DNA from: Haliea alexandrii
Lineage (GTDB): Bacteria; Pseudomonadota; Gammaproteobacteria; Pseudomonadales; Halieaceae
NCBI RefSeq assembly: GCF_003719295.1
Contig: NZ_RFLW01000002.1
Location: 734,763 to 798,762, forward strand
Direction: 5' to 3'
DNA length: 64,000 nt
The position numbers and the translations under genes were made by a program. Below, piece after piece: positions 1 through 64,000 of this stretch; positions within the stretch are counted from its first letter, which is position 1, and each line of letters opens with the position of its first letter. The notes beneath the pieces are model-generated. The model saw only the letters and a program-made list of their open reading frames with translations, did no database searches and was not told the DNA's origin.

Positions 1-1299
1 GACCGTCAGCTGTGCGTTGGTCGTCATGGCGGCGGTGAGTGCGTTCTGCACGCTGTCAGCCTGGGCCTCAAGAAGCGCCTGCTGCTGCTCGTTAAAGCGC
101 GTGCGTTCCGCCAACCACTGCTGTTCCAGCCGCTCGCGGTGAGCGCTCAACTGCTCACCCACCTGTTGCAGCATCGCGGTGGCATTCGCAGCCTGCGTGT
201 CGAGACTGCTACCGGCATCGCGCACCGTGGCTTCCAGCGCCAGCCGCAGACTGTCCTGCGCGGCTACCGCGGAGGCCTGTGACGCCACCAGGGCACGGGT
301 ATCTCGCACGGACTGCGCAGCCTGCACGCGCACCTCGGCCAGCGCGGCGAGCTGATTGTCGACACCAGTGCGAACGGTCGTCTGCGTCGCCTCAGTTTGT
401 GCCGCAATCGCCTGCAGGGTGTCGCGCAGTATTGGCGCCATGCTCTCACCGGCTTCACGCCCGCTGGCGGCAAAACTCTCACGCAATGACTGGCCCACAT
501 GTTCGAACAAGCCCGTGTGCAACTCCACGAGCTTGTTCTGCAAACCTTCCTGCCCCTCGAGCATGCGCGCATGCAGGCTGTCGGTGGCGCTATCAACGCG
601 GGTCAGCAGTGCCTCGACCTGTGCCAACAGCAGCGGCAACTGCCCGGTTTGCGTGCGGGCCTCGTGCAGCATCTGTCGACGGTAATGCAGCGGCCCCTGG
701 CCGGGGAACAGCCGCGCGCCCTGCACATCGAGTTCGCGCACGACCGCAAGCCTCTGGCGCCTGGCCATGGCTGACAGCAAACCCAGCACGGCGGACGCCG
801 CCACACCGCCCACCGAGGTACCGAACGCCATGCTCAGGCCCTTGATGGGCGCGGTCAGCCCGGCGCGGATGGCGGCGAGTTCAGTGCTGCCCTCCAATGC
901 ACCCACAGCCCCCTGCAGGGCGATCATCATGCCAATAAACGTACCCAGCAGGCCCAGCATCACCAGCAGCCCCGTGAGGTACGGCGTCAGTAACGGCCCC
1001 GGAAGCGCAATCGGTTCACCCTGGATGCGCCGGGCAACGGCGCTGCGCAAGGCCGCCGGCAAGGTCGCCAGCCAGTGTTCAAATTCCGTGGCCTCGCTAT
1101 CACTGGCTTGCAGCGCCTGCTGCAAACGCTGCGTGTCGCGCTGGAACACCCAGAGTTCCAGCGCGCCCACCGTGTAGGCCAGCGCAATCACCAGCGTGAC
1201 GACCAGCGCCAACAGACTGCTGGCGGCAAAGCCCAACGCGAGCCAGGCGAGCAGCCCCGCACCGAGCAAAAACAGGCATCCTGCGAAAAAACGTATCAT
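1..1299 (-). CDS. DUF802 family MotA/TolQ-like membrane protein (C-terminus beyond window)
   Basis: The 433 visible codons contain no stop and run off the left edge. Hydrophobic segments lie at about residues 4-49, 104-130 and 150-180. The last two carry the motifs GLLGTFIG (116-123) and AFGTSVGG (158-165), which resemble the pore helices of the MotA/TolQ/ExbB/ZorA proton-channel superfamily. From about residue 230 the chain is a long Gln/Ala/Glu-rich coiled coil. The ATG overlaps the stop of the DUF3348 gene by one base (TGATG), so the two are translationally coupled. DUF802 is a domain of unknown function that I recall next to DUF3348, OmpA-like and DUF2894 genes. Channel function is inferred from the motifs. 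Confidence 0.85.
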   Translation of the reverse strand, partial: MIRFFAGCLFLLGAGLLAWLALGFAASSLLALVVTLVIALAYTVGALELWVFQRDTQRLQQALQASDSEATEFEHWLATLPAALRSAVARRIQGEPIALPGPLLTPYLTGLLVMLGLLGTFIGMMIALQGAVGALEGSTELAAIRAGLTAPIKGLSMAFGTSVGGVAASAVLGLLSAMARRQRLAVVRELDVQGARLFPGQGPLHYRRQMLHEARTQTGQLPLLLAQVEALLTRVDSATDSLHARMLEGQEGLQNKLVELHTGLFEHVGQSLRESFAASGREAGESMAPILRDTLQAIAAQTEATQTTVRTGVDNQLAALAEVRVQAAQSVRDTRALVASQASAVAAQDSLRLALEATVRDAGSSLDTQAANATAMLQQVGEQLSAHRERLEQQWLAERTRFNEQQQALLEAQADSVQNALTAAMTTNAQLTV

Positions 1300-2045
1300 C
1301 AATTTCCTTCCCCATGCGCTGTACACGCCTCCACCAGGCCCAGCGCTGGCTGCAGACGCTGCTCCAATTCGGCCAGCAATAGTTCCCTGAGTTCGCTGAT
1401 CAGCAGATCCTGACTGCCCGCATCAGCGTCATTCGCCAATAGCGCCTCCCAGCGCGGCACCAGCAGCGGCGGCACGATGGCCAGCGCCGCCTCCCCCGCA
1501 CGCATCACATGGCGTTCAAGGGCTTCGTCCAGTGCGGCGAGGCCCGCCAGTGCAGGGCTTACCCGCCGCAGATACGCCCGCAGGTCGCGCCGCAGCGCCT
1601 GTATACGCAGCTCCATTTCACGCTGCCAGGCGGCGTGGAAACGCCGTAAACGCTCCGCGGCACTCAGGCCGTCCAGACTACTGGGCGCGTCAAACCTGGG
1701 CAGGGGAAGCAGCGCGCCCTCAGCGGCAGTGAAACTCCGGACTAACTCGCCCAACACACCACGCTGCACCGCCAGCAGTGTTTCCTCGCAACTGCCCAAC
1801 GTTTCCGCTGCACCACCCTGCCCCGGCACAGGCTTGACCGGCTCCTCGCGGGCTCCCCGCGCTCCCTGCGTCGACAGCACGTCAGCGAGCTCACTGGCGC
1901 TGTGCAAGTCCAGCGGCTGCCCGAGCCACGCCAGCAATTCCCCGCTGGGCACGACCGCCGCGTCAATCGGTACAATCGACAGGGCTCGCTGCAGGCGTGA
2001 GGTGACCGCAGGGCGTTGGGGGCGGTGGACGGGGGCGCGGGACAT
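1299..2045 (-). CDS. DUF3348 family protein
   Basis: This 248-residue protein has no signal peptide or membrane segment and is probably cytoplasmic. It is rich in Ala, Leu, Arg and Glu. The region from about residue 125 (LRRFHAAWQREMELRIQALR) to the C-terminus looks helical. Composition and position directly upstream of the DUF802 gene identify it as DUF3348, a family without known function. It is the first gene of the leftward unit, and its stop overlaps the DUF802 start. A divergent SDR gene begins 127 bp away. It may be a soluble partner of the membrane protein, but nothing in the sequence proves this. Confidence 0.8.
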   Translation of the reverse strand: MSRAPVHRPQRPAVTSRLQRALSIVPIDAAVVPSGELLAWLGQPLDLHSASELADVLSTQGARGAREEPVKPVPGQGGAAETLGSCEETLLAVQRGVLGELVRSFTAAEGALLPLPRFDAPSSLDGLSAAERLRRFHAAWQREMELRIQALRRDLRAYLRRVSPALAGLAALDEALERHVMRAGEAALAIVPPLLVPRWEALLANDADAGSQDLLISELRELLLAELEQRLQPALGLVEACTAHGEGN

Positions 2046-2172
2046 GAGTACCGAGGTCGCAAAGGGCGGGCATTCTAGCGGAGATCAACGCCAGAGTCCT
2101 CCCCGCGTTTTGCGTATGTCAGGCAAGCATGGCGGGCTATGATGGGCCGCAGGACCCCACGGAGTAAAAACC

Positions 2173-2931
2173 ATGACAGCTGTGCACTATGAAGACATGC
2201 AGAACAAGGTGGCCCTGGTTACCGGCGCTGCCTCTGGGATCGGCGAAGCCTGCGCCCGGCAATTTGCGGCACAGGGCTGCCGCTTGCTGCTGATGGACCG
2301 TGACGAGGAACGCTTGCACGGCCTCAGCCAGGCGCTGGACGCCATTGCCGCTCCCGGCAGCGTGACGGACGAGGCAACCGTGAGCGCCGCGGTGGACAGC
2401 TGCCGGCGGCACTTTGGCGGGTTGGACTACGCCGTCAACAGTGCAGGGGTGGCGGGCGCACCGGCTGCCATTGCCGACACCACGCTGGACGCGTGGCAGG
2501 AGGTCATCAATATCAACCTGACCGGGGTATTCCTGTGCCTGAAGCATCAACTGCGGGTAATGCAGGCAGTGGGTTCCGGGGCCATCGTCAACATCGCCTC
2601 GGGCGCCGGCGTAATCGCGACACCGCATCTATCGCCTTACTGTGCGAGCAAGCACGGCGTGCTCGGGCTCACGCGCACCGCAGCCATGGAATTGGCCACG
2701 AGCGGCGTGAGGATCAATGCCGTGCTACCGGGCTCGACCCAGACCCCGATGCTGGAGGCATCGCTGCAACAGGGGCCCCAACTGGAGAAGATGATTCTGG
2801 CCAGTATTCCCTGCGGTCGCATGGGCAGTGCCGACGAAATTGCCGCTGCCGCTTTGTGGCTGTGCAGCTCGCAGGCAAGCTACGTGAACGGGCATTCACT
2901 GGTAGTGGATGGGGGGACATTGTGCCGCTGA
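2173..2931 (+). CDS. SDR family NAD(P)-dependent oxidoreductase
   Basis: This 252-residue classical short-chain dehydrogenase has the Rossmann glycine motif TGAASGIG (17-24), NSAG (89-92) in place of the usual NNAG, catalytic Ser143, and YCASK with Tyr156 and Lys160. GGAG at 2161-2164 lies 8 bases before the chosen ATG. A second Met (residue 9, MQNKVALV) is a shorter alternative start. MDRDE after the second beta strand places an acidic residue where NAD-preferring members often have one, so NAD(H) use is likely. The substrate cannot be told from sequence. The gene stands alone, with no obvious pathway partner nearby. Confidence 0.9.
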   Translation: MTAVHYEDMQNKVALVTGAASGIGEACARQFAAQGCRLLLMDRDEERLHGLSQALDAIAAPGSVTDEATVSAAVDSCRRHFGGLDYAVNSAGVAGAPAAIADTTLDAWQEVININLTGVFLCLKHQLRVMQAVGSGAIVNIASGAGVIATPHLSPYCASKHGVLGLTRTAAMELATSGVRINAVLPGSTQTPMLEASLQQGPQLEKMILASIPCGRMGSADEIAAAALWLCSSQASYVNGHSLVVDGGTLCR

Positions 2932-3068
2932 AGCGCGGCCGGCGTAATCTATAGTGGGCGATAGAGCGGTTCGGTGTGATGGTGATGGTGCAGCAGCTAT
3001 GCAGCCGGGTATGAAAACCGCACTTATTGTTGTCTGCGGTTGATCAGTAGAGGAAAACCTTCTCTATT

Positions 3069-3377
3069 TCAATTGGTTGCCAGCATTTCTTCACGCTTGC
3101 GGAAATCCTCAAGCGCACCGTTGTAGCGTGCGGCAACGGTCTCGGCGCGGTCTACCAGCCGGTTGTGCAGCAAGGGGTGAATCAGCGTTCGGCAATCAAG
3201 GTAGGCTTCGACGCCGGCAACATAGTCGGCAACCGCCTCCTGCGCTATCTGCATCTCAGCATGGCTGGCAATGGCGCCATCCGGAATAGCAGGATGCTCT
3301 ACTGGCAGGCTGGCGGGGCAACTGGCCCAGGTGTTGGCGGCAAGGAACAGGGCGGGGATTGTGAGCAGGGATTTCAT
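3069..3377 (-). CDS. Small exported protein of unknown function
   Basis: This 102-residue protein starts MKSLLTIPALFLAANTWAS, a clear Sec signal peptide with probable cleavage after TWA. The mature part is small and helical, with two Cys (in ASCPASL and LDCRTL) that could form a disulfide in the periplasm. I chose the ATG at 3377 because GAGG lies 8 bases upstream. A GTG three codons earlier is too close to that site. The leader contains a dyad and tandem repeats (3399-3435). I do not recognise the family. Confidence 0.7.
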   Translation of the reverse strand: MKSLLTIPALFLAANTWASCPASLPVEHPAIPDGAIASHAEMQIAQEAVADYVAGVEAYLDCRTLIHPLLHNRLVDRAETVAARYNGALEDFRKREEMLATN

Positions 3378-3398
3378 GGCATACACCTCGTGTGATGA

Positions 3399-3435
3399 AA
3401 ATCGAATACATCGATTTGTTACCCGATGTGTTACC
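3399..3435 (-). promoter_or_regulatory. Dyad plus tandem 12-bp repeat upstream of the small exported protein gene
   Basis: A perfect inverted repeat AAATCGA-5-TCGATTT (3399-3417) overlaps two head-to-tail 12-bp units (3412-3423 and 3424-3435) that differ at one base. The array lies 22-58 bases upstream of the start codon at 3377 in an AT-rich stretch, as a transcription-factor site or leader hairpin would. The rest of the gap up to the Fur promoter at 3715 shows nothing else I can support. The cognate regulator is unknown. Confidence 0.45.
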
Positions 3436-3714
3436 TATATTCACACAAAAGACAGAGAATGCAACTGTTAATCGGCATAAGATAACGATTTTATCTCACT
3501 GTTTTGTATGACGATTGCTGATCATATTTCTACCTCCGCACCGCTCGGCTACATAAAGTAACACCTGACATACCGACCTGCCCGGCAGTGGTGCAGATAG
3601 CCAGGATATTGACGTGCACATGCGCCGCATTGCGCCCTCGTGGTGCAGGGAAGCGCCCATGTGCCATGGCTTGGGGCGCGAACGGGGTGCCGGTGAAACC
3701 GAGCCCGCAGAGGG

Positions 3715-3743
3715 TTGCAAATGATAATGGTTATCATTATATT
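3715..3743 (+). promoter_or_regulatory. Fur-repressed sigma-70 promoter
   Basis: TTGCAA (3715-3720), a 17-bp spacer and TATATT (3738-3743) form a good sigma-70 promoter. The spacer is filled by a perfect palindrome, AATGATAA-TGG-TTATCATT (3720-3738), which matches the 19-bp Fur box closely. Iron-loaded Fur bound here would block RNA polymerase, so the downstream genes should be induced by iron limitation. Confidence 0.88.
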
Positions 3744-3772
3744 GAGCGCAAGCCCTCTCAGGAGACTCCACC

Positions 3773-4231
3773 ATGCATCTGCGCTTCCTGTGCCACGCGC
3801 ACCGCACTCTGGTTGAGCAGTCGCGCTCGCGGGCACTCAGCGTCTGGGACTTGAGCCAGCAAAAAGCGCTGCTCTTCCAGCAACGAGGGGAGCTGGAGCG
3901 AGCCGTTGCTGCCGCGGGCGGCGCTCTGGAAGCGGCCGAAGTGCTGCTGACCATGCACCGCAAGGCTACCGCCATCGACCTGCACCGCTTCGCCGACGCA
4001 GCCTGCCTGACCCTGCGCCTGATCCGCGATTTGCGCCAGCCCGAGCTTACCCGGCGCTTGCTGTGTAGCTGTATCGCGAAACTGCAGCCGCACATTGTGA
4101 GTGGTGCCCACCAGCAGACAGCACTCGCATGTTGCCAGCGTCTAATGGAGGTGCGCACTCCGAGTGAACGAACACACACACATGAACCGGTGCCCAACTC
4201 CGCAGGAGCCGACAATCGACGCCTGCATTGA
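3773..4231 (+). CDS. Fur-regulated protein of unknown function
   Basis: This 152-residue protein lies 35 bp downstream of a textbook Fur box, with AGGAG 8 bases before its ATG. It has no signal peptide or membrane helix. Residues about 25-60 (WDLSQQKALLFQQRGELERA and onward) look like an amphipathic, TPR-like helical hairpin. Several Cys and His residues (CHAHR near the start, CSC and CC later) could bind metal. It probably heads a two-gene iron-starvation transcript with the gene that overlaps its 3' end. I do not recognise a named family, and an iron-sparing or uptake-related role follows only from the Fur box. Confidence 0.72.
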   Translation: MHLRFLCHAHRTLVEQSRSRALSVWDLSQQKALLFQQRGELERAVAAAGGALEAAEVLLTMHRKATAIDLHRFADAACLTLRLIRDLRQPELTRRLLCSCIAKLQPHIVSGAHQQTALACCQRLMEVRTPSERTHTHEPVPNSAGADNRRLH

Positions 4232-4553
4232 ACCGCGCGAGCATTCTGAACCCATGACAGTGGAGACTTCAGCCAACCGTCTCGACCACACTGAAACAGT
4301 GCAGCTCGAAATCCCCTGCCATATCCTGCAGCGTCTGCTCAGCGAGCGCGGATTATGCGTGTGTGAACTGCGCTGCCTGTCGGCAGAGTCGCGTCAACGG
4401 TTGCGGGATATTGTAAAGACCTGCGCCATACGCAAGGCGAGCGGGGGTGATGGGCACCAAAATCTCGACAAGTGCGGGACTACTAACCACCGCCCTACCA
4501 AGCAAAGACTACACTTAACTGAGTCTCCGCGTGTCGAGGCAAAACCAAAGTGA
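4164..4553 (+). CDS. Small protein of unknown function, second gene of the Fur unit
   Basis: This frame of up to 129 residues overlaps the end of the preceding gene by 68 bases when read from GTG 4164. ATG 4182 and ATG 4254 are alternatives, and 4254 keeps the best-looking core. The core (LEIPCHILQRLLSERGLCVC followed by ELRCLSAESRQRLRDIV) has regularly placed Cys residues. It resembles short Cys-containing proteins I have seen beside Fur boxes in other gammaproteobacteria, but I cannot name the family. The C-terminal 35 residues are polar and low in conservation signals. The start is the main uncertainty. Confidence 0.5.
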   Translation: MNEHTHMNRCPTPQEPTIDACIEPREHSEPMTVETSANRLDHTETVQLEIPCHILQRLLSERGLCVCELRCLSAESRQRLRDIVKTCAIRKASGGDGHQNLDKCGTTNHRPTKQRLHLTESPRVEAKPK

Positions 4554-4574
4554 TGGATACAAGCATCGCCTCAT

Positions 4575-5252
4575 TCACCTCACTTCGACATGAAAATACT
4601 CGGGATCGCGGTCACGGCTCAGCTTGACCTGACTAAAGTAGGAGCGTGACTCCCCTGCGTTCAAATCATCGCTCCCCGCATCTGATGAAGTCTCGTCTTT
4701 TGCAAGCTGCGCCATTCCAACCTGAACGCCCAGGGCATCGAACAGGATTATGGTGACGTCAGGGTCGACACTCCGTTGGCCATCGTTCTGCAACACGGCA
4801 AGGTAACCAAAACGTTTTTTCTGCTCTGTACCTGTCCGTGTGAACCTAATGTTCTTCAGGTAGCGTTCGCCGATGGGAACGATGGCGTCAAACACCAGCG
4901 GATTGAGATCGGGAATCCGATTCTGCACCAGACTCGCCTTCTCTTCCTGCAATTTCGCGACTTGCTGCTCCAGGGCGGCGACCTTGTCCCTCAGGGTGTC
5001 TGCACTTGCATCCTCTCCCCTGACTGCCACCTCGCGGCCAAGAAATAGCTCATTCATCGAAGAGAGCTTATATGCCGTCACGATCCAGCCGACACCAGTA
5101 ACTATCAACAGCGCTCCAAGCACCATGGAAACAAGCATGTACTGGACCGCTTTTCTATAATTGCGGCTGTATCTTCTAGGTACGTGATTTTCCACCAAGA
5201 GTTCCCGGTTCAGTTGGAGCCGATGTGTCGAAGGTCTTTTTGGCGCTGCCAC
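4575..5252 (-). CDS. Single-pass membrane protein of unknown function with coiled coil
   Basis: This 225-residue protein has a basic N-terminus, one transmembrane helix at about 39-62, a coiled coil at about 85-110 (DTLRDKVAALEQQVAKLQEE), and a C-terminal beta-rich domain (about 115-225) that is probably periplasmic. The start is GTG at 5252, the first possible start after an in-frame stop. The ribosome site is poor. Base composition is lower in GC than the flanking housekeeping genes. It converges on the Fur-controlled unit and lies between it and tRNA-Ser, consistent with accessory DNA. No family recognised. Confidence 0.65.
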   Translation of the reverse strand: MAAPKRPSTHRLQLNRELLVENHVPRRYSRNYRKAVQYMLVSMVLGALLIVTGVGWIVTAYKLSSMNELFLGREVAVRGEDASADTLRDKVAALEQQVAKLQEEKASLVQNRIPDLNPLVFDAIVPIGERYLKNIRFTRTGTEQKKRFGYLAVLQNDGQRSVDPDVTIILFDALGVQVGMAQLAKDETSSDAGSDDLNAGESRSYFSQVKLSRDRDPEYFHVEVR

Positions 5253-5562
5253 ACCCGAGGCCGCACAATTATGGTACTAGACGTCTATGCTTATCACTTC
5301 AGCATATCTGACTGTCAGTTGTTGGCGCAAACTGAATAACCAGTATTTGAGACTGGTAGAAGTCAGGCAACAATAGCACCAATCGGTCGCCGAAAGATGA
5401 TGTCGAAGCGAGCGTATGGTTTCAGGAACTTTGGAAATTACAGGCTAAGAGTGCTGACCCATTATGGATGGGTGGTGCGGCGTTCCGATGGCATCATCAA
5501 CAGGGTTTAGTGAATATCGGCCCATCCCCCGTTAACTGGGTAGAGCCAGCAGTGGGAATAAA
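5253..5562. other. Lower-GC intergenic stretch beside the 3' end of tRNA-Ser
   Basis: These 310 bases hold no convincing gene. A small dyad ACCAGT-7-ACTGGT lies at 5339-5357. On the plus strand, a stop-free frame from about 5360 into the tRNA reads as Trp-rich, protein-like sequence (for example KSADPLWMGGAAFRWHHQQG) but has no ribosome site. It may be the remains of a gene. Base composition is visibly lower in GC than the surroundings. The position, directly beyond the tRNA 3' end, is where integrating elements usually insert. Confidence 0.4.
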
Positions 5563-5650
5563 TGGCGGTGAGGGAGAGATTCGAACTCTCGAACGGTTGC
5601 CCGTTACACACTTTCCAGGCGTGCGCCTTCGACCACTCGGCCACCTCACC
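5563..5650 (-). tRNA. tRNA-Ser (GGA)
   Basis: The 88-nt gene folds with acceptor GGTGAGG/CCTCACC, a long class II variable arm typical of tRNA-Ser, T-loop GTTCGAATC, and an encoded CCA (5563-5565). The anticodon is GGA in the loop CTGGAAA, decoding UCC/UCU. Confidence 0.97.
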
Positions 5651-5662
5651 GTGAGGGCGCGG

Positions 5663-5691
5663 ATCATAACATAACCGCCAGCGCTTGCCAG
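5663..5691 (-). promoter_or_regulatory. Promoter of tRNA-Ser
   Basis: On the minus strand, CTGGCA (5686-5691), a 17-bp spacer and TATGAT (5663-5668) precede the tRNA by 12 bp. A GC-rich discriminator follows, as is usual for stringently controlled tRNA promoters. Confidence 0.65.
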
Positions 5692-5731
5692 CGTTTTAGC
5701 GGCAGTTTGTTCTACCGCGTTGACGCCCTCG

Positions 5732-6139
5732 CTAGCGCCAGCCGCCCAACACCGCACCCATCGCGGTGAGCGCCACCACCCAATAGCCCCCGTTTACCAG
5801 CAGGTACGACCAGGGGCGTTGCTCGAACAGGGTGATAACCCCCGTGGCAAAAAACAGCCAGCCAAACCCTGTAAGAAAGCCGTAGAGCGTGCCGGTGACC
5901 AGAGTCACGCCGGGTGCGGCCAGAAACCGCTCCAGGCAGAGCGCCATCACCAACAGGAAAACGAAGGCGAGGCCAAAAATTCTGGCTTTGTTTCCGCTGT
6001 TTACCTGCGCCTCGCTCAGGCCGGCAGCCCGCATCCACGCGGCACCAAACAGCAGGGGGGAATACCACAGGCCGCCGATCACGAACGCGGTGAACGTAGC
6101 GGCCAGAACGGCAAGAAAGTGAACAGGAACTTCAGCCAT
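5732..6139 (-). CDS. DUF1761 domain-containing membrane protein
   Basis: This 135-residue protein has four predicted transmembrane helices (about 5-27, 51-70, 78-97 and 110-132). It also has the short motif GGLWYSPLLFG between the first two, which is characteristic of DUF1761. The ATG at 6139 is preceded by GGAG 6 bases upstream. An in-frame TTG four codons earlier is less likely. Function of the family is unknown. It sits in the inner membrane and is apparently a single-gene unit between queF and tRNA-Ser. Confidence 0.82.
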   Translation of the reverse strand: MAEVPVHFLAVLAATFTAFVIGGLWYSPLLFGAAWMRAAGLSEAQVNSGNKARIFGLAFVFLLVMALCLERFLAAPGVTLVTGTLYGFLTGFGWLFFATGVITLFEQRPWSYLLVNGGYWVVALTAMGAVLGGWR

Positions 6140-6272
6140 GACGAACTCCAATAAACGTTATTGTTGTTGTCGCATAACTGTTGCCGAGGGCCGCGCGGGA
6201 GTCAAGGCCCGCTTGGCAGGCCATATCGGCGACCCCCAAGCCGGGTTCTGGCCACCAAGCGCGGGGCTGGCG

Positions 6273-7094
6273 CTACTGCCGCGCCAAACGCAGCCAGGGC
6301 GGCTCACCGCCACCGCTGCTGCGAAATGGATTGATGTCCAGCCCACCGCGGCGGGTGTAAAAGGCCTGCAGGTGCAGGAATTCGGGCTCGCAGGCCTGTT
6401 GGAGATCGCAGAAGATACGCTCGACGCACTGCTCATGAAAATCCTGATGTTCGCGATAGGCCAGGATGTAGCTGAGCAAAGCCGCGTGATCCAGCGCGGG
6501 CCCACGGTAGTGCAACCACAGCGTTGCCCAGTCGGGCTGACCGGTCACCGGGCACAGAGAACGCAGGAGGTGACTGTACAGCCGCTCCTCGACCACACTC
6601 CCGGGCGCACACTGCAACATGCTGGCCTCGGGCTCCTGCCGGGGCCAGCGCCCGGCAGCGCTGTCAATGCATAGCCCATCGGGCTGCGCACCCGCCAGGG
6701 CCGGATCATCGGGGGCGAATACCGCCAGCGCAACCTCACCGCCCGCTGCGGCACTGATATCCCGCACAATACAGGCCAGCGCCGCCGCCTCGTCGTCGAA
6801 CACCGTGTTGTTGAGGGAGTTCAGATACAGCTTGAAAGACTTGGACTCCACCAGGTTCGGCGTGCTGGCGGGAATGGTAAAGCGCCCTACCCTGGCCTGT
6901 GCCTTGTCTTGGCCATCAAGCCAGGACAGCTCGTAGGCGTGCCAGACGTCAATGCCCTCAAAAGGAAGCTGCCCGGCCAAACCCAGCGCAGTGCGCCCCT
7001 CCTCGCGGGGGATGGGATACAGCAGGTCCGGCGCATACTGGGTGGCTGCGGGTACCTGCTTGCCCAGCAGCAGCGCTTCCGAGTCCAGCGCCAT
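6273..7094 (-). CDS. queF: NADPH-dependent 7-cyano-7-deazaguanine reductase QueF
   Basis: QueF reduces preQ0 to preQ1 in queuosine tRNA-modification synthesis. The 273-residue length matches the long, tandem-domain (type II) form. VESKSFKLYLNSLN at about 82-95 is the QueF motif. The catalytic Cys is expected at 181 in LCPVTGQPDW, with the acid Asp188 in the same motif. It lies 3 bp downstream of the YadH-type permease gene and may be co-transcribed with it, although the functions are unrelated. Confidence 0.96.
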   Translation of the reverse strand: MALDSEALLLGKQVPAATQYAPDLLYPIPREEGRTALGLAGQLPFEGIDVWHAYELSWLDGQDKAQARVGRFTIPASTPNLVESKSFKLYLNSLNNTVFDDEAAALACIVRDISAAAGGEVALAVFAPDDPALAGAQPDGLCIDSAAGRWPRQEPEASMLQCAPGSVVEERLYSHLLRSLCPVTGQPDWATLWLHYRGPALDHAALLSYILAYREHQDFHEQCVERIFCDLQQACEPEFLHLQAFYTRRGGLDINPFRSSGGGEPPWLRLARQ

Positions 7095-7097
7095 GGC

Positions 7098-7871
7098 TTA
7101 CTGCCGCAACCGCTTGCCGGTGTTCAACAGGTGCATGCTGTAGCACCAGGCCACCACGGTGAACACGGTGATCATGCCAAAGGCCACGCTTAGGCTGACA
7201 TCCGACACACCGAGCACACCATAGCGAAATGCGTTGACCACATAGACCAGCGGATTGAGCTTCGATACCGCGGCCCAGAAATCCGGCAGCAGGTCCATCG
7301 AATAAAACACGCCGCCCAGGTAAATCAGCGGCGTGAGCACAAACGTTGGAATAATAGAGATGTCATCGAAATTGTTGGCATACACCGCGTTAATAAAGCC
7401 CGCGAGCGCAAACAGGATAGAGGTCATCAGCACAATGATCACCACGACCGCAAAGCTGTGCATGTGCAGGTCGGTGAAGAACAACGACACCAGCGTAACA
7501 ATAACGGCAACCAGCAACCCCCGGCTCACGCCGCCAATCACGTAACCGAGCAGAATGATGTAATTCGGCGTGGGCGATACCAGCAGCTCTTCAACACTGT
7601 GGTTGAATTTGGAGCCGAAAAAAGACGACACCACATTGGAGTAGGAGTTGGTCACAATGGCCATCATGATCAGCCCCGGCACCACGAACTGCATGTAGGT
7701 GAAGCCCCCCATGTCACCGATGCGCGACCCGATCAGCGAACCGAAAATCACGAAATACAGGGACATGGTGATTGCGGACGGCAGCAGTGTCTGGGTCCAG
7801 ATACGCAGGTAGCGCTTGATCTCCTTGCGCAGGATCGTGACCAGGGCGACCCATTGTTCCTGAAAATTCAT
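7098..7871 (-). CDS. yadH: ABC-2 type transporter permease (YadH-like)
   Basis: This 257-residue inner-membrane protein has six predicted helices and the ABC-2 fold: a cytoplasmic N-terminus, a loop with NHSVEELLVSPTPNYI, and a C-terminal region containing the PLIYLGGVFYSMDLLP stretch typical of drug or polysaccharide exporter permeases. Its ATG overlaps the stop of the ATPase gene by 4 bases (ATGA), so the pair forms one exporter. It most resembles E. coli YadH, whose substrate is not established. Confidence 0.92.
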   Translation of the reverse strand: MNFQEQWVALVTILRKEIKRYLRIWTQTLLPSAITMSLYFVIFGSLIGSRIGDMGGFTYMQFVVPGLIMMAIVTNSYSNVVSSFFGSKFNHSVEELLVSPTPNYIILLGYVIGGVSRGLLVAVIVTLVSLFFTDLHMHSFAVVVIIVLMTSILFALAGFINAVYANNFDDISIIPTFVLTPLIYLGGVFYSMDLLPDFWAAVSKLNPLVYVVNAFRYGVLGVSDVSLSVAFGMITVFTVVAWCYSMHLLNTGKRLRQ

Positions 7872-8785
7872 TGCGCGCCCTCCACCAGCCGTACAAACAT
7901 CTCTTCCAGCCGGTTTGCGCGATTGCGCATGCTGCTGATGCGGATACTGGCCTGACTGAGCCCCGCAAACACCTCGTTGATGTGCTGGCCCTTCTCGACT
8001 TCTATCTCCAGCGTGCGCTCATCCACACGTCGCACACCAAACCCTTCGATCTCCACCACGTCGGGCAGCTCGTCCACCGCATCAAAGATGAACACCTCGC
8101 GATGCAGCCGGCGCAGCAGATCACGCATGGAGCTGTTCTCCACAATCTCGCCGTGGTTGATGATGGCGATATTGCGGCACAAGGCCTCGGCCTCTTCAAG
8201 GTAGTGCGTGGTCAGAATGATCGTTGTGCCCTCCTGGTTGAGCTTTTGCAGGAAGTCCCACATGGAACGGCGCATCTCGATATCAACGCCGGCCGTGGGC
8301 TCATCGAGGATCAGCAAGCGCGGGTTGTGCACCAGGGCACGGGCAATCATCAGACGCCGCTTCATGCCACCGGAGAGCATGCGTGAGGGCACGTGTCGCT
8401 TGTCCCACAGGCCCAACTCACGCAGGTATTGCTCGGCGCGCTCGCTGGCCAGCGCCTTCGGCATCCCGTAGTAGCCTGCCTGATTGACCACAATGTCGAA
8501 CGGCTGCTCGAACATGTTGAAGTTGAATTCCTGCGGCACAATGCCGATGTTCTTCTTGGCGCCGGCAAAGTCCTCGTCGATATCAGTACCGTATACCGCC
8601 ACCTTGCCCGCCGTTTTTGCCACCAGCGAGCAGATCACGCCGATGGTGGTCGATTTTCCGGCCCCGTTGGGGCCGAGCAGCGCAAAGAAATCGCCGTGCT
8701 GCACTTCAAGGCTGATGCCCTTCAGGGCCTGGAAGCCACCGGCGTATTGCTTGGTGAGATTTTCAATGGTCAGTGCTGGTATCAT
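7868..8785 (-). CDS. yadG: ABC transporter ATP-binding protein (YadG-like)
   Basis: From the ATG at 8785 (GAGG 5 bases upstream) this is a 305-residue ABC ATPase. It has Walker A GPNGAGKST at about 38-46, signature LSGGMKRRL, Walker B LLILDEP, and a switch His in TTHYLEEAE. The C-terminal 80 residues are the accessory domain common in YadG-type ATPases. The frame stays open 45 codons upstream, but no ribosome site supports a longer form. Partner permease directly downstream. Confidence 0.94.
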   Translation of the reverse strand: MIPALTIENLTKQYAGGFQALKGISLEVQHGDFFALLGPNGAGKSTTIGVICSLVAKTAGKVAVYGTDIDEDFAGAKKNIGIVPQEFNFNMFEQPFDIVVNQAGYYGMPKALASERAEQYLRELGLWDKRHVPSRMLSGGMKRRLMIARALVHNPRLLILDEPTAGVDIEMRRSMWDFLQKLNQEGTTIILTTHYLEEAEALCRNIAIINHGEIVENSSMRDLLRRLHREVFIFDAVDELPDVVEIEGFGVRRVDERTLEIEVEKGQHINEVFAGLSQASIRISSMRNRANRLEEMFVRLVEGAQ

Positions 8786-8855
8786 GCCGCCTCGGTAAAT
8801 CACGGGAGAATTCAAGCGCTGCATTGTACCTGCAATCGCCGCACTGAACGAGACG

Positions 8856-9233
8856 ATGGACGATACGCAATATTTACAGCACTGCCGTGGACTCTGGCGA
8901 GAGTTCGCCACCACCCTCAATCAACGCACAGCAGGCCTGGATTCGGAGAACCCGCTGCGTGAGCTCGCCGATGCCTGCTATCGCCTGCCCGATGAGGCGC
9001 TGTATACCCAGGGCCCTCCGCTGGTGCTGCGGCTGTTCACCCACCAACCCGAGTTTGCCCCCACATTTCCGCGCACACTGCTGTGGTTTCTGGGCGGCGA
9101 TTGCCTGCACGTGCTGACCGATGAGGAAATCGCGACCTTCCAGGCGCTGGATGAAGCACGCCTCGAGGCGGCCGCTCGCGGCGAGCTGTTTGACTATCAG
9201 GGTAACGCCGCCGCACGCCTGCAACTCACCTGA
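8856..9233 (+). CDS. PA2817-like protein of unknown function
   Basis: This 125-residue acidic cytoplasmic protein is divergent from the YadGH operon. The motif FLGGDCLHVLTDEEIATFQ and overall length match the Pseudomonas PA2817 family as I remember it. No catalytic motif or membrane segment is visible, and function is unknown. It is followed 102 bp later by two tRNA genes with their own promoter. Confidence 0.72.
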   Translation: MDDTQYLQHCRGLWREFATTLNQRTAGLDSENPLRELADACYRLPDEALYTQGPPLVLRLFTHQPEFAPTFPRTLLWFLGGDCLHVLTDEEIATFQALDEARLEAAARGELFDYQGNAAARLQLT

Positions 9234-9279
9234 CCCGCCCGCTGCCGCCGCGAGATGGCAAAAAGTGCACCTTCAGGTA

Positions 9280-9308
9280 TTGACGTCTTCTGGCTCTCTA
9301 CCTACAAT
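9280..9308 (+). promoter_or_regulatory. Promoter of tRNA-Glu/tRNA-Gly
   Basis: TTGACG (9280-9285), a 17-bp spacer and TACAAT (9303-9308) lie 27 bp before tRNA-Glu. The GC-rich discriminator GCGCGCC fits growth-rate (stringent) control. Confidence 0.8.
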
Positions 9309-9335
9309 GCGCGCCTCTTGATTGAGAGCCTTTGC

Positions 9336-9411
9336 GTCCCCTTCGTCTAGTGGCCTAGGACACTGCCCTTTCACGGCGGTAACAGGGGTTCGAACCCCCT
9401 AGGGGACGCCA
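9336..9411 (+). tRNA. tRNA-Glu (TTC)
   Basis: The 76-nt gene has acceptor GTCCCCT/AGGGGAC, T-loop GTTCGAACC and an encoded CCA. The anticodon is TTC in loop CTTTCAC, with one G-U pair in the anticodon stem. A near-identical second copy lies at 36625-36700. Confidence 0.97.
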
Positions 9412-9431
9412 CTCTCTCACACTCAAGAGCT

Positions 9432-9507
9432 GCGGGAATAGCTCAGTTGGTAGAGCGCAACCTTGCCAAGGTTGAGGTCGCCGGTTCGAACCCGGTTTCC
9501 CGCTCCA
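9432..9507 (+). tRNA. tRNA-Gly (GCC)
   Basis: The 76-nt gene has acceptor GCGGGAA/TTCCCGC, D-arm GCTCAGTTGGTAGAGC, anticodon GCC in TTGCCAA, and an encoded CCA. It is co-transcribed with tRNA-Glu, 20 bp apart. A partial copy of its D-arm/anticodon region lies 47 bp downstream. Confidence 0.97.
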
Positions 9508-9554
9508 TTCCGCAACGCCAATAATCTCCTCAACCCGCTGACGCTGCCTTCTGT

Positions 9555-9576
9555 TTGGTAGAGCACAACCTTGTCC
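9555..9576 (+). repeat. Truncated tRNA-Gly remnant
   Basis: These 22 bases match the tRNA-Gly gene from the D-loop to the anticodon (9447-9467), with one substitution and one inserted or changed base near the anticodon. Acceptor and T-arms are missing, so it is not a functional tRNA. It abuts the 3' end of pdxB. Confidence 0.6.
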
Positions 9577-9578
9577 GC

Positions 9579-10703
9579 TCACACCACGACTGCGCCCAAA
9601 GCCTTGACCCACTCGACCTGGTCAGGGTTGGCTGCCACGACGTCACTACCCGCCAGTTCACGCCGCACGGGATAGGTTTTGCGCAGATGATCGAAAGCCT
9701 GACGCGCCCGCTCCACAGGTGCACCAAACACCACCTCGCGCAGGCGACTGTCGTCTGCGTGGATGTCATAGCGCGCCGCGCACAGCCAGCGCAACACGTC
9801 CACACCCCGTAAATGCGGCGGTAACTTCAGGGTTTCAGGCACGGTGGTCAGGGGCGATGCCTGCTCTTCCGCACCCCATTCCTGCTGCAGCGCCTGCGCC
9901 AGTTGCCGCGTCGCCGTCAGCTTCGCATCCAGACTGTAGCCGGCGATATGCGGTGTACCGATAGCCACCCGCTCCAGCAGTGCCGGCGACACCTCCGGCT
10001 CGAATTCCCAGACATCCAGCACGCAGCGCGGGGCAGCCGGCGCCTCCAGCCGCGCCTGCAGTGCGGCGCTGTCGATCACCTCCCCCCGGCTGGCGTTAAT
10101 AAGCAGGGAGCCGGCATCCAGCTGTGCGAGCTGTGTGTGGCCCAGCAGATGGTAGCTCGGCCAGGGCGCGGCGCGGGTAAGTGAGGTGTGCAGCGAAATC
10201 ACATCGCACGCCAGCACGCGGGCCAAAGGCGCCGGCTCGGGCACCGCGCCCGCTGGCAGCCAGGGGTCATACTGCAGGCTGGCAATTCCCAGCGCGGCCA
10301 GGCGCGCCCGCAGTAACCGGCCGACGTGGCCATAGCCGATAATACCAATACGGCCTCGGGCGAGGAGCCGCTCCAGCGTCCCGGGTTGCGCCGCAATGGC
10401 TGCCAGCACGTATTCCACCACTGCATTGGCGTTGGCACCGGGGGCTGCCGCAAACGCAATACCGGCCGCTCGCAGCCAGTCGATATCCACATGGTCCAGC
10501 CCCGCCGTGGCACTGCCGACGAATCGCACCGGGCTATTGCGCAATAACGCCGCATCGACGCGCGTCACCGAGCGCACCAGCAGCACATCCACGGCGCACA
10601 GGTCCGCGGGGGTAATCTGGCGCCCCTCCACCGCCCGCAATTCGCCCATGTGGCCGAAACAGTCGTGCAACCCGGGAATGTTCTGGTCGGCGAGAATGCG
10701 CAT
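9579..10703 (-). CDS. pdxB: 4-phosphoerythronate dehydrogenase PdxB
   Basis: PdxB oxidises 4-phosphoerythronate in the DXP-dependent pyridoxal-phosphate pathway. The 374-residue protein starts MRILADQNIPG and has the D-2-hydroxyacid dehydrogenase fold. SATAGLDHVD lies at about 85-95, the NAD-binding GYGHVGRLL at about 123-131, and the catalytic Arg in INASRGEVID. A C-terminal PdxB dimerisation region follows. Its ATG overlaps the epmC stop by one base (TGATG). An in-frame TTG one codon upstream is unlikely. Confidence 0.95.
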   Translation of the reverse strand: MRILADQNIPGLHDCFGHMGELRAVEGRQITPADLCAVDVLLVRSVTRVDAALLRNSPVRFVGSATAGLDHVDIDWLRAAGIAFAAAPGANANAVVEYVLAAIAAQPGTLERLLARGRIGIIGYGHVGRLLRARLAALGIASLQYDPWLPAGAVPEPAPLARVLACDVISLHTSLTRAAPWPSYHLLGHTQLAQLDAGSLLINASRGEVIDSAALQARLEAPAAPRCVLDVWEFEPEVSPALLERVAIGTPHIAGYSLDAKLTATRQLAQALQQEWGAEEQASPLTTVPETLKLPPHLRGVDVLRWLCAARYDIHADDSRLREVVFGAPVERARQAFDHLRKTYPVRRELAGSDVVAANPDQVEWVKALGAVVV

Positions 10704-11299
10704 CAACGATCAGCTGAGGGCGCTGCCGTTGCCCTCACCAGCGCGGGCGTCAGGGCACCACACTTGTCGAACTCGGCCTGCAGCGCGCGGAAAAATACTG
10801 CGGCGCGGCGCGGCAAGGTGGCTCCGGCGAGGCGCAGGGCCTCACGACGCACGGCCGACTCGAAGGCGCTGTGATCGCCAGTCTCCCCCCCCCCTGCTGC
10901 AAGGTTGTCGGTACTGATCCGAAAGGGATAGCCACAGGCAATGGAAAAACACCATTCCAGGGCCTGCGGACGTACCTCTACAGACTCGAAGGCGGCTTGT
11001 GCCGCAGGATCACGGCCCTCCGGCGCATACCAATACCCGAAATCCAGCTGTTGCCTGCGCGCAGCGCCCGCAATGCACCAGTGCGCGGTTTCATGCAGCG
11101 CGCTGGCAAAGTAGTCCTCGCGAAACCAGAGCCGGTGCGGCTCACCCGGTTGGGTCGACGGTGCATACAGCGGCTCGTCCGCACCGCCGCACAGCAGGGT
11201 GTTTTCAGCCTGCAGGAAACACTGCGCGAACACACGCTCCACTCGACTGACACAGAACACGGGCGTGTGGGCGCGGGACCGTTGGATGGTGGGCGACAT
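10703..11299 (-). CDS. epmC: Elongation factor P hydroxylase EpmC
   Basis: EpmC (YfcM) hydroxylates the beta-lysylated lysine of elongation factor P. The 198-residue protein has the metal-site motif HETAHW (His69, Glu70, His73) and the conserved EWCFSIACGYPFRIS segment. Residues 136-138 (GGG) are encoded by a run of ten identical bases (10885-10894), a possible slippage site. It sits between tusA and pdxB in a tightly coupled operon with one-base overlaps on both sides. Confidence 0.93.
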   Translation of the reverse strand: MSPTIQRSRAHTPVFCVSRVERVFAQCFLQAENTLLCGGADEPLYAPSTQPGEPHRLWFREDYFASALHETAHWCIAGAARRQQLDFGYWYAPEGRDPAAQAAFESVEVRPQALEWCFSIACGYPFRISTDNLAAGGGETGDHSAFESAVRREALRLAGATLPRRAAVFFRALQAEFDKCGALTPALVRATAAPSADR

Positions 11300-11535
11300 C
11301 AGCCGCCTTTGCGCAACAGGAACAGAAAGTTGCCGGCCTCCTCCGTCTCGGAGAGCAGTTCATGGCCGAGAAAGGAGCAAAACTTCGGAATGTCGCGCTG
11401 CGTGGTGGGGTCAGTCGCGACCACGCGAACCGTTTCGCCCACCTGCATGTCGCGAATACAGTTGTGCAACAGCATGACCGGCTCGGGGCAGTACAGCCCG
11501 CTCACATCCAGGGTGTGGTCCGCTGCAGCGGTCAC
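11299..11535 (-). CDS. tusA: TusA-like sulfurtransferase
   Basis: This 78-residue single-domain protein has the TusA motif LYCPEPVMLLHNCI, with the persulfide-carrying Cys16 in CPEP. TusA accepts sulfur from IscS and passes it to TusBCD for tRNA thiouridine synthesis. Its start overlaps the yheU stop by 4 bases, and its own stop overlaps the epmC start by one base. The neighbouring tRNA- and EF-P-modification functions give the operon a translation theme. Confidence 0.93.
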   Translation of the reverse strand: MTAAADHTLDVSGLYCPEPVMLLHNCIRDMQVGETVRVVATDPTTQRDIPKFCSFLGHELLSETEEAGNFLFLLRKGG

Positions 11536-11786
11536 GACAGCACCCCGCCGGATAACAAAACCCGGGCGCTGTCACGCGGCAGCAGATCCCAGGTTTCACT
11601 GTCGCCGTCATACAGCAAGACGAGTTCGCCAGCATTCAGCTGGTCGCGCAACTGCTGCACTTTGCTACCCAGGCTCAGCTCCCGGTCGCCGTAATCGGTA
11701 CCATCGCGACTGGCAAACTCCTCCAGCAGCGCACCCAGAACCTCTGGCGACAGGCGGGAAGGCGGTATCTCGAGCAGGTCAGCCAA
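11532..11786 (-). CDS. YheU family protein
   Basis: This 84-residue acidic protein matches the small YheU family: IPPSRLSPEVLGALLEEFAS at the N-terminus, then RDGTDYG and KVQQLRDQLNAGELVLLYD. The fold is small and helical. Function is unknown. It is the second gene of the five-gene leftward operon, 3 bp after the methyltransferase-like gene, and overlaps tusA by 4 bases. Confidence 0.9.
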   Translation of the reverse strand: MADLLEIPPSRLSPEVLGALLEEFASRDGTDYGDRELSLGSKVQQLRDQLNAGELVLLYDGDSETWDLLPRDSARVLLSGGVLS

Positions 11787-11789
11787 AGT

Positions 11790-12587
11790 TCACGCCGGTT
11801 TGATGAAGCGCAGGGTCATGCGGTCGCTCTCGCCGATTGCCTCGTACCTGGCGCGGTCTTCTTCGGCGCCGCGTAGCGCTGGCGGCAGTGCCCAGACGCC
11901 AGCGGCGTGATCAGCAGTATCCCGCGGGTTGGCATTGATCTCGCTGCGCGCATCCAGCTTGAAGCCGGCTTTCTCTGCGGCGGCGATGACATGCGCTTCG
12001 GTGACATAGCCGCTCTTCGCCATTGCGGAGAGGTCATCACCGGAAGGGGCGCGATGCTGCACAACGCCCAGCACCCCGCCGGGCTTGAGTGCTGTGAACG
12101 CGGCCGCGAGCGTTGCATCGAGGCTATCCATGCGCATCCAGCTGTGAATGTTGCGGAAAGCAACCACAAGGTCTGCCGAGCCCGCGGGGGCTACCATGGT
12201 CTCCTCAGGCGGCGCCAGCTGTGTCACCGTGACTGGACCGTACAGATCATTATTGCTGGCGAGCTTTTGCAGAAACCCGCCCAACGCGTTGCGAAAATAG
12301 GCATTGGATGACAGATTCATGCCGAAGTGTGCGGCGTAAAGCTGCCCGTCTTTAGCCACCAGCGGCGCCAATACCTCGGTATACCAGCCACCACCGGGCG
12401 ACAGCTCGACCACGGTCATGCCTTCCTTGAGACCAAAAAACTCCAGCGTTTCGCGCGGGTGGCGGGAGCTGTCCCGCGCCTTGTTCTCTGCGGAACGCTG
12501 TTCGCCGTTGAGGGCGCTCTCCCAATCGAGAGCCGCATGCGCCGGAGCCAGGGCCAGGGCCAATAACAGTGCCAGTACATATTTCAT
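11790..12587 (-). CDS. Exported class I SAM-dependent methyltransferase-like protein
   Basis: From the ATG at 12587 (AGGA about 7 bases upstream) the 265-residue protein begins with a clear Sec signal peptide, MKYVLALLLALALAPAHA. The mature part has a class I methyltransferase fold: motif I VVELSPGGGWYTE at about 57-69, a post-I acidic region, the motif around DLVVAFRNIHSW, and a C-terminal beta region ending MTLRFIKP. A periplasmic location is odd because SAM is made in the cytoplasm, so the protein may bind something else or have lost catalysis. It is the first gene of the yheU-tusA-epmC-pdxB unit. Confidence 0.85.
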   Translation of the reverse strand: MKYVLALLLALALAPAHAALDWESALNGEQRSAENKARDSSRHPRETLEFFGLKEGMTVVELSPGGGWYTEVLAPLVAKDGQLYAAHFGMNLSSNAYFRNALGGFLQKLASNNDLYGPVTVTQLAPPEETMVAPAGSADLVVAFRNIHSWMRMDSLDATLAAAFTALKPGGVLGVVQHRAPSGDDLSAMAKSGYVTEAHVIAAAEKAGFKLDARSEINANPRDTADHAAGVWALPPALRGAEEDRARYEAIGESDRMTLRFIKPA

Positions 12588-12658
12588 GGTCGTTTCCTTC
12601 TGCCACATGGGGTTGCAGGTTAATATACGGACTGTGGCAGTGAATGTGGAGTCTGATC

Positions 12659-13192
12659 GTGCAATCTTCTTTTATCGTAACCTTCATTGGCGACGATCGC
12701 CCCGGCCTCGTCGAACAATTGTCCAGCGCGATTGAGCGTTGCGGCGGCAACTGGCAAGAAAGCCGGCTCTCACAGCTGGGCGGCAAATTTGCAGGCCTGG
12801 TGCTGGTTACCCTGGCCGAGGACGCCGGGGATACCCTGGAGCAAGCGCTCAAAGGCCTGGCCAGCAGCGGCATCAGCGTGCGCGTTACACCCGCCAGTGT
12901 CGCCGCGGCACCCACGGCGGGTCAGCGTATCACCCTGGCAGTGCTCGGGCCGGATCGGCCCGGCATTGTGCGGGAGATTTCCCGGGCGCTGGCGGCAGAA
13001 CACGTCAATGTCATCGACATGGAAAGTGAGGTCAGCAGCGCGCCGATGAGCGGTGAGCCCCTGTTCCGCGCGGACATACTCGCGGAGATACCCCAGGGCG
13101 CATCGCAGGAGGCCCTCACCGACGCGCTCGATGGCATTGCAGAACAAATGACTCTGGAGATAGACCTGGGGGCCAATTCAGTCGCGCGTTGA
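12659..13192 (+). CDS. Tandem ACT-domain protein, GcvR-like
   Basis: The 177-residue protein consists of two ACT domains (about 3-75 and 90-165), each opening with a D-R-P-G ligand-site motif (GDDRPGL and GPDRPGI). This is the layout of GcvR, the glycine-responsive partner of GcvA in E. coli, but many tandem-ACT proteins lack that role and no gcv gene is present here. I chose GTG 12659 because GGAG lies 7 bases upstream. ATG 12644 would add five residues but has no ribosome site. Confidence 0.82.
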   Translation: MQSSFIVTFIGDDRPGLVEQLSSAIERCGGNWQESRLSQLGGKFAGLVLVTLAEDAGDTLEQALKGLASSGISVRVTPASVAAAPTAGQRITLAVLGPDRPGIVREISRALAAEHVNVIDMESEVSSAPMSGEPLFRADILAEIPQGASQEALTDALDGIAEQMTLEIDLGANSVAR

Positions 13193-13396
13193 CAGGCGAC
13201 GCAAGCCAATCCACAGCGCGGCCGCGAGGGCCGCGGCGAGCACCAGCAAGCCAACCACCGACAGCGTCATCAGGAACATGGCCCAGATGCGCTCGGGGGG
13301 AATGTCAAAGCTGTCCACCGCACCCCATACCAGAGCCGCCATGGCCAGCAGGCCGAGAATAAGCGTGCGCAGATAACGGCGTCTGGAGCGGGCCAT
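13178..13396 (-). CDS. Small two-helix membrane protein of unknown function
   Basis: This 72-residue protein has a basic N-terminus (MARSRRRYLR), two transmembrane helices (about 11-28 and 38-62) and a short basic tail. It lies 8 bp after aroC in the same direction. Its 3' end overlaps the convergent ACT-protein gene by 15 bases. No family recognised. The start ATG, composition and clean helix pattern support a real gene. Confidence 0.65.
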   Translation of the reverse strand: MARSRRRYLRTLILGLLAMAALVWGAVDSFDIPPERIWAMFLMTLSVVGLLVLAAALAAALWIGLRRLSTRD

Positions 13397-13404
13397 GGCA
13401 GCGC

Positions 13405-14523
13405 CTAACGCGACGGCGCCGGTACAGGTGCCGACGCGGGTAAAACGGGCGTGGCACAGCTCACATCCATGTTCTGGCCTCGGTGACGCAACACGTGGTC
13501 CATCAGCACAATCGCCAGCATCGCCTCGGCGATAGGGGTGGCGCGAATGCCGACACAGGGGTCGTGACGACCGTGGGTCACCATCTCCATCGCGGTACCT
13601 GCGGTGTCGATGGTCGCACCGGGCTGGCGGATGCTGGAGGTGGGTTTCAGCGCCAGGCTCACGGTAATATCCTGTCCGCTGGAGATGCCGCCCAGCACGC
13701 CGCCAGCATTGTTCCCGACGAAGCCCTCCGGCGTCAGCAGGTCGCGGTGCTCACTGCCCTGCTGCTCCACAACCGCGAAGCCGGCTCCGATTTCCACGCC
13801 TTTCACCGCGTTAATACCCATCATGGCGTGGGCGATATCGGCGTCGAGGCGATCGAACACCGGCTCTCCCAACCCCGGCATCACGCCGCTGGCCACCACG
13901 TTGATGCGTGCACCAATGGAGTCCCCGCGTTTGTTCAGCGCCGCCATGTAAGTTTCCATTTCACTGACTTTTGACGGGTCGGGGCAGAAAAACGGATTGC
14001 TCTCCACGCTGTCCCACTGCACGGTTTCAGCGCGAATGGGGCCCAGCTGGGCCAGGTAGCCGCGGATAACAATGCCATAGCGTTCGTGCAGAAATTTACG
14101 GGCGATCGCACCGGCGGCCACGCGCATGGCGGTTTCACGGGCCGATGAGCGCCCGCCGCCGCGGTAGTCGCGAAAACCGTACTTCTGCTGGTAGGTATAG
14201 TCCGCGTGTGCCGGACGGAAGGTGTTGGCGATGTCGGAGTAGTCCTTGGAGCGCTGATCAGTATTGGCGATCAGCAGGCCAATGGAGGTCCCGGTAGTGC
14301 GCCCTTCAAACACCCCGGACAGAATCTGCACTTCATCCGCCTCCCGCCGCTGGGTGGTAAAGCGAGAGGTGCCCGGTTTGCGCCGGTCCAGGTCGCGCTG
14401 CATGTCTGCCGTGGTCAGGCTCAGCCCCGGGGGGCAGCCATCCACAATGCAGCCCAGCGCCGGACCGTGACTTTCACCGAAGCTGGTCACCGTGAACAGC
14501 TTGCCAAGAGTATTGCCAGACAT
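13405..14523 (-). CDS. aroC: Chorismate synthase
   Basis: AroC converts 5-enolpyruvylshikimate-3-phosphate to chorismate using reduced FMN, the last step of the shikimate pathway. The 372-residue protein carries all three signature stretches: [20 protein letters not shown] near residue 14, [18 protein letters not shown] near 125, and a C-terminal [17 protein letters not shown]. Length is normal for the bacterial enzyme. prmB lies 40 bp upstream in the same direction. Confidence 0.98.
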
Positions 14524-14563
14524 GGTTAACCAATCTCCCCCAAAAACGCGCCAGTATACGCTA

Positions 14564-15502
14564 TCAGGCCGCGCTTGGCCGACTTTCAGGCAGTTCCGCT
14601 GCGCTCAACACGCACACACCGTGGCCACCGTGCTCGAATTCGATCCAGGTGAAAGGCAGCTGGGGAAATGCGGCTTCCAGGGCCTCCCAACTGTTGCCGA
14701 CTTCGAGCACAAGCAGACCGTGGGGCTGCAGGTGAGCTTTTGCCTGCATCAGAATCCGCCGTGTTACATCCAGCCCGTCTTCACCCGAGCCCAATGCCAG
14801 TGCAGGCTCGTGGGCATACTCGGCGGGCATTTCCGACAGGTCGCTGGCATCCACGTACGGCGGGTTGGTCACAATGATGTCATAGCGCTCACCCGCCACG
14901 GCATGAAACAGATCGGACTGCAGAATGCGCACCCGCTGTTCCAGCCCCAGGGCACGCGCATTGACCGCGACCAATGCCAGGGCGTCGGCGTCCAGATCCA
15001 GCAGGTCAACCTGCGCGTCCTGCAAATACCATGCGCTGGCAAGCCCGATGCAGCCGCCACCGCAGCAGAGATCCAGAATACGGACAGGAGCGGGGCCCCG
15101 GTACCAAGGCTGATAACCGGCGCGCAGCAATTCCGCAATCGGGGAGCGCGGGATAATAGCGCGGGGGTCGCAGTGCCACCGCAGCCCGGCAAACCAGGCT
15201 TCGCCGGTCAGGTAAGGCAGCGGCACCCGTTCTGTCACTCGGCGGTGCAGGAGGTCAGCTGCTGCTCTCGCCTGAGCGCTGGAAAGCGGTAGCGACAACA
15301 CCCGGTCGTCACTGTCTGCCGGCAACTGCGCGCACCACAGCACCAGTTGCACGGCCTCATCCCAGGCGTTGTCGGTGCCGTGGCCATAGTACGCCGGGGA
15401 AGCTTCCAGTGCGGCGGCTACCGCCTCAAGCGCTTCACCCACGGTCGCCGCAGCGGCCACAGCCTGTGTCGGTATATTTTGCATGCCGCGAGTGTAAATC
15501 AT
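14564..15502 (-). CDS. prmB: 50S ribosomal protein L3 N5-glutamine methyltransferase
   Basis: PrmB methylates a glutamine of ribosomal protein L3. The HemK/PrmA-type class I fold shows the SAM motif [11 protein letters not shown] and the catalytic NPPYVD. The N-terminal helical domain identifies PrmB rather than PrmC, as does the location beside aroC, as in E. coli and Pseudomonas. The start is uncertain: ATG 15502 gives 312 residues, ATG 15484 gives 306, and neither has a strong ribosome site. The frame also stays open further upstream. Confidence 0.93.
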
Positions 15503-15652
15503 CCGCTGCAGCCGCAATAGTCTCGCGCGCCCGAACCCGGTCACAGGCGCCCCCGAGGGACCAGATCGAGCGCTTGCAGGTTTGCCTTCGCTGGGGACGG
15601 TTGCTAATATCGCCGGCCGGCCGCTGGGCGGGTCATCAAGGGGACACAACGC

Positions 15653-16201
15653 ATGGAACAAGAGTGGGCCAGAATCATCGAGGCGATAGGCGAAGACCTG
15701 TCACGCCCCGGCCTTGCCGATACACCGAAGCGGGCGGCGAAGGCATTCGAGTTTCTCACGCGCGGCTACCATCAGTCTGTTGAAGACGTAGTCAATAACG
15801 CCCTGTTCCCCTCCGACTCCAGTGAAATGGTTCTGGTGCAGAACGTTGAGCTGTACTCGCTCTGTGAACACCACGTACTGCCCTTTATCGGCAAATGCCA
15901 CGTGGCCTACATACCCACCGGCAAGGTGCTTGGCCTCTCCAAGGTAGCGCGCATCGTGGATGTGTTCGCGCGACGCCTGCAGATTCAGGAATCCCTGACC
16001 ACACAAATTGCGCAGACCATCATGGACGTGACGGAAGCGGAAGGTGTGGGTGTGATTATCGAAGCACAGCACATGTGCATGATGATGCGCGGTGTAGAAA
16101 AGCAAAACTCGGTGATGAAGACCTCGGCAATGCTCGGCAGCTTCCGCACCGAGCAAAAAACACGCGACGAGTTCCTCTCGCTGCTGCAACTCGGGGGCTA
16201 G
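15653..16201 (+). CDS. folE: GTP cyclohydrolase I
   Basis: FolE makes 7,8-dihydroneopterin triphosphate from GTP, the first step of folate synthesis. The 182-residue protein has the zinc and active-site motif [11 protein letters not shown] (Cys71, His74) and the second zinc Cys in [11 protein letters not shown]. It is divergent from prmB, with promoters presumably in the 150-bp gap. It converges on the DUF4892 gene with a 4-base overlap of stops. Confidence 0.97.
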
Positions 16202-16785
16202 AGCAGCCCCTCGCCGGTTTCCGGCGCCAGGGTCAGAATGTCGACATGCAAATACTGGCGGTCCGCGGTACGCGCACCGCTGTAGAGCAGCACACGGTAA
16301 GCGCCCTCGGCACCCTCCACCGCATACGCGCGATAACTCTGGTCGTCGGCGCGGCCGTACAGCAGACGCTGGCCAAATACCCGGTTAGCCCACTGTGAGC
16401 CCGAACCGCAGGCACGGCCGTCACAAGCAAACAATCGCGTGGCAGTGGCCTGCCCGGCCAGATTGCGCTCCAGCCGCTTGAGCACCTCGCGCGAGGTGAA
16501 ACCATCGACAATCTGCCAGGTGGCGCGCTGCAACTCACCGTTCATACGCACGCTGTCGCGAAACACCCAGGCTCCCATGGATTTCTGGATGGGGCCAAGG
16601 CCTATCTCGTGGTCTCTCACCACATCGGTGGTACGTGCAATGGACAGGGCGTGAGGAAATGATTCCAATTCATCCAGCAAGGCCTGAGGGCTGTAATCAG
16701 CGGCCCGTGTCGCAGTTGCGCCGACAGCCACAACACCGGCCAGTAGCCAGAACGCCGCTCTGCAATATTGCACGAAAGACTTCAA
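16198..16785 (-). CDS. DUF4892 domain-containing exported protein
   Basis: This 195-residue protein has a signal peptide (about 1-28, ending ATRA). The DUF4892 core includes [20 protein letters not shown], with two Cys that probably form a disulfide. Placement is periplasmic or outer-membrane associated. Function is unknown. Its ATG overlaps the gpsA stop by 4 bases (ATGA), so the two are translated from one message. Confidence 0.85.
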
Positions 16786-17834
16786 TCCTCTCTCCTTGCC
16801 CTGTGCGCCGCGCGCAAATCGCCCACCGCGAACTCGACATCACGCGCCTGCTCACTGGACATCATATCACTGAAGATCTCCGATACCGGGCGCTGCTCAT
16901 ACAGAATACCGAACAAACCATTGACCAAGGGCATGTGCACAGCGCGCCGGTCTGCTTCGGCCTTTAACAGTGCAAGGGTATTGATGCCCTCCGCAACCTG
17001 GTCCATGTCCGCCAGCACGGCCTCCAGCGACTGCCCCTTGCCCACCGCATAGCCAATCCGGTAGTTGCGCGACAGCGGCGATGAGCAGGTGACAAAAAGA
17101 TCGCCCACTCCGGCAAGACCCAGAAAGGTCAGCGGGTTGGCCCCCAGCTGCACCGCGAACTGCGACATTTCGGCCAGCGCTCGCGTCAGCAGCATGCCCA
17201 CCGTATTTTCACCAAACGACAGGGCGGCTCCCAAGCCGGCGAGAATGGCGTACACGTTCTTTAATGCACCACCCAGTTCTACGCCAAACATGTCCTGCGA
17301 GGCGTAGACGAGAAAGCGCTCGCTGTGCAGCAGGTCATGTAATGCCGTGTTCAATGCATCACTGTCGCTGGCGACAACCGAACCGGTCACGTGCCCGGCC
17401 GCGATTTCACTGGCCAGGTTGGGGCCGCTGAGTACCGCACGCGGATTGCCCGGCGCCTCAGCACGCAGAATTTCGCTCATCAGGCTGAAACCACCGGGCT
17501 CAATGCCCTTGGTCAGGCTGACCAGGCAGGTATGGGACGCAACAAGTGGCGCAACGTCCCGCACGATCTGGCGAAAGGAGGCACTCGGTACAGCGACGAA
17601 CACCGTGTCGGTGTCTGTCACCGCGTCCGCCAGCGAGGTGGTGGCGCGCAAGCGGCCGTCCAGCCGGTAACCGGGCAGATAATCGGTGTTCTCGTGGCGG
17701 GCATTGATCTGGGCAACGCGCTCCGCGTTGCGCCCCCAGAGGGCGACCCGGTGGCCGTTGACAGCAACCAGGTTGGCAATCACGGTTCCGAAACTGCCCC
17801 CGCCGAGAACAGCAACCCGGTGTGAACGAGGCAT
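16782..17834 (-). CDS. gpsA: NAD(P)-dependent glycerol-3-phosphate dehydrogenase
   Basis: GpsA reduces dihydroxyacetone phosphate to sn-glycerol-3-phosphate for phospholipid synthesis. The 350-residue protein opens with the dinucleotide motif VLGGGSFGTV (8-17) and contains SLTKGIEPG, LSGPNLASEIAAG and the catalytic Lys region GGALKNVYAILAGLG. Length is close to the family norm. The DUF4892 gene follows with a 4-base overlap. Confidence 0.97.
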   Translation of the reverse strand: MPRSHRVAVLGGGSFGTVIANLVAVNGHRVALWGRNAERVAQINARHENTDYLPGYRLDGRLRATTSLADAVTDTDTVFVAVPSASFRQIVRDVAPLVASHTCLVSLTKGIEPGGFSLMSEILRAEAPGNPRAVLSGPNLASEIAAGHVTGSVVASDSDALNTALHDLLHSERFLVYASQDMFGVELGGALKNVYAILAGLGAALSFGENTVGMLLTRALAEMSQFAVQLGANPLTFLGLAGVGDLFVTCSSPLSRNYRIGYAVGKGQSLEAVLADMDQVAEGINTLALLKAEADRRAVHMPLVNGLFGILYEQRPVSEIFSDMMSSEQARDVEFAVGDLRAAHRARRED

Positions 17835-17876
17835 GACGTACTCCCTATTCTTATGCGCACCAGCTTGGCAGCGTAG

Positions 17877-17904
17877 CGCGGGCCTGGCAAGCGCCGGGCC
17901 CGCG
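17877..17904 (-). terminator. GC-rich hairpin downstream of htpG
   Basis: A perfect 8-bp stem CGCGGGCC/GGCCCGCG with a 12-nt loop lies 9 bp beyond the htpG stop. No run of T follows on the minus strand, so it is not a classical intrinsic terminator. It may still pause polymerase or protect the 3' end. Confidence 0.3.
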
Positions 17905-17912
17905 ACGGGAGA

Positions 17913-19832
17913 TCAGCCCTTGCTCAGTTGCAGCAACAGGCTGTTGAGGCGGCTAACGAAGCTCGCGGGGTCTTCCAGCTGACCGCCCTCCGCCAGCGTC
18001 GCCTGATCCAGCACCACGTGTGCAAGATCACCGAAGCGGGCCTCGTCCTGCTCCGCGTCCAGCATTTGTAGCAGCGGGTGCGAGGGGTTGATCTCCAGAA
18101 TGGGCTTGCTGTCTGGCACCGGCTGACCGGCGGCTTCCATAATACGCTTCATCTGTGCGCCCATGTCGAAGTCGCCCACCACCAGGCAAGCCGGTGATTC
18201 CGTGAGTCGTGTCGAGGCACGCACTTCCGCTACCGCATCGCCCAGCACGCTGCCCAGCCGTTCGACCAGAGCCTCGCTGGTCTCTTTCAATTTCTCCTGT
18301 TCGGCTTTCGCTTCCTCGGAATCGTCCTCCAGGTCCAGCGCGCCGCGCGCCACATCCTGCAGTTTCTTGCCGTCAAATTCCTGCAGCTGATTCATCAGCC
18401 AATCGTCAACGCGATCGCTGAGCAGCAGCACTTCAATACCCTTCTTGCGGAACACTTCGAGGTGCGGGCTCTTGCGTGCGGTGTTGAAGTTTTCCGCCAC
18501 CACGTAGTAGATTTTCTCCTGCCCTTCCTGCATGCGCCCAACGTAATCGGCGAGCGATTGATTCTGCTCGGGCTGATCGGTGTGCGTGGTACTGAAGCGC
18601 AGCAAGCCGGCAATCTTTTCCCGGTTGTTGAAATCTTCCGCGGGGCCTTCCTTGAGTACCTGGCCAAACTCTTTCCAGAAATTGGCGTAGTCATCGCCCT
18701 CTTTTTTCGCCAACTTGGCCAGCATGTCGAGCACGCGCTTGGTCAGGGCGCTACGCATCGCGTCAACCGCACTGTCCTGCTGCAGAATCTCGCGGGACAC
18801 ATTCAGCGGCAGGTCGTTGGAGTCGACCACCCCTTTCACAAAGCGCAGGTACAGCGGCAGGAACTGCTCGGCGTCATCCATAATGAAGGTGCGCTGCACA
18901 TACAACTTGAGCCCGCGGTTCATGTCGCGGTTCCACAAGTCGAAGGGCGCACGACGCGGGATATACAGCAGGCTGGTGTATTCCTGCTTGCCCTCGACCT
19001 TGTTGTGGCTCCAGGTCAGAGGTTCGTCAAAGTCGTGGGAGACATGGCGATAGAACGCCGCATAATCCTCATCGCTGATTTCCGTACGCGCCCGTGTCCA
19101 CAGCGCGGTGGCTTCGTTGACCGGCTTGTATTCCGGCTCGGCAGCCTCCTCCGCAGATTCCTCGTCGGCCTCATTGCCAGCCGCGCTCTCCAGCATCATC
19201 ACCGGCACCGAAATATGGTCGGAGTATTTCTTGATGACGCTGCGCACGCGCCAGTCATCTGCAAACTCGCTGCAGGCGGGTTTCAGGAACAGGGTGATGG
19301 TGGTGCCTCGGCTGTCCTTGCTGCGCGCCTCGATGGTGAACTCGGCCTCACCGTGGGACTCCCACAGCACGCCGCTGTCATTCTCGGCGCCCGCCTTGCG
19401 GGTATGCACTTCCACCCGGTCGGCGACAATAAACGCGGAGTAAAAGCCCACGCCGAACTGACCGATGAGCTGCGAGTCCTTTTTCTGGTCACCGCTCAGG
19501 TTTTCGAGGAAGGCCGCCGTACCCGATTTGGCGATAGTGCCGAGGTTCTCAATCACCTCGTCCCGACTCATGCCGATACCGTTATCGCTGATGGTAATGG
19601 TGTTGGCGTCCTTATCGACATCCACACGCACTGCAAACTCGCCCTGTCCCTCCAGCAACGCGTCATCCGCAAGGGCTGCAAAGCGCAGCTTGTCGATGGC
19701 ATCCGAGGCGTTGGAGATCAATTCACGCAGGAAAATCTCCTTGTTGCTATACAGGGAATGAATCATCAGGTGCAGCAGTTGGCGCGCTTCGGTTTGAAAA
19801 CCAAGAGTTTCTTTCTTCACATCCGCAGTCAT
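17913..19832 (-). CDS. htpG: Molecular chaperone HtpG (Hsp90)
   Basis: The 639-residue cytosolic chaperone starts at ATG 19832 with GAGG 5-6 bases upstream. An upstream in-frame extension has no ribosome site. The GHKL ATPase domain shows [26 protein letters not shown] and [11 protein letters not shown]. Middle and C-terminal domains follow in normal order and length. A sigma-32 type promoter (19888-19916) precedes it, so it should be heat-shock induced. Confidence 0.98.
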
Positions 19833-19887
19833 GGGTCCCTCGCGAGCAGTGGCAGGTAAGTGGGTGTATTGCCTTGGGCAACTGCAG

Positions 19888-19916
19888 AGGTGGGGGCTAG
19901 GCGCTGGCATTTCAAG
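19888..19916 (-). promoter_or_regulatory. Sigma-32 heat-shock promoter of htpG
   Basis: On the minus strand, CTTGAAA (19910-19916), a 14-bp spacer and CCCCACCT (19888-19895) match the E. coli sigma-32 consensus CTTGAAA-N11-16-CCCCATNT well. It lies about 55 bp before the htpG ATG. Confidence 0.75.
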
Positions 19917-19919
19917 TCA

Positions 19920-19937
19920 GGCTAATGCATATTAGCC
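19920..19937. promoter_or_regulatory. Palindromic operator-like site between htpG and the lipoprotein gene
   Basis: GGCTAAT-GCAT-ATTAGCC has perfect 7-bp arms. It ends 23 bp before the lipoprotein gene and begins 4 bp upstream of the htpG sigma-32 element. Size and symmetry suit a dimeric repressor such as a TetR-family protein. No regulator gene is adjacent. Confidence 0.45.
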
Positions 19938-19960
19938 TCATAACAATCAGGAGCGACGGT

Positions 19961-21484
19961 ATGAACCCGATCACCCACCGCTGGCCGCTTGCCCTCGGGC
20001 TGTCTTTCTCACTTCTCGTCGGTTGCAGCGATGGCAGCGATGGCGTGCCTGCGCCGCCGGAGCCACCACCGCCGGTAGAGCCGGACTACCTGCCTATTGC
20101 TCAACCCGGGGTGGCCGACCCGCCGGATGAAGGCGACCTGTTCCTGCTCTCCACCACATTTGATTTGGCTGAAGTCGGCTACCAGCAGCGCGAGTATTTC
20201 CTCTCGGGCACGGCGACAGCGTTTGGCAACCTGAACGAATTGAGCAGTGACGGCGCCTGGGAGGCCGAACCCGCGGGCACTGCCGACTACCGCACCCGGG
20301 TGGTGGTCTATCGCCCCAGTGATGCGGCGGATTTTAGCGGCACCGTACTGGTGGAATGGCTGAACGTCACGGCGGGGTTTGACACCGGTCCTTCCTATGG
20401 CTCAGGACACGTGGAAATGCTGCGCCAGGGGCATGTGTGGGTCGGTGTGTCGGCACAGCGTGTCGGCATAGAAGGCTCCGGCACGCCGGTGGCACCGCTG
20501 AATCTCAAGGCCGTCAATCCCGCGCGCTACGGCACACTGGAACACCCGGGCGACAGCTTCTCCTACGACATGTTTTCCCAGGCGGCACAGGCTCTGCGCG
20601 AACCGGCAGAAGTGGATTTGCTGGATGGCCTCGATGTGCAGCAGATGATCGCGTTGGGGGAGTCCCAGTCCGCCGGGCGACTGATGACCTACATCAATGC
20701 CATCCACCCGCTGTACAACACCTTCGACGGCTACATGGTGCACAGCCGCGGGGACGGCAGCTCTCCCCTTTCCCAGGAGCCTGAAGCCGAGATCCCGACG
20801 CCAGAGAGTGTACGCGTGCGGGAAGACCTGAACGTGCCGGTATTCAACTTCCAGACCGAGACGGATGTCCTGCTGTTGGGCGCCATCAATGACCGCCAGC
20901 CCGACAGCGACAATTTCCGGCTGTGGGAGGTCGCCGGTACCGCGCACGGTGACTACTACTCTTTCATCATTGGCCGCGAAGACACGGGCGCCGATCCGCG
21001 TTTCCTGCTGGTTGAAGAGGCCAATGGCATTCCCGGCTTCCTGAACTGCGCGCGGCCCGTGAACGCCGGCCCCATGGCCTGGGTTTTCGGTGCGGCATTG
21101 CGCGCACTGGACACTTGGGTGCGCGACGGCACCCCGCCACCCACGGAAGAATTACTGCGCGTGGACGACAGCAACAGCGCCTTCGTCAAGGATGAGCGCG
21201 GCAACGTACTTGGCGGGGTGCGCACACCCTGGGTGGATGCACCGGTCGCCGTGCTCTCGGGGGAAGGTCAAGAAGGGGACCGGCTGTGCTTCCTGTTCGG
21301 CACCACCGTGCTGTTTGATGCCGCACAAATGGCCGCTCTCTATGTGGATCAGGCGGGCTATGAAGCGGCTGTCACGGAATCACTGGACCGCGCACTGGAA
21401 GGCGGCTTCCTGCTTCCCGAGGACGCGGAGCGCATTCGTGCGGTGGCGCCGCTGCAGTGGCAATCTCAGGTGCCCGGCGACTGA
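19961..21484 (+). CDS. Predicted alpha/beta-hydrolase lipoprotein
   Basis: This 507-residue protein starts at ATG 19961 with AGGAG 7 bases upstream. It has a lipoprotein signal with lipobox LVGC (Cys22) and then a Pro-rich linker (about 29-45). The body matches the alpha/beta hydrolase domain family found in large secreted esterase-like proteins. Expected nucleophile is Ser235 in GESQS, the His is 329 in GTAHGDY, and an acid near D302. Substrate unknown; it is probably an envelope esterase. It stands alone and ends at a bidirectional terminator. Confidence 0.85.
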   Translation: MNPITHRWPLALGLSFSLLVGCSDGSDGVPAPPEPPPPVEPDYLPIAQPGVADPPDEGDLFLLSTTFDLAEVGYQQREYFLSGTATAFGNLNELSSDGAWEAEPAGTADYRTRVVVYRPSDAADFSGTVLVEWLNVTAGFDTGPSYGSGHVEMLRQGHVWVGVSAQRVGIEGSGTPVAPLNLKAVNPARYGTLEHPGDSFSYDMFSQAAQALREPAEVDLLDGLDVQQMIALGESQSAGRLMTYINAIHPLYNTFDGYMVHSRGDGSSPLSQEPEAEIPTPESVRVREDLNVPVFNFQTETDVLLLGAINDRQPDSDNFRLWEVAGTAHGDYYSFIIGREDTGADPRFLLVEEANGIPGFLNCARPVNAGPMAWVFGAALRALDTWVRDGTPPPTEELLRVDDSNSAFVKDERGNVLGGVRTPWVDAPVAVLSGEGQEGDRLCFLFGTTVLFDAAQMAALYVDQAGYEAAVTESLDRALEGGFLLPEDAERIRAVAPLQWQSQVPGD

Positions 21485-21501
21485 TCACGCAGCATACAAG
21501 C

Positions 21502-21530
21502 AAAAAAAAGCCCGCACTAAGCGGGCTTTT
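21502..21530. terminator. Bidirectional intrinsic terminator
   Basis: An A-tract, stem AAGCCCGC/GCGGGCTT (21508-21515 and 21521-21528, 5-nt loop) and T-tract serve both the plus-strand lipoprotein gene and the minus-strand sdh-suc operon ending with sucD. Confidence 0.9.
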
Positions 21531-21578
21531 CTTGCCGGGGAAGGCCGCTACCAAGCTACCGCCCCCTGCTGCAACGGC

Positions 21579-22454
21579 TTATTTCCAGCCCGTGACCTCG
21601 GCGAGGGCCTTGCCGATATCGGCCAGGCTACGCACGGTCTTCACGCCGGCATCTTCAAGCGCAGCAAACTTCTCGTCTGCTGTACCTTTACCGCCAGAGA
21701 TAATCGCGCCCGCGTGGCCCATACGCTTGCCTTTCGGCGCGGTAACGCCGGCGATGTAGGACACAACCGGCTTGGTCACGTTCGCCTTGATAAAGGCCGC
21801 TGCCTCTTCTTCGGCGGTGCCGCCAATTTCACCGATCATCACAATGGCTTCGGTCGCCGGGTCCTTCTCGAACATCGCCAGGATATCGATGAAGTTGGAA
21901 CCGGGAATAGGGTCGCCACCGATGCCAACGCAGGTGGACTGGCCAAAGCCTGAGTCCGTGGTCTGCTTGACGGCTTCATAAGTGAGCGTGCCTGAACGCG
22001 ACACAATGCCCACTTTTCCAGGCAGGTGAATATGACCCGGCATGATGCCGATCTTGCACTCGCCGGGGGTGATGACACCTGGGCAGTTGGGGCCGATCAG
22101 GCGCACGCCCAGCTCATCGCACTTCACTTTGCAATCGAGCATGTCGAGGGTAGGAATACCTTCGGTAATGCAAACGATGAGCTTCACGCCACCATTGGCC
22201 GCTTCCAGGATGGAATCCTTGCAAAAGGGCGCCGGCACGTAGATCACTGAGGCATCGGCGCCGGTGGCCGCTACGGCTTCCGCCACGGTGTTGAACACGG
22301 GCAGACCGAGGTGGGTCTGCCCACCTTTGCCAGGCGTTACGCCACCGACCATCTGAGTGCCGTAGGCAATCGCCTGCTCGGAGTGAAAGGTGCCCTGGGA
22401 GCCGGTGAAGCCCTGGCAGATCACCTTGGTGTTCTTGTCAATCAGAATACTCAT
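21579..22454 (-). CDS. sucD: Succinyl-CoA synthetase alpha subunit
   Basis: The 291-residue alpha subunit binds CoA and carries the phosphohistidine intermediate of ADP-forming succinyl-CoA synthetase. The N-terminal CoA domain shows [13 protein letters not shown]. The active-site His lies in [10 protein letters not shown] near residue 246. The start MSILIDKN at 22454 is two bases beyond the sucC stop. An upstream in-frame extension would overlap sucC and is not supported. Last gene of the sdh-suc operon. Confidence 0.98.
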
Positions 22455-22455
22455 T

Positions 22456-23625
22456 TCAGGCGGCTCCTTCAGCTGCTTTGACTGCCTGCTGGGCAGCATC
22501 GGTGAGGCTCGTAGCGGCGATGATGTTCAGGCCGCTGTCGGCGAGAACCTGGCGACCGAGCTCGGCGTTGTTGCCTTCCAGGCGCACAACAACCGGCACC
22601 TGCACGCCGATTTCCTGCACGGCCCCGATCACACCCTCTGCAATCAGGTCGCAACGCACGATACCGCCGAAGATGTTGATCAAGACGGCCTTGACCTTGT
22701 CGTCGGAGAGAATGATCTTGAACGCTTCGGAGACGCGCTCCTTGGTCGCGCCGCCGCCCACATCGAGGAAGTTCGCCGGTGCACCACCGTGCAGCTTGAC
22801 GATATCCATGGTGCCCATGGCCAGGCCAGCACCGTTGACCATGCAGCCGATGTTGCCGTCCAGAGCGACGTAGTTCAGTTCCCACTTGGCGGCGTGCGCC
22901 TCACGGGCATCTTCTTGCGAAGGATCGTGCATCTCGCGCAGCGCCGGTTGGCGGTACATCGCGTTGCCGTCCACGCCCAGCTTGGCGTCCAGACAGTGCA
23001 GGTTGCCCTGGTCCGTGATCACCAGCGGGTTGACCTCGATCAGTGCCAGGTCCTTGTCCTTGAACAGCTGTGCAAGGCCCATGAATATCTTGACGAACTG
23101 CTTGATCTGGTCGCCCTCGAGGCCCAGCTGGAACGCCAGTTCGCGGCCCTGGTAAGGCTGGGCACCGACCAGCGGGTCGATAATGGCACGCAGGATTTTT
23201 TCCGGCGTTTCTTCCGCAACTTTCTCGATTTCCACGCCACCTTCAGTAGAGGCCATGAAAACGATGCGACGGGTCGCACGATCAACCACCGCGCCGAGAT
23301 AGAGTTCCTCGGCAATATCGGTGCAGGTTTCGACGAGGATTTTGCTAACCGGTTGGCCGCCTTCGTCCGTCTGGTACGTGACCAGATTCTGGCCCAGCCA
23401 CTTGGCCGCGAAATCGCGCACTTCGTCAGTAGTTTTCACCAGCTTGACGCCGCCCGCCTTGCCGCGGCCGCCCGCGTGCACCTGAGCCTTGACGACCCAC
23501 ATGTCACCGCCGATGGTCTCCGCTGCCTTGACCGCCTCTTCCGGCGAATCGACAGCATACCCCTTGGATACGGGCAAGCCGTACTCGGCAAACAGCTGTT
23601 TGCCCTGATACTCGTGAAGGTTCAT
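22456..23625 (-). CDS. sucC: Succinyl-CoA synthetase beta subunit
   Basis: The 389-residue subunit starts [12 protein letters not shown] and has the ATP-grasp nucleotide domain ([17 protein letters not shown]) and a C-terminal CoA-ligase domain ([11 protein letters not shown]). Length equals the E. coli protein within one residue. It provides specificity for succinate and the nucleotide. A 110-bp gap separates it from lpd upstream, with no clear promoter in it. Confidence 0.98.
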
Positions 23626-23735
23626 GCTTTGTCCTGTGTGTTGCTTAGTGTCCTGGAATGCGCCCTAACGGCCCATACCCCCCAGTGCCTCGTCTGCGCC
23701 AGAATAGGTTTTATGCGCGCGCGACCGGGCAAAGT

Positions 23736-26454
<2,719 letters not shown>

Positions 26455-26474
26455 TTCGGTTCCTTTGGAAAGTG

Positions 26475-29342
26475 CTAGTTCTGGTTCTTTTCGAGCCAGG
26501 TCGGTGCCAGGGCATCGTTGATAAACGCTTCCTGCTGCGCCAGATGCAGGGCCATATAGCCCGCCGCCGGTGCCGCAGAGGGTTCCCGACCCGCGTAGCG
26601 CAGATACACATCGGGGTTGTGGGCATACATCACACGCCGCATGTGATGCTGGCTGGAATACCAGGCCCCCTGATTTTGGGGTTCCTCCTGGCACCAGGCG
26701 GCGTCGGTGACGTTGGGGTAGTTTCCGAGCACCTGCAGCAGCTCTGCCTCGGGGAACGGATAAAGCTGCTCGAGCCGAACAAGTGCCACATTCTCAAGGC
26801 CGCGCTCGCGGCGAGCGGCAAGCAGGTCGTAGTAAACCTTGCCGCTGCAGAGAATAAGGCGGGTGACCGCGGCCTTGTCGAGGTCGTCGGAGTCATCCAA
26901 CACGTTGTGGAAGTGCCCGTTCGCGAGATCCTCCAATGAGGAAACCGCTTCCTTGTGCCGCAACAAGCTCTTTGGCGACATCACCACCAGCGGTTTACGC
27001 AGCGGCCGGATGGCCTGACGCCGCAGCATGTGGAACACCTGCGCCGGGGTGGTGGGCACACACACCTGGATATTGTGCTCTGCACAGAGCTGCAGAAAAC
27101 GCTCTAGACGCGCTGAGGAGTGCTCCGGGCCCTGCCCCTCGTAACCGTGCGGCAGGAGCATGGTGAGGCCGCAAAGACGCGACCACTTGTGCTCACCACT
27201 GGTAATGAACTGGTCGATCACAACCTGCGCGCCATTGGCGAAGTCGCCGAACTGCGCTTCCCATATCACCAGCCCGGTGGGCGACGTGGTGGCGTAGCCG
27301 TACTCGAAGGCGAGCACCGCCTCCTCCGACAGCAGGGAGTCGTAGATATCGAAAGGGGCCTGTTCATCGCTGATATGCTGCAGGGGCACGTAACGAGAAG
27401 CATCCTTTTGGTTGTGCAGCACTGCGTGACGGTGCGAGAAAGTGCCACGGCCTACATCCTGACCTGTGAGGCGCACCGGGTAACCGGCCTGAAGCAGGCT
27501 GGCGTAGGCCAGGGTTTCTGCGGCGCCCCAGTTCAGTGACATGGCGCCCGCCGCCATCTTGCGGCGGTCCTCAAGAATCTTGCTCACCTGGCGCTGCAGG
27601 GGAAAGCTGGGCGGCGGCGTGTTGGTCAGTTGCGCCAGCTGCTGCAATGCATGCATGTCCATGCGGGTGTCGCAGTGCAGCGTCCACTCATGGCCCAGAT
27701 AGGGATTCCAGTCAACAAACAGGCTGACGTTGGGCTCGGACACCAGGCCGCTGACCAGTGGCTCACCCCGATCCAGCGACTCGCGGTATTCATTGACGAG
27801 GTACTCGTCTTCCTCGGCACTGAGGACACCGTTTTCAACCAGCTTTGCCGCGTACAGGTCGCGTGTTGTCGGCTGCTTGCGGATGCGCTCGTACATGCGC
27901 GGCTGGGTCACCGAGGGTTCATCGGCCTCATTGTGACCGCGCCGGCGATAGCACACGAGATCGACCACCACGTCGCGCTTGAACGTATTGCGGAAATCCA
28001 CCGCCAGCTGGGTAACGAAGTGTACCGCCTCAGGGTCGTCCGCATTGACGTGGAAAATCGGCGCCTGCACCATTTTGGCAACGTCGGTGCAGTATTCCGT
28101 GGAGCGCGCATCCTCGCGATCACTGGTGGTAAAGCCCACCTGATTGTTGAGGACGATGTGCAGTGTGCCCCCCGTTTTGTAGGCACGCGTCTGGGACATC
28201 TGGAATGTCTCCATCACCACGCCCTGCCCGGCAAATGCCGCATCGCCGTGGAGAACCACCGGCACAACGGTATCCCCGGCCGAGTCCTCGCGGCGGTCCT
28301 GGCGCGCGCGCACGGAACCCTCTACCACCGGGGATACGATCTCCAGGTGTGAGGGGTTGAATGCCAGCGCCAAATGCACCTCGCCACCGGAGGTCATCAG
28401 GTTCGAGGAAAAGCCCTGGTGATACTTTACGTCACCAGACTTGTCGTAGACGACGCGTCCCTCGAACTCGGCAAACAGGTCCGAGGGCTTCTTGCCGAAA
28501 ATGTTGATCAGCACGTTGAGGCGGCCGCGGTGGGCCATGCCGATGACGATTTCCTTGGCACCATAGGATCCAATGCGCTGAACCATCTCCGAGAGCATGG
28601 GGATGAGCGACTCACCGCCCTCGAGGCCAAAACGTTTGGTCCCCGGGTATTTTGAGCCGAGGGACTTCTCCAGCCCCTCTGCCTTGATCAGCCGGCGCAG
28701 GATCTGCTTGCGTATATCATCGGAAAAAGCCGGTGCGGAACGCACGGACTCCATGCGCTTCATGATCCAGTGACGCTGCTCGGTATCCACGATGTGCATG
28801 AACTCGGCACCGATCGTGTTGCAATAGGTCGCCTCCAGCGAGTCGACGATCTCGCCCAGGGTGGCATCGGCCTTGCCGATGTACATGCTGCCGGTCTGGA
28901 ACACCGTGTCCAGATCCGCCGCAGACAGCTGGTGGAACGACAGATCGAGGTCCGGTACCGGATCCCGCACGTGCAGGCTGAGCGGGTCCAGACTTGCCTT
29001 CTGATGACCACGCTGGCGATAAGCGGACACGAGCTGTACCACCTTGACCTGCTTGCGCTCGTACTCGGTGGCCTGCGAATCGTGGGCCACGGTCGCTTCC
29101 GTGCGCACCCGCATCTTGCTGATCTGCGCAAACCGGTCGCGGATGGTGGAGTGCGGCACGTCCTGCATTTGCGCCACAGAGGAGCTGACGCGAGGCAATT
29201 TGTCGAAGTAATCCCGCCATTGTTCCGGAACGCCGTTGGGATCCCGGAGGTAGGATTCGTACAAATCCTCTACATAGGTGGCGTTGCCGCCGGCAATATG
29301 GGAGCTCCTTTTCAGGAGCTCCATCGGACTCTCTTGCATCAT
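26475..29342 (-). CDS. sucA: 2-oxoglutarate dehydrogenase E1
   Basis: The 955-residue thiamine-diphosphate enzyme decarboxylates 2-oxoglutarate and succinylates E2 lipoate. It shows [10 protein letters not shown] and [10 protein letters not shown], typical of the ThDP-binding region, and the E1o motifs AHRGRLNVL and CSGKVYYDL. Two adjacent ATGs (29342, 29339) follow GGAAGGG. The second has better spacing. A perfect 8-bp inverted repeat covers codons 7-14. It is fifth in the sdh-suc operon, 58 bp after sdhB. Confidence 0.98.
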
Positions 29343-29400
29343 ACCCTTCCGGGATTGGATTAGGCCGGTGGTGTTCCGGCTGATAGCACCGCGTTCGTAA

Positions 29401-30105
29401 TCAGGTTGCCCGAGTCAACAGCATAGTACGAATGTGACCAATAGCCCGCGTCGGGTTCAAACCCTTGGGGCACACATTGACACAGTTCTGGATGCCATGA
29501 CAACGGAAAACGCTGAACGGGTCGTCCAGACGCGACAGGCGCTCATCGGTTGCCGTATCGCGGCTGTCAGCCAGGAAGCGATAGGCCTGAAGCAGGCCGG
29601 CCGGGCCGATAAAGCGGTCCGGGTTCCACCAGAACGAGGGGCAGCTGGTGGAGCAGCAAGCGCACAGGATGCACTCATAGAGACCGTCCAGCTTGGCGCG
29701 GTCCTCCGGGGACTGCAGGCGTTCAATGGCCGGCGCCGGCGTGTTGTTCTGCAGGTACGGCTGGATCTTTTCGTACTGCGCGTAGAACATGCTCATGTCG
29801 ACCACCAGATCACGAATCACTGGCAGGCCGGGCAGTGGGCGCACTACCAGCTTGTTGTTCTTCACCGTGGCGGACAGCGGCGTAATGCAGGCCAGACCGT
29901 TCTTGCCGTTGATGTTGAGCCCGTCAGAACCGCACACACCCTCGCGGCATGAGCGACGATAGGTAACCGAGCTGTCCTGCGCCTTGAGCTGTTCCAACAC
30001 GTCCAGCACCATCAGGTCCTTGCCTTCGGTGTCGAACTGGAAATCCTGCATGTAGGGCTGCTGGTCAGTTTCCGGGTTGTAACGATAAATGCTTACTTGC
30101 AGCAT
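29401..30105 (-). CDS. sdhB: Succinate dehydrogenase iron-sulfur subunit
   Basis: The 234-residue subunit carries the electron-transfer clusters of complex II. The [2Fe-2S] site is in SCREGVCGSDGLNING, the [4Fe-4S] site in CILCACCSTSCPSFWWN, and the [3Fe-4S] site near CHGIQNCVNVCPKGLNP. It is peripheral on the cytoplasmic side, passing electrons from SdhA FAD to quinone at SdhCD. Confidence 0.98.
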   Translation of the reverse strand: MLQVSIYRYNPETDQQPYMQDFQFDTEGKDLMVLDVLEQLKAQDSSVTYRRSCREGVCGSDGLNINGKNGLACITPLSATVKNNKLVVRPLPGLPVIRDLVVDMSMFYAQYEKIQPYLQNNTPAPAIERLQSPEDRAKLDGLYECILCACCSTSCPSFWWNPDRFIGPAGLLQAYRFLADSRDTATDERLSRLDDPFSVFRCHGIQNCVNVCPKGLNPTRAIGHIRTMLLTRAT

Positions 30106-30134
30106 GTTAGTGACCTCTGGGTAGCTACACAGTC

Positions 30135-31907
30135 TTAATACGTACGGGCTTTCGGCTCAAATGTGGGCACGGTGCGTGGCTTGAAGTTTACATCGCGCTT
30201 GCCCACTCGCTTGTCTTCCGGGTAATACATGGAATGGCAGAGCCAGTTTTCATCGTCGCGCTCCTGGAAGTCGTCGCGGGCGTGCGCGCCGCGGCTCTCC
30301 TTGCGCTCCTCTGCGGTAATCGCGGTTGCCTCGGCCACTTCCAGCAGGTTCTGCAGTTCCAGTGCCTCAATACGCGCCGTGTTGAAGGTGCTGCTGCGGT
30401 CGGTCAAGGCTGCACCTTCAATGCGGCCGCGCAGGTCAGCCAGCTTGCGAATGCCATCCTGCATGAACTCGCCCTTGCGGAATACGCCGAAGTGGTTCTG
30501 CATGACGTTCTGCAGCTCCTTGCGCAGGTCGGGGAACTTCTCGCTGCCGGTGGCCTCGTCAAGGCGGCGCAAGCGGGCCATGCCCTGCTCGATATCGCCC
30601 TGGGAGGCATCGCGCATCTCGATACCTTCGCGCAGCGCATTCTCAATAAACAGGCCAGAGGCGCGACCGAATACCACGAGGTCAAGCAACGAGTTGCCAC
30701 CCAGGCGGTTGGCACCGTGCACAGACACACAGGCAACCTCGCCACAGGCGTAGAGGCCCGGGATGATCTGGTCGTTACCCTGCGCATCCACGGTCAGGGC
30801 CTGGCCGTGCACGTTGGTGGGGATACCCCCCATCATGTAGTGGCAGGTCGGCACGACAGGAATCGGCGCCTTCACCGGATCCACGTGTGCAAACGTACGC
30901 GACAACTCACAGATACCGGGCAGACGCGACTCAAGCACTTCCTCACCGAGGTGGTCGAGCTTCAGGAACACGTGATCCGCCTCAGGACCGCAGCCGCGGC
31001 CTTCGATAATCTCGAGGATCATGGAGCGCGCAACCACGTCCCGGCCGGCGAGGTCCTTGGCGTTCGGCGCGTAACGCTCCATGAAACGCTCGCCATCCTT
31101 GTTGATCAGGTAGCCACCCTCACCGCGGCAACCTTCGGTGACCAGCGTACCGGCACCGTAAATGCCGGTCGGGTGGAACTGCCACATTTCGATGTCCTGC
31201 ACCGGGAAGCCGGCGCGCAGCGCCATGCCGATGCCGTCACCGGTATTGATGTGGGCGTTGGTGGTGGAAGCGTAGATGCGCCCTGCGCCACCAGTGGCGA
31301 AGACAGTAGCCTTGGACTTCACGTATACCGTTTCACCGGTTTCCATGCAGATGGCGATAACCCCTACCACGGCGCCGTCCTGGTTCTTCACCAGATCGGT
31401 GGCGTACCACTCATTGAAGAAAACGGTGTTGTTTTTCACGTTACCCTGATAGAGGGTATGCAGCAGTGCGTGACCGGTGCGGTCCGCTGCCGCGCAGGTG
31501 CGCGCCGCCTGGGTGGGGTCGTCCGGCCCCTTGGACTGGCCGCCGAAAGGACGCTGGTAGATGCGGCCCTCTTCCGTACGGGAAAAGGGCAGCCCCATGT
31601 GCTCGAGCTCGAACACGGCCTCCGGGCCCACGCTACACATATACTCGATCGCGTCCTGGTCGCCGATGTAATCGGAACCCTTGACCGTGTCATACATGTG
31701 CCAACGCCAGTCGTCGTTCGGATCGGCGCTGGCAATAGCGCAGGTGATGCCACCCTGCGCAGACACCGTGTGGGAGCGCGTGGGGAACACCTTGGAAATT
31801 ACCGCGGTCTTGTAGCCGGACTGCGCCAGTTGCAGCGCGGCCCGCATGCCGGCTCCGCCGCCGCCAACAATCACGCCATCAAAAGAAATCGTTCGCAATG
31901 CTGTCAT
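30135..31907 (-). CDS. sdhA: Succinate dehydrogenase flavoprotein subunit
   Basis: The 590-residue subunit oxidises succinate to fumarate with covalent FAD. It shows [11 protein letters not shown] near the N-terminus, the FAD-linking His in [14 protein letters not shown], and the active-site region [19 protein letters not shown]. It lies 3 bp after sdhD. Length and order match E. coli sdhCDAB. Confidence 0.99.
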
Positions 31908-31910
31908 AAC

Positions 31911-32273
31911 TCAATATCCCCAGAGGATCTGCACGCCCCAAACCACATACACAAAAAGCACCAGTGCTATCGCCAACTGTGACGATATACGCAACACATT
32001 GCCCGTTGTCCCCATCATGCGCTCAGTCAGGTAGTCGGTCACGACTGCCCACAAGCCGATCCAGGCATGCGCCGCCAGCGACAACAGCGCCATCAGGCTG
32101 AAAACGCGCACCCAGGTTTGTCCAAACAGGCTCTTCCAGCTGGCGTAATCCACACCGCTGACAACCACCCAACCGATGAACAGGAAGTAGGCCAGCAAAA
32201 TGACACCACTGACACGCTGCACCAGCCAGTCGGCTGTGCCTGAACGACCGAAACTCGTGACTGCAGTTACCAT
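31911..32273 (-). CDS. sdhD: Succinate dehydrogenase membrane anchor SdhD
   Basis: The 120-residue anchor has three transmembrane helices and the heme/quinone-site region HAWIGLWAVVTDY. With SdhC it binds heme b and ubiquinone. Its start overlaps the sdhC 3' end by 7 bases. Confidence 0.95.
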   Translation of the reverse strand: MVTAVTSFGRSGTADWLVQRVSGVILLAYFLFIGWVVVSGVDYASWKSLFGQTWVRVFSLMALLSLAAHAWIGLWAVVTDYLTERMMGTTGNVLRISSQLAIALVLFVYVVWGVQILWGY

Positions 32274-32641
32274 ATCAAAACCCCCGCCAGCAGCGTCAAT
32301 ACAACCGACAGACCAATCACCAGGCGAGCGCCAAGGGCGCCCCCCTCAAAGCTCTCGCCGATGCCGAAATCCATGATGATGTGCTTGATGCCCGCCAGAG
32401 CGTGGTAGATCAGCCCTGCCACTATGGCCCACAGAATCAGCTTGGCCAGCGGACCGGTCAGCGTATCCTGCAGCACGGCAAAGTCCTCAGGGCTGCGCAG
32501 GCTCATGTCGAGGGCCCACACCAGGAAGACCATGGCGAAAAAGAGAAAAACACCGGAGGCGCGATGGGTGATCGATGCCCATGCGGTTATGGGGAGCCGC
32601 ATGCTGCCGATGTCCAAGTTCACGGGACGTTTGTCTTTCAC
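32267..32641 (-). CDS. sdhC: Succinate dehydrogenase cytochrome b556 subunit SdhC
   Basis: The 124-residue anchor has three helices and the SdhC signature RPVNLDIGSMRLPITAW followed by SITHRASGVFLFF. The heme ligand is expected in YHALAGIKHIIMDFG. The start is GTG at 32641, preceded by GGTGGA. It is the first gene of the nine-gene sdh-suc operon. Confidence 0.96.
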   Translation of the reverse strand: MKDKRPVNLDIGSMRLPITAWASITHRASGVFLFFAMVFLVWALDMSLRSPEDFAVLQDTLTGPLAKLILWAIVAGLIYHALAGIKHIIMDFGIGESFEGGALGARLVIGLSVVLTLLAGVLIW

Positions 32642-32750
32642 AGTTCAGTTTCCACCGTTACGGACGCCACAAAGGGCGATTAAATGGGGCCAGCCGGGGC
32701 GGCCTGGCGCTGCTGCTTTTCGCAAAATTCGTGCGGAGAAAGCGCGCAGA

Positions 32751-32779
32751 ATTATAGAGGGATGCGTTTCTAATTACAA
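32751..32779 (-). promoter_or_regulatory. Sigma-70 promoter of the sdh-suc operon
   Basis: On the minus strand, TTGTAA (32774-32779), a 17-bp spacer and a perfect TATAAT (32751-32756) predict a start near 32744 and a leader of about 100 nt. The leader contains a GC-rich imperfect hairpin around 32686-32712. The 323-bp gap to gltA holds this and the gltA promoter. Confidence 0.85.
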
Positions 32780-32901
32780 ACCTGTACCCGCAGCGGGGAG
32801 AGCCGGTGAGCGCGCCGCGAACGTCGCCGATCTTCGGGCTTCGTGATCCGGGACTTTAGCGACCAAAACGCTCAGGATACTGGCAAATAGACCCAGATCA
32901 A

Positions 32902-32929
32902 TTGACAAAAGCTGTCGAGACTTTATAGT
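32902..32929 (+). promoter_or_regulatory. Sigma-70 promoter of gltA
   Basis: A perfect TTGACA (32902-32907), a 16-bp spacer and TATAGT (32924-32929) lie 35 bp before the gltA ATG. Confidence 0.82.
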
Positions 32930-32964
32930 TGGGCACCCCACAGAACCACATCGCAGGACCTTTC

Positions 32965-34257
32965 ATGAGCGACAAAAAAGCAACCCTGAAAGTAGACGGG
33001 CTGGACGAAACCATTGAACTCCCCGTGTACTCCGGCACCCTCGGTCCAGACGTGATCGACGTGGGCGCACTCACTTCCAGGGACATGTTCACCTACGATC
33101 CGGGGTTTGTCTCCACCGCGGCCTGTGAATCGCAAATCACCTATATCGATGGCGGCCAGGGCGTACTCCTGCACCGCGGCTACCCCATCGATCAGCTGGC
33201 TGAACACAGCGACTACCTCGAGACGTGCTACCTGCTGCTGTACGGGGAGCTCCCGACCGCTGAGCAGAAAGATACGTTTGTCAGCACGGTCAAGCGCCAC
33301 ACCATGGTGCATGAGCAGATCCGCACCTTTTTCAACGGCTTCCGCCGCGACGCGCACCCGATGGCCGTCATGTGCGGCGTTGTCGGCGCTTTGTCCGCCT
33401 TTTATCACGACTCGCTGGACATCTCCGACGAGCACCACCGTCAGGTTGCCGCATTTCGCCTGATTGCGAAAATGCCCACGCTCGCCGCCATGAGCTACAA
33501 ATTCTCCATCGGCCAGCCCTTCATGTATCCCGACAACAACATGGGCTACGCGGAAAACTTCCTGCATATGATGTTCGGCAACCCCTGCGAGCCCAGCAAT
33601 GTGAGCCCGGTTCTGGCGCGCGCCATGGACCGCATCTTCCTCCTGCACGCCGATCACGAACAGAATGCCTCCACCTCGACCGTGCGCCTGGCAGGTTCCT
33701 CCGGCGCCAACCCGTTTGCCTGTATCGCCGCGGGTATCGCTGCGCTCTGGGGTCCCTCCCACGGTGGCGCCAACGAAGCGGTACTGGAAATGCTGGAGGA
33801 AATCGGCGATGTATCGCGCATCGACGAATTTGTTTCGCGCGCCAAGGACAAGGACGACCCCTTCCGCCTCATGGGCTTCGGCCACCGTGTCTACAAGAAC
33901 TTCGATCCGCGTGCCAAGGTAATGAAGGAAGCGGCGGACGATGTACTGGCGGAGCTTGGCATCGACAACGATCCACTGCTGGCCATTGCCAAGCGCCTGG
34001 AACAGATCGCGCTGGAAGACCCCTATTTCATCGAGCGCAAGCTCTACCCCAACGTGGACTTCTATTCCGGTATCATTCTCAAGGCCATCGGCATCCCGAC
34101 CAGCATGTTCACGGTGATCTTTGCCGTCGGCCGTACCGTGGGCTGGATTGCACACTGGCACGAGATGATCAGCGGCAGCTACCGTATCGGTCGCCCGCGC
34201 CAGCTCTACACAGGGCACCCGCAGCGGGACTTCGTCGCGCTGGACAAACGCGGCTAG
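32965..34257 (+). CDS. gltA: Citrate synthase
   Basis: The 430-residue enzyme condenses acetyl-CoA and oxaloacetate. It starts [12 protein letters not shown] at 32965 with AGGA 6 bases upstream. A 12-codon upstream extension is not supported. Catalytic His are in [12 protein letters not shown] and [15 protein letters not shown], and [11 protein letters not shown] is the family signature. It is the hexameric, NADH-sensitive Gram-negative type by length. Divergent from sdhC, and followed by a terminator. Confidence 0.98.
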
Positions 34258-34274
34258 AGCCCGTTGTTACCGCG

Positions 34275-34302
34275 AAAAAGGCCGCCCTCCTGCGGCCTTT
34301 TT
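34275..34302 (+). terminator. Intrinsic terminator of gltA
   Basis: Stem AAAAAGGCCGC/GCGGCCTTTTT (34275-34285 and 34292-34302) with a 6-nt loop and T-tract lies 17 bp after the gltA stop. Confidence 0.9.
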
Positions 34303-34349
34303 TGGTTACACTCATCCATTAACGTCACGCAACAGGAAATCCGTACGTC

Positions 34350-35471
34350 ATGAGCGAGGTTGTCATCAGCGGCACCGGGCTGTTCACGCCCACGCAGTCC
34401 ATCAGCAACGCGGAGCTGGTCGAATCATTCAACACCTGGGTCGCACAGTTCAACGCAGAAAATGCCACTGCCATTGCTGCGGGTGAGATTGCGCCCATGC
34501 AGCCCTCCTCCGCGGAATTTGTGGAAAAGGCCTCCGGCATCAAGTCGCGCTACGTGATCGACAAGGCGGGCATTCTGGACCCCCAGCGTATGGTGCCGAG
34601 AATTCCCGAGCGGCCCGACAGCAGCCCCTCCGTGCAGTGCGACATCGCCGTCGCCGCCGCGCGTGAGGCGATGGCCCAGTCCGGCAAGCAGGCAGCCGAC
34701 ATTGATGCCGTTATCGTTGCCTGCTCCAACCTCCAGCGCGCCTACCCCGCCATTGCCGTGGAGGTGCAGGACGCGCTGGGTATCGAGGGCTTCGGCTTTG
34801 ACATGAACGTGGCCTGCTCATCGGCCACCTTCGGGATCCAGCAGGCGCGCGACAGCATCAACGCCGGCAGCGCGCGTTGCGTGCTGATTCTGAACCCGGA
34901 AATATGCAGTGGTCACCTCAACTTTCGCGACCGCGACTCGCATTTCATTTTCGGCGACGTGTGCACTGCGATTATTCTGGAGCGGGCTGACTGCGCCTCC
35001 GCCAGCGAGACCTACCGTATTTTGGACAGCCGGCTGCAAACGCTGTTTTCCAACAACATCCGCAACAATTTTGGCTTCCTCAACCGCGCCGCTGAAGAGG
35101 GCGTTGGCAAGCCCGACAAATTGTTCGTGCAGGAAGGACGAAAGGTGTTCAAAGAGGTATGCCCGGCCGTAGCGCGGCAGATCAGCGAGCAGTTGCAACG
35201 TCTGGACATCGCGCCCGAACAACTCAAGCGTTTGTGGCTGCACCAGGCCAACCTGAGCATGAACCAGTTGATTTCGCGCAAGGTGCTGGGGCGCGACGCA
35301 ACGGCGGAAGAGGCCCCCACCATTCTGGACGAATATGCCAATACCAGTTCAGCCGGGTCCGTCATTGCCTTCCACAAGCATCGCGCGGACTTCTCCCCCG
35401 GCGACCTCGGCGTGCTGTGCTCCTTTGGTGCGGGATACAGCATCGGCAGCGTCATCCTGCAGCGCCGCTGA
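34350..35471 (+). CDS. Beta-ketoacyl-ACP synthase III family protein, FabH2-like
   Basis: The 373-residue thiolase-fold protein has the KAS III triad: Cys156 in NVACSSATFG, His298 in LWLHQAN, and Asn331 in YANTSSAG. It is longer than housekeeping FabH (about 320) and resembles Pseudomonas FabH2 (PA3333-type), including ICSGHLNFRDRDSHFIFGD. It probably condenses an acyl-CoA primer with malonyl-ACP, but the primer chain length is unknown. It follows the gltA terminator by 48 bp and is followed by convergent hisC. Confidence 0.9.
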   Translation: MSEVVISGTGLFTPTQSISNAELVESFNTWVAQFNAENATAIAAGEIAPMQPSSAEFVEKASGIKSRYVIDKAGILDPQRMVPRIPERPDSSPSVQCDIAVAAAREAMAQSGKQAADIDAVIVACSNLQRAYPAIAVEVQDALGIEGFGFDMNVACSSATFGIQQARDSINAGSARCVLILNPEICSGHLNFRDRDSHFIFGDVCTAIILERADCASASETYRILDSRLQTLFSNNIRNNFGFLNRAAEEGVGKPDKLFVQEGRKVFKEVCPAVARQISEQLQRLDIAPEQLKRLWLHQANLSMNQLISRKVLGRDATAEEAPTILDEYANTSSAGSVIAFHKHRADFSPGDLGVLCSFGAGYSIGSVILQRR

Positions 35472-35534
35472 GCCGTTCACCCACGCTCAACCTGGGCTTG
35501 CGAAGCGGCGGGCGTCGCGGCAGCTGCAACCCGT

Positions 35535-36608
35535 CTAGGCGCAATCGTCGGCGAGCAACTCCGACAGCGCCTCAAGCAGAGCCTCGCACTGCGCATCGGT
35601 ACCAACACTGATACGCAGGAAGTTCGAGATCCGCGGCTTGTTGAAATGCCGCACGATGATCCCACGCTCCCGCAGGGCCAGAAACAACGCCTGCGCATCA
35701 TGTTGCGGTGCTGGCGCAGCAAATACGAAATTTGCACTCGAGGGCAACACTTGAAAGCCGAGCTGTTCCAGCCCGGCGGTAAGGCGGGCGCGGCTGGCAA
35801 TCACCTTGTCGCAGGAGGTTCGGAACCAGTCTTCATCCGCTAGCGACGCCAGCACAGCGCGCTGCGCCACGGCATCGACCGGGTAGGAATTGAAGGAATT
35901 CTTGACCCGTTGCAGGCCGTCAATCAAGTCCGCGTGACCAAACGCCACACCCACACGCAAGCCGGCGAGTGCCCGCGACTTGGACAGGGTTTGCACCACG
36001 AGCAGGTTGTCATGCTCATTCACCAGGGCCACCGCCGACTCGCCGCCGAAGTCAATATAGGCTTCATCGACGACCACAACGCTGTGGGAATTGGCCTTCA
36101 GCAGTCGACGTATGTCGCCAAGCCCCAGCAGCACACCCGTGGGGGCGTTGGGATTGGGCAGGATAATGCCACCGTTGGGCCGCGCGTAATCTTCAACTGC
36201 AATACTGAAATCATCACGCAGCGGCACACCCTCGCCAGCGATGCCGTAAAGATCACACCACACGGGATAGAAACTGTAGCTGATATCGGGAAACAACAAG
36301 GGCGCATCGTGTTGCAGCAAACCCATGAACACGTGCGCCAGCACCTCGTCAGACCCATTGCCCAGGAATACCTGTTCCGGCTGTAAACCTGTTGCGCTGG
36401 CAAATGCCGCGCGCAGCGCCACAGACTCCGGATCAGGATAACGCCGCAAGGCATCGCCATCCACTTCGTGAATGGCTTCCAGCACGCGTGGCGACGGCGG
36501 GTAAGGGCTCTCGTTGGTATTGAGCTTGATCAGACGGGGGTGCCGCGGCTGCTCGCCGGGCACGTAAGGCGTGAGACGCCGAACCACGTCACTCCAGTAA
36601 CGACTCAT
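35535..36608 (-). CDS. hisC: Histidinol-phosphate aminotransferase
   Basis: The 357-residue PLP enzyme starts [20 protein letters not shown] at 36608. The PLP Lys is in [14 protein letters not shown], with NPNAPTG and DEAYIDFGG also present. It converts imidazole-acetol phosphate to histidinol phosphate, and some relatives also act on aromatic substrates. The longer open frame runs back through a tRNA gene and is not real. The ATG lies only 16 bp after tRNA-Glu, so hisC is probably transcribed with it. Confidence 0.94.
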
Positions 36609-36624
36609 GAGCAGTTCCGATAAA

Positions 36625-36700
36625 TGGCGTCCCCTAGGGGGTTCGAACCCCTGTTCCCGCCGTGAAAGGGCGGTGTCCTGGACCACTAGACGAAGGGGAC
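36625..36700 (-). tRNA. tRNA-Glu (TTC), second copy
   Basis: The 76-nt gene has acceptor GTCCCCT/AGGGGAC, anticodon TTC and an encoded CCA. It differs from the copy at 9336-9411 at four positions, in the D-loop and anticodon stem/variable region, all compatible with the fold. Confidence 0.97.
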
Positions 36701-36732
36701 GCAGACGCATCGGCCGAAATGCCGAGACCCGT

Positions 36733-36762
36733 ATTGTACTCAAGCCACGCCGGGCAACGCAA
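36733..36762 (-). promoter_or_regulatory. Promoter of tRNA-Glu and probably hisC
   Basis: On the minus strand, TTGCGT (36757-36762), an 18-bp spacer and TACAAT (36733-36738) lie 32 bp before the tRNA. No separate promoter fits into the 16 bp between tRNA and hisC. Confidence 0.6.
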
Positions 36763-36830
36763 CGCGGTTGCACTGGCGTGGCACCACAAGCGCATCGCCC
36801 CCGTGTCGCGCCAGGCGCTGTCTGCGGGGA

Positions 36831-38117
36831 TCAGTACTTGAAGGACGTGTCGAAGATCACCCGGTCGTAATCAATCGGGTCATCGAAACGACTGCTCAGG
36901 GTTTCGTTGTCGACGAACACCGTCAGGCCGACGTGCCACTGCTTGTCCACTGCAAACACGGCACCGAGCTTATGACCGCGCACATCCGTGCCACCGCCAC
37001 CGATGTTCGAGTCACTGAGCAGCGCCAGCAGGGAGTCCGCCTCGATCGACGCGAACTCGTAGGCGACTTGCCAGCTGCCCGCAGCGCTGGCCTTGCCCAG
37101 ACGCGCGCCCGCCGACCAGGCGGTATCCTCGTCGTCTGCATCCAGGTTCTGCGCGTAATGGCCGTATACGGCGGCAGGCATACCCAGGCCATCGATATCC
37201 AGCGTTGCAAAGAGTTCGAGCTCTTCGTAGTTGTTGTCATAGGTACAGAAGGTGAGCAGGATCGAGTCACAGCTGAAACTGTTGCCAAAGAACACGTCGA
37301 AGCTACCGTAGTAGGTGTTCTTGCCCTTGACCGGCATATCGATATAGCCACCGCCCGCCGTCAGGCCGAGGGTGTCGCCGAGTGCCAGCGTGAAGCCGGA
37401 CTGCACGCCGTAGTAGAACGCGCTGTTGGTGCGCGCGCTGTCACTGTCGAGCGCATGTGCAACCGCATTCACGAACACCACGTCATTTGCCCAGCCCAGG
37501 GCAATACCCTCTGGCGTGTAATCCGAGTCCCAGAGCAGGCCCGAGCCCTCGGGACGATACATGGGGTTTTTCATTTTACCCACCGTCGCGTAAGCGCCCG
37601 TAAAAGGTCGCCATGTCGCCCAGGCCTGATCCAGATACAGGTCCTTGCTCTGGCCGCCACCACCCAGGGTGGCGTTGCCGGACACCGGCGAATCATTCCC
37701 CGCCGCCACTCTCAGCCCAACCTGCACATCCTGTGGTAACTGCGCAACAAACCCCGCCCGCGCTCGCACACGATGACGCGAGCGCACAACGCGCTGGCCG
37801 ATATCAATTTCTTCGTAGCGGTAGCGGAAGTCACCGGAAAACTGCAGGGTATCCTCGGCACCCGGGGGCGCTGCGCGCTGCGGCACCGCAGCCACCTGCT
37901 CACGGGTGAGGCGGATCTCGGACACGGCATTCGCGGTATTCTCGCGCAGCTCCGCGTTCTCTTCTTCCAGCGCCGCCACGCGGGCCATCAGGCCCGCCAT
38001 CTGCGCCTGCAGCCGGGCGAAGTCGGCCTCGCTGACCGCCGCGATAGCCGTTTCGGGGGAAACCACAGAAGCAAGAGATGCGGCGGCGACTGCCAACCCC
38101 AAGGAGAGTCTGTTCAT
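36831..38117 (-). CDS. Putative outer-membrane porin, Pho-regulated
   Basis: The 428-residue protein starts MNRLSLGLAVAAASLASVV at 38117 with GAGG upstream. It has a signal peptide to about residue 27, an N-terminal coiled-coil segment (about 32-60, typical of trimeric porins), and alternating beta strands ending in an aromatic residue (FDTSFKY), as beta-barrel proteins do. It resembles the family of putative porins found in marine gammaproteobacteria. Five PhoB-box units directly upstream and the adjacent phoU/pst genes suggest uptake of phosphate or phosphorylated compounds under starvation. Selectivity is inferred, not shown. Confidence 0.85.
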   Translation of the reverse strand: MNRLSLGLAVAAASLASVVSPETAIAAVSEADFARLQAQMAGLMARVAALEEENAELRENTANAVSEIRLTREQVAAVPQRAAPPGAEDTLQFSGDFRYRYEEIDIGQRVVRSRHRVRARAGFVAQLPQDVQVGLRVAAGNDSPVSGNATLGGGGQSKDLYLDQAWATWRPFTGAYATVGKMKNPMYRPEGSGLLWDSDYTPEGIALGWANDVVFVNAVAHALDSDSARTNSAFYYGVQSGFTLALGDTLGLTAGGGYIDMPVKGKNTYYGSFDVFFGNSFSCDSILLTFCTYDNNYEELELFATLDIDGLGMPAAVYGHYAQNLDADDEDTAWSAGARLGKASAAGSWQVAYEFASIEADSLLALLSDSNIGGGGTDVRGHKLGAVFAVDKQWHVGLTVFVDNETLSSRFDDPIDYDRVIFDTSFKY

Positions 38118-38154
38118 GATTGTTCCTCGTCTGCCTGTGCCTGCGCCGCCGCGC

Positions 38155-38205
38155 ATGACACTTAAATGTCAATATTATGCGATATTTATGACATTTTCAT
38201 GACAG
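38155..38205 (-). promoter_or_regulatory. Pho box array upstream of the porin
   Basis: Five TGTCAT-like units recur with exact 11-bp periodicity on the minus strand: 38199-38205 (CTGTCAT), 38188-38194 (ATGTCAT), 38177-38183 (ATCGCAT), 38166-38172 (TTGACAT) and 38155-38161 (GTGTCAT). The 4-bp gaps are AT-rich except the last. The first two units form the best PhoB box. CATAAT (38174-38179) is a candidate -10. Confidence 0.85.
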
Positions 38206-38235
38206 CGGCGACGTCTTGCGCGCTGAGGAAGCGGA

Positions 38236-38961
38236 CTACTGGTGCTCTTCAACCTGCGCCACAAGGTCATCCGGCTCTACATGTCGTACGTCGAGGCCGC
38301 GGACCAGATAGATGACATGCTCTGCGATGTTGCTCGCGTGGTCACCCACTCGCTCGAGGCTGCGCAGAGACCACATCTGGCCCAACACCGGACCAATGGT
38401 CCGCGGATCCTCCATCATGAAGGTCACGAGGCTGCGCATGGCACTCGCGTACTCGGAGTCGACTTCCCTGTCCGCGATGACCGTCTGCACCGCCATATCG
38501 ACATCCAGGCGGGCGAACGCATCCAGTGCTCGTCGCAACATATCGCTCACGTGATTGCCGATGTGGCGAATCTCGACGAAGCTGCTGGTGTTTGCAGAGC
38601 CCTCTTCCGTTGCTTTCACTGCCTGGCGCGCAATTTTGCTCGCCTCATCACCGATGCGCTCAAGGTCGGTGGTGACCTTGGAAATCGCCAACACCAGACG
38701 CAGGTCGCTGGCGGCCGGCTGGCGCCTGGCGAGAATGCGTGAGCACTCTTCATCGATGTTGATTTCCAGTTCGTTGACCTGTTCGTCACCGGCGATGACC
38801 TCTTCCGCAAGGCCGCTGTCGCGATTCAACAGGGATTCAACCGCCTTGCCAATCTGCTGCTCTACCAGCCCGCCCATTTCCAGCAGGTGGTTTTTGACTG
38901 ACTCCAATTCGGCGTTGAACTGGGCGGAGATGTGTTGCTTGTAGCTGTCCTGATGGAGCAT
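38236..38961 (-). CDS. phoU: Phosphate transport regulator PhoU
   Basis: The 241-residue helical-bundle protein links PstSCAB activity to PhoR signalling. It starts MLHQDSYKQHISAQFN at 38961, 10 bp after pstB. Two PhoU repeats each show the E-x-x-x-D metal-binding pattern, in ISKVTTDLERIGDEA and MWSLRSLERVGDHA. Last gene of the pst operon before the independently controlled porin. Confidence 0.97.
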   Translation of the reverse strand: MLHQDSYKQHISAQFNAELESVKNHLLEMGGLVEQQIGKAVESLLNRDSGLAEEVIAGDEQVNELEINIDEECSRILARRQPAASDLRLVLAISKVTTDLERIGDEASKIARQAVKATEEGSANTSSFVEIRHIGNHVSDMLRRALDAFARLDVDMAVQTVIADREVDSEYASAMRSLVTFMMEDPRTIGPVLGQMWSLRSLERVGDHASNIAEHVIYLVRGLDVRHVEPDDLVAQVEEHQ

Positions 38962-38971
38962 GGCGTTGTCC

Positions 38972-39802
38972 TCAGCCGTAGCGGCCGGTGATGTAATCCT
39001 CGGTCTGCTTCTGTTCCGGGTTGGTGAACAGAGTATCGGTATCGTCGTACTCAATCAATTTGCCCATGTACATAAACGCAGTCATATCCGACACGCGAGC
39101 AGCCTGTTGCATATTGTGGGTAACGATCACGATGGTGTAGCGCGACTTCAGCTCATAGATCAGTTCTTCGATCTTGAGCGTGGAGATGGGGTCCAGTGCC
39201 GATGCCGGCTCGTCCAGCAAGAGCACTTCCGGCTCCACGGCAATGGTGCGGGCAATCACCAGGCGCTGCTGCTGACCGCCGGACATGCCCAGCGCGCTCT
39301 CGTGCAGACGGTCCTTGACTTCATCCCAGAGGGCCGCTGCGCGCAGGGATTTTTCAACCACCTCATCCAGCACACGCTTCTTGTTGATGCCCTGAATACG
39401 CAAACCGTACGCCACGTTTTCGTAAATGCTCTTCGGGAACGGATTGGGTTTCTGGAATACCATGCCAACACGACGGCGTAACGCGGCCACGTCAACGCGG
39501 CGATCGTAGACATCCTCATTGTCCAGCAGCAGGCGGCCCTGCACCCGGCAACCATCCACCAGGTCATTCATGCGATTGATACAACGCAGCAGGCTGGACT
39601 TGCCACAGCCACTGGGGCCGATAAACGCCGTTACCCGCTGACGAGGTATCTCCAGGTTGATATCAAACAGCGCCTGCGAGTTCTGGTTATAGAACAGATT
39701 GAGGTTTTCCATGCGCAGGCTGGTTTCCGCCGGCCCTGCCGGGCCCGCAGACGGTGCCTGATCACGTTTCAGTGCCTGGATATCCAAAGCGTGGGTTTGC
39801 AT
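38972..39802 (-). CDS. pstB: Phosphate ABC transporter ATPase PstB
   Basis: The 276-residue ATPase has Walker [16 protein letters not shown], signature MSGGQQQRL, Walker [14 protein letters not shown] and the switch His in [13 protein letters not shown]. It has a short non-conserved N-terminal extension (about 1-28), seen in several gammaproteobacterial PstBs. It powers Pi uptake with PstC and PstA. Confidence 0.98.
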
Positions 39803-39815
39803 AACAGGTTCCTGT

Positions 39816-41531
39816 TTAGTGTTCGAGTGACTTGTAGCGTTCGCGCAGCCTGTTGCGCAAACTGACGGCGGCCAGATTGAGCAGGGCGATGATCAACACC
39901 AACAACAATGCTGTTGCATACACCAGCGGGCGCGCTGCCTCCACGTTCGGACTCTGGAAGCCGACGTCATAAATATGAAAGCCCAGGTGCATGAACTTCT
40001 GGTCGAGATGGAGATAAGGGTAGTTGCCGTCCAGCGGCAGCGTGGGTGCGAGCTTCACCACGCCGACCAGCATCAAAGGCGCGACCTCCCCTGCCGCGCG
40101 GGCAACGGCGAGAATAAGGCCGGTCATCATGGCCGGGCTGGCCATGGGCAATACCACCCGCCACAGTGTTTCCGCGCGGGTCGCACCCAGCGCGAGAGAC
40201 CCCTCGCGCACGGTGGAGGGAATACGCGCCAGCCCCTCCTCAGTCGCCACGATAACCACCGGCAGGGTGAGCAACGCCAGCGTCAACGACGCCCACATGA
40301 GTCCTGGCGTGCCAAAGGTTGGACGCGGCAGCGAAGCCGGAAAAAACAGCTGGTCCAGCTCGCCACCCACAAAGTAGACAAAAAAGCCCAGGCCAAAAAC
40401 ACCGTAAACAATGGAGGGCACCCCGGCCAGGTTGTTCACTGCCACGCGTATTGTACGCGTGACAAAACCCTGACTGGCGTACTCACGCAGATACACCGCC
40501 GCCACAACACCGAAAGGCGTGACGATGATGGACATCAGAATCACCATCAACACCGTGCCAAACATGGCCGGGAACACGCCACCCTCGGTGTTGGCTTCGC
40601 GCGGCGGCTCGGAGAGAAATTCCCAGAGGTGCTCGACATACATTGCTATCTTGGCGAACACGTTCATGGCATTGGGCTGGTAGGCACGCACCACCTTGGC
40701 GATAGGCAAGGTCACCACGCGACCATCAGCCAGCTCGGCGCTATAGCTGTGGTCTTTTATGCTGTCGTACAGTGTGTAGAGTTGCTCCTGCAAGGCGCGG
40801 AAACTGGCTTCCTGCTCTGCCCGCTTGCTCGCCAGGTCGGCCTGGGCCGCCGCATCCAGTCGCCCCTCCAGCTCGAGCCCGCGCTCGCGCAGACGCAGGC
40901 GCTCCAACTCGTAGTTGATGGCACCAATCTCGCCCTGCTCGATATCGTGGATTTCCTCGCGCACCGCAACGGTGTCGACAATCAAGGCCTGCAATGCCTC
41001 CAGGGTCGCCGCCTCGCCGTGCTCAACAACGGTCACCGGGTCTTCGCCGAACCGGCTAACGGCGCGCAGGTAGCCGTAGAAGTTGCCCCACTCAAGGCGT
41101 TCCACGACCATCACGTCGAGAGGATAACGTCGGGGGCCGAACTGCTCATCGATAAGCCAGGTGAAGTCCGTGCCGAGAAAATCACGGTTGCCCTGCTTCA
41201 TCAGTGTACGCTGAAAGAACGGCCCCGGGCCCTGCAGTTCAAAACCGGCCTCGCGCAACTGGGCACCCGGGACTTCAACCTGTTCGACGACCTCACCCAA
41301 CAGTTCACGGGTCTGCCCCTGGTAGCTGACGGACACCGCCAGCACATCCGCCGGCCAGAAATGGCTCAGTCCGCGCACAGCCAGCAGCAGCAGCAGACCC
41401 ACCACCGCAATGACACTCACACTCACCGCGGCGCCGTTGAGCCATATCAGCGGATCGCCGCCGCGCAACCATTTGCCAACACCGGGAGCGCGGTCGCTGT
41501 GAAGTTCCTGCTCGTTGATCATCCTGTTCAT
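39816..41531 (-). CDS. pstA: Phosphate ABC transporter permease PstA (long form)
   Basis: The 571-residue permease has a first helix at about 36-57, then a predicted periplasmic segment of about 240 residues with a coiled-coil stretch, then the usual PstA permease domain (about 300-571) with the ATPase-contact loop [19 protein letters not shown]. coli PstA has about 300 residues, so the insert is extra. ATG 41531 overlaps the pstC stop by one base (TGATG). Confidence 0.95.
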
Positions 41532-43843
41532 CAAAGTGACCCGTACTTGATGCGCAACCGCTGCCGAACCAGCTCGGCCACGGTGTTAACCATGAAGGTG
41601 AACATGAAGAGCACAAAGGCAGCCAGAAACAGCACACGATAGTGCGTGCTATCCACTTCGGCTTCCGGTACCTCTACCGCAATATTCGCCGACAGCGTAC
41701 GCATGCCTTCAAAAATATTGGCATCCATGATCGGCGTGTTGCCCGTCGCCATCAGCACGATCATCGTCTCACCCACCGCGCGGCCCAGGCCGATCATGAG
41801 GCCGGAGAAAATACCCGGGCTGGCCGTGGGAATAACCACACCCACCAAGGTCTGCCAGGGGGTCGCCCCCAGCGCCAGGCTGCCATAGCTCAAATGCTTG
41901 GGCACCGAGAAAATGGCATCCTCCGCAATCGAGAAAATCGTGGGGATAACGGCCATACCCATGGCGATACCGACCACCAGCGCGTTGCGCTGATCAAAGG
42001 AGATGCCCAGTTCCGTGGTGATCCAGCCGCGCATGTCACCGGCAAAGAACCACAGCTCCAGCATGTCGTTACTGGCGAAACTGGCGTAACCGATGAACAA
42101 AACCACCGGAACCAGCACTGCGGCATGCCAGCCGTCGGGTAACCGGGCGCGAATCGCCAGTGGCAGGCGTGACCAGAGAAAGGCGAACAGAATCACGCCA
42201 ACAGGCAGCGCCAGCATCAGGGTGACCACGGCGGTCAGCTTGTCTTCTATCAGGGGCGCCAGCCAGAGGCCGGCGAGGAAACCGAGAATCACGGTGGGCA
42301 ACGCTTCCATGAGCTCGATCACCGGCTTGACCTTGCGCCGCAGGGCCGGCGCCATGAAATAGGCCGTGTAAATGGCACCGCAAATCGCCAACGGCGCGGC
42401 AATCATCATGGTGTAGAACGCGGCTTTCAGCGTGCCGAAGGCGAGCGGCGCAAAACTGTACTTGGGCTCGAAGTCATTATCCGAGGCGGAGGACTGCCAC
42501 ACGTGAGCCGGCTCATCGTAGCTTTCGTACCACACCTCGCTCCACAGCGCCGACCAGGAGACATCCGGATGTTCGTTATCGATGTGCCAGCTGCGCAAGC
42601 TACCATCGGCGTCCACCAGCAGCAGCGCGTCAGCACGCGGGGAAATAGCGGCTGCGCCCGCGCCCAGGGGCAATGCGCTTTCACTCAACAGGCGCCGATG
42701 CGATGTGGTGTGATAGATCTGCACTTCGCCCTGCCGGCCCAGCGCCACAAACCCCTTGCGGCGATGTTCAGGCAACAGCGTGGCGATGCTGACACCGTCC
42801 GTCTCAAATTCGCGGATGCGCTGCAGGCGGTGCCCACCCTCTCCGTCGCGGACCATGAAATACTGCACCAGCTCGGCGCGGTCGGAGGCGGCAAGCAGGG
42901 AAATGCCCCCCAGCAGCATGGCGCTGCCGCTCAGTTGGCCGCCGCCGGAAAACAGTTCACCACGGCTCGCCACCTCGAGCTTGCCGGTCCCGTCACGTTG
43001 CCGCAGGTTGATAACGGCGAAGCCACCCTTGCTGTCGATGTGGTAGAGCCAGTGCAGATTTTCGTCGATATGAAAATCCGTCGTCTCGCCCGCGAGCGTT
43101 GGCAAGGGCAGTATTTCCAGATCGAAACTCACCTCGCCGGTCAGGAAATTCTCGGCACGGTTGTAGCGCTGAGCGTGCAAGACGCCCGTGGCATCCTGGG
43201 CTACGATCACCAGAGCGTCGTCATTGTCGCCCACCGCCAACTTCTGCGTGGGGCCCTCGCCGATGTGAATGGCAAGCTCGGGATAGAGACGCTCAACCCG
43301 CGGCGTAATCAGGCGCTCGCCACCCGGGTAACTGAGGCGGTATTCATGCGTGTGCAGCGACACCGCGCCAGAGGTGTGGGCGACCGCCAGCAAACGCTTG
43401 CCAGCGCTCTCTTCTGCCACCGCAGATACCGGCCCCAGGTCAGCGGCCAGGTCCGCTTCGAGAACAACGCGCCCGCTGTCCAACTGGAAAAAACTGCCGC
43501 GCGCGTCGGCAAACACCGCAAAGCCCATTTCCGTCTGCTCTTCCACGGCCAGATACAACGGCGCGGATGCAAAGGGTGAGGCCACCTCGGTACGCTTCTC
43601 TATCGAGGCATTGCCGAACAGGGGCAGCACTTCGTAGAGCAGATAGAAGAAAATCAGCAGGATAGCGATCAGTACGCTAGCGCCGCCCGCCGTGACGGAC
43701 ACGGTGGCGGCGCGATCCTTAAAATGTCTCCAGCGGGGTGTAAAGGGAGACACGTGTTCGCTCAATTTAGTCAAGACAGAATCACTCGATCGGCGATTGT
43801 CGGCACCAGGCAGGCTGCAAGCAGCCCGCCCGGCGATTTTCAT
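41531..43843 (-). CDS. pstC: Phosphate ABC transporter permease PstC (long form)
   Basis: The 770-residue permease has one helix at about 51-77, a large predicted periplasmic region of about 380 residues with WD/beta-propeller-like strands (FQLDSGRVVLEADLA, VAHTSGAVSLHTHEY), and the PstC permease domain (about 455-770) with the loop ALGATPWQTLVGVVIPTA. E. coli PstC is about 320 residues. The start is uncertain: ATG 43843 lies 3 bp after pstS with a poorly spaced ribosome site, and internal GTG/TTG starts exist. Confidence 0.94.
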   Translation of the reverse strand: MKIAGRAACSLPGADNRRSSDSVLTKLSEHVSPFTPRWRHFKDRAATVSVTAGGASVLIAILLIFFYLLYEVLPLFGNASIEKRTEVASPFASAPLYLAVEEQTEMGFAVFADARGSFFQLDSGRVVLEADLAADLGPVSAVAEESAGKRLLAVAHTSGAVSLHTHEYRLSYPGGERLITPRVERLYPELAIHIGEGPTQKLAVGDNDDALVIVAQDATGVLHAQRYNRAENFLTGEVSFDLEILPLPTLAGETTDFHIDENLHWLYHIDSKGGFAVINLRQRDGTGKLEVASRGELFSGGGQLSGSAMLLGGISLLAASDRAELVQYFMVRDGEGGHRLQRIREFETDGVSIATLLPEHRRKGFVALGRQGEVQIYHTTSHRRLLSESALPLGAGAAAISPRADALLLVDADGSLRSWHIDNEHPDVSWSALWSEVWYESYDEPAHVWQSSASDNDFEPKYSFAPLAFGTLKAAFYTMMIAAPLAICGAIYTAYFMAPALRRKVKPVIELMEALPTVILGFLAGLWLAPLIEDKLTAVVTLMLALPVGVILFAFLWSRLPLAIRARLPDGWHAAVLVPVVLFIGYASFASNDMLELWFFAGDMRGWITTELGISFDQRNALVVGIAMGMAVIPTIFSIAEDAIFSVPKHLSYGSLALGATPWQTLVGVVIPTASPGIFSGLMIGLGRAVGETMIVLMATGNTPIMDANIFEGMRTLSANIAVEVPEAEVDSTHYRVLFLAAFVLFMFTFMVNTVAELVRQRLRIKYGSL

Positions 43844-43846
43844 GCC

Positions 43847-44833
43847 TTACAGGCCCAATTGCTGACTGTAACGGTCCACGACTGCCGCGGGCAGCGGAAT
43901 GTAACCGTCTTTCAACACAACATCCTGACCCTGGCGCGAGAACACCAGCTTGAAGAACTCGCGCTCCAGCGGCGACAGCGGCTTGTTCGGGTCCTTGTTC
44001 ACATAAACGTAGAGAAACCGCGCCAATGGGTAGCGGCCGGAGATTGAGTTTTCTACATCTGCTTCGAAGTAGGGCCCGCCCTGAGTCTTGCTGATCGGCA
44101 CCGTACGCACGCTGGAGGTGCGGTAACCGATACCCGAATAGCCGATGCCATTGATAGACGTGGATACCGACTGCACCACCGAGGCCGATCCGGGTTGCTC
44201 ATTGACGCTATTCTTGAAGTCGCCTTTGCACAGTCCTACGGTCTTGAAATAGCCGTAGGTACCAGAAACGGAGTTGCGACCGAACAACTGCATATCACGG
44301 CCCTCCCAGGCACCGCCAAGGCCCAGTTGCCCCCATTGGCCAATATCCTGCGCTGCGCCGCATTTACGCGTAGAGGAAAATACGGCGTCCACCTCGGCAA
44401 TCGACATGCCCTCGATCGGGTTGTCCTTGTGCACGTATACCGTGAGGGCATCGATAGCGACCGGGACTGCAGTCGGCTTGTAGCCATACCGGGTTTCGAA
44501 GGCCTCGATCTCCTTGTCGCGCATGTCACGGCTCATCGGGCCGATATTGGCGGTGCCCTCAGTCAGCGCCGGCGGCGCCGTGGACGAGCCTGCGGCCTGA
44601 ATCTGGATGTTGACGTTGGGGTAGGCGCGTTTGAAATCCTCAGCCCACAGTGTCATCAGGTTGGCGAGCGTATCGGAGCCGATGCTGGAGAGGTTACCGG
44701 ACACGCCACTGGCAATTTCGTAGTCCTTGAGACCGGGATCCAGCTCGGCCAATGCAACCGGCGCCATGCCCACAACGAAAGCGCTGGCTCCCGCCACTGC
44801 TACCGACTTTCTCAGCCACTGTTTGATCGACAT
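43847..44833 (-). CDS. pstS: Phosphate-binding protein PstS
   Basis: The 328-residue periplasmic protein starts [17 protein letters not shown] at 44833 with AGGAG 6 bases upstream. A signal peptide ends near VALA. Phosphate-site motifs include [14 protein letters not shown] and [13 protein letters not shown]. It delivers Pi to PstCA. A PhoB box lies at 44887-44904. First gene of pstSCAB-phoU. Confidence 0.97.
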
Positions 44834-44870
44834 AAAGCACTCCTGTGTATAGCGGAATTGGACGAGGCAC

Positions 44871-44915
44871 ACAGTACCGCCAAGATGTGACACTATTATG
44901 ACAATCGCATGTCGG
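44871..44915 (-). promoter_or_regulatory. Pho box and promoter of pstS
   Basis: TTGTCAT (44898-44904) and GTGTCAC (44887-44893) are spaced 11 bp with an AT-rich gap. A weaker third unit lies at 44909-44915. TACTGT (44871-44876) lies 10 bp downstream of the box, the usual distance of a -10 in PhoB-activated promoters. Confidence 0.85.
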
Positions 44916-44922
44916 GCGCACG

Positions 44923-46197
44923 TCAGCGCCGAAAAGCCAGGGTAAAGGTGCTGCCTTTGCCCAGTATACTGGCAATGCGCAGCTCCGCACGGTGCCCGGC
45001 AGCGATGTGTTTGACGATCGCCAGGCCCAGCCCTGTACCCCCGGTAGCCGACGAGCGGCTGTCGTCAACGCGGTAAAAACGCTCTGTGAGCCGCGGAATG
45101 TGCAGAGCATCAATGCCAATGCCCTGGTCCTCCACCGCCAGCAACAGCTCATCGTCACGCTGCCGCCACGAAACTGTCACCGAACTGTCATGTTTACTGT
45201 ACTTGAAGGCGTTGAGAATGAGATTGGAGACCGCGCTGTGCAACTCGCGGTAGTCACCGGGAATCTTTTCCCGGGTGTCCAGCTGCAGCGACAGCGTGCG
45301 CTCGGGGTACAAGGTTCTCAGCTCATCCGCAAGATCCTGTAGCAGGCCCGCGATATCGACCTGCTCGCGCCGAGCCTGCGTGCGCACGCTCTCCAGGCGC
45401 GACAGCCAGAGCAGGTCCTTGAGCAAATTCTCCATGCGCTCGGTCTGCTGTGACATCTGTTCCAGCGGGCGCCGAAAGCGTGCCTCAAGTTGCTGCGCAT
45501 TCGCCAGGATCATCTCGAGGTAGCCCTTGATGACCGTCAGCGGCGTGCGCAGCTCATGCGAAACGTTGCCCACGAAATCGCGCCGCATCTGCTCCAAATG
45601 CGCCTCCTTGGTCACATCGCGCACGAAAACGAGGCGGTCACCGTTGCCGAAAAGCGTGATGGCAAACTGCAGCGTCTGCTCGCGCTCTCCCTGCATGCGC
45701 AGTTGCAGCGGGTCATCGAAGGCGCCCGCAATATAGTAGCGGTGAAAGGCGGGCAAGCGCACCAGGTTCAGCAGCGCCTGGCCGCGGTCTGTCGGATAGC
45801 GCAGTCCCAACAGGCGCTGGGCGGCATGATTGCTCCACTCGATCGAACCGGCGGCTGTGATCATGATGGCGCCATCATGCATCGATGACAGTGAATCCTG
45901 CAGGTAATCCAGGCGTGAACGCAGATCACTCTCGCGCTCCCTCGCTTTGCGCTGTAGCTGGTACAGACGGTCGTACATCTCCCCCCAGAACCCCAGCGCC
46001 TCCGGGGGTTCAATCGCGGGGTCCGCAAGCCAGTGCAGCAAGCGACGCATCTGCCACAGCCAGCGCGTGGCAAGCACAAGCAGAACTACGGAAAGTAACT
46101 CCCAGGACAGGCCCAGCGGCCAGCCCACGGCCAGTGCCGCAGCAACCAGTACAACCAGCCGGCGCAACTCTGCCAGCCAGGCAGCCTGTGGACTCAC
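44923..46197 (-). CDS. phoR: Phosphate regulon sensor kinase PhoR
   Basis: The 424-residue histidine kinase has two N-terminal helices (about 13-45), a PAS domain (about 100-195), the phosphoacceptor His214 in [10 protein letters not shown], and an ATP-binding domain with N box [13 protein letters not shown]1 VEDQGIGI and G2 [11 protein letters not shown]. The start is GTG at 46197, overlapping the phoB stop by 4 bases. It senses Pst/PhoU status and phosphorylates PhoB. Confidence 0.97.
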
Positions 46198-46904
46198 CGC
46201 GCGGGAACGCCGCGGGCAGAGAAGCGATAGCCGGTACCACGAACCGTTTGCACAAGGTCACTGTAATCGGCCTGGGGGGTTTGCAGCGCCTTGCGCAAGC
46301 GGCGGATATGCACGTCCACCGTGCGTTCCTCAACGTAAACGTTGGCGCCCCAGACCTGATCGAGCAATTGACTGCGGGTATAGGCGCGCTCGGGGTGTGA
46401 CATGAAAAACTGCAGTAGATTGAACTCCGTGGGCCCCATATCGACCGGCTCATCCAGCAGGAAGATACGTCGGCTTTCGCCGTCGAGTACCAGTTCCGCC
46501 ACCTGGATGCGATCCTGCTCATCCCCACCCGCGGAGCGACGCATCAGCGCCTTGATGCGGGCGATCAGCTCACGCGGCGCGAACGGCTTGGTAATATAGT
46601 CATCAGCGCCCACATCGAGGCCCTGGATGACGTTGTCTTCAGCAGTCTTCGCAGTCAGCATGATCACCGGCACGTCGCGGGTGGTATCGGTGCGTTTCAG
46701 GCGCCGCAGCAGCTCCAGGCCGCTGCCGCCGGGCAGCATCCAGTCCAGCAGCACCATATCGGGTCGCTCGTCGACGATCAAGGTGAAGGCATCCTGGATA
46801 TTCTCCGCTTCCAGACAGCGGAATCCCGCAATTTCCAACGCCATGCGCAACATGTCGCGAATGGCAAACTCATCATCAACAATTAATACCTGACGTTCAT
46901 TCAT
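46194..46904 (-). CDS. phoB: Phosphate regulon response regulator PhoB
   Basis: The 236-residue OmpR-family regulator has receiver acids Asp10/Asp11, phosphoacceptor Asp54, and Lys in ITKPFAPREL. The C-terminal winged helix contains RTVDVHIRRLRKAL. It binds the three Pho boxes found in this window, including its own, so it is autoregulated. Operon with phoR. Confidence 0.98.
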   Translation of the reverse strand: MNERQVLIVDDEFAIRDMLRMALEIAGFRCLEAENIQDAFTLIVDERPDMVLLDWMLPGGSGLELLRRLKRTDTTRDVPVIMLTAKTAEDNVIQGLDVGADDYITKPFAPRELIARIKALMRRSAGGDEQDRIQVAELVLDGESRRIFLLDEPVDMGPTEFNLLQFFMSHPERAYTRSQLLDQVWGANVYVEERTVDVHIRRLRKALQTPQADYSDLVQTVRGTGYRFSARGVPAR

Positions 46905-46940
46905 TGGTCACATTGTCCCCTCATTCGCACTGGATAGTGC

Positions 46941-46976
46941 GTATTAGATGAGGAAATTGTGACAATAAAATGACAA
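46941..46976 (-). promoter_or_regulatory. Pho box and promoter of phoBR
   Basis: TTGTCAT (46970-46976) and TTGTCAC (46959-46965) are spaced 11 bp. TAATAC (46941-46946) follows 12 bp after the box as the -10. The T-tract of the upstream terminator runs directly into the box. Confidence 0.88.
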
Positions 46977-47018
46977 AAGCCCCTCTGTCACGGCTTTTCC
47001 GCCGTCCCAAAGGGGCTT
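46977..47018 (-). terminator. Terminator of the kor operon
   Basis: Outer stem AAGCCCCT/AGGGGCTT (46977-46984 and 47011-47018) encloses an inner stem ACGGC/GCCGT. On the minus strand a T-rich tract follows, which is also the start of the phoB Pho box. Confidence 0.75.
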
Positions 47019-47034
47019 CGGGGGCAATTCCTGC

Positions 47035-48087
47035 CTAACGCAGGCTTGCGTTGATGTTCGCCAGCACCTTGTCTCCGGGGCAGAGATCTTCCTCGGTCAG
47101 GCTATTCAGCGGACGGCGCGAGGTTTCCATGACGTCGTGCAGGTCCCGAGAGTCCTTGTCCATGTAAATGAGGCCGGTGAGTATCTGGCCCTCGGCGCTG
47201 TGTTTCTGCAGCGCCACCATGGCGGACACACGATCGAACGGGTCAAGGTCGGGGGCGAGCTTCTCCAGGTGCAACACGGAGCCATCGTGCAGCGTGACGT
47301 CCTGGGTACGGCCTGCCGGATAGCTGGCGGTGATTTCCTCGCGCATTGGCACGAAATCCACCGTACCGGTAGCTTCAGCATGTTCACGCACGAAATCATA
47401 GCTCTTGGTAGAGCCCGGGTTGTTGTTGAAGGTTACGCAAGGCGAGATGACATCAATCAGCGCAAAACCGCGATGTGAAATAGCGGCCTTGATCAGCGGC
47501 ACCAGCTGGCCCTTGTCGCCGGAAAAGCTGCGCGCCACAAAGGTGGCCCCAAGCTGCAGGGCCAGGCCCGGCAGGTCGATGGCGGAAAAGGGGTTCGGGT
47601 CGCCCTTCTTGCTCGCCGACCCAGCATCGGCGGTAGCTGAGTCCTGCCCCTTGGTCAACCCGTAGCAACCGTTGTTCATGACGATGTAGACCATGTTCAG
47701 GTTGCGCCGCACCGCGTGGGCAAACTGTCCCATGCCGATGGAGGCCGTGTCGCCGTCGCCGGAGACACCCAGATAGAGCAGATCCCGATTGGCCATATTG
47801 GCACCGCTCACCACCGAAGGCATGCGCCCGTGCACAGAGTTGAAACCGTGAGACTTGCCCAGGAAATAGGTGGGTGCCTTGGACGAACAGCCGATGCCGG
47901 ACAACTTGGCAATCCTGTGTGGCTCCAGCGCCAACTCGTGGCAGGCGCGCACGATGGCACCGGATATGGAATCGTGGCCACATCCCGCACACAAGGTGGA
48001 GATGGCGCCTTCATAGTCAGCGCGAGTGTAGCCGAGCGTGTTGACCGGCAGATCCGGGTGACGGAATTTGGGAAGCTGATAGCTCAT
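47035..48087 (-). CDS. korB: 2-oxoacid:ferredoxin oxidoreductase beta subunit (KorB-like)
   Basis: The 350-residue ThDP subunit has Cys33 and Cys36 (LCAGCGH), Cys67 (GIGCSSK) and a later Cys in SPCVTF that together should hold a [4Fe-4S] cluster. The ThDP/Mg motif is GVSGDGDTASIG followed by MNNGCYGLTKGQ. With the alpha subunit it oxidatively decarboxylates a 2-oxoacid to acyl-CoA. 2-Oxoglutarate is the likely substrate by family resemblance, but this is not proven. Its start overlaps the alpha-subunit stop by 4 bases. Confidence 0.93.
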   Translation of the reverse strand: MSYQLPKFRHPDLPVNTLGYTRADYEGAISTLCAGCGHDSISGAIVRACHELALEPHRIAKLSGIGCSSKAPTYFLGKSHGFNSVHGRMPSVVSGANMANRDLLYLGVSGDGDTASIGMGQFAHAVRRNLNMVYIVMNNGCYGLTKGQDSATADAGSASKKGDPNPFSAIDLPGLALQLGATFVARSFSGDKGQLVPLIKAAISHRGFALIDVISPCVTFNNNPGSTKSYDFVREHAEATGTVDFVPMREEITASYPAGRTQDVTLHDGSVLHLEKLAPDLDPFDRVSAMVALQKHSAEGQILTGLIYMDKDSRDLHDVMETSRRPLNSLTEEDLCPGDKVLANINASLR

Positions 48088-49946
48088 GAGCTCATCTCCG
48101 CGCCGGCGACCACGCGCTCGCGACGCAAGGGGGTAACGTTGTAGCCGGGCATCTGCTGTAATATCTGCTTGCGAATATTCCGGGCACTGATGGGATTGCC
48201 GTCAAAACAGAGTACGGACTTCAGTTTGTCCGGACCCAATTCGAACTCGGCCATGAGCAGCGTACGCAATTGCGCATCGCGATTCTGCTCAATGACAAAA
48301 ACACGTTCGTGACGCGCGATAAAAGCCGCAACTTCATGGTTGAAGGGGAAGGCTCGCACACGCATGGCATTCAGCGGTACGCCGTCTTCGGCCAGGTAAT
48401 CGCGGGCCTCCATCGAGGATTCCTCGCTGGTACCATAAAACAGGATGGCGGTATCGGTGCCCTGCTCGCTTTGTGTTTCCACCGGCCGCGGCACCCATTC
48501 CTTGATGGTTTCCCACTTTGCCATGAGGCGATGCATGTTCTTCTCGTATTCCTCACCCTTCTCGGTATACACCGCATATTCATCGCGCGAGGTACCACGA
48601 GTGAAAAACGCGCCTTTGTCCGGGTGGGTACCGGGAATGGTGCGATAACAGATGCCGTCGCCATCGACGTCCAGATAGCGTCCGTAACGTTCCATTTCTT
48701 CCAGTTGCTCTGCATCCAGAACCTTGCCGCGGTCGTAGCGACGTGCATCGTCCCAGGTCAGTGGCGGCGACATGTTGTCGTTCATGCCCAGGTCGAGGTC
48801 GGTCATGAGAATGATGGGGGTTTGCAAACGCTCCGCCAGATCAAAGGACAGTGCGCCGAAATCGAAGCACTCCCTGGGCGTGGACGGGAACAGCAACACC
48901 TGCTTGGTGTCGCCGTGAGAAGCATAAGCGGCGGACAATACGTCGGACTGCTGGGTGCGGGTCGGCATACCGGTGGACGGCCCTGCTCTCTGCACGTCAA
49001 ACAGCACCGTGGGAATTTCAGCAAAGTAGGCCAGGCCGAGGAACTCGCTCATCAGGGAGAGGCCCGGGCCACTGGTGGCGGTGAATGCCCGCGCGCCATT
49101 CCAGCTTGCACCCACCACCATGCCAATGGCGGCCAGCTCATCTTCCGCCTGCAGGATCGCGTAGTTCTTGCGCCCCGTGCCCGGATCAATGCGCAGCCGT
49201 TTGGCGTAGCGATCAAAGGCATCAACCACGGATGTGGACGGTGTGATCGGATACCAGGCCGCCACCGTGGCGCCGCCATAAATGGCGCCCAGCCCAAGGG
49301 CTGTGTTGCCGTCGAGGAGGATATTGTCGCCCACCTTGTCGGAGGCGCGCACACGAATGCCAAGCGGGCAGTCGAAGTGTTCCTGGGCGTACTGGTAGCC
49401 GAGCTCCAGCGCGTGGATATTGGGTAGAATGAGCTTGTCCTTGCCCTTGAACTGGTCTTCCACCAGACCGGTGAGGACGGCGAAATCCATATCCAGCAGC
49501 GCCGCCAGCGCTCCCACGTAAATCACGTTACGAAACAGCTGGCGCTGCCGCGGATCCTCGTATTCCTCGTTGCACATACGCGTGAGGGGGATGCCGATGA
49601 TATTGACATCATTGCGCATCAGGCGCAGGTCGAGGGGCTTGGTGTTGTCGTAGATGAAATAACCACCCGGCTCCACTTCCCTGATGTCCTGCGGCATGCT
49701 CTGCGGGTTCACCGACAGCATGATATCCACGCCACCGCGGCGGCCGAGGTAACCGCGCTCACTGACGCGCACTTCGTACCAGGTCGGCAGGCCCTGGATG
49801 TTGGAGGGAAAAATGTTCTTGGGGCACACCGGCAGCCCCATCCGGAAAATAGCCTTGGCAAACAGGTTGTTGGCACTGGCGCTACCGGTGCCGTTTACGT
49901 TGGCAAACTTGATGACGAACTCATTGACTGATTGCAGCGCTTGCAT
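48084..49946 (-). CDS. korA: 2-oxoacid:ferredoxin oxidoreductase gamma-alpha fusion subunit (KorA-like)
   Basis: The 620-residue protein fuses a gamma domain (about 1-190, with NVNGTGSASANNLFAKAIFR) to the alpha subunit (about 205-620). The alpha part shows AWYPITPSTSVVD, LQAEDELAAIGMVVGAS, TATSGPGLSLMSE and the CoA-region motif GPSTGMPTRTQQSD. This fused order is usual for KorA-type enzymes. It lies 3 bp after the FAD/Fe-S subunit gene. Confidence 0.93.
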   Translation of the reverse strand: MQALQSVNEFVIKFANVNGTGSASANNLFAKAIFRMGLPVCPKNIFPSNIQGLPTWYEVRVSERGYLGRRGGVDIMLSVNPQSMPQDIREVEPGGYFIYDNTKPLDLRLMRNDVNIIGIPLTRMCNEEYEDPRQRQLFRNVIYVGALAALLDMDFAVLTGLVEDQFKGKDKLILPNIHALELGYQYAQEHFDCPLGIRVRASDKVGDNILLDGNTALGLGAIYGGATVAAWYPITPSTSVVDAFDRYAKRLRIDPGTGRKNYAILQAEDELAAIGMVVGASWNGARAFTATSGPGLSLMSEFLGLAYFAEIPTVLFDVQRAGPSTGMPTRTQQSDVLSAAYASHGDTKQVLLFPSTPRECFDFGALSFDLAERLQTPIILMTDLDLGMNDNMSPPLTWDDARRYDRGKVLDAEQLEEMERYGRYLDVDGDGICYRTIPGTHPDKGAFFTRGTSRDEYAVYTEKGEEYEKNMHRLMAKWETIKEWVPRPVETQSEQGTDTAILFYGTSEESSMEARDYLAEDGVPLNAMRVRAFPFNHEVAAFIARHERVFVIEQNRDAQLRTLLMAEFELGPDKLKSVLCFDGNPISARNIRKQILQQMPGYNVTPLRRERVVAGAEMSS

Positions 49947-49949
49947 GGT

Positions 49950-51728
49950 TTATTGCCCCGCTTTGGTGACGCTGTAGAGGAATTTCTGCATGTCCCAGGC
50001 AGAAGTGGGGCAACGCTCGGCGCACAGGCCGCAGTGCAGGCAGACGTTTTCATCCTTGACCATGACCCGGCGTGTTGGCAGCTCTGTGGAGACGTAAAGG
50101 TCCTGGGCAAGGTTGCCGGCCGTTGCGCTCAGACGTGTGCGCAACTCGGTTTCTTCGGCATTTTCGACAAAGGAAATGCAATCGGTCGGGCAGATATCGA
50201 CACAGGCGTCGCATTCAATGCAGCGCGGCGTATCGAAAACGGTTTGCACATCGCAATTGAGGCAGCGTTCCGCTTCCTTGAAACCGGTACCGACATCGAA
50301 GCCCAGCTCCACCTCCAGCTTGCGGTTGCGCAGCGTTTCCTCCAGCGGCGCCATGGGTACGACAAAGCGCTTGTCATTCTCGATCTGGTTGTCATAGCTC
50401 CACTCGTGAATGCCCATTTTCTGGCTGAGCAGGTTGGTCATGGGCGCTGGGCGGTTACTCACCGGCTCCGCCTTGCAGAACAGGTCGATACTGATGGCCG
50501 CCTGATGGCCGTGCGCCACGGCGGTGATGACATTTTCCGGACCAAACGCCGCGTCACCGCCGAAGAATACCCGGGGGTTGGTGGACTGGAAGGTTGCCTT
50601 GTCGACGACGGGCATATCCCAGTTGTCGAATTCGATACCGAGATCGCGCTCTACCCAGGGGAAGGCATTGTCCTGTCCGATGGCCATGAGTACGTCATCG
50701 GCCTCCATGAACACGAGGTCCTCGCCCGTGGGCACCAGGCTCCGCTTGCCGTTTTCATCGTAGTGCGCTTCGACCTTCTCGAAGTGCATGCCCTTCAGCT
50801 TGCCATCCTCGACTACAAATTCCTTGGGTACGTGGTTGTCGTAGATGGGGATGCCCTCGTGCATGGCATCCTCCTTCTCCCAGGGTGATGCCTTCATGTC
50901 AGCAAAGGGGCTGCGCACCACGACGCGCACATCCTCGCCACCGAGCCGGCGTGAGGTACGGCAGCAATCCATTGCCGTATTGCCGCCACCCAGCACCAGT
51001 ACCCGCCTGCCGATTGCAGTGGTGTGCTCAAAGGCGACGCTGGCCAGCCAGTCGATACCGATATGGACCTGTTTCCCGGCCTCCTCCAGCCCCGGCAGGT
51101 TCAGCCCTTTGCCGCGGGGAGCTCCCGTGCCAACAAAAACCGCGTCATAGTCCTTGTCGAGCACACTCTTCAGGCTGGTGACTTCCGTGTTGAACTGCGT
51201 CACTACGCCCATGTCGAGAATGTACCCCACCTCCTCGTCCAAGACCGAGGCCGGCAGACGGAAAGAGGGAATCTGGCTGCGCATCATGCCGCCGCCGGCA
51301 AACTGGTTGTCGTAGATGTCGATGTCGTAGCCCAGTGGCATGAGGTCCCGCGCCACCGTCAGGGATGCCGGGCCGGCACCAATCAGGGCAATGCGTTTGC
51401 CGTTCTTCTGGGCCGGGATCTGCGGCAGGCGCGCGCTGATATCGGCTTTGTTATCTGCCGCAACACGCTTCAGGCGACAAATCGCTACCGGCTCCTCACC
51501 TTTGGCGATGCGACCGCGGCGACAGGCCGGCTCACAGGGCCGGTCGCAGGTGCGCCCCAGAATGCCGGGGAACACGTTGGACTCCCAGTTCACCATGTAG
51601 GCGTCGTCGTAGCGGCCCGCGGCGATCAGACGGATGTACTCCGGAACCGGCGTATGCGCGGGACAGGCATACTGGCAATCGACAACTTTGTGGAAGTATT
51701 CGGGATTCTTGATATCAGTAGGGTTCAC
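49950..51728 (-). CDS. GltD-like FAD/NAD(P) and Fe-S subunit of the 2-oxoacid oxidoreductase
   Basis: The 592-residue protein has an N-terminal GltD-type Cys-rich domain (CQYACPAHTPV, LGRTCDRPCEPACRRG), an FAD motif ALIGAGPASL, an NAD(P) motif LVLGGGNTAMD and the second FAD motif FFGGDAAFGPENV. A C-terminal ferredoxin-like part has CIECDACVDICP and CLHCGLCAERCP. It is first in the operon and should move electrons between KorAB clusters and NAD(P)(H). A comparable third subunit is known, as I recall, from the 2-oxoglutarate:NADP oxidoreductase of Azoarcus evansii. NAD versus NADP preference is not clear. Confidence 0.88.
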   Translation of the reverse strand: MNPTDIKNPEYFHKVVDCQYACPAHTPVPEYIRLIAAGRYDDAYMVNWESNVFPGILGRTCDRPCEPACRRGRIAKGEEPVAICRLKRVAADNKADISARLPQIPAQKNGKRIALIGAGPASLTVARDLMPLGYDIDIYDNQFAGGGMMRSQIPSFRLPASVLDEEVGYILDMGVVTQFNTEVTSLKSVLDKDYDAVFVGTGAPRGKGLNLPGLEEAGKQVHIGIDWLASVAFEHTTAIGRRVLVLGGGNTAMDCCRTSRRLGGEDVRVVVRSPFADMKASPWEKEDAMHEGIPIYDNHVPKEFVVEDGKLKGMHFEKVEAHYDENGKRSLVPTGEDLVFMEADDVLMAIGQDNAFPWVERDLGIEFDNWDMPVVDKATFQSTNPRVFFGGDAAFGPENVITAVAHGHQAAISIDLFCKAEPVSNRPAPMTNLLSQKMGIHEWSYDNQIENDKRFVVPMAPLEETLRNRKLEVELGFDVGTGFKEAERCLNCDVQTVFDTPRCIECDACVDICPTDCISFVENAEETELRTRLSATAGNLAQDLYVSTELPTRRVMVKDENVCLHCGLCAERCPTSAWDMQKFLYSVTKAGQ

Positions 51729-51856
51729 AGCGAAGACCTGTTTTGAACGTTATGTAGCGGGCTCGCGACCATGACGGCACACGCTTGAAGTGTGTCATAA
51801 AGCGCATTCCTTTGCATCACCAAGCGCCCCCATTTGCGCCCCGGAGGCTGTGTTAT

Positions 51857-51873
51857 GCAGCGTTTAACGCTGC
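51857..51873. promoter_or_regulatory. Palindrome upstream of the kor operon
   Basis: GCAGCGTT-T-AACGCTGC has perfect 8-bp arms around one base. It lies 129 bp before the first kor gene and 35 bp before the transglycosylase gene end. It could be an operator for the kor operon or a hairpin after the (minus strand) transglycosylase gene. I see no clear promoter near it. Confidence 0.35.
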
Positions 51874-51907
51874 GCTGACAGCATTATTGAACCACCAGCG
51901 TCCCGGC

Positions 51908-55523
<3,616 letters not shown>

Positions 55524-55552
55524 CACAGCTGCGCCCGCTTCCTCCGCTTGTC

Positions 55553-58500
55553 CTAACTCGCCGCCAGTTCCGCTGCCTCTTCGACATCCACGGTAACCAG
55601 GCGTGATACGCCCGGCTCGTGCATGGTGACACCCATTAACTGATCCGCCAACTCCATGGAGATCTTGTTGTGGGTAATATAAATGAACTGCACTTTCTCG
55701 GACATTTCCTTGACCATGCGTGCGTAACGCCCGACGTTGGCATCGTCCAGCGGCGCGTCCACTTCGTCAAGCATACAGAACGGCGCGGGATTCAGTTGGA
55801 AAATCGAAAACACAAGGGCAATGGCGGTCAGCGCCTTTTCCCCGCCTGAAAGCAGGTGAATGGTGCTGTTCTTTTTCCCCGGTGGGCGCGCCATGATGGT
55901 AATGCCGGTATCGAGCAGGTCGTCCCCGGTCATTTCCAGGTAGGCATTGCCGCCACCGAATACGCGGGGAAACAGGTCCTGCAGGCCGGCATTCACTTTG
56001 TCGAACGTGTCGCGGAAGCGGCTGCGCGTTTCCTTGTCGATTTTGCGAATGGCGGAAGCGAGTGTCTCCAGCGCCGTTTCCAGGTCCTCGTTCTGCGCAT
56101 CGAGGTAATGCTTGCGCTCGGACTGCAGGGCATATTCATCGATGGCCGCGAGGTTGATCGGCCCCAGCCGCGCCACCCTGGCTCCCACACGTTCAAGGGC
56201 AAGCTGCCACTCCGTCTCCTCGGCGCCCTCTGGCATGTTCGCCAGCACCGTATCGACGTCCTGCTCCAGCTCCCGCAGCTGGCGCAGCACGTTCTCCCGC
56301 TGCACCTGCAAACCCTGCTGCTGCAGCCGCTGCTGCTCCAGCTCGGCGCGCACGCTCTGCGCGCGCTGCTCAATGGCGGCACGCTGCTGCTCGGCCTGGC
56401 GCAGGGCGTGTTCCACCTCGGCAACCGCCTGGCGCGCCTGGGTCAGCTCGGTCTCGGACGCCAGACGCAACGCCAGCTGCGCTTCCAGCTCGTCCTGCAA
56501 CGCCACGACCGGATCATCGCTCGCCATGAGGCTGCCCTGCAGCGCCTCGCGCCGCTCCTGCAACTGCGTGACCTGAGAGCGCGCCCGCTCCATGGTTTCC
56601 GCCACGCCCCGCAATTGCGTCTGCAGCGACTGGTGACGCATCGCTGACTGGTGGGCGGCATCCTTGTCGTGACGGGCCCTCTGGCGCACGCTGTCGAGCT
56701 GATTGCGCGCCGCATCCCGCCGCGCGAGCAACTCCTCGCGCTGGCGCGAGTCTGTTTCCATACGCTCGATCGCCTCTGCCAGCAGCAGGCGCGCCTCCGA
56801 TACGGCTTCCTGCTCCTGACCGAACTGCCCGCGGGTGTCGCTGATATCCGCGGCCAGGCGCTCCCGGCGTGCGCTGATCTGTTCCAGCCTGGCCTGCTGT
56901 GCCGACAGGGCAGCGCGCAGCTCCGCGTGTTGCCGCGACAGCTGCTGCTGCTCGCGCTGGCTATCCTGGCGCTGGGCTTCCAAGCCCTGCTGTTGCTCGC
57001 GCAGGCCATCCAGCGCGCCTTCGAATTCGGCGACCTGCTGCGCCGTGGCTTCGACTTCCAGCAACAGCCGCTCGAGCTCCTGCTGGCGCTGAATCACGCC
57101 GCCTTCCTGCTTGCCCGGGCGCGTCACTCGCAACCAGTCGCGGCCCAGCCAGATCCCGTCCGCGGTAATCACAGACTCACCCGCACCCAAGCTGGCGCGC
57201 AGCTGCAATGCAGCGGGCAGGTCTGCTGCCACACGCACACCCGCCAGAAGGCTTGCAGCAGCGGCGCTGCCATGCACATGTGAGGCGAGGAACTGCGGCC
57301 CCGGGTTGCCCTGTGCAGCCCCACTTTCCACCAGGCTGACCTGGCCCTGCTCCAGCGCCTGCAGGCAATCGGCGAGGTCACCCAGCTGCTCAACACAAAC
57401 AGCCTGCAGGTAATCCCCCAGCGCGGTTTCCACCGCCTGCTGCCAACCTTCATCCACCTGCAGGTTGTCCAGCAACCGCGGACGCGACTGCAAGCCCTGA
57501 GCGGCAAGCCACTGGCTGACGCCCTGGTCGCGGTCCTCTGTAGCCGCCTGCTGCAGCGCCTCCAGAGACGCCTGCCGACCGCGCAACTGCTGCAAGCGGG
57601 AGCGGCTTTCGTTGAGTTGCCCTGACAGTCGGGTCTCTTCCTCGCGCGCCGCCGCAAGTTCCTCCACGCGCTCATCGCTGCGCAGTTCGGCTACCGTCAT
57701 CTGCTCTTCCAGCACTGCGATGTCCTCGGCAGCGGCCTCGAGGTTGGCATCGTCTTCGCCGACAACCAGCCCTGCGCGCTCCTCTTCGAGCTGCTGGACA
57801 CGTCGCTGCAGACGCTGTTGCGCCTGCTCCAGGTGCTGGATACGCGACTGCTGTACTTCGGCCTGCTGCCGTGGCGCCGCCGCCTGGTGGTTGAACTCAT
57901 CCCACTGCTGCTGCCAGTGCAACATGGCGTCTTCGGCTTCCTGCAGCGCGCTGGCGGACTCCTCTTCAGCCGCCTGCAGCAACTCCAGTTCCGGCGCCAG
58001 CTCTTCCAATTCCAGCTCCCAGGTTGCAAGCTTGTCCTGGTCCTGCTGCAAATGCGCCTCTGCCTGCTCCAGGCTATCCAGCGCCTGGCGCAGGTCGGCA
58101 TGCAGCTGCTGCGCGCGCTCCTTCTGGAACTTGATAGCCTGTTCCAGACGGGCCACTTCAGCGCCCAGCGCGTAATAGGTGGCCTGCACGGTATTGAAGC
58201 TGTCGGTGCGATCGGTGTAATCCTGCCGGTGCTGCTCAATGCCGGTGTCCACCTGCTGGTGTTCCGCATTTACGGCCTCCAGCCGCACCTCGAGCTCAGC
58301 AATCGCCTGGCCGCAGCGGCCGGCCTGGCTATCCAGCTGCTGCCACTGCAGTGCGTGCAGCTGCGCTTTCAGTGTGCGCTCTTCGGCCTTGAGTTCACTG
58401 TACTTTTCCGCCGCCTGCGCCTGACGCTGCAAGTGCTGGAGTTGACGCTGCAGCTCGTCGCGCAGATCGGTGAGGCGCTCGAGATTCTCCATGGTGCGGC

Positions 58501-59053
58501 GCATGCGGGTTTCGGTTTCCCGGCGCCGTTCCTTGTACTTGGAAATACCCGCCGCTTCCTCGATAAACACCCGCAAGTCTTCCGGGCGGGACTCGATCAG
58601 GCGGGATATCATGCCCTGCTCGATGATGGCGTAGCTGCGCGGCCCCAGGCCCGTGCCCAGAAAGATATCCGTGATGTCGCGCCGCCGACAGCGGCTGCCG
58701 TTGAGGAAATACTCCGATTGCGCCTCGCGGGTCACCAAGCGTTTGATGGAAATCTCGGCGTAGCTGGCGTACTCACCACCCACACCGCCATCGCTGTTGT
58801 CGAACACCAGCTCGATAGAGGCCTGACCCACCGGTTGGCGATTGATTGAGCCATTGAAGATGACGTCGGTCATAGATTCGCCGCGCAGGTTCTTGGCAGA
58901 GCTCTCGCCCATCACCCAGCGCACGGCGTCGATGACGTTCGACTTGCCACAGCCGTTGGGCCCAACCACGGCGCACATGTTGCTGGGGAAGTTGACGGTA
59001 GTGGGATCGACAAACGACTTGAAGCCGGCGAGCTTGATGGATTTTAGTCGCAT
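55553..59053 (-). CDS. smc: Chromosome partition protein SMC
   Basis: The 1166-residue ATPase has Walker A GPNGCGKSN (31-39), two long coiled coils (about 170-500 and 665-1000), a hinge (about 515-640), and a C-terminal head with LLSGGEKALTAIALVFS and Walker B FCMLDEVDAPLDD. It compacts and segregates the chromosome. Length is typical. A palindrome in its 143-bp upstream gap resembles an NrdR box. Confidence 0.98.
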   Translation of the reverse strand: MRLKSIKLAGFKSFVDPTTVNFPSNMCAVVGPNGCGKSNVIDAVRWVMGESSAKNLRGESMTDVIFNGSINRQPVGQASIELVFDNSDGGVGGEYASYAEISIKRLVTREAQSEYFLNGSRCRRRDITDIFLGTGLGPRSYAIIEQGMISRLIESRPEDLRVFIEEAAGISKYKERRRETETRMRRTMENLERLTDLRDELQRQLQHLQRQAQAAEKYSELKAEERTLKAQLHALQWQQLDSQAGRCGQAIAELEVRLEAVNAEHQQVDTGIEQHRQDYTDRTDSFNTVQATYYALGAEVARLEQAIKFQKERAQQLHADLRQALDSLEQAEAHLQQDQDKLATWELELEELAPELELLQAAEEESASALQEAEDAMLHWQQQWDEFNHQAAAPRQQAEVQQSRIQHLEQAQQRLQRRVQQLEEERAGLVVGEDDANLEAAAEDIAVLEEQMTVAELRSDERVEELAAAREEETRLSGQLNESRSRLQQLRGRQASLEALQQAATEDRDQGVSQWLAAQGLQSRPRLLDNLQVDEGWQQAVETALGDYLQAVCVEQLGDLADCLQALEQGQVSLVESGAAQGNPGPQFLASHVHGSAAAASLLAGVRVAADLPAALQLRASLGAGESVITADGIWLGRDWLRVTRPGKQEGGVIQRQQELERLLLEVEATAQQVAEFEGALDGLREQQQGLEAQRQDSQREQQQLSRQHAELRAALSAQQARLEQISARRERLAADISDTRGQFGQEQEAVSEARLLLAEAIERMETDSRQREELLARRDAARNQLDSVRQRARHDKDAAHQSAMRHQSLQTQLRGVAETMERARSQVTQLQERREALQGSLMASDDPVVALQDELEAQLALRLASETELTQARQAVAEVEHALRQAEQQRAAIEQRAQSVRAELEQQRLQQQGLQVQRENVLRQLRELEQDVDTVLANMPEGAEETEWQLALERVGARVARLGPINLAAIDEYALQSERKHYLDAQNEDLETALETLASAIRKIDKETRSRFRDTFDKVNAGLQDLFPRVFGGGNAYLEMTGDDLLDTGITIMARPPGKKNSTIHLLSGGEKALTAIALVFSIFQLNPAPFCMLDEVDAPLDDANVGRYARMVKEMSEKVQFIYITHNKISMELADQLMGVTMHEPGVSRLVTVDVEEAAELAAS

Positions 59054-59133
59054 ATCACTTTATGTTTGTGTTGTATCTTAATGTTTTATATAGCATTTAT
59101 GCCCAAAAACCCGGCTTGACTGCCACCCCGATA

Positions 59134-59149
59134 ACACTAGATGTAGTGT
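59134..59149. promoter_or_regulatory. NrdR-box-like palindrome between ccmI and smc
   Basis: ACACTA-4-TAGTGT is a perfect 16-bp dyad that matches the NrdR consensus (acaCwAtATaTwGtgt) at 14 of 16 positions by my reading. It lies about 80 bp upstream of the smc start. A single box is unusual, since NrdR sites normally come in pairs. A different dimeric regulator is possible. Confidence 0.4.
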
Positions 59150-59196
59150 ACCCAACTTCCCCCGGCAACACTATGCCTGAGGCACTTAATGTGGCG

Positions 59197-60387
59197 TCAC
59201 CCCTGGCGGGGCTGCAGGGTGATGAGCTGCGGCTCTTCGGAGAGGGAGGGCTGCAACGGCCCCAGGCGACCGAGCCAGGTGGCATTCTCCTCGCCGGGCG
59301 TACCCGCCGGGGAGACCTGCACCAGCACCAGGATCTCGCCTGCGGTGGACAGCTTCTGGCCCGCCATGGAGCTGCTGTCGTCCAGGCGTAGCGTGGCCGG
59401 CAGCTGACTGGCCGCCAGGCGCTGCGCCGCAATCGGCATGCGGCTTTCGCTGCCTGCCGCGCGCACGAGCACGAAGACGGTGTCGGAATCAGCCAGCGAC
59501 GCGCCCTCAGGCAGGGCTACGGTGACCGTCACGCCAGTGCTCGGGACCGCCACCTCATCGGTGGGGGATACCGCCTCACCCAGTCGCTGACGCGCCTCAT
59601 TGATGACGCCGGCAATAAGTTGCTGTCCCTCACTACCGGGTGCCTCCATGACAATCAGGCGTTCCCAGTACTGAATAGCGGCGCGGAATTGCCCGCGCTC
59701 AAACGCCGACATGCCCAGCAGGCCCAGAGCCGTGCGCTGCTGCGGATCAATAGCCAGCGCCTGCTCCGCACGCGCCTGCGCGCTCGGGCTCAGCGTACGC
59801 CCGTCCGCCAGGAACCCGGCCTGGGCCGAATAGGCCAGGGCCTGCGGGTCCTCCGGGGCGGCCTGCACCAAACGATCGTAGGTTTCCGCAGCCAGCGCAT
59901 AATCGCCCTGCCCCATCTGGTAACGACCCAACAGCGCCAGGTAATGGAGATTGCCCGGGCGCTGCACGGCCCGCTCCTCGATCGCCACCATCAGCTCGCT
60001 GAGCTGCGCCTCGGTCGGTGTCTCACCCAGATCGCCGAGCTGCTGTGCAATCCTGACATCGGTCACCGAGCCCAGCTCGTAGTAGAGGACTGCGGCCATT
60101 ACTGCGACAACCGGCACGAGCACCCACAGCGGAAACGCTCGACGCGGAGGCTCCTCGGTTGCAGGGGCTGCCAACTGGCCCTGCTGGTCTTCCAGCAAAC
60201 GCAGCTGGGTATCGGTTTCCAGATCGGCTTCCCCGGCATCCGCCAACTCCGCGCGCCGCAAGCGGTACCAGTCGAGATTGGCCTGCGCGCCATCATCAAC
60301 CGGGCGCCTGGTCGCCCAGCCAGGGAACAGCAGAAACAGGCCACTGAGCACAACGAGGCCGGCACAGGCGAGCAGGAATGTCGTCAA
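59197..60387 (-). CDS. ccmI: Cytochrome c biogenesis protein CcmI
   Basis: The 396-residue protein has two N-terminal helices (about 1-22 and 92-110) flanking a cytoplasmic loop, then a periplasmic TPR domain (about 130-280) and a C-terminal beta domain typical of longer CcmI proteins. It delivers apocytochrome c to CcmFH. Its start overlaps the ccmH stop by 4 bases, and it closes the ccm operon in this window. Confidence 0.94.
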   Translation of the reverse strand: MTTFLLACAGLVVLSGLFLLFPGWATRRPVDDGAQANLDWYRLRRAELADAGEADLETDTQLRLLEDQQGQLAAPATEEPPRRAFPLWVLVPVVAVMAAVLYYELGSVTDVRIAQQLGDLGETPTEAQLSELMVAIEERAVQRPGNLHYLALLGRYQMGQGDYALAAETYDRLVQAAPEDPQALAYSAQAGFLADGRTLSPSAQARAEQALAIDPQQRTALGLLGMSAFERGQFRAAIQYWERLIVMEAPGSEGQQLIAGVINEARQRLGEAVSPTDEVAVPSTGVTVTVALPEGASLADSDTVFVLVRAAGSESRMPIAAQRLAASQLPATLRLDDSSSMAGQKLSTAGEILVLVQVSPAGTPGEENATWLGRLGPLQPSLSEEPQLITLQPRQG

Positions 60388-60842
60388 GCGTCTTTCTCCG
60401 GTGATTTGAGGATTGCCGCCAGGCGCGCTTCTTCCTCCGCCGTAAGAGAACCTCCGCTCTGGCGGCGACCGCGCAGAAGCAGCAGCAATCCGCCTACCCC
60501 GGCAAGCAGAAGCAATACAGGCGCCAGCCAGAGCACAGCGGTAACGGCGTTGAATGCGGGGCGGTAGCGCACGAACTCGCCATAGCGCGCGACCATGAAT
60601 TCGAGAATTTCTTCATTGCTGGCGCCGGCCTCCAGTTGCTGGTGCAGCAGGCGCCGCAGATCCTGCGAAATCGGCGCGTTGGAATCGGCAATATTCTGGT
60701 TCTGGCACTTGGGACAGCGCAACTCTTCACTGAGCAGCTGATAGCGTGCCTCCAGAGCCGGCGTGCTGAACTCGTAGGTTTCTATCACCGCTGCGGCGTA
60801 CGCACTCAGCAACAGCATCACTCCAAACACGCAGGCGCGCAT
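60384..60842 (-). CDS. ccmH: Cytochrome c biogenesis protein CcmH
   Basis: From ATG 60842 the 152-residue protein has a signal/anchor helix, the thiol motif RCPKCQNQ that reduces apocytochrome Cys pairs, and a C-terminal helix (about 100-125). AGGAG is 8 bases before ATG 60842 and only 2 before ATG 60848, so the former is favoured. The 60848 start would give the usual ATGA overlap with ccmG. The longer upstream frame is not supported. Confidence 0.94.
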   Translation of the reverse strand: MRACVFGVMLLLSAYAAAVIETYEFSTPALEARYQLLSEELRCPKCQNQNIADSNAPISQDLRRLLHQQLEAGASNEEILEFMVARYGEFVRYRPAFNAVTAVLWLAPVLLLLAGVGGLLLLLRGRRQSGGSLTAEEEARLAAILKSPEKDA

Positions 60843-60844
60843 GA

Positions 60845-61387
60845 TCATGGCTCCTGTGCCAAGGCCAGGACCTCGCGCCACAGCGGCTCGAGGGTATCGC
60901 GCCACACACGGTCATCGACCACGCCCACATGCCGATAGCGAATCACGCCGTCGCCATCCACAAGGTAGGTTTCCGGTGCGCCATAGACCCCCAGGTCTAC
61001 CCCCAGGGAACCCTCGCGGTCAACGATATTGGCGCGGTAGGGATCTCCGAGCTCTTGCAGCCAGCGCCGCGCAGCTTCGTCTTCATCCTTATAGTTGATG
61101 CCGTAGATCGGTATGCCACTGTCGGCCAGCTGCTGCAGGTACGGGTGTTCCGCGCGGCAGGAAATACACCAGGTCGCCCACACATTGAACAGCGCAGGCT
61201 GGCCGATGACATCGTCGCGCGTAAGCGCGCGCCCATCGGCGAGCGCAGTCAGGGAAAATGCCGGCAGAGGCTTGTCGATGAGCGCTGAGGGCAGCTCCAT
61301 CGGGTCCAGCGACAAACCGCGGAACAGAAACCCCGCCAGCACCACGAAGATCGCCAGCGGCAGAAAAAGCTTAAGCCTTGGCGCCAC
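60845..61387 (-). CDS. ccmG: Thiol:disulfide interchange protein CcmG (DsbE)
   Basis: From GTG 61387 (GGGGG 5 bases upstream) the 180-residue protein has an N-terminal anchor helix and a periplasmic thioredoxin fold with active site WCISC. It also shows the CcmG signature GVYGAPETYLVDGDG. Two other in-frame GTGs (61393, 61402) are possible starts. All overlap the ccmF end. It keeps CcmH and apocytochrome thiols reduced. Confidence 0.93.
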   Translation of the reverse strand: MAPRLKLFLPLAIFVVLAGFLFRGLSLDPMELPSALIDKPLPAFSLTALADGRALTRDDVIGQPALFNVWATWCISCRAEHPYLQQLADSGIPIYGINYKDEDEAARRWLQELGDPYRANIVDREGSLGVDLGVYGAPETYLVDGDGVIRYRHVGVVDDRVWRDTLEPLWREVLALAQEP

Positions 61388-63359
61388 GCACACCCCCTTC
61401 ACGCAGACTCTCGCGTGCGACAGAGCGCTGCCGACGATAACGCTTGTCCGCCACCGTCATAAACCCGCCAATCGACATCAACAGCGCACCGGCCCACATC
61501 CAGCGCACAAAGGGTTTGTAATGCAAGCGGATAGCCCAGGCACCCGCGGTGCCAACCGGCTCACCCATGGCCACGAACAGGTCACGAAACAGCCCGGCGT
61601 CGATGGAAGCTTCCGTCATCACACTGCCGCTGGCCAGATAGCGGCGTTTCTGCGGGGCCAGGCGTACCACCTCGTGCCCGTTACGGTACACCACAAAGCG
61701 CGCTTCATCTGCCACATAATTCGGGCCTTGTACCGTGCCAACATCAATAAACCTGAACTCGTAGCCCGCGAGGGTATCGCTGTCACCCGGGCTCATTTTC
61801 AGGTCATGCTCGATGTTGTACTGACTGGTGAGTACCACACCGATAATGGTGGCGGCGAAGCCCACATGGGCTGTCAGCATGCCCCAGTAGCTGGGCGTCA
61901 GGCGACGCAGGCCAGCGCCCAGCGAGGTACTGTTGCGAACCCGGTTGGCCACATCGCGCAGCAGACCAACCACCAGCCAGCCGGCGAACAGCACTGCAAG
62001 CGCCACCCAGAGGTTGTAGTCGCCGGCGTGCAAGAGGGGCAGCGTCAGCGCGCAGGCGAGCGTGACCAATCCCGGCACCAGCAGTTCCGCCTGCCAGCGG
62101 CGGGCACTGTCACGCTTCCAGCGCGACAGCGGACCAATGCCCATGAAGGGCACCAGTAATGCCATGAGCGGAATGAAGACCGCGTTGAAATAGGGAGGGC
62201 CGACCGAGTACTTGCCTTGCCCCAGTGCGTCCATCAGCAGCGGGAACAGCGTGCCAAACAGCACCGTCAGCGTGGCGACCAGAAACACCACATTGTTCAC
62301 CAGCAGCAGCGATTCGCGGGAAATCCAGGTAAAACTCACCCGGCTGGCCACGGCGGGTGCGCGCAGCGCATACAGCACCAGGGAGCCCCCCGTGACTATA
62401 CCCAGGAACACCAGAATGAACATGCCGCGGGCGGGGTCTGTGGCAAAGGCGTGTACCGAGGTCAGCACCCCGGAGCGCACCAGGAAGGTCCCCAGAAGGC
62501 TCAGGGAGAAGGCAAAAATGGCCAGTAATACAGTCCAGCTCTTAAACAGGCCGCGCTTTTCCGTCGCCGCCAATGAGTGCACCAACGCGGTGCCCGCCAG
62601 CCAGGGCATGAAGGATGCATTCTCGACCGGGTCCCAGAACCACCAGCCACCCCAGCCGAGTTCGTAGTAAGCCCACCAGCTGCCCAGCATGATGCCCAGG
62701 GTCAGAAAGGCCCAGGCGACATTGGTCCAGGGCCGCGACCAGCGCGCCCAGGCGGCATCCAGGCGACCGCCGAGCAAGGCGGCGATAGCAAAAGCAAAAG
62801 CCACCGAAAAACCGACATACCCCATGTACAACAGCGGCGGATGGATGATCAGGCCGAAGTCCTGCAGCAGCGGATTCAGGTCCTGACCATCTGCGGGTAT
62901 ACCCGGCAGCAGGCGCGCGAACGGATTGGACGTGAACAACGAGAAGGCGAGAAAGCCAACGCCGACGAAACCCATGACGGCCAACACACGCGACAACATC
63001 ACCAACGGCAACTGCGGGCTGAACACGGCCACAGCACAGGTCCAGAGGGCGAGAATCAGCACCCACAGCAACAGCGAGCCCTCGTGATTACCCCACACCG
63101 CGGAGAACTTGTAGTACCAGGGCAACAGGCTGTTGCTGTTGTTGGCCACCACCTCGACCGAAAAATCGTCCTGCAGGAAGGCCCACGTGAGACAGGCAAA
63201 ACTGAGTGCAGAAAACACCAGCACGCCAATCGCGAGGTTGGGGGCCAGCGCCATGGCCGTGACGTTGCGTCGCCAGCTACCCCACAGTGGAATCGTGGAC
63301 AACAGCACGGACAGGCAGAGCGCCAGAATGAGCGCGAAATGACCCAGCTCGGGGATCAT
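61371..63359 (-). CDS. ccmF: Heme lyase subunit CcmF
   Basis: The 662-residue polytopic protein starts [14 protein letters not shown] and contains the tryptophan-rich heme-handling motif [18 protein letters not shown] and about 15 transmembrane helices. It transfers heme from holo-CcmE to apocytochrome c with CcmH/CcmI. ATGA overlap with ccmE. Confidence 0.98.
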
Positions 63360-63823
63360 TGGCCGTACCCCTGTTCACCGTTCTGCTCCGCCATACGCGC
63401 TTTCGAGGCCTCCAGTGCCTCGGCAACCTCCGGCGGCATGTAGTTCTCATCGTGCTTGGCCAGCACCTCCGACGCCTGCAACACCCCGTTTTCGTCGAGT
63501 TTGCCCGCCGCTACGGCGCCCTGCCCTTCATCGAACAGGTCCGGCAAAATGCCGGTGTAGACAACTGACACAACGGCCTCGTAGTCGGTGACATCAAAGC
63601 GCACTTCCAGGCTGCTGTCGCTGCGCTGCACACTGCCCTCAACCACCATCCCGCCCACACGAATGCTCTGCCCGACCGGCGCGAGCCCGGCGGCCACTTC
63701 AACAGGGGGGTAGAAGAGATTGATGTTGCCGCGCAGGGCGTAGGCCATGAGGCCGATCGCGGAACTGGAGAAAACAACAAGAAACAACACCAACCACAAA
63801 CGCTGCTTGCGAACCGGGTGCAT
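63356..63823 (-). CDS. ccmE: Cytochrome c maturation heme chaperone CcmE
   Basis: The 155-residue protein has an N-terminal anchor (about 8-29) and an OB-fold domain. The heme-linking His is in [13 protein letters not shown], close to the canonical HDENYTPPE, so this is the His-type not the Cys-type. ATG 63823 has GGAGG 4 bases upstream and overlaps the ccmD stop by one base. Confidence 0.97.
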
Positions 63824-63993
63824 CACACCTCCTTGCTGGCGCCGGGCGGGTTACCGCCCTCGCTGCGCCGAATTTGCCCCTCGAGCTGGCGCAGGAACCG
63901 TTGCTCCCGCCGCCGGGGTGCGTAAACCATCATGGCCACCACACCAATTGTAATGAAGTAGGCAGACCAGACAAACGCGCCGTGGCCATCCAT
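63823..63993 (-). CDS. ccmD: Heme exporter protein CcmD
   Basis: This 56-residue protein is read from ATG 63993 through a TGA that overlaps the ccmE start by one base. It has [14 protein letters not shown] leading into a single transmembrane helix (about 8-25), then a basic cytoplasmic tail ([19 protein letters not shown]), the standard CcmD layout. It helps CcmABC release holo-CcmE. ccmC should lie just beyond the right edge. Confidence 0.93.
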
Positions 63994-64000
63994 CTGTAAC

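Follow-up and report, generated by a model that had tools for sequence, protein, structure and literature searches.

Among the described systems, the one closest to the locus treated here is the 2-oxoglutarate:NADP+ oxidoreductase (KGOR) of Azoarcus evansii, reportedly described by Ebenau-Jehle et al. in 2003 (J Bacteriol 185:6119). It is said to consist of three polypeptides of roughly 63, 62 and 37 kDa, to carry FAD, ThDP and Fe-S, to contain 24 Fe per dimer of trimers and to be induced for anaerobic benzoyl-CoA reduction, and this kind of enzyme was reportedly first described for anaerobic aromatic degradation. A passage of one study places KGOR among the GltD-family clades (PMC10134865), and an excerpt on KorAB of M. 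tuberculosis reports air-stable oxidation of 2-oxoglutarate alongside KGD, another 2-oxoglutarate enzyme (PMC2773412).

In the present study a stretch of 64,000 nucleotides from the marine bacterium Haliea alexandrii (Halieaceae), hereafter the window, was analyzed, in which an earlier note had placed KorAB and a GltD-like FAD/Fe-S subunit in one operon, together with a complete 2-oxoglutarate dehydrogenase (OGDH).

Results

Gene content and arrangement

The operon was confirmed as three open reading frames, whose domain families agree with the description:

korC, 49950..51728, minus strand: GltD-like FAD/NAD(P) subunit, 592 aa, GTG start
korA, 48084..49946, minus strand: fused gamma-alpha subunit of 2-oxoacid:acceptor oxidoreductase, 620 aa
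korB, 47035..48087, minus strand: ThDP/[4Fe-4S] beta subunit, 350 aa

According to the ORF coordinates korC and korA are separated by 3 bases, while korA and korB overlap by 4; at this locus korC is flanked by korA and a transglycosylase gene. The order korC-korA-korB on one strand was retained in 71 of 80 named loci (the best 80 of at least 593 stretches) and in two plasmid loci, so that korCAB is not a chance reading. One of these relatives, on plasmid 2 of Aromatoleum aromaticum EbN1, shows the same order with 64/61/66% identity (KorC/KorA/KorB). Distances between the subunits correlate across 69 loci (r = 0.81-0.87; highest value in 500 permutations 0.19), a correlation to which shared species history adds. 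Elsewhere in the host genome a second KorAB was detected, with no adjoining korC.

The claimed sucAB-lpd was likewise present in the window, accompanied by sdhAB and sucCD on the same strand:

sucD, 21579-22499, minus strand: succinyl-CoA synthetase (ORF start as listed)
sucC, 22456-23625, minus strand: succinyl-CoA synthetase (ORF start as listed)
lpd, 23736..25175, minus strand: dihydrolipoyl dehydrogenase
sucB, 25201..26694, minus strand: 2-oxoglutarate dehydrogenase E2 (ORF as listed)
sucA, 26475..29342, minus strand: 2-oxoglutarate dehydrogenase E1, the redundant route
sdhB, 29401-30105, minus strand: succinate dehydrogenase
sdhA, 30135-31907, minus strand: succinate dehydrogenase

The true start of sucB is probably located downstream of the listed one, since model matches begin only at residue 81-83 of the ORF.

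KorA and KorB

Profile searches assigned POR (gamma) and POR_N (alpha) domains to KorA, which scored 567.1 bits against TIGR03710 (cut-off 482.75), and TPP_enzyme_C and PorB_KorB-like domains to KorB, which remained, with 196.8 bits, below the cut-off of TIGR02177 (PorB_KorB, 261.9). By its sequence, KorB is a diverged member of the superfamily outside the curated TIGR02177 subfamily. The top matches of both subunits among solved structures were MmOGOR (6n2n) and StOFOR (5b46-5b48). In alignments the Thr of the YPITP motif, Arg344a and Thr349a were present in 74/74 KorA rows, and the cluster-type cysteines C33, C36, C67 and C217 as well as Lys49b in 69/69 KorB rows.

Exchange of Lys49b for Ile abolished the use of 2-oxoglutarate in StOFOR1, but StOFORs which accept pyruvate too carry the same Lys49b and Leu123b. 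Position 468a is Thr or Ser in all 74 KorA rows (Thr in the host), and hence, because the D468aA exchange likewise abolished the use of 2-oxoglutarate in StOFOR1, it lends no clean support to this substrate; the 2-oxoglutarate-specific KorAB of H. thermophilus possesses Leu there. Overall, the active-site residues are compatible with 2-oxoglutarate, not decisive for it.

KorC

KorC displayed the domains Fer4_20, Pyr_redox_2 and a Fer4_7 dicluster in profile searches, and its best NCBIfam match was PRK12771 with 392 bits (cut-off 516). An alignment of 152 rows showed sixteen cluster-type cysteines (C18, 22, 61, 65, 69, 84, 489, 492, 503, 506, 509, 513, 563, 566, 569 and 573), each conserved in 150-152 of them. 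They would give room for four [4Fe-4S] clusters, a GltD/Nfn-type pair and the two extra ferredoxin-type clusters which had been proposed for the GltD-like subunit. Residues 18-417 align with 47-458 of chain B of 4ylf, which we take to be T. maritima Nfn. AlphaFold modelled KorC with too low a confidence (pLDDT 60.8, most Fe-S segments below 50) for the model to be used in a fold search.

According to a passage on DsrL, a YRR motif marks the NADP-using DsrL-2 (PMC7596348). The corresponding site reads VRS in KorC of the host, in Aromatoleum and in 142/152 rows, so that the case for NADP+ as the probable acceptor of KorC comes from the data reported for A. evansii. In a tree of 94 KorC rows, obtained by a quick method with midpoint rooting and comprising many MAGs named by record title, the rows of Bacteroidota and Acidobacteriota grouped together beside the gammaproteobacterial ones, a pattern for which horizontal spread may be considered only tentatively.

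Distribution of korC and SucA

SucA was found in 76 of the 80 korC-bearing genomes searched, or in 77 if a fragment in one further genome (G396, protein search) is counted. The redundancy with OGDH, which had been read as a sign of a special use, is therefore not peculiar to the host genome. Replacement of OGDH as a general explanation of korCAB is rejected on the same counts.

Three near-complete genomes from three families (G232, G370, G424) contain korCAB and lack SucA. G232, a single contig of 1.19 Mb, possesses icd, acnB, a citrate-synthase-family protein, sdhAB and sucCD; neither SucA nor any E2, hence no PDH E2, was found in it, and korCAB is the only OFOR detected. G370 and G424 have one E2 each, AceF, adjoining AceE, and as AceEF was kept while SucA is absent, 2-oxoglutarate is the step left to cover. 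These carriers may be regarded as natural replacements that support 2-oxoglutarate as the substrate, and in a few related bacteria korCAB would seem to be the sole route from 2-oxoglutarate to succinyl-CoA.

In the class sample korC was present in 31 of 369 genomes, including G382, in which it is cut by a contig end and which was left outside the 80-genome set and the Fisher test (30 + 339 genomes used). A match of 33% identity in G407 was not counted as KorC, nor were 30 further genomes with matches of 32-38% identity counted as carriers. SucA was absent from 3 or 4 of 30 genomes with korC versus 86/339 without it (Fisher p 0.07-0.18); the trend is towards more SucA with korC, and korC is not enriched among SucA-less genomes.

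Light, nitrogenase and benzoyl-CoA reductase

A use under light had been suggested. In a search of 58 genomes the reaction-centre family Photo_RC was not found in the host, and four of the five genomes bearing it lack korC; a link of korCAB to light is not supported. Within family f1, Photo_RC occurred in 4/7 genomes without korC versus 1/30 with korC (Fisher p 0.0025, uncorrected for kinship), so that it mostly goes with the absence of korC.

The suggested supply of low-potential reductant fared no better with respect to nitrogenase or class I benzoyl-CoA reductase, as the genes searched for were found for neither in the host genome. Its best match to the nifH model reached 29 bits against a curated cut-off of 394; only matches above this cut-off were counted, because weak ones occurred in nearly all genomes and in 14/14 control genomes. 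Above it, nifH was detected in 8/80 korC-bearing genomes, and one more (G324) holds a short piece of nifH. HGD-D proteins (PF06050), which we take to cover class I benzoyl-CoA-reductase-type and hydroxyglutaryl-CoA dehydratase subunits and not class II benzoyl-CoA reductase, were not found in the host and exceeded the cut-off in 2/80 korC-bearing genomes.

Discussion

The evidence makes it quite probable that the product of korCAB is a 2-oxoglutarate:NAD(P)+ oxidoreductase with three subunits, of the A. evansii KGOR kind. An enzyme that duplicates OGDH and leads electrons from a 2-oxoacid via ThDP and Fe-S to FAD and NAD(P) had been proposed before and is supported; the assignment of 2-oxoglutarate is favored by kinship with the Aromatoleum korCAB and by the three SucA-less genomes, whereas the active-site residues fit without settling the matter. 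Genes, domains, conserved residues, co-inheritance and natural SucA-less carriers were observed; complex formation, electron path, cofactor choice and physiological role of KorCAB we infer. KorAB would bind ThDP, decarboxylate 2-oxoglutarate and release succinyl-CoA, with electrons leaving one at a time via the single [4Fe-4S] cluster of KorB. KorC would receive them in its C-terminal two-cluster ferredoxin domain and lead them over the GltD/Nfn-type clusters of its N-terminal part to FAD, and FAD would reduce the pyridine nucleotide, probably NADP+. In the host, 2-oxoglutarate could thus be converted to succinyl-CoA in two ways, by SucAB-Lpd and by KorCAB, the latter yielding NADPH instead of NADH, which could be useful at NADH excess, as in fatty-acid oxidation.

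It could be argued that the main task of KorCAB is to feed a demanding reductase with low-potential electrons in the form of reduced ferredoxin. KorC would then be a side exit or the subunit for docking, for which its two-cluster ferredoxin domain might serve. Thauera KorAB serves benzoyl-CoA reductase, and korAB is located within aromatic-degradation clusters in two Rhodopseudomonas palustris strains, as stated in parts of one paper (PMC9973337), and a minority of korC-bearing genomes do contain nifH or HGD-D. However, the host lacks detectable nifH, HGD-D and reaction-centre genes and possesses a second KorAB without adjoining korC, which renders this explanation improbable. We give about as little credit to another 2-oxoacid (pyruvate, branched-chain or aromatic) as the physiological substrate, by which the overlap with OGDH would be only apparent. 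The behavior of the StOFORs, Thr at 468a in the host and G232, where korCAB stands without PDH E2, speak for it; against it stand G370 and G424 with their uncovered 2-oxoglutarate step, the H. thermophilus enzyme, which likewise lacks Asp at 468a, and the kinship with the Aromatoleum KGOR.

Operation in reverse, with succinyl-CoA being carboxylated as part of a TCA cycle that runs wholly or partly in the reductive direction, is highly unlikely. Among solved structures KorA and KorB match MmOGOR best, an enzyme type used reductively, but a pyridine nucleotide lacks the reducing power for this carboxylation, and with 320 versus 211 bits (alpha subunits) the second KorAB of the host is closer to MmOGOR.

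Returning to the proposed NADP-linked oxidoreductase, one may tentatively ask for a wider role, which we regard as possible and somewhat doubtful: KorCAB might be a widespread NADPH-making, lipoamide-free alternative to OGDH in bacteria of at least three phyla, among them many aerobes, a parallel step of the TCA cycle, perhaps for growth on fatty acids with its NADH excess, able to take over entirely, with sucAB lost independently in several lineages. The absence of HGD-D from 78/80 and of nifH above cut-off from 72/80 korC-bearing genomes, most of which have SucA, contrasts with the description of the enzyme kind for anaerobic aromatic degradation. If the enzyme is indeed NADP-linked, common bacteria of sea and soil would possess a little-noticed source of NADPH. 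Owing to the SucA-less carriers, the physiological substrate is open to a test by simple complementation.

Comparison with known systems

A Halieaceae genome paper of 2023 reported such an enzyme beside the dehydrogenase, in a passage which mentions neither a KorC subunit nor NADP and may cover the other KorAB (PMC10100682). M. tuberculosis KorAB distributes gamma, alpha and beta domains over two genes as in the host, but the excerpt mentions no GltD-like partner and gives methyl viologen as the assay acceptor (PMC2773412). According to the DsrL passage, DsrL and KorC share an N-terminal two-cluster domain, an FAD domain into which an NAD(P) domain is inserted and a C-terminal two-cluster ferredoxin domain (PMC7596348); the partner of DsrL is DsrAB, whereas that of KorC is presumably KorAB, whose genes korC directly adjoins. 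In the large subunit of Nfn, Cys39 and Cys42 are ligands, while KorC has no cysteines ahead of C18, and their place may be taken by C489 and C492, both invariant. Electron-bifurcating Nfn has as its partner a small subunit with a second FAD and a [2Fe-2S] cluster; the immediate neighbors of korC are korA and the transglycosylase gene. MmOGOR (6n2n/6n2o) and StOFOR1/2 (5b46-5b48) share with the host the family, YPITP, the active-site Arg and Thr and the single beta-subunit cluster, but their structures comprise alpha and beta subunits and no GltD-like one, and the StOFORs carry Asp at 468a where host KorA has Thr.

The reported subunit sizes and cofactors of A. evansii KGOR fit KorC, KorA and KorB, although the host cysteines suggest five clusters per trimer, more than its reported Fe content would allow, and the host differs in having no detected HGD-D proteins and a full OGDH. 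Taken together, korCAB of the host is most likely a new example of this known, little-noticed enzyme kind.

Structure and surroundings of the operon

An earlier note had placed a KorAB enzyme with a GltD-like subunit beside a full 2-oxoglutarate dehydrogenase (OGDH), and this was borne out by the open reading frames (ORFs), the Pfam and NCBIfam families and the sdh-suc genes, all of which are present in the window, with sdhA, sdhB, sucA, sucB, lpd, sucC and sucD for the OGDH route. In the window ORFs, korC and korA are spaced by 3 bases, and korA and korB overlap by 4:

49950-51728, minus strand: korC, 592 aa, GltD/Nfn-like flavoprotein with Fer4_20, Pyr_redox_2 and a Fer4_7 dicluster (Pfam, NCBIfam)
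48084-49946, minus strand: korA, 620 aa, fused POR-gamma/POR_N-alpha subunit of a 2-oxoacid:acceptor oxidoreductase (OFOR), TIGR03710 567 bits versus a cut-off of 483
47035-48087, minus strand: korB, 350 aa, ThDP beta subunit, PorB_KorB-like, below the curated cut-off

After the operon, at 38236-46904 on the minus strand, follow phoB-phoR-pstS-like genes and two large phosphate-permease-like genes, named by eye from their translations.

Within ten Halieaceae-type loci (L085-L094), some of which end early, the smc-zipA-ligA-transglycosylase block lies upstream of korC in eight and phoB-phoR(-like) genes downstream of korB in four, both as in the window. These shared flanks suggest that korCAB is an old-established locus in Halieaceae rather than a recent insertion.

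Distribution of korC

KorC orthologues were delimited by a gap in scores, with more than 760 bits for whole or split genes versus less than 200 for the next GltD-like proteins. By this measure the relatives sample has them in 34 of 58 genomes (own genome counted), including 30 of the 37 in the own family, the class sample in 31 of 369 (in G382 the gene is truncated where the contig stops) and the phylum sample in 24 of 398. Among the best 80 named loci the nearest belong to Sediminihaliea albiluteola and Halioglobus, and the placement of the window KorC in the KorC tree is consistent with Halieaceae; the same 80 include Bacteroidota, of which Runella zeae and Cyclobacterium xiamenense are in culture, and Acidobacteriota, from MAGs only, each at 68-75% identity. 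Gene order korC-korA-korB on a single strand was kept in 71 of these 80 loci; in one of them, L142, the genes stand 4.1 and 1.6 kb apart. The contig ends within korA in four, and korA was not found at 1e-20 in five, with a downstream flank of 10 kb in L121 and L140 and of 3.6 kb in L112.

At L252 6453-6566 (G019:C20), in a relative bearing the reaction-centre marker Photo_RC, all that is left of korC is its N-terminal start, decayed and 38 residues long, and neither korA nor korB was found in the 13 kb searched there; the relic is a trace of operon loss.

Relationship to 2-oxoglutarate:NADP+ oxidoreductase

Azoarcus evansii, now Aromatoleum evansii, was reportedly shown in 2003 to possess a three-subunit 2-oxoglutarate:NADP+ oxidoreductase (KGOR) of about 63, 62 and 37 kDa with FAD, ThDP and Fe-S, which is said to reduce NADP+ and not NAD+ and to have similar ORFs in Bradyrhizobium. 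The same three genes as in the window are present on plasmid 2 of Aromatoleum aromaticum EbN1 (WP_011255089/-088/-087; 64, 61 and 66% identity to korC, korA and korB). Judged by sequence, the closest CHARACTERISED enzyme to the window korCAB is of the KGOR kind, and korCAB is filed as a putative member, the link running via EbN1 and not A. evansii itself. The identification of the third gene, korC, as the predicted KGOR flavoprotein is added by the present analysis. A paper that cites the A. evansii work places KGOR among the GltD-family clades (extracts of PMC10134865).

Residues of KorA and KorB were mapped from data on the structurally solved StOFORs (extracts of PMC5020499). In the alignments all 74 KorA rows have the YPITP Thr, Arg344a and Thr349a, all 69 KorB rows have Lys49b and Leu123b, and KorB has four invariant cluster-type cysteines. 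Since the change K49bI abolished 2-oxoglutarate use in StOFOR1, the conserved Lys49b fits use of this substrate; StOFORs carrying the same Lys49b and Leu123b accept pyruvate too (same extracts). Position Asp468a is occupied by Thr (56/74) or Ser (18/74), which cuts both ways, as D468aA abolished 2-oxoglutarate use in StOFOR1, yet Leu occupies this position in KorAB of Hydrogenobacter thermophilus, an enzyme specific for 2-oxoglutarate (same extracts).

Sixteen cysteines of KorC are kept in 150-152 of 152 partly redundant rows, enough for four [4Fe-4S] clusters. By analogy with the Nfn/DsrL ligand scheme (extracts of PMC7596348), C18 and C69 would serve the distal and C22, C61 and C65 the proximal N-terminal cluster. 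In Nfn two distal ligands come from farther upstream, both absent from KorC, and the invariant pair C489-x-x-C492 together with C84 are candidates for completing the set; the predicted structure (pLDDT 60.8) is too low in confidence to check these roles. YRR marks NADP use in DsrL-2 (extracts of PMC7596348). KorC residues 271-273 (window numbering) read VRS in the window, in EbN1 and in most other rows, 142 of 152 in all; the other 10, e.g. G424, have ARK or ARR. Hence the cofactor is not fixed by sequence, and the two motif types may differ in it.

Redundancy with 2-oxoglutarate dehydrogenase

SucA (PF16870) was detected in 76 of 80 korC-bearing genomes versus 279 of 369 for the whole class sample; genomes lacking SucA show no excess of korC but rather a trend in the opposite direction, and SucA-less carriers are exceptions. 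One of the four SucA-negative carriers, G396, yielded a SucA piece by protein search, and three (G232, G370, G424) gave no SucA by either PF16870 or protein search. These three are 97-99% complete, belong to three different families and have korCAB intact. The sole E2 (PF00198) of G370 and G424 is AceF adjoining AceE. G232, a single contig of 1,194,046 bases with 34% GC, contains:

G232:C1 754428-759005: sdhA-sdhB-sucC-sucD cluster without sucAB-lpd
G232:C1 769594-774271: korCAB, about 10 kb away

Where the window has sucAB-lpd, G232 shows an empty sdhB-sucC gap of 56 bases. Its icd and acnB match those of E. coli at 67 and 66%, and it has a protein of the citrate-synthase family (31%); neither an E2 (PF00198) nor SucA (PF16870 and protein search) was found. 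E. coli queries produced partial matches only (AceE 30% over 159, AceF 32% over 95 and Lpd 26% over 122 residues), window SucB and Lpd had no match at 1e-5, and no OFOR was found besides korCAB, the YdbK query giving none at 1e-3. In all three genomes the leading candidate for converting 2-oxoglutarate to succinyl-CoA is KorCAB.

Proposed uses

Two of the special uses suggested in the earlier note found no support. For the supply of low-potential reductant to nitrogenase or class I benzoyl-CoA reductase, nifH was above cut-off in 8 and HGD-D in 2 of 80 korC carriers, and neither was found in the own genome. For a use in light, Photo_RC was absent from the own genome, and korC from four of the five Photo_RC-bearing genomes among the 58 searched. 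The own genome has a second, two-subunit KorAB, on another contig and with no adjacent korC:

L169 3359-5907 (G000:C1, about 138358-140906), minus strand: second KorAB, adjoining a zinc alcohol dehydrogenase-like gene

The alpha subunit of this second enzyme (565 aa, above the TIGR03710 cut-off; beta 337 aa) has 28% identity to the window KorA and matches the structurally solved MmOGOR with 320 bits versus 211 for the window KorA. The second KorAB is probably a better candidate than korCAB for plain ferredoxin reduction.

Comparison with known systems

The observation of korCAB is correct and concerns a known kind of enzyme; a genome paper of 2023 already ascribes to Halieaceae a 2-oxoglutarate ferredoxin oxidoreductase besides OGDH (extracts of PMC10100682). 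The present analysis adds that korC ranges far outside genomes with class I benzoyl-CoA reductase, and it adds three genomes with korCAB and without SucA. In a partial literature search, no experiments on KorC-bearing enzymes of aerobes came up. For SAR86, whose metabolism is fatty-acid-centred, a TCA cycle variant that uses 2-oxoglutarate:ferredoxin oxidoreductase has already been published (extracts of PMC11582366), and G232 resembles SAR86 in size and GC. M. tuberculosis likewise pairs an air-stable KorAB with another 2-oxoglutarate enzyme; its KOR plays only a small part when carbohydrates are the sole carbon source, and the mutant defect is relieved by omitting fatty acids (extracts of PMC2773412). 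Taken together, the M. tuberculosis and SAR86 data suggest by analogy that the probably NADP-linked KorCAB could play a role when NADH is in excess.
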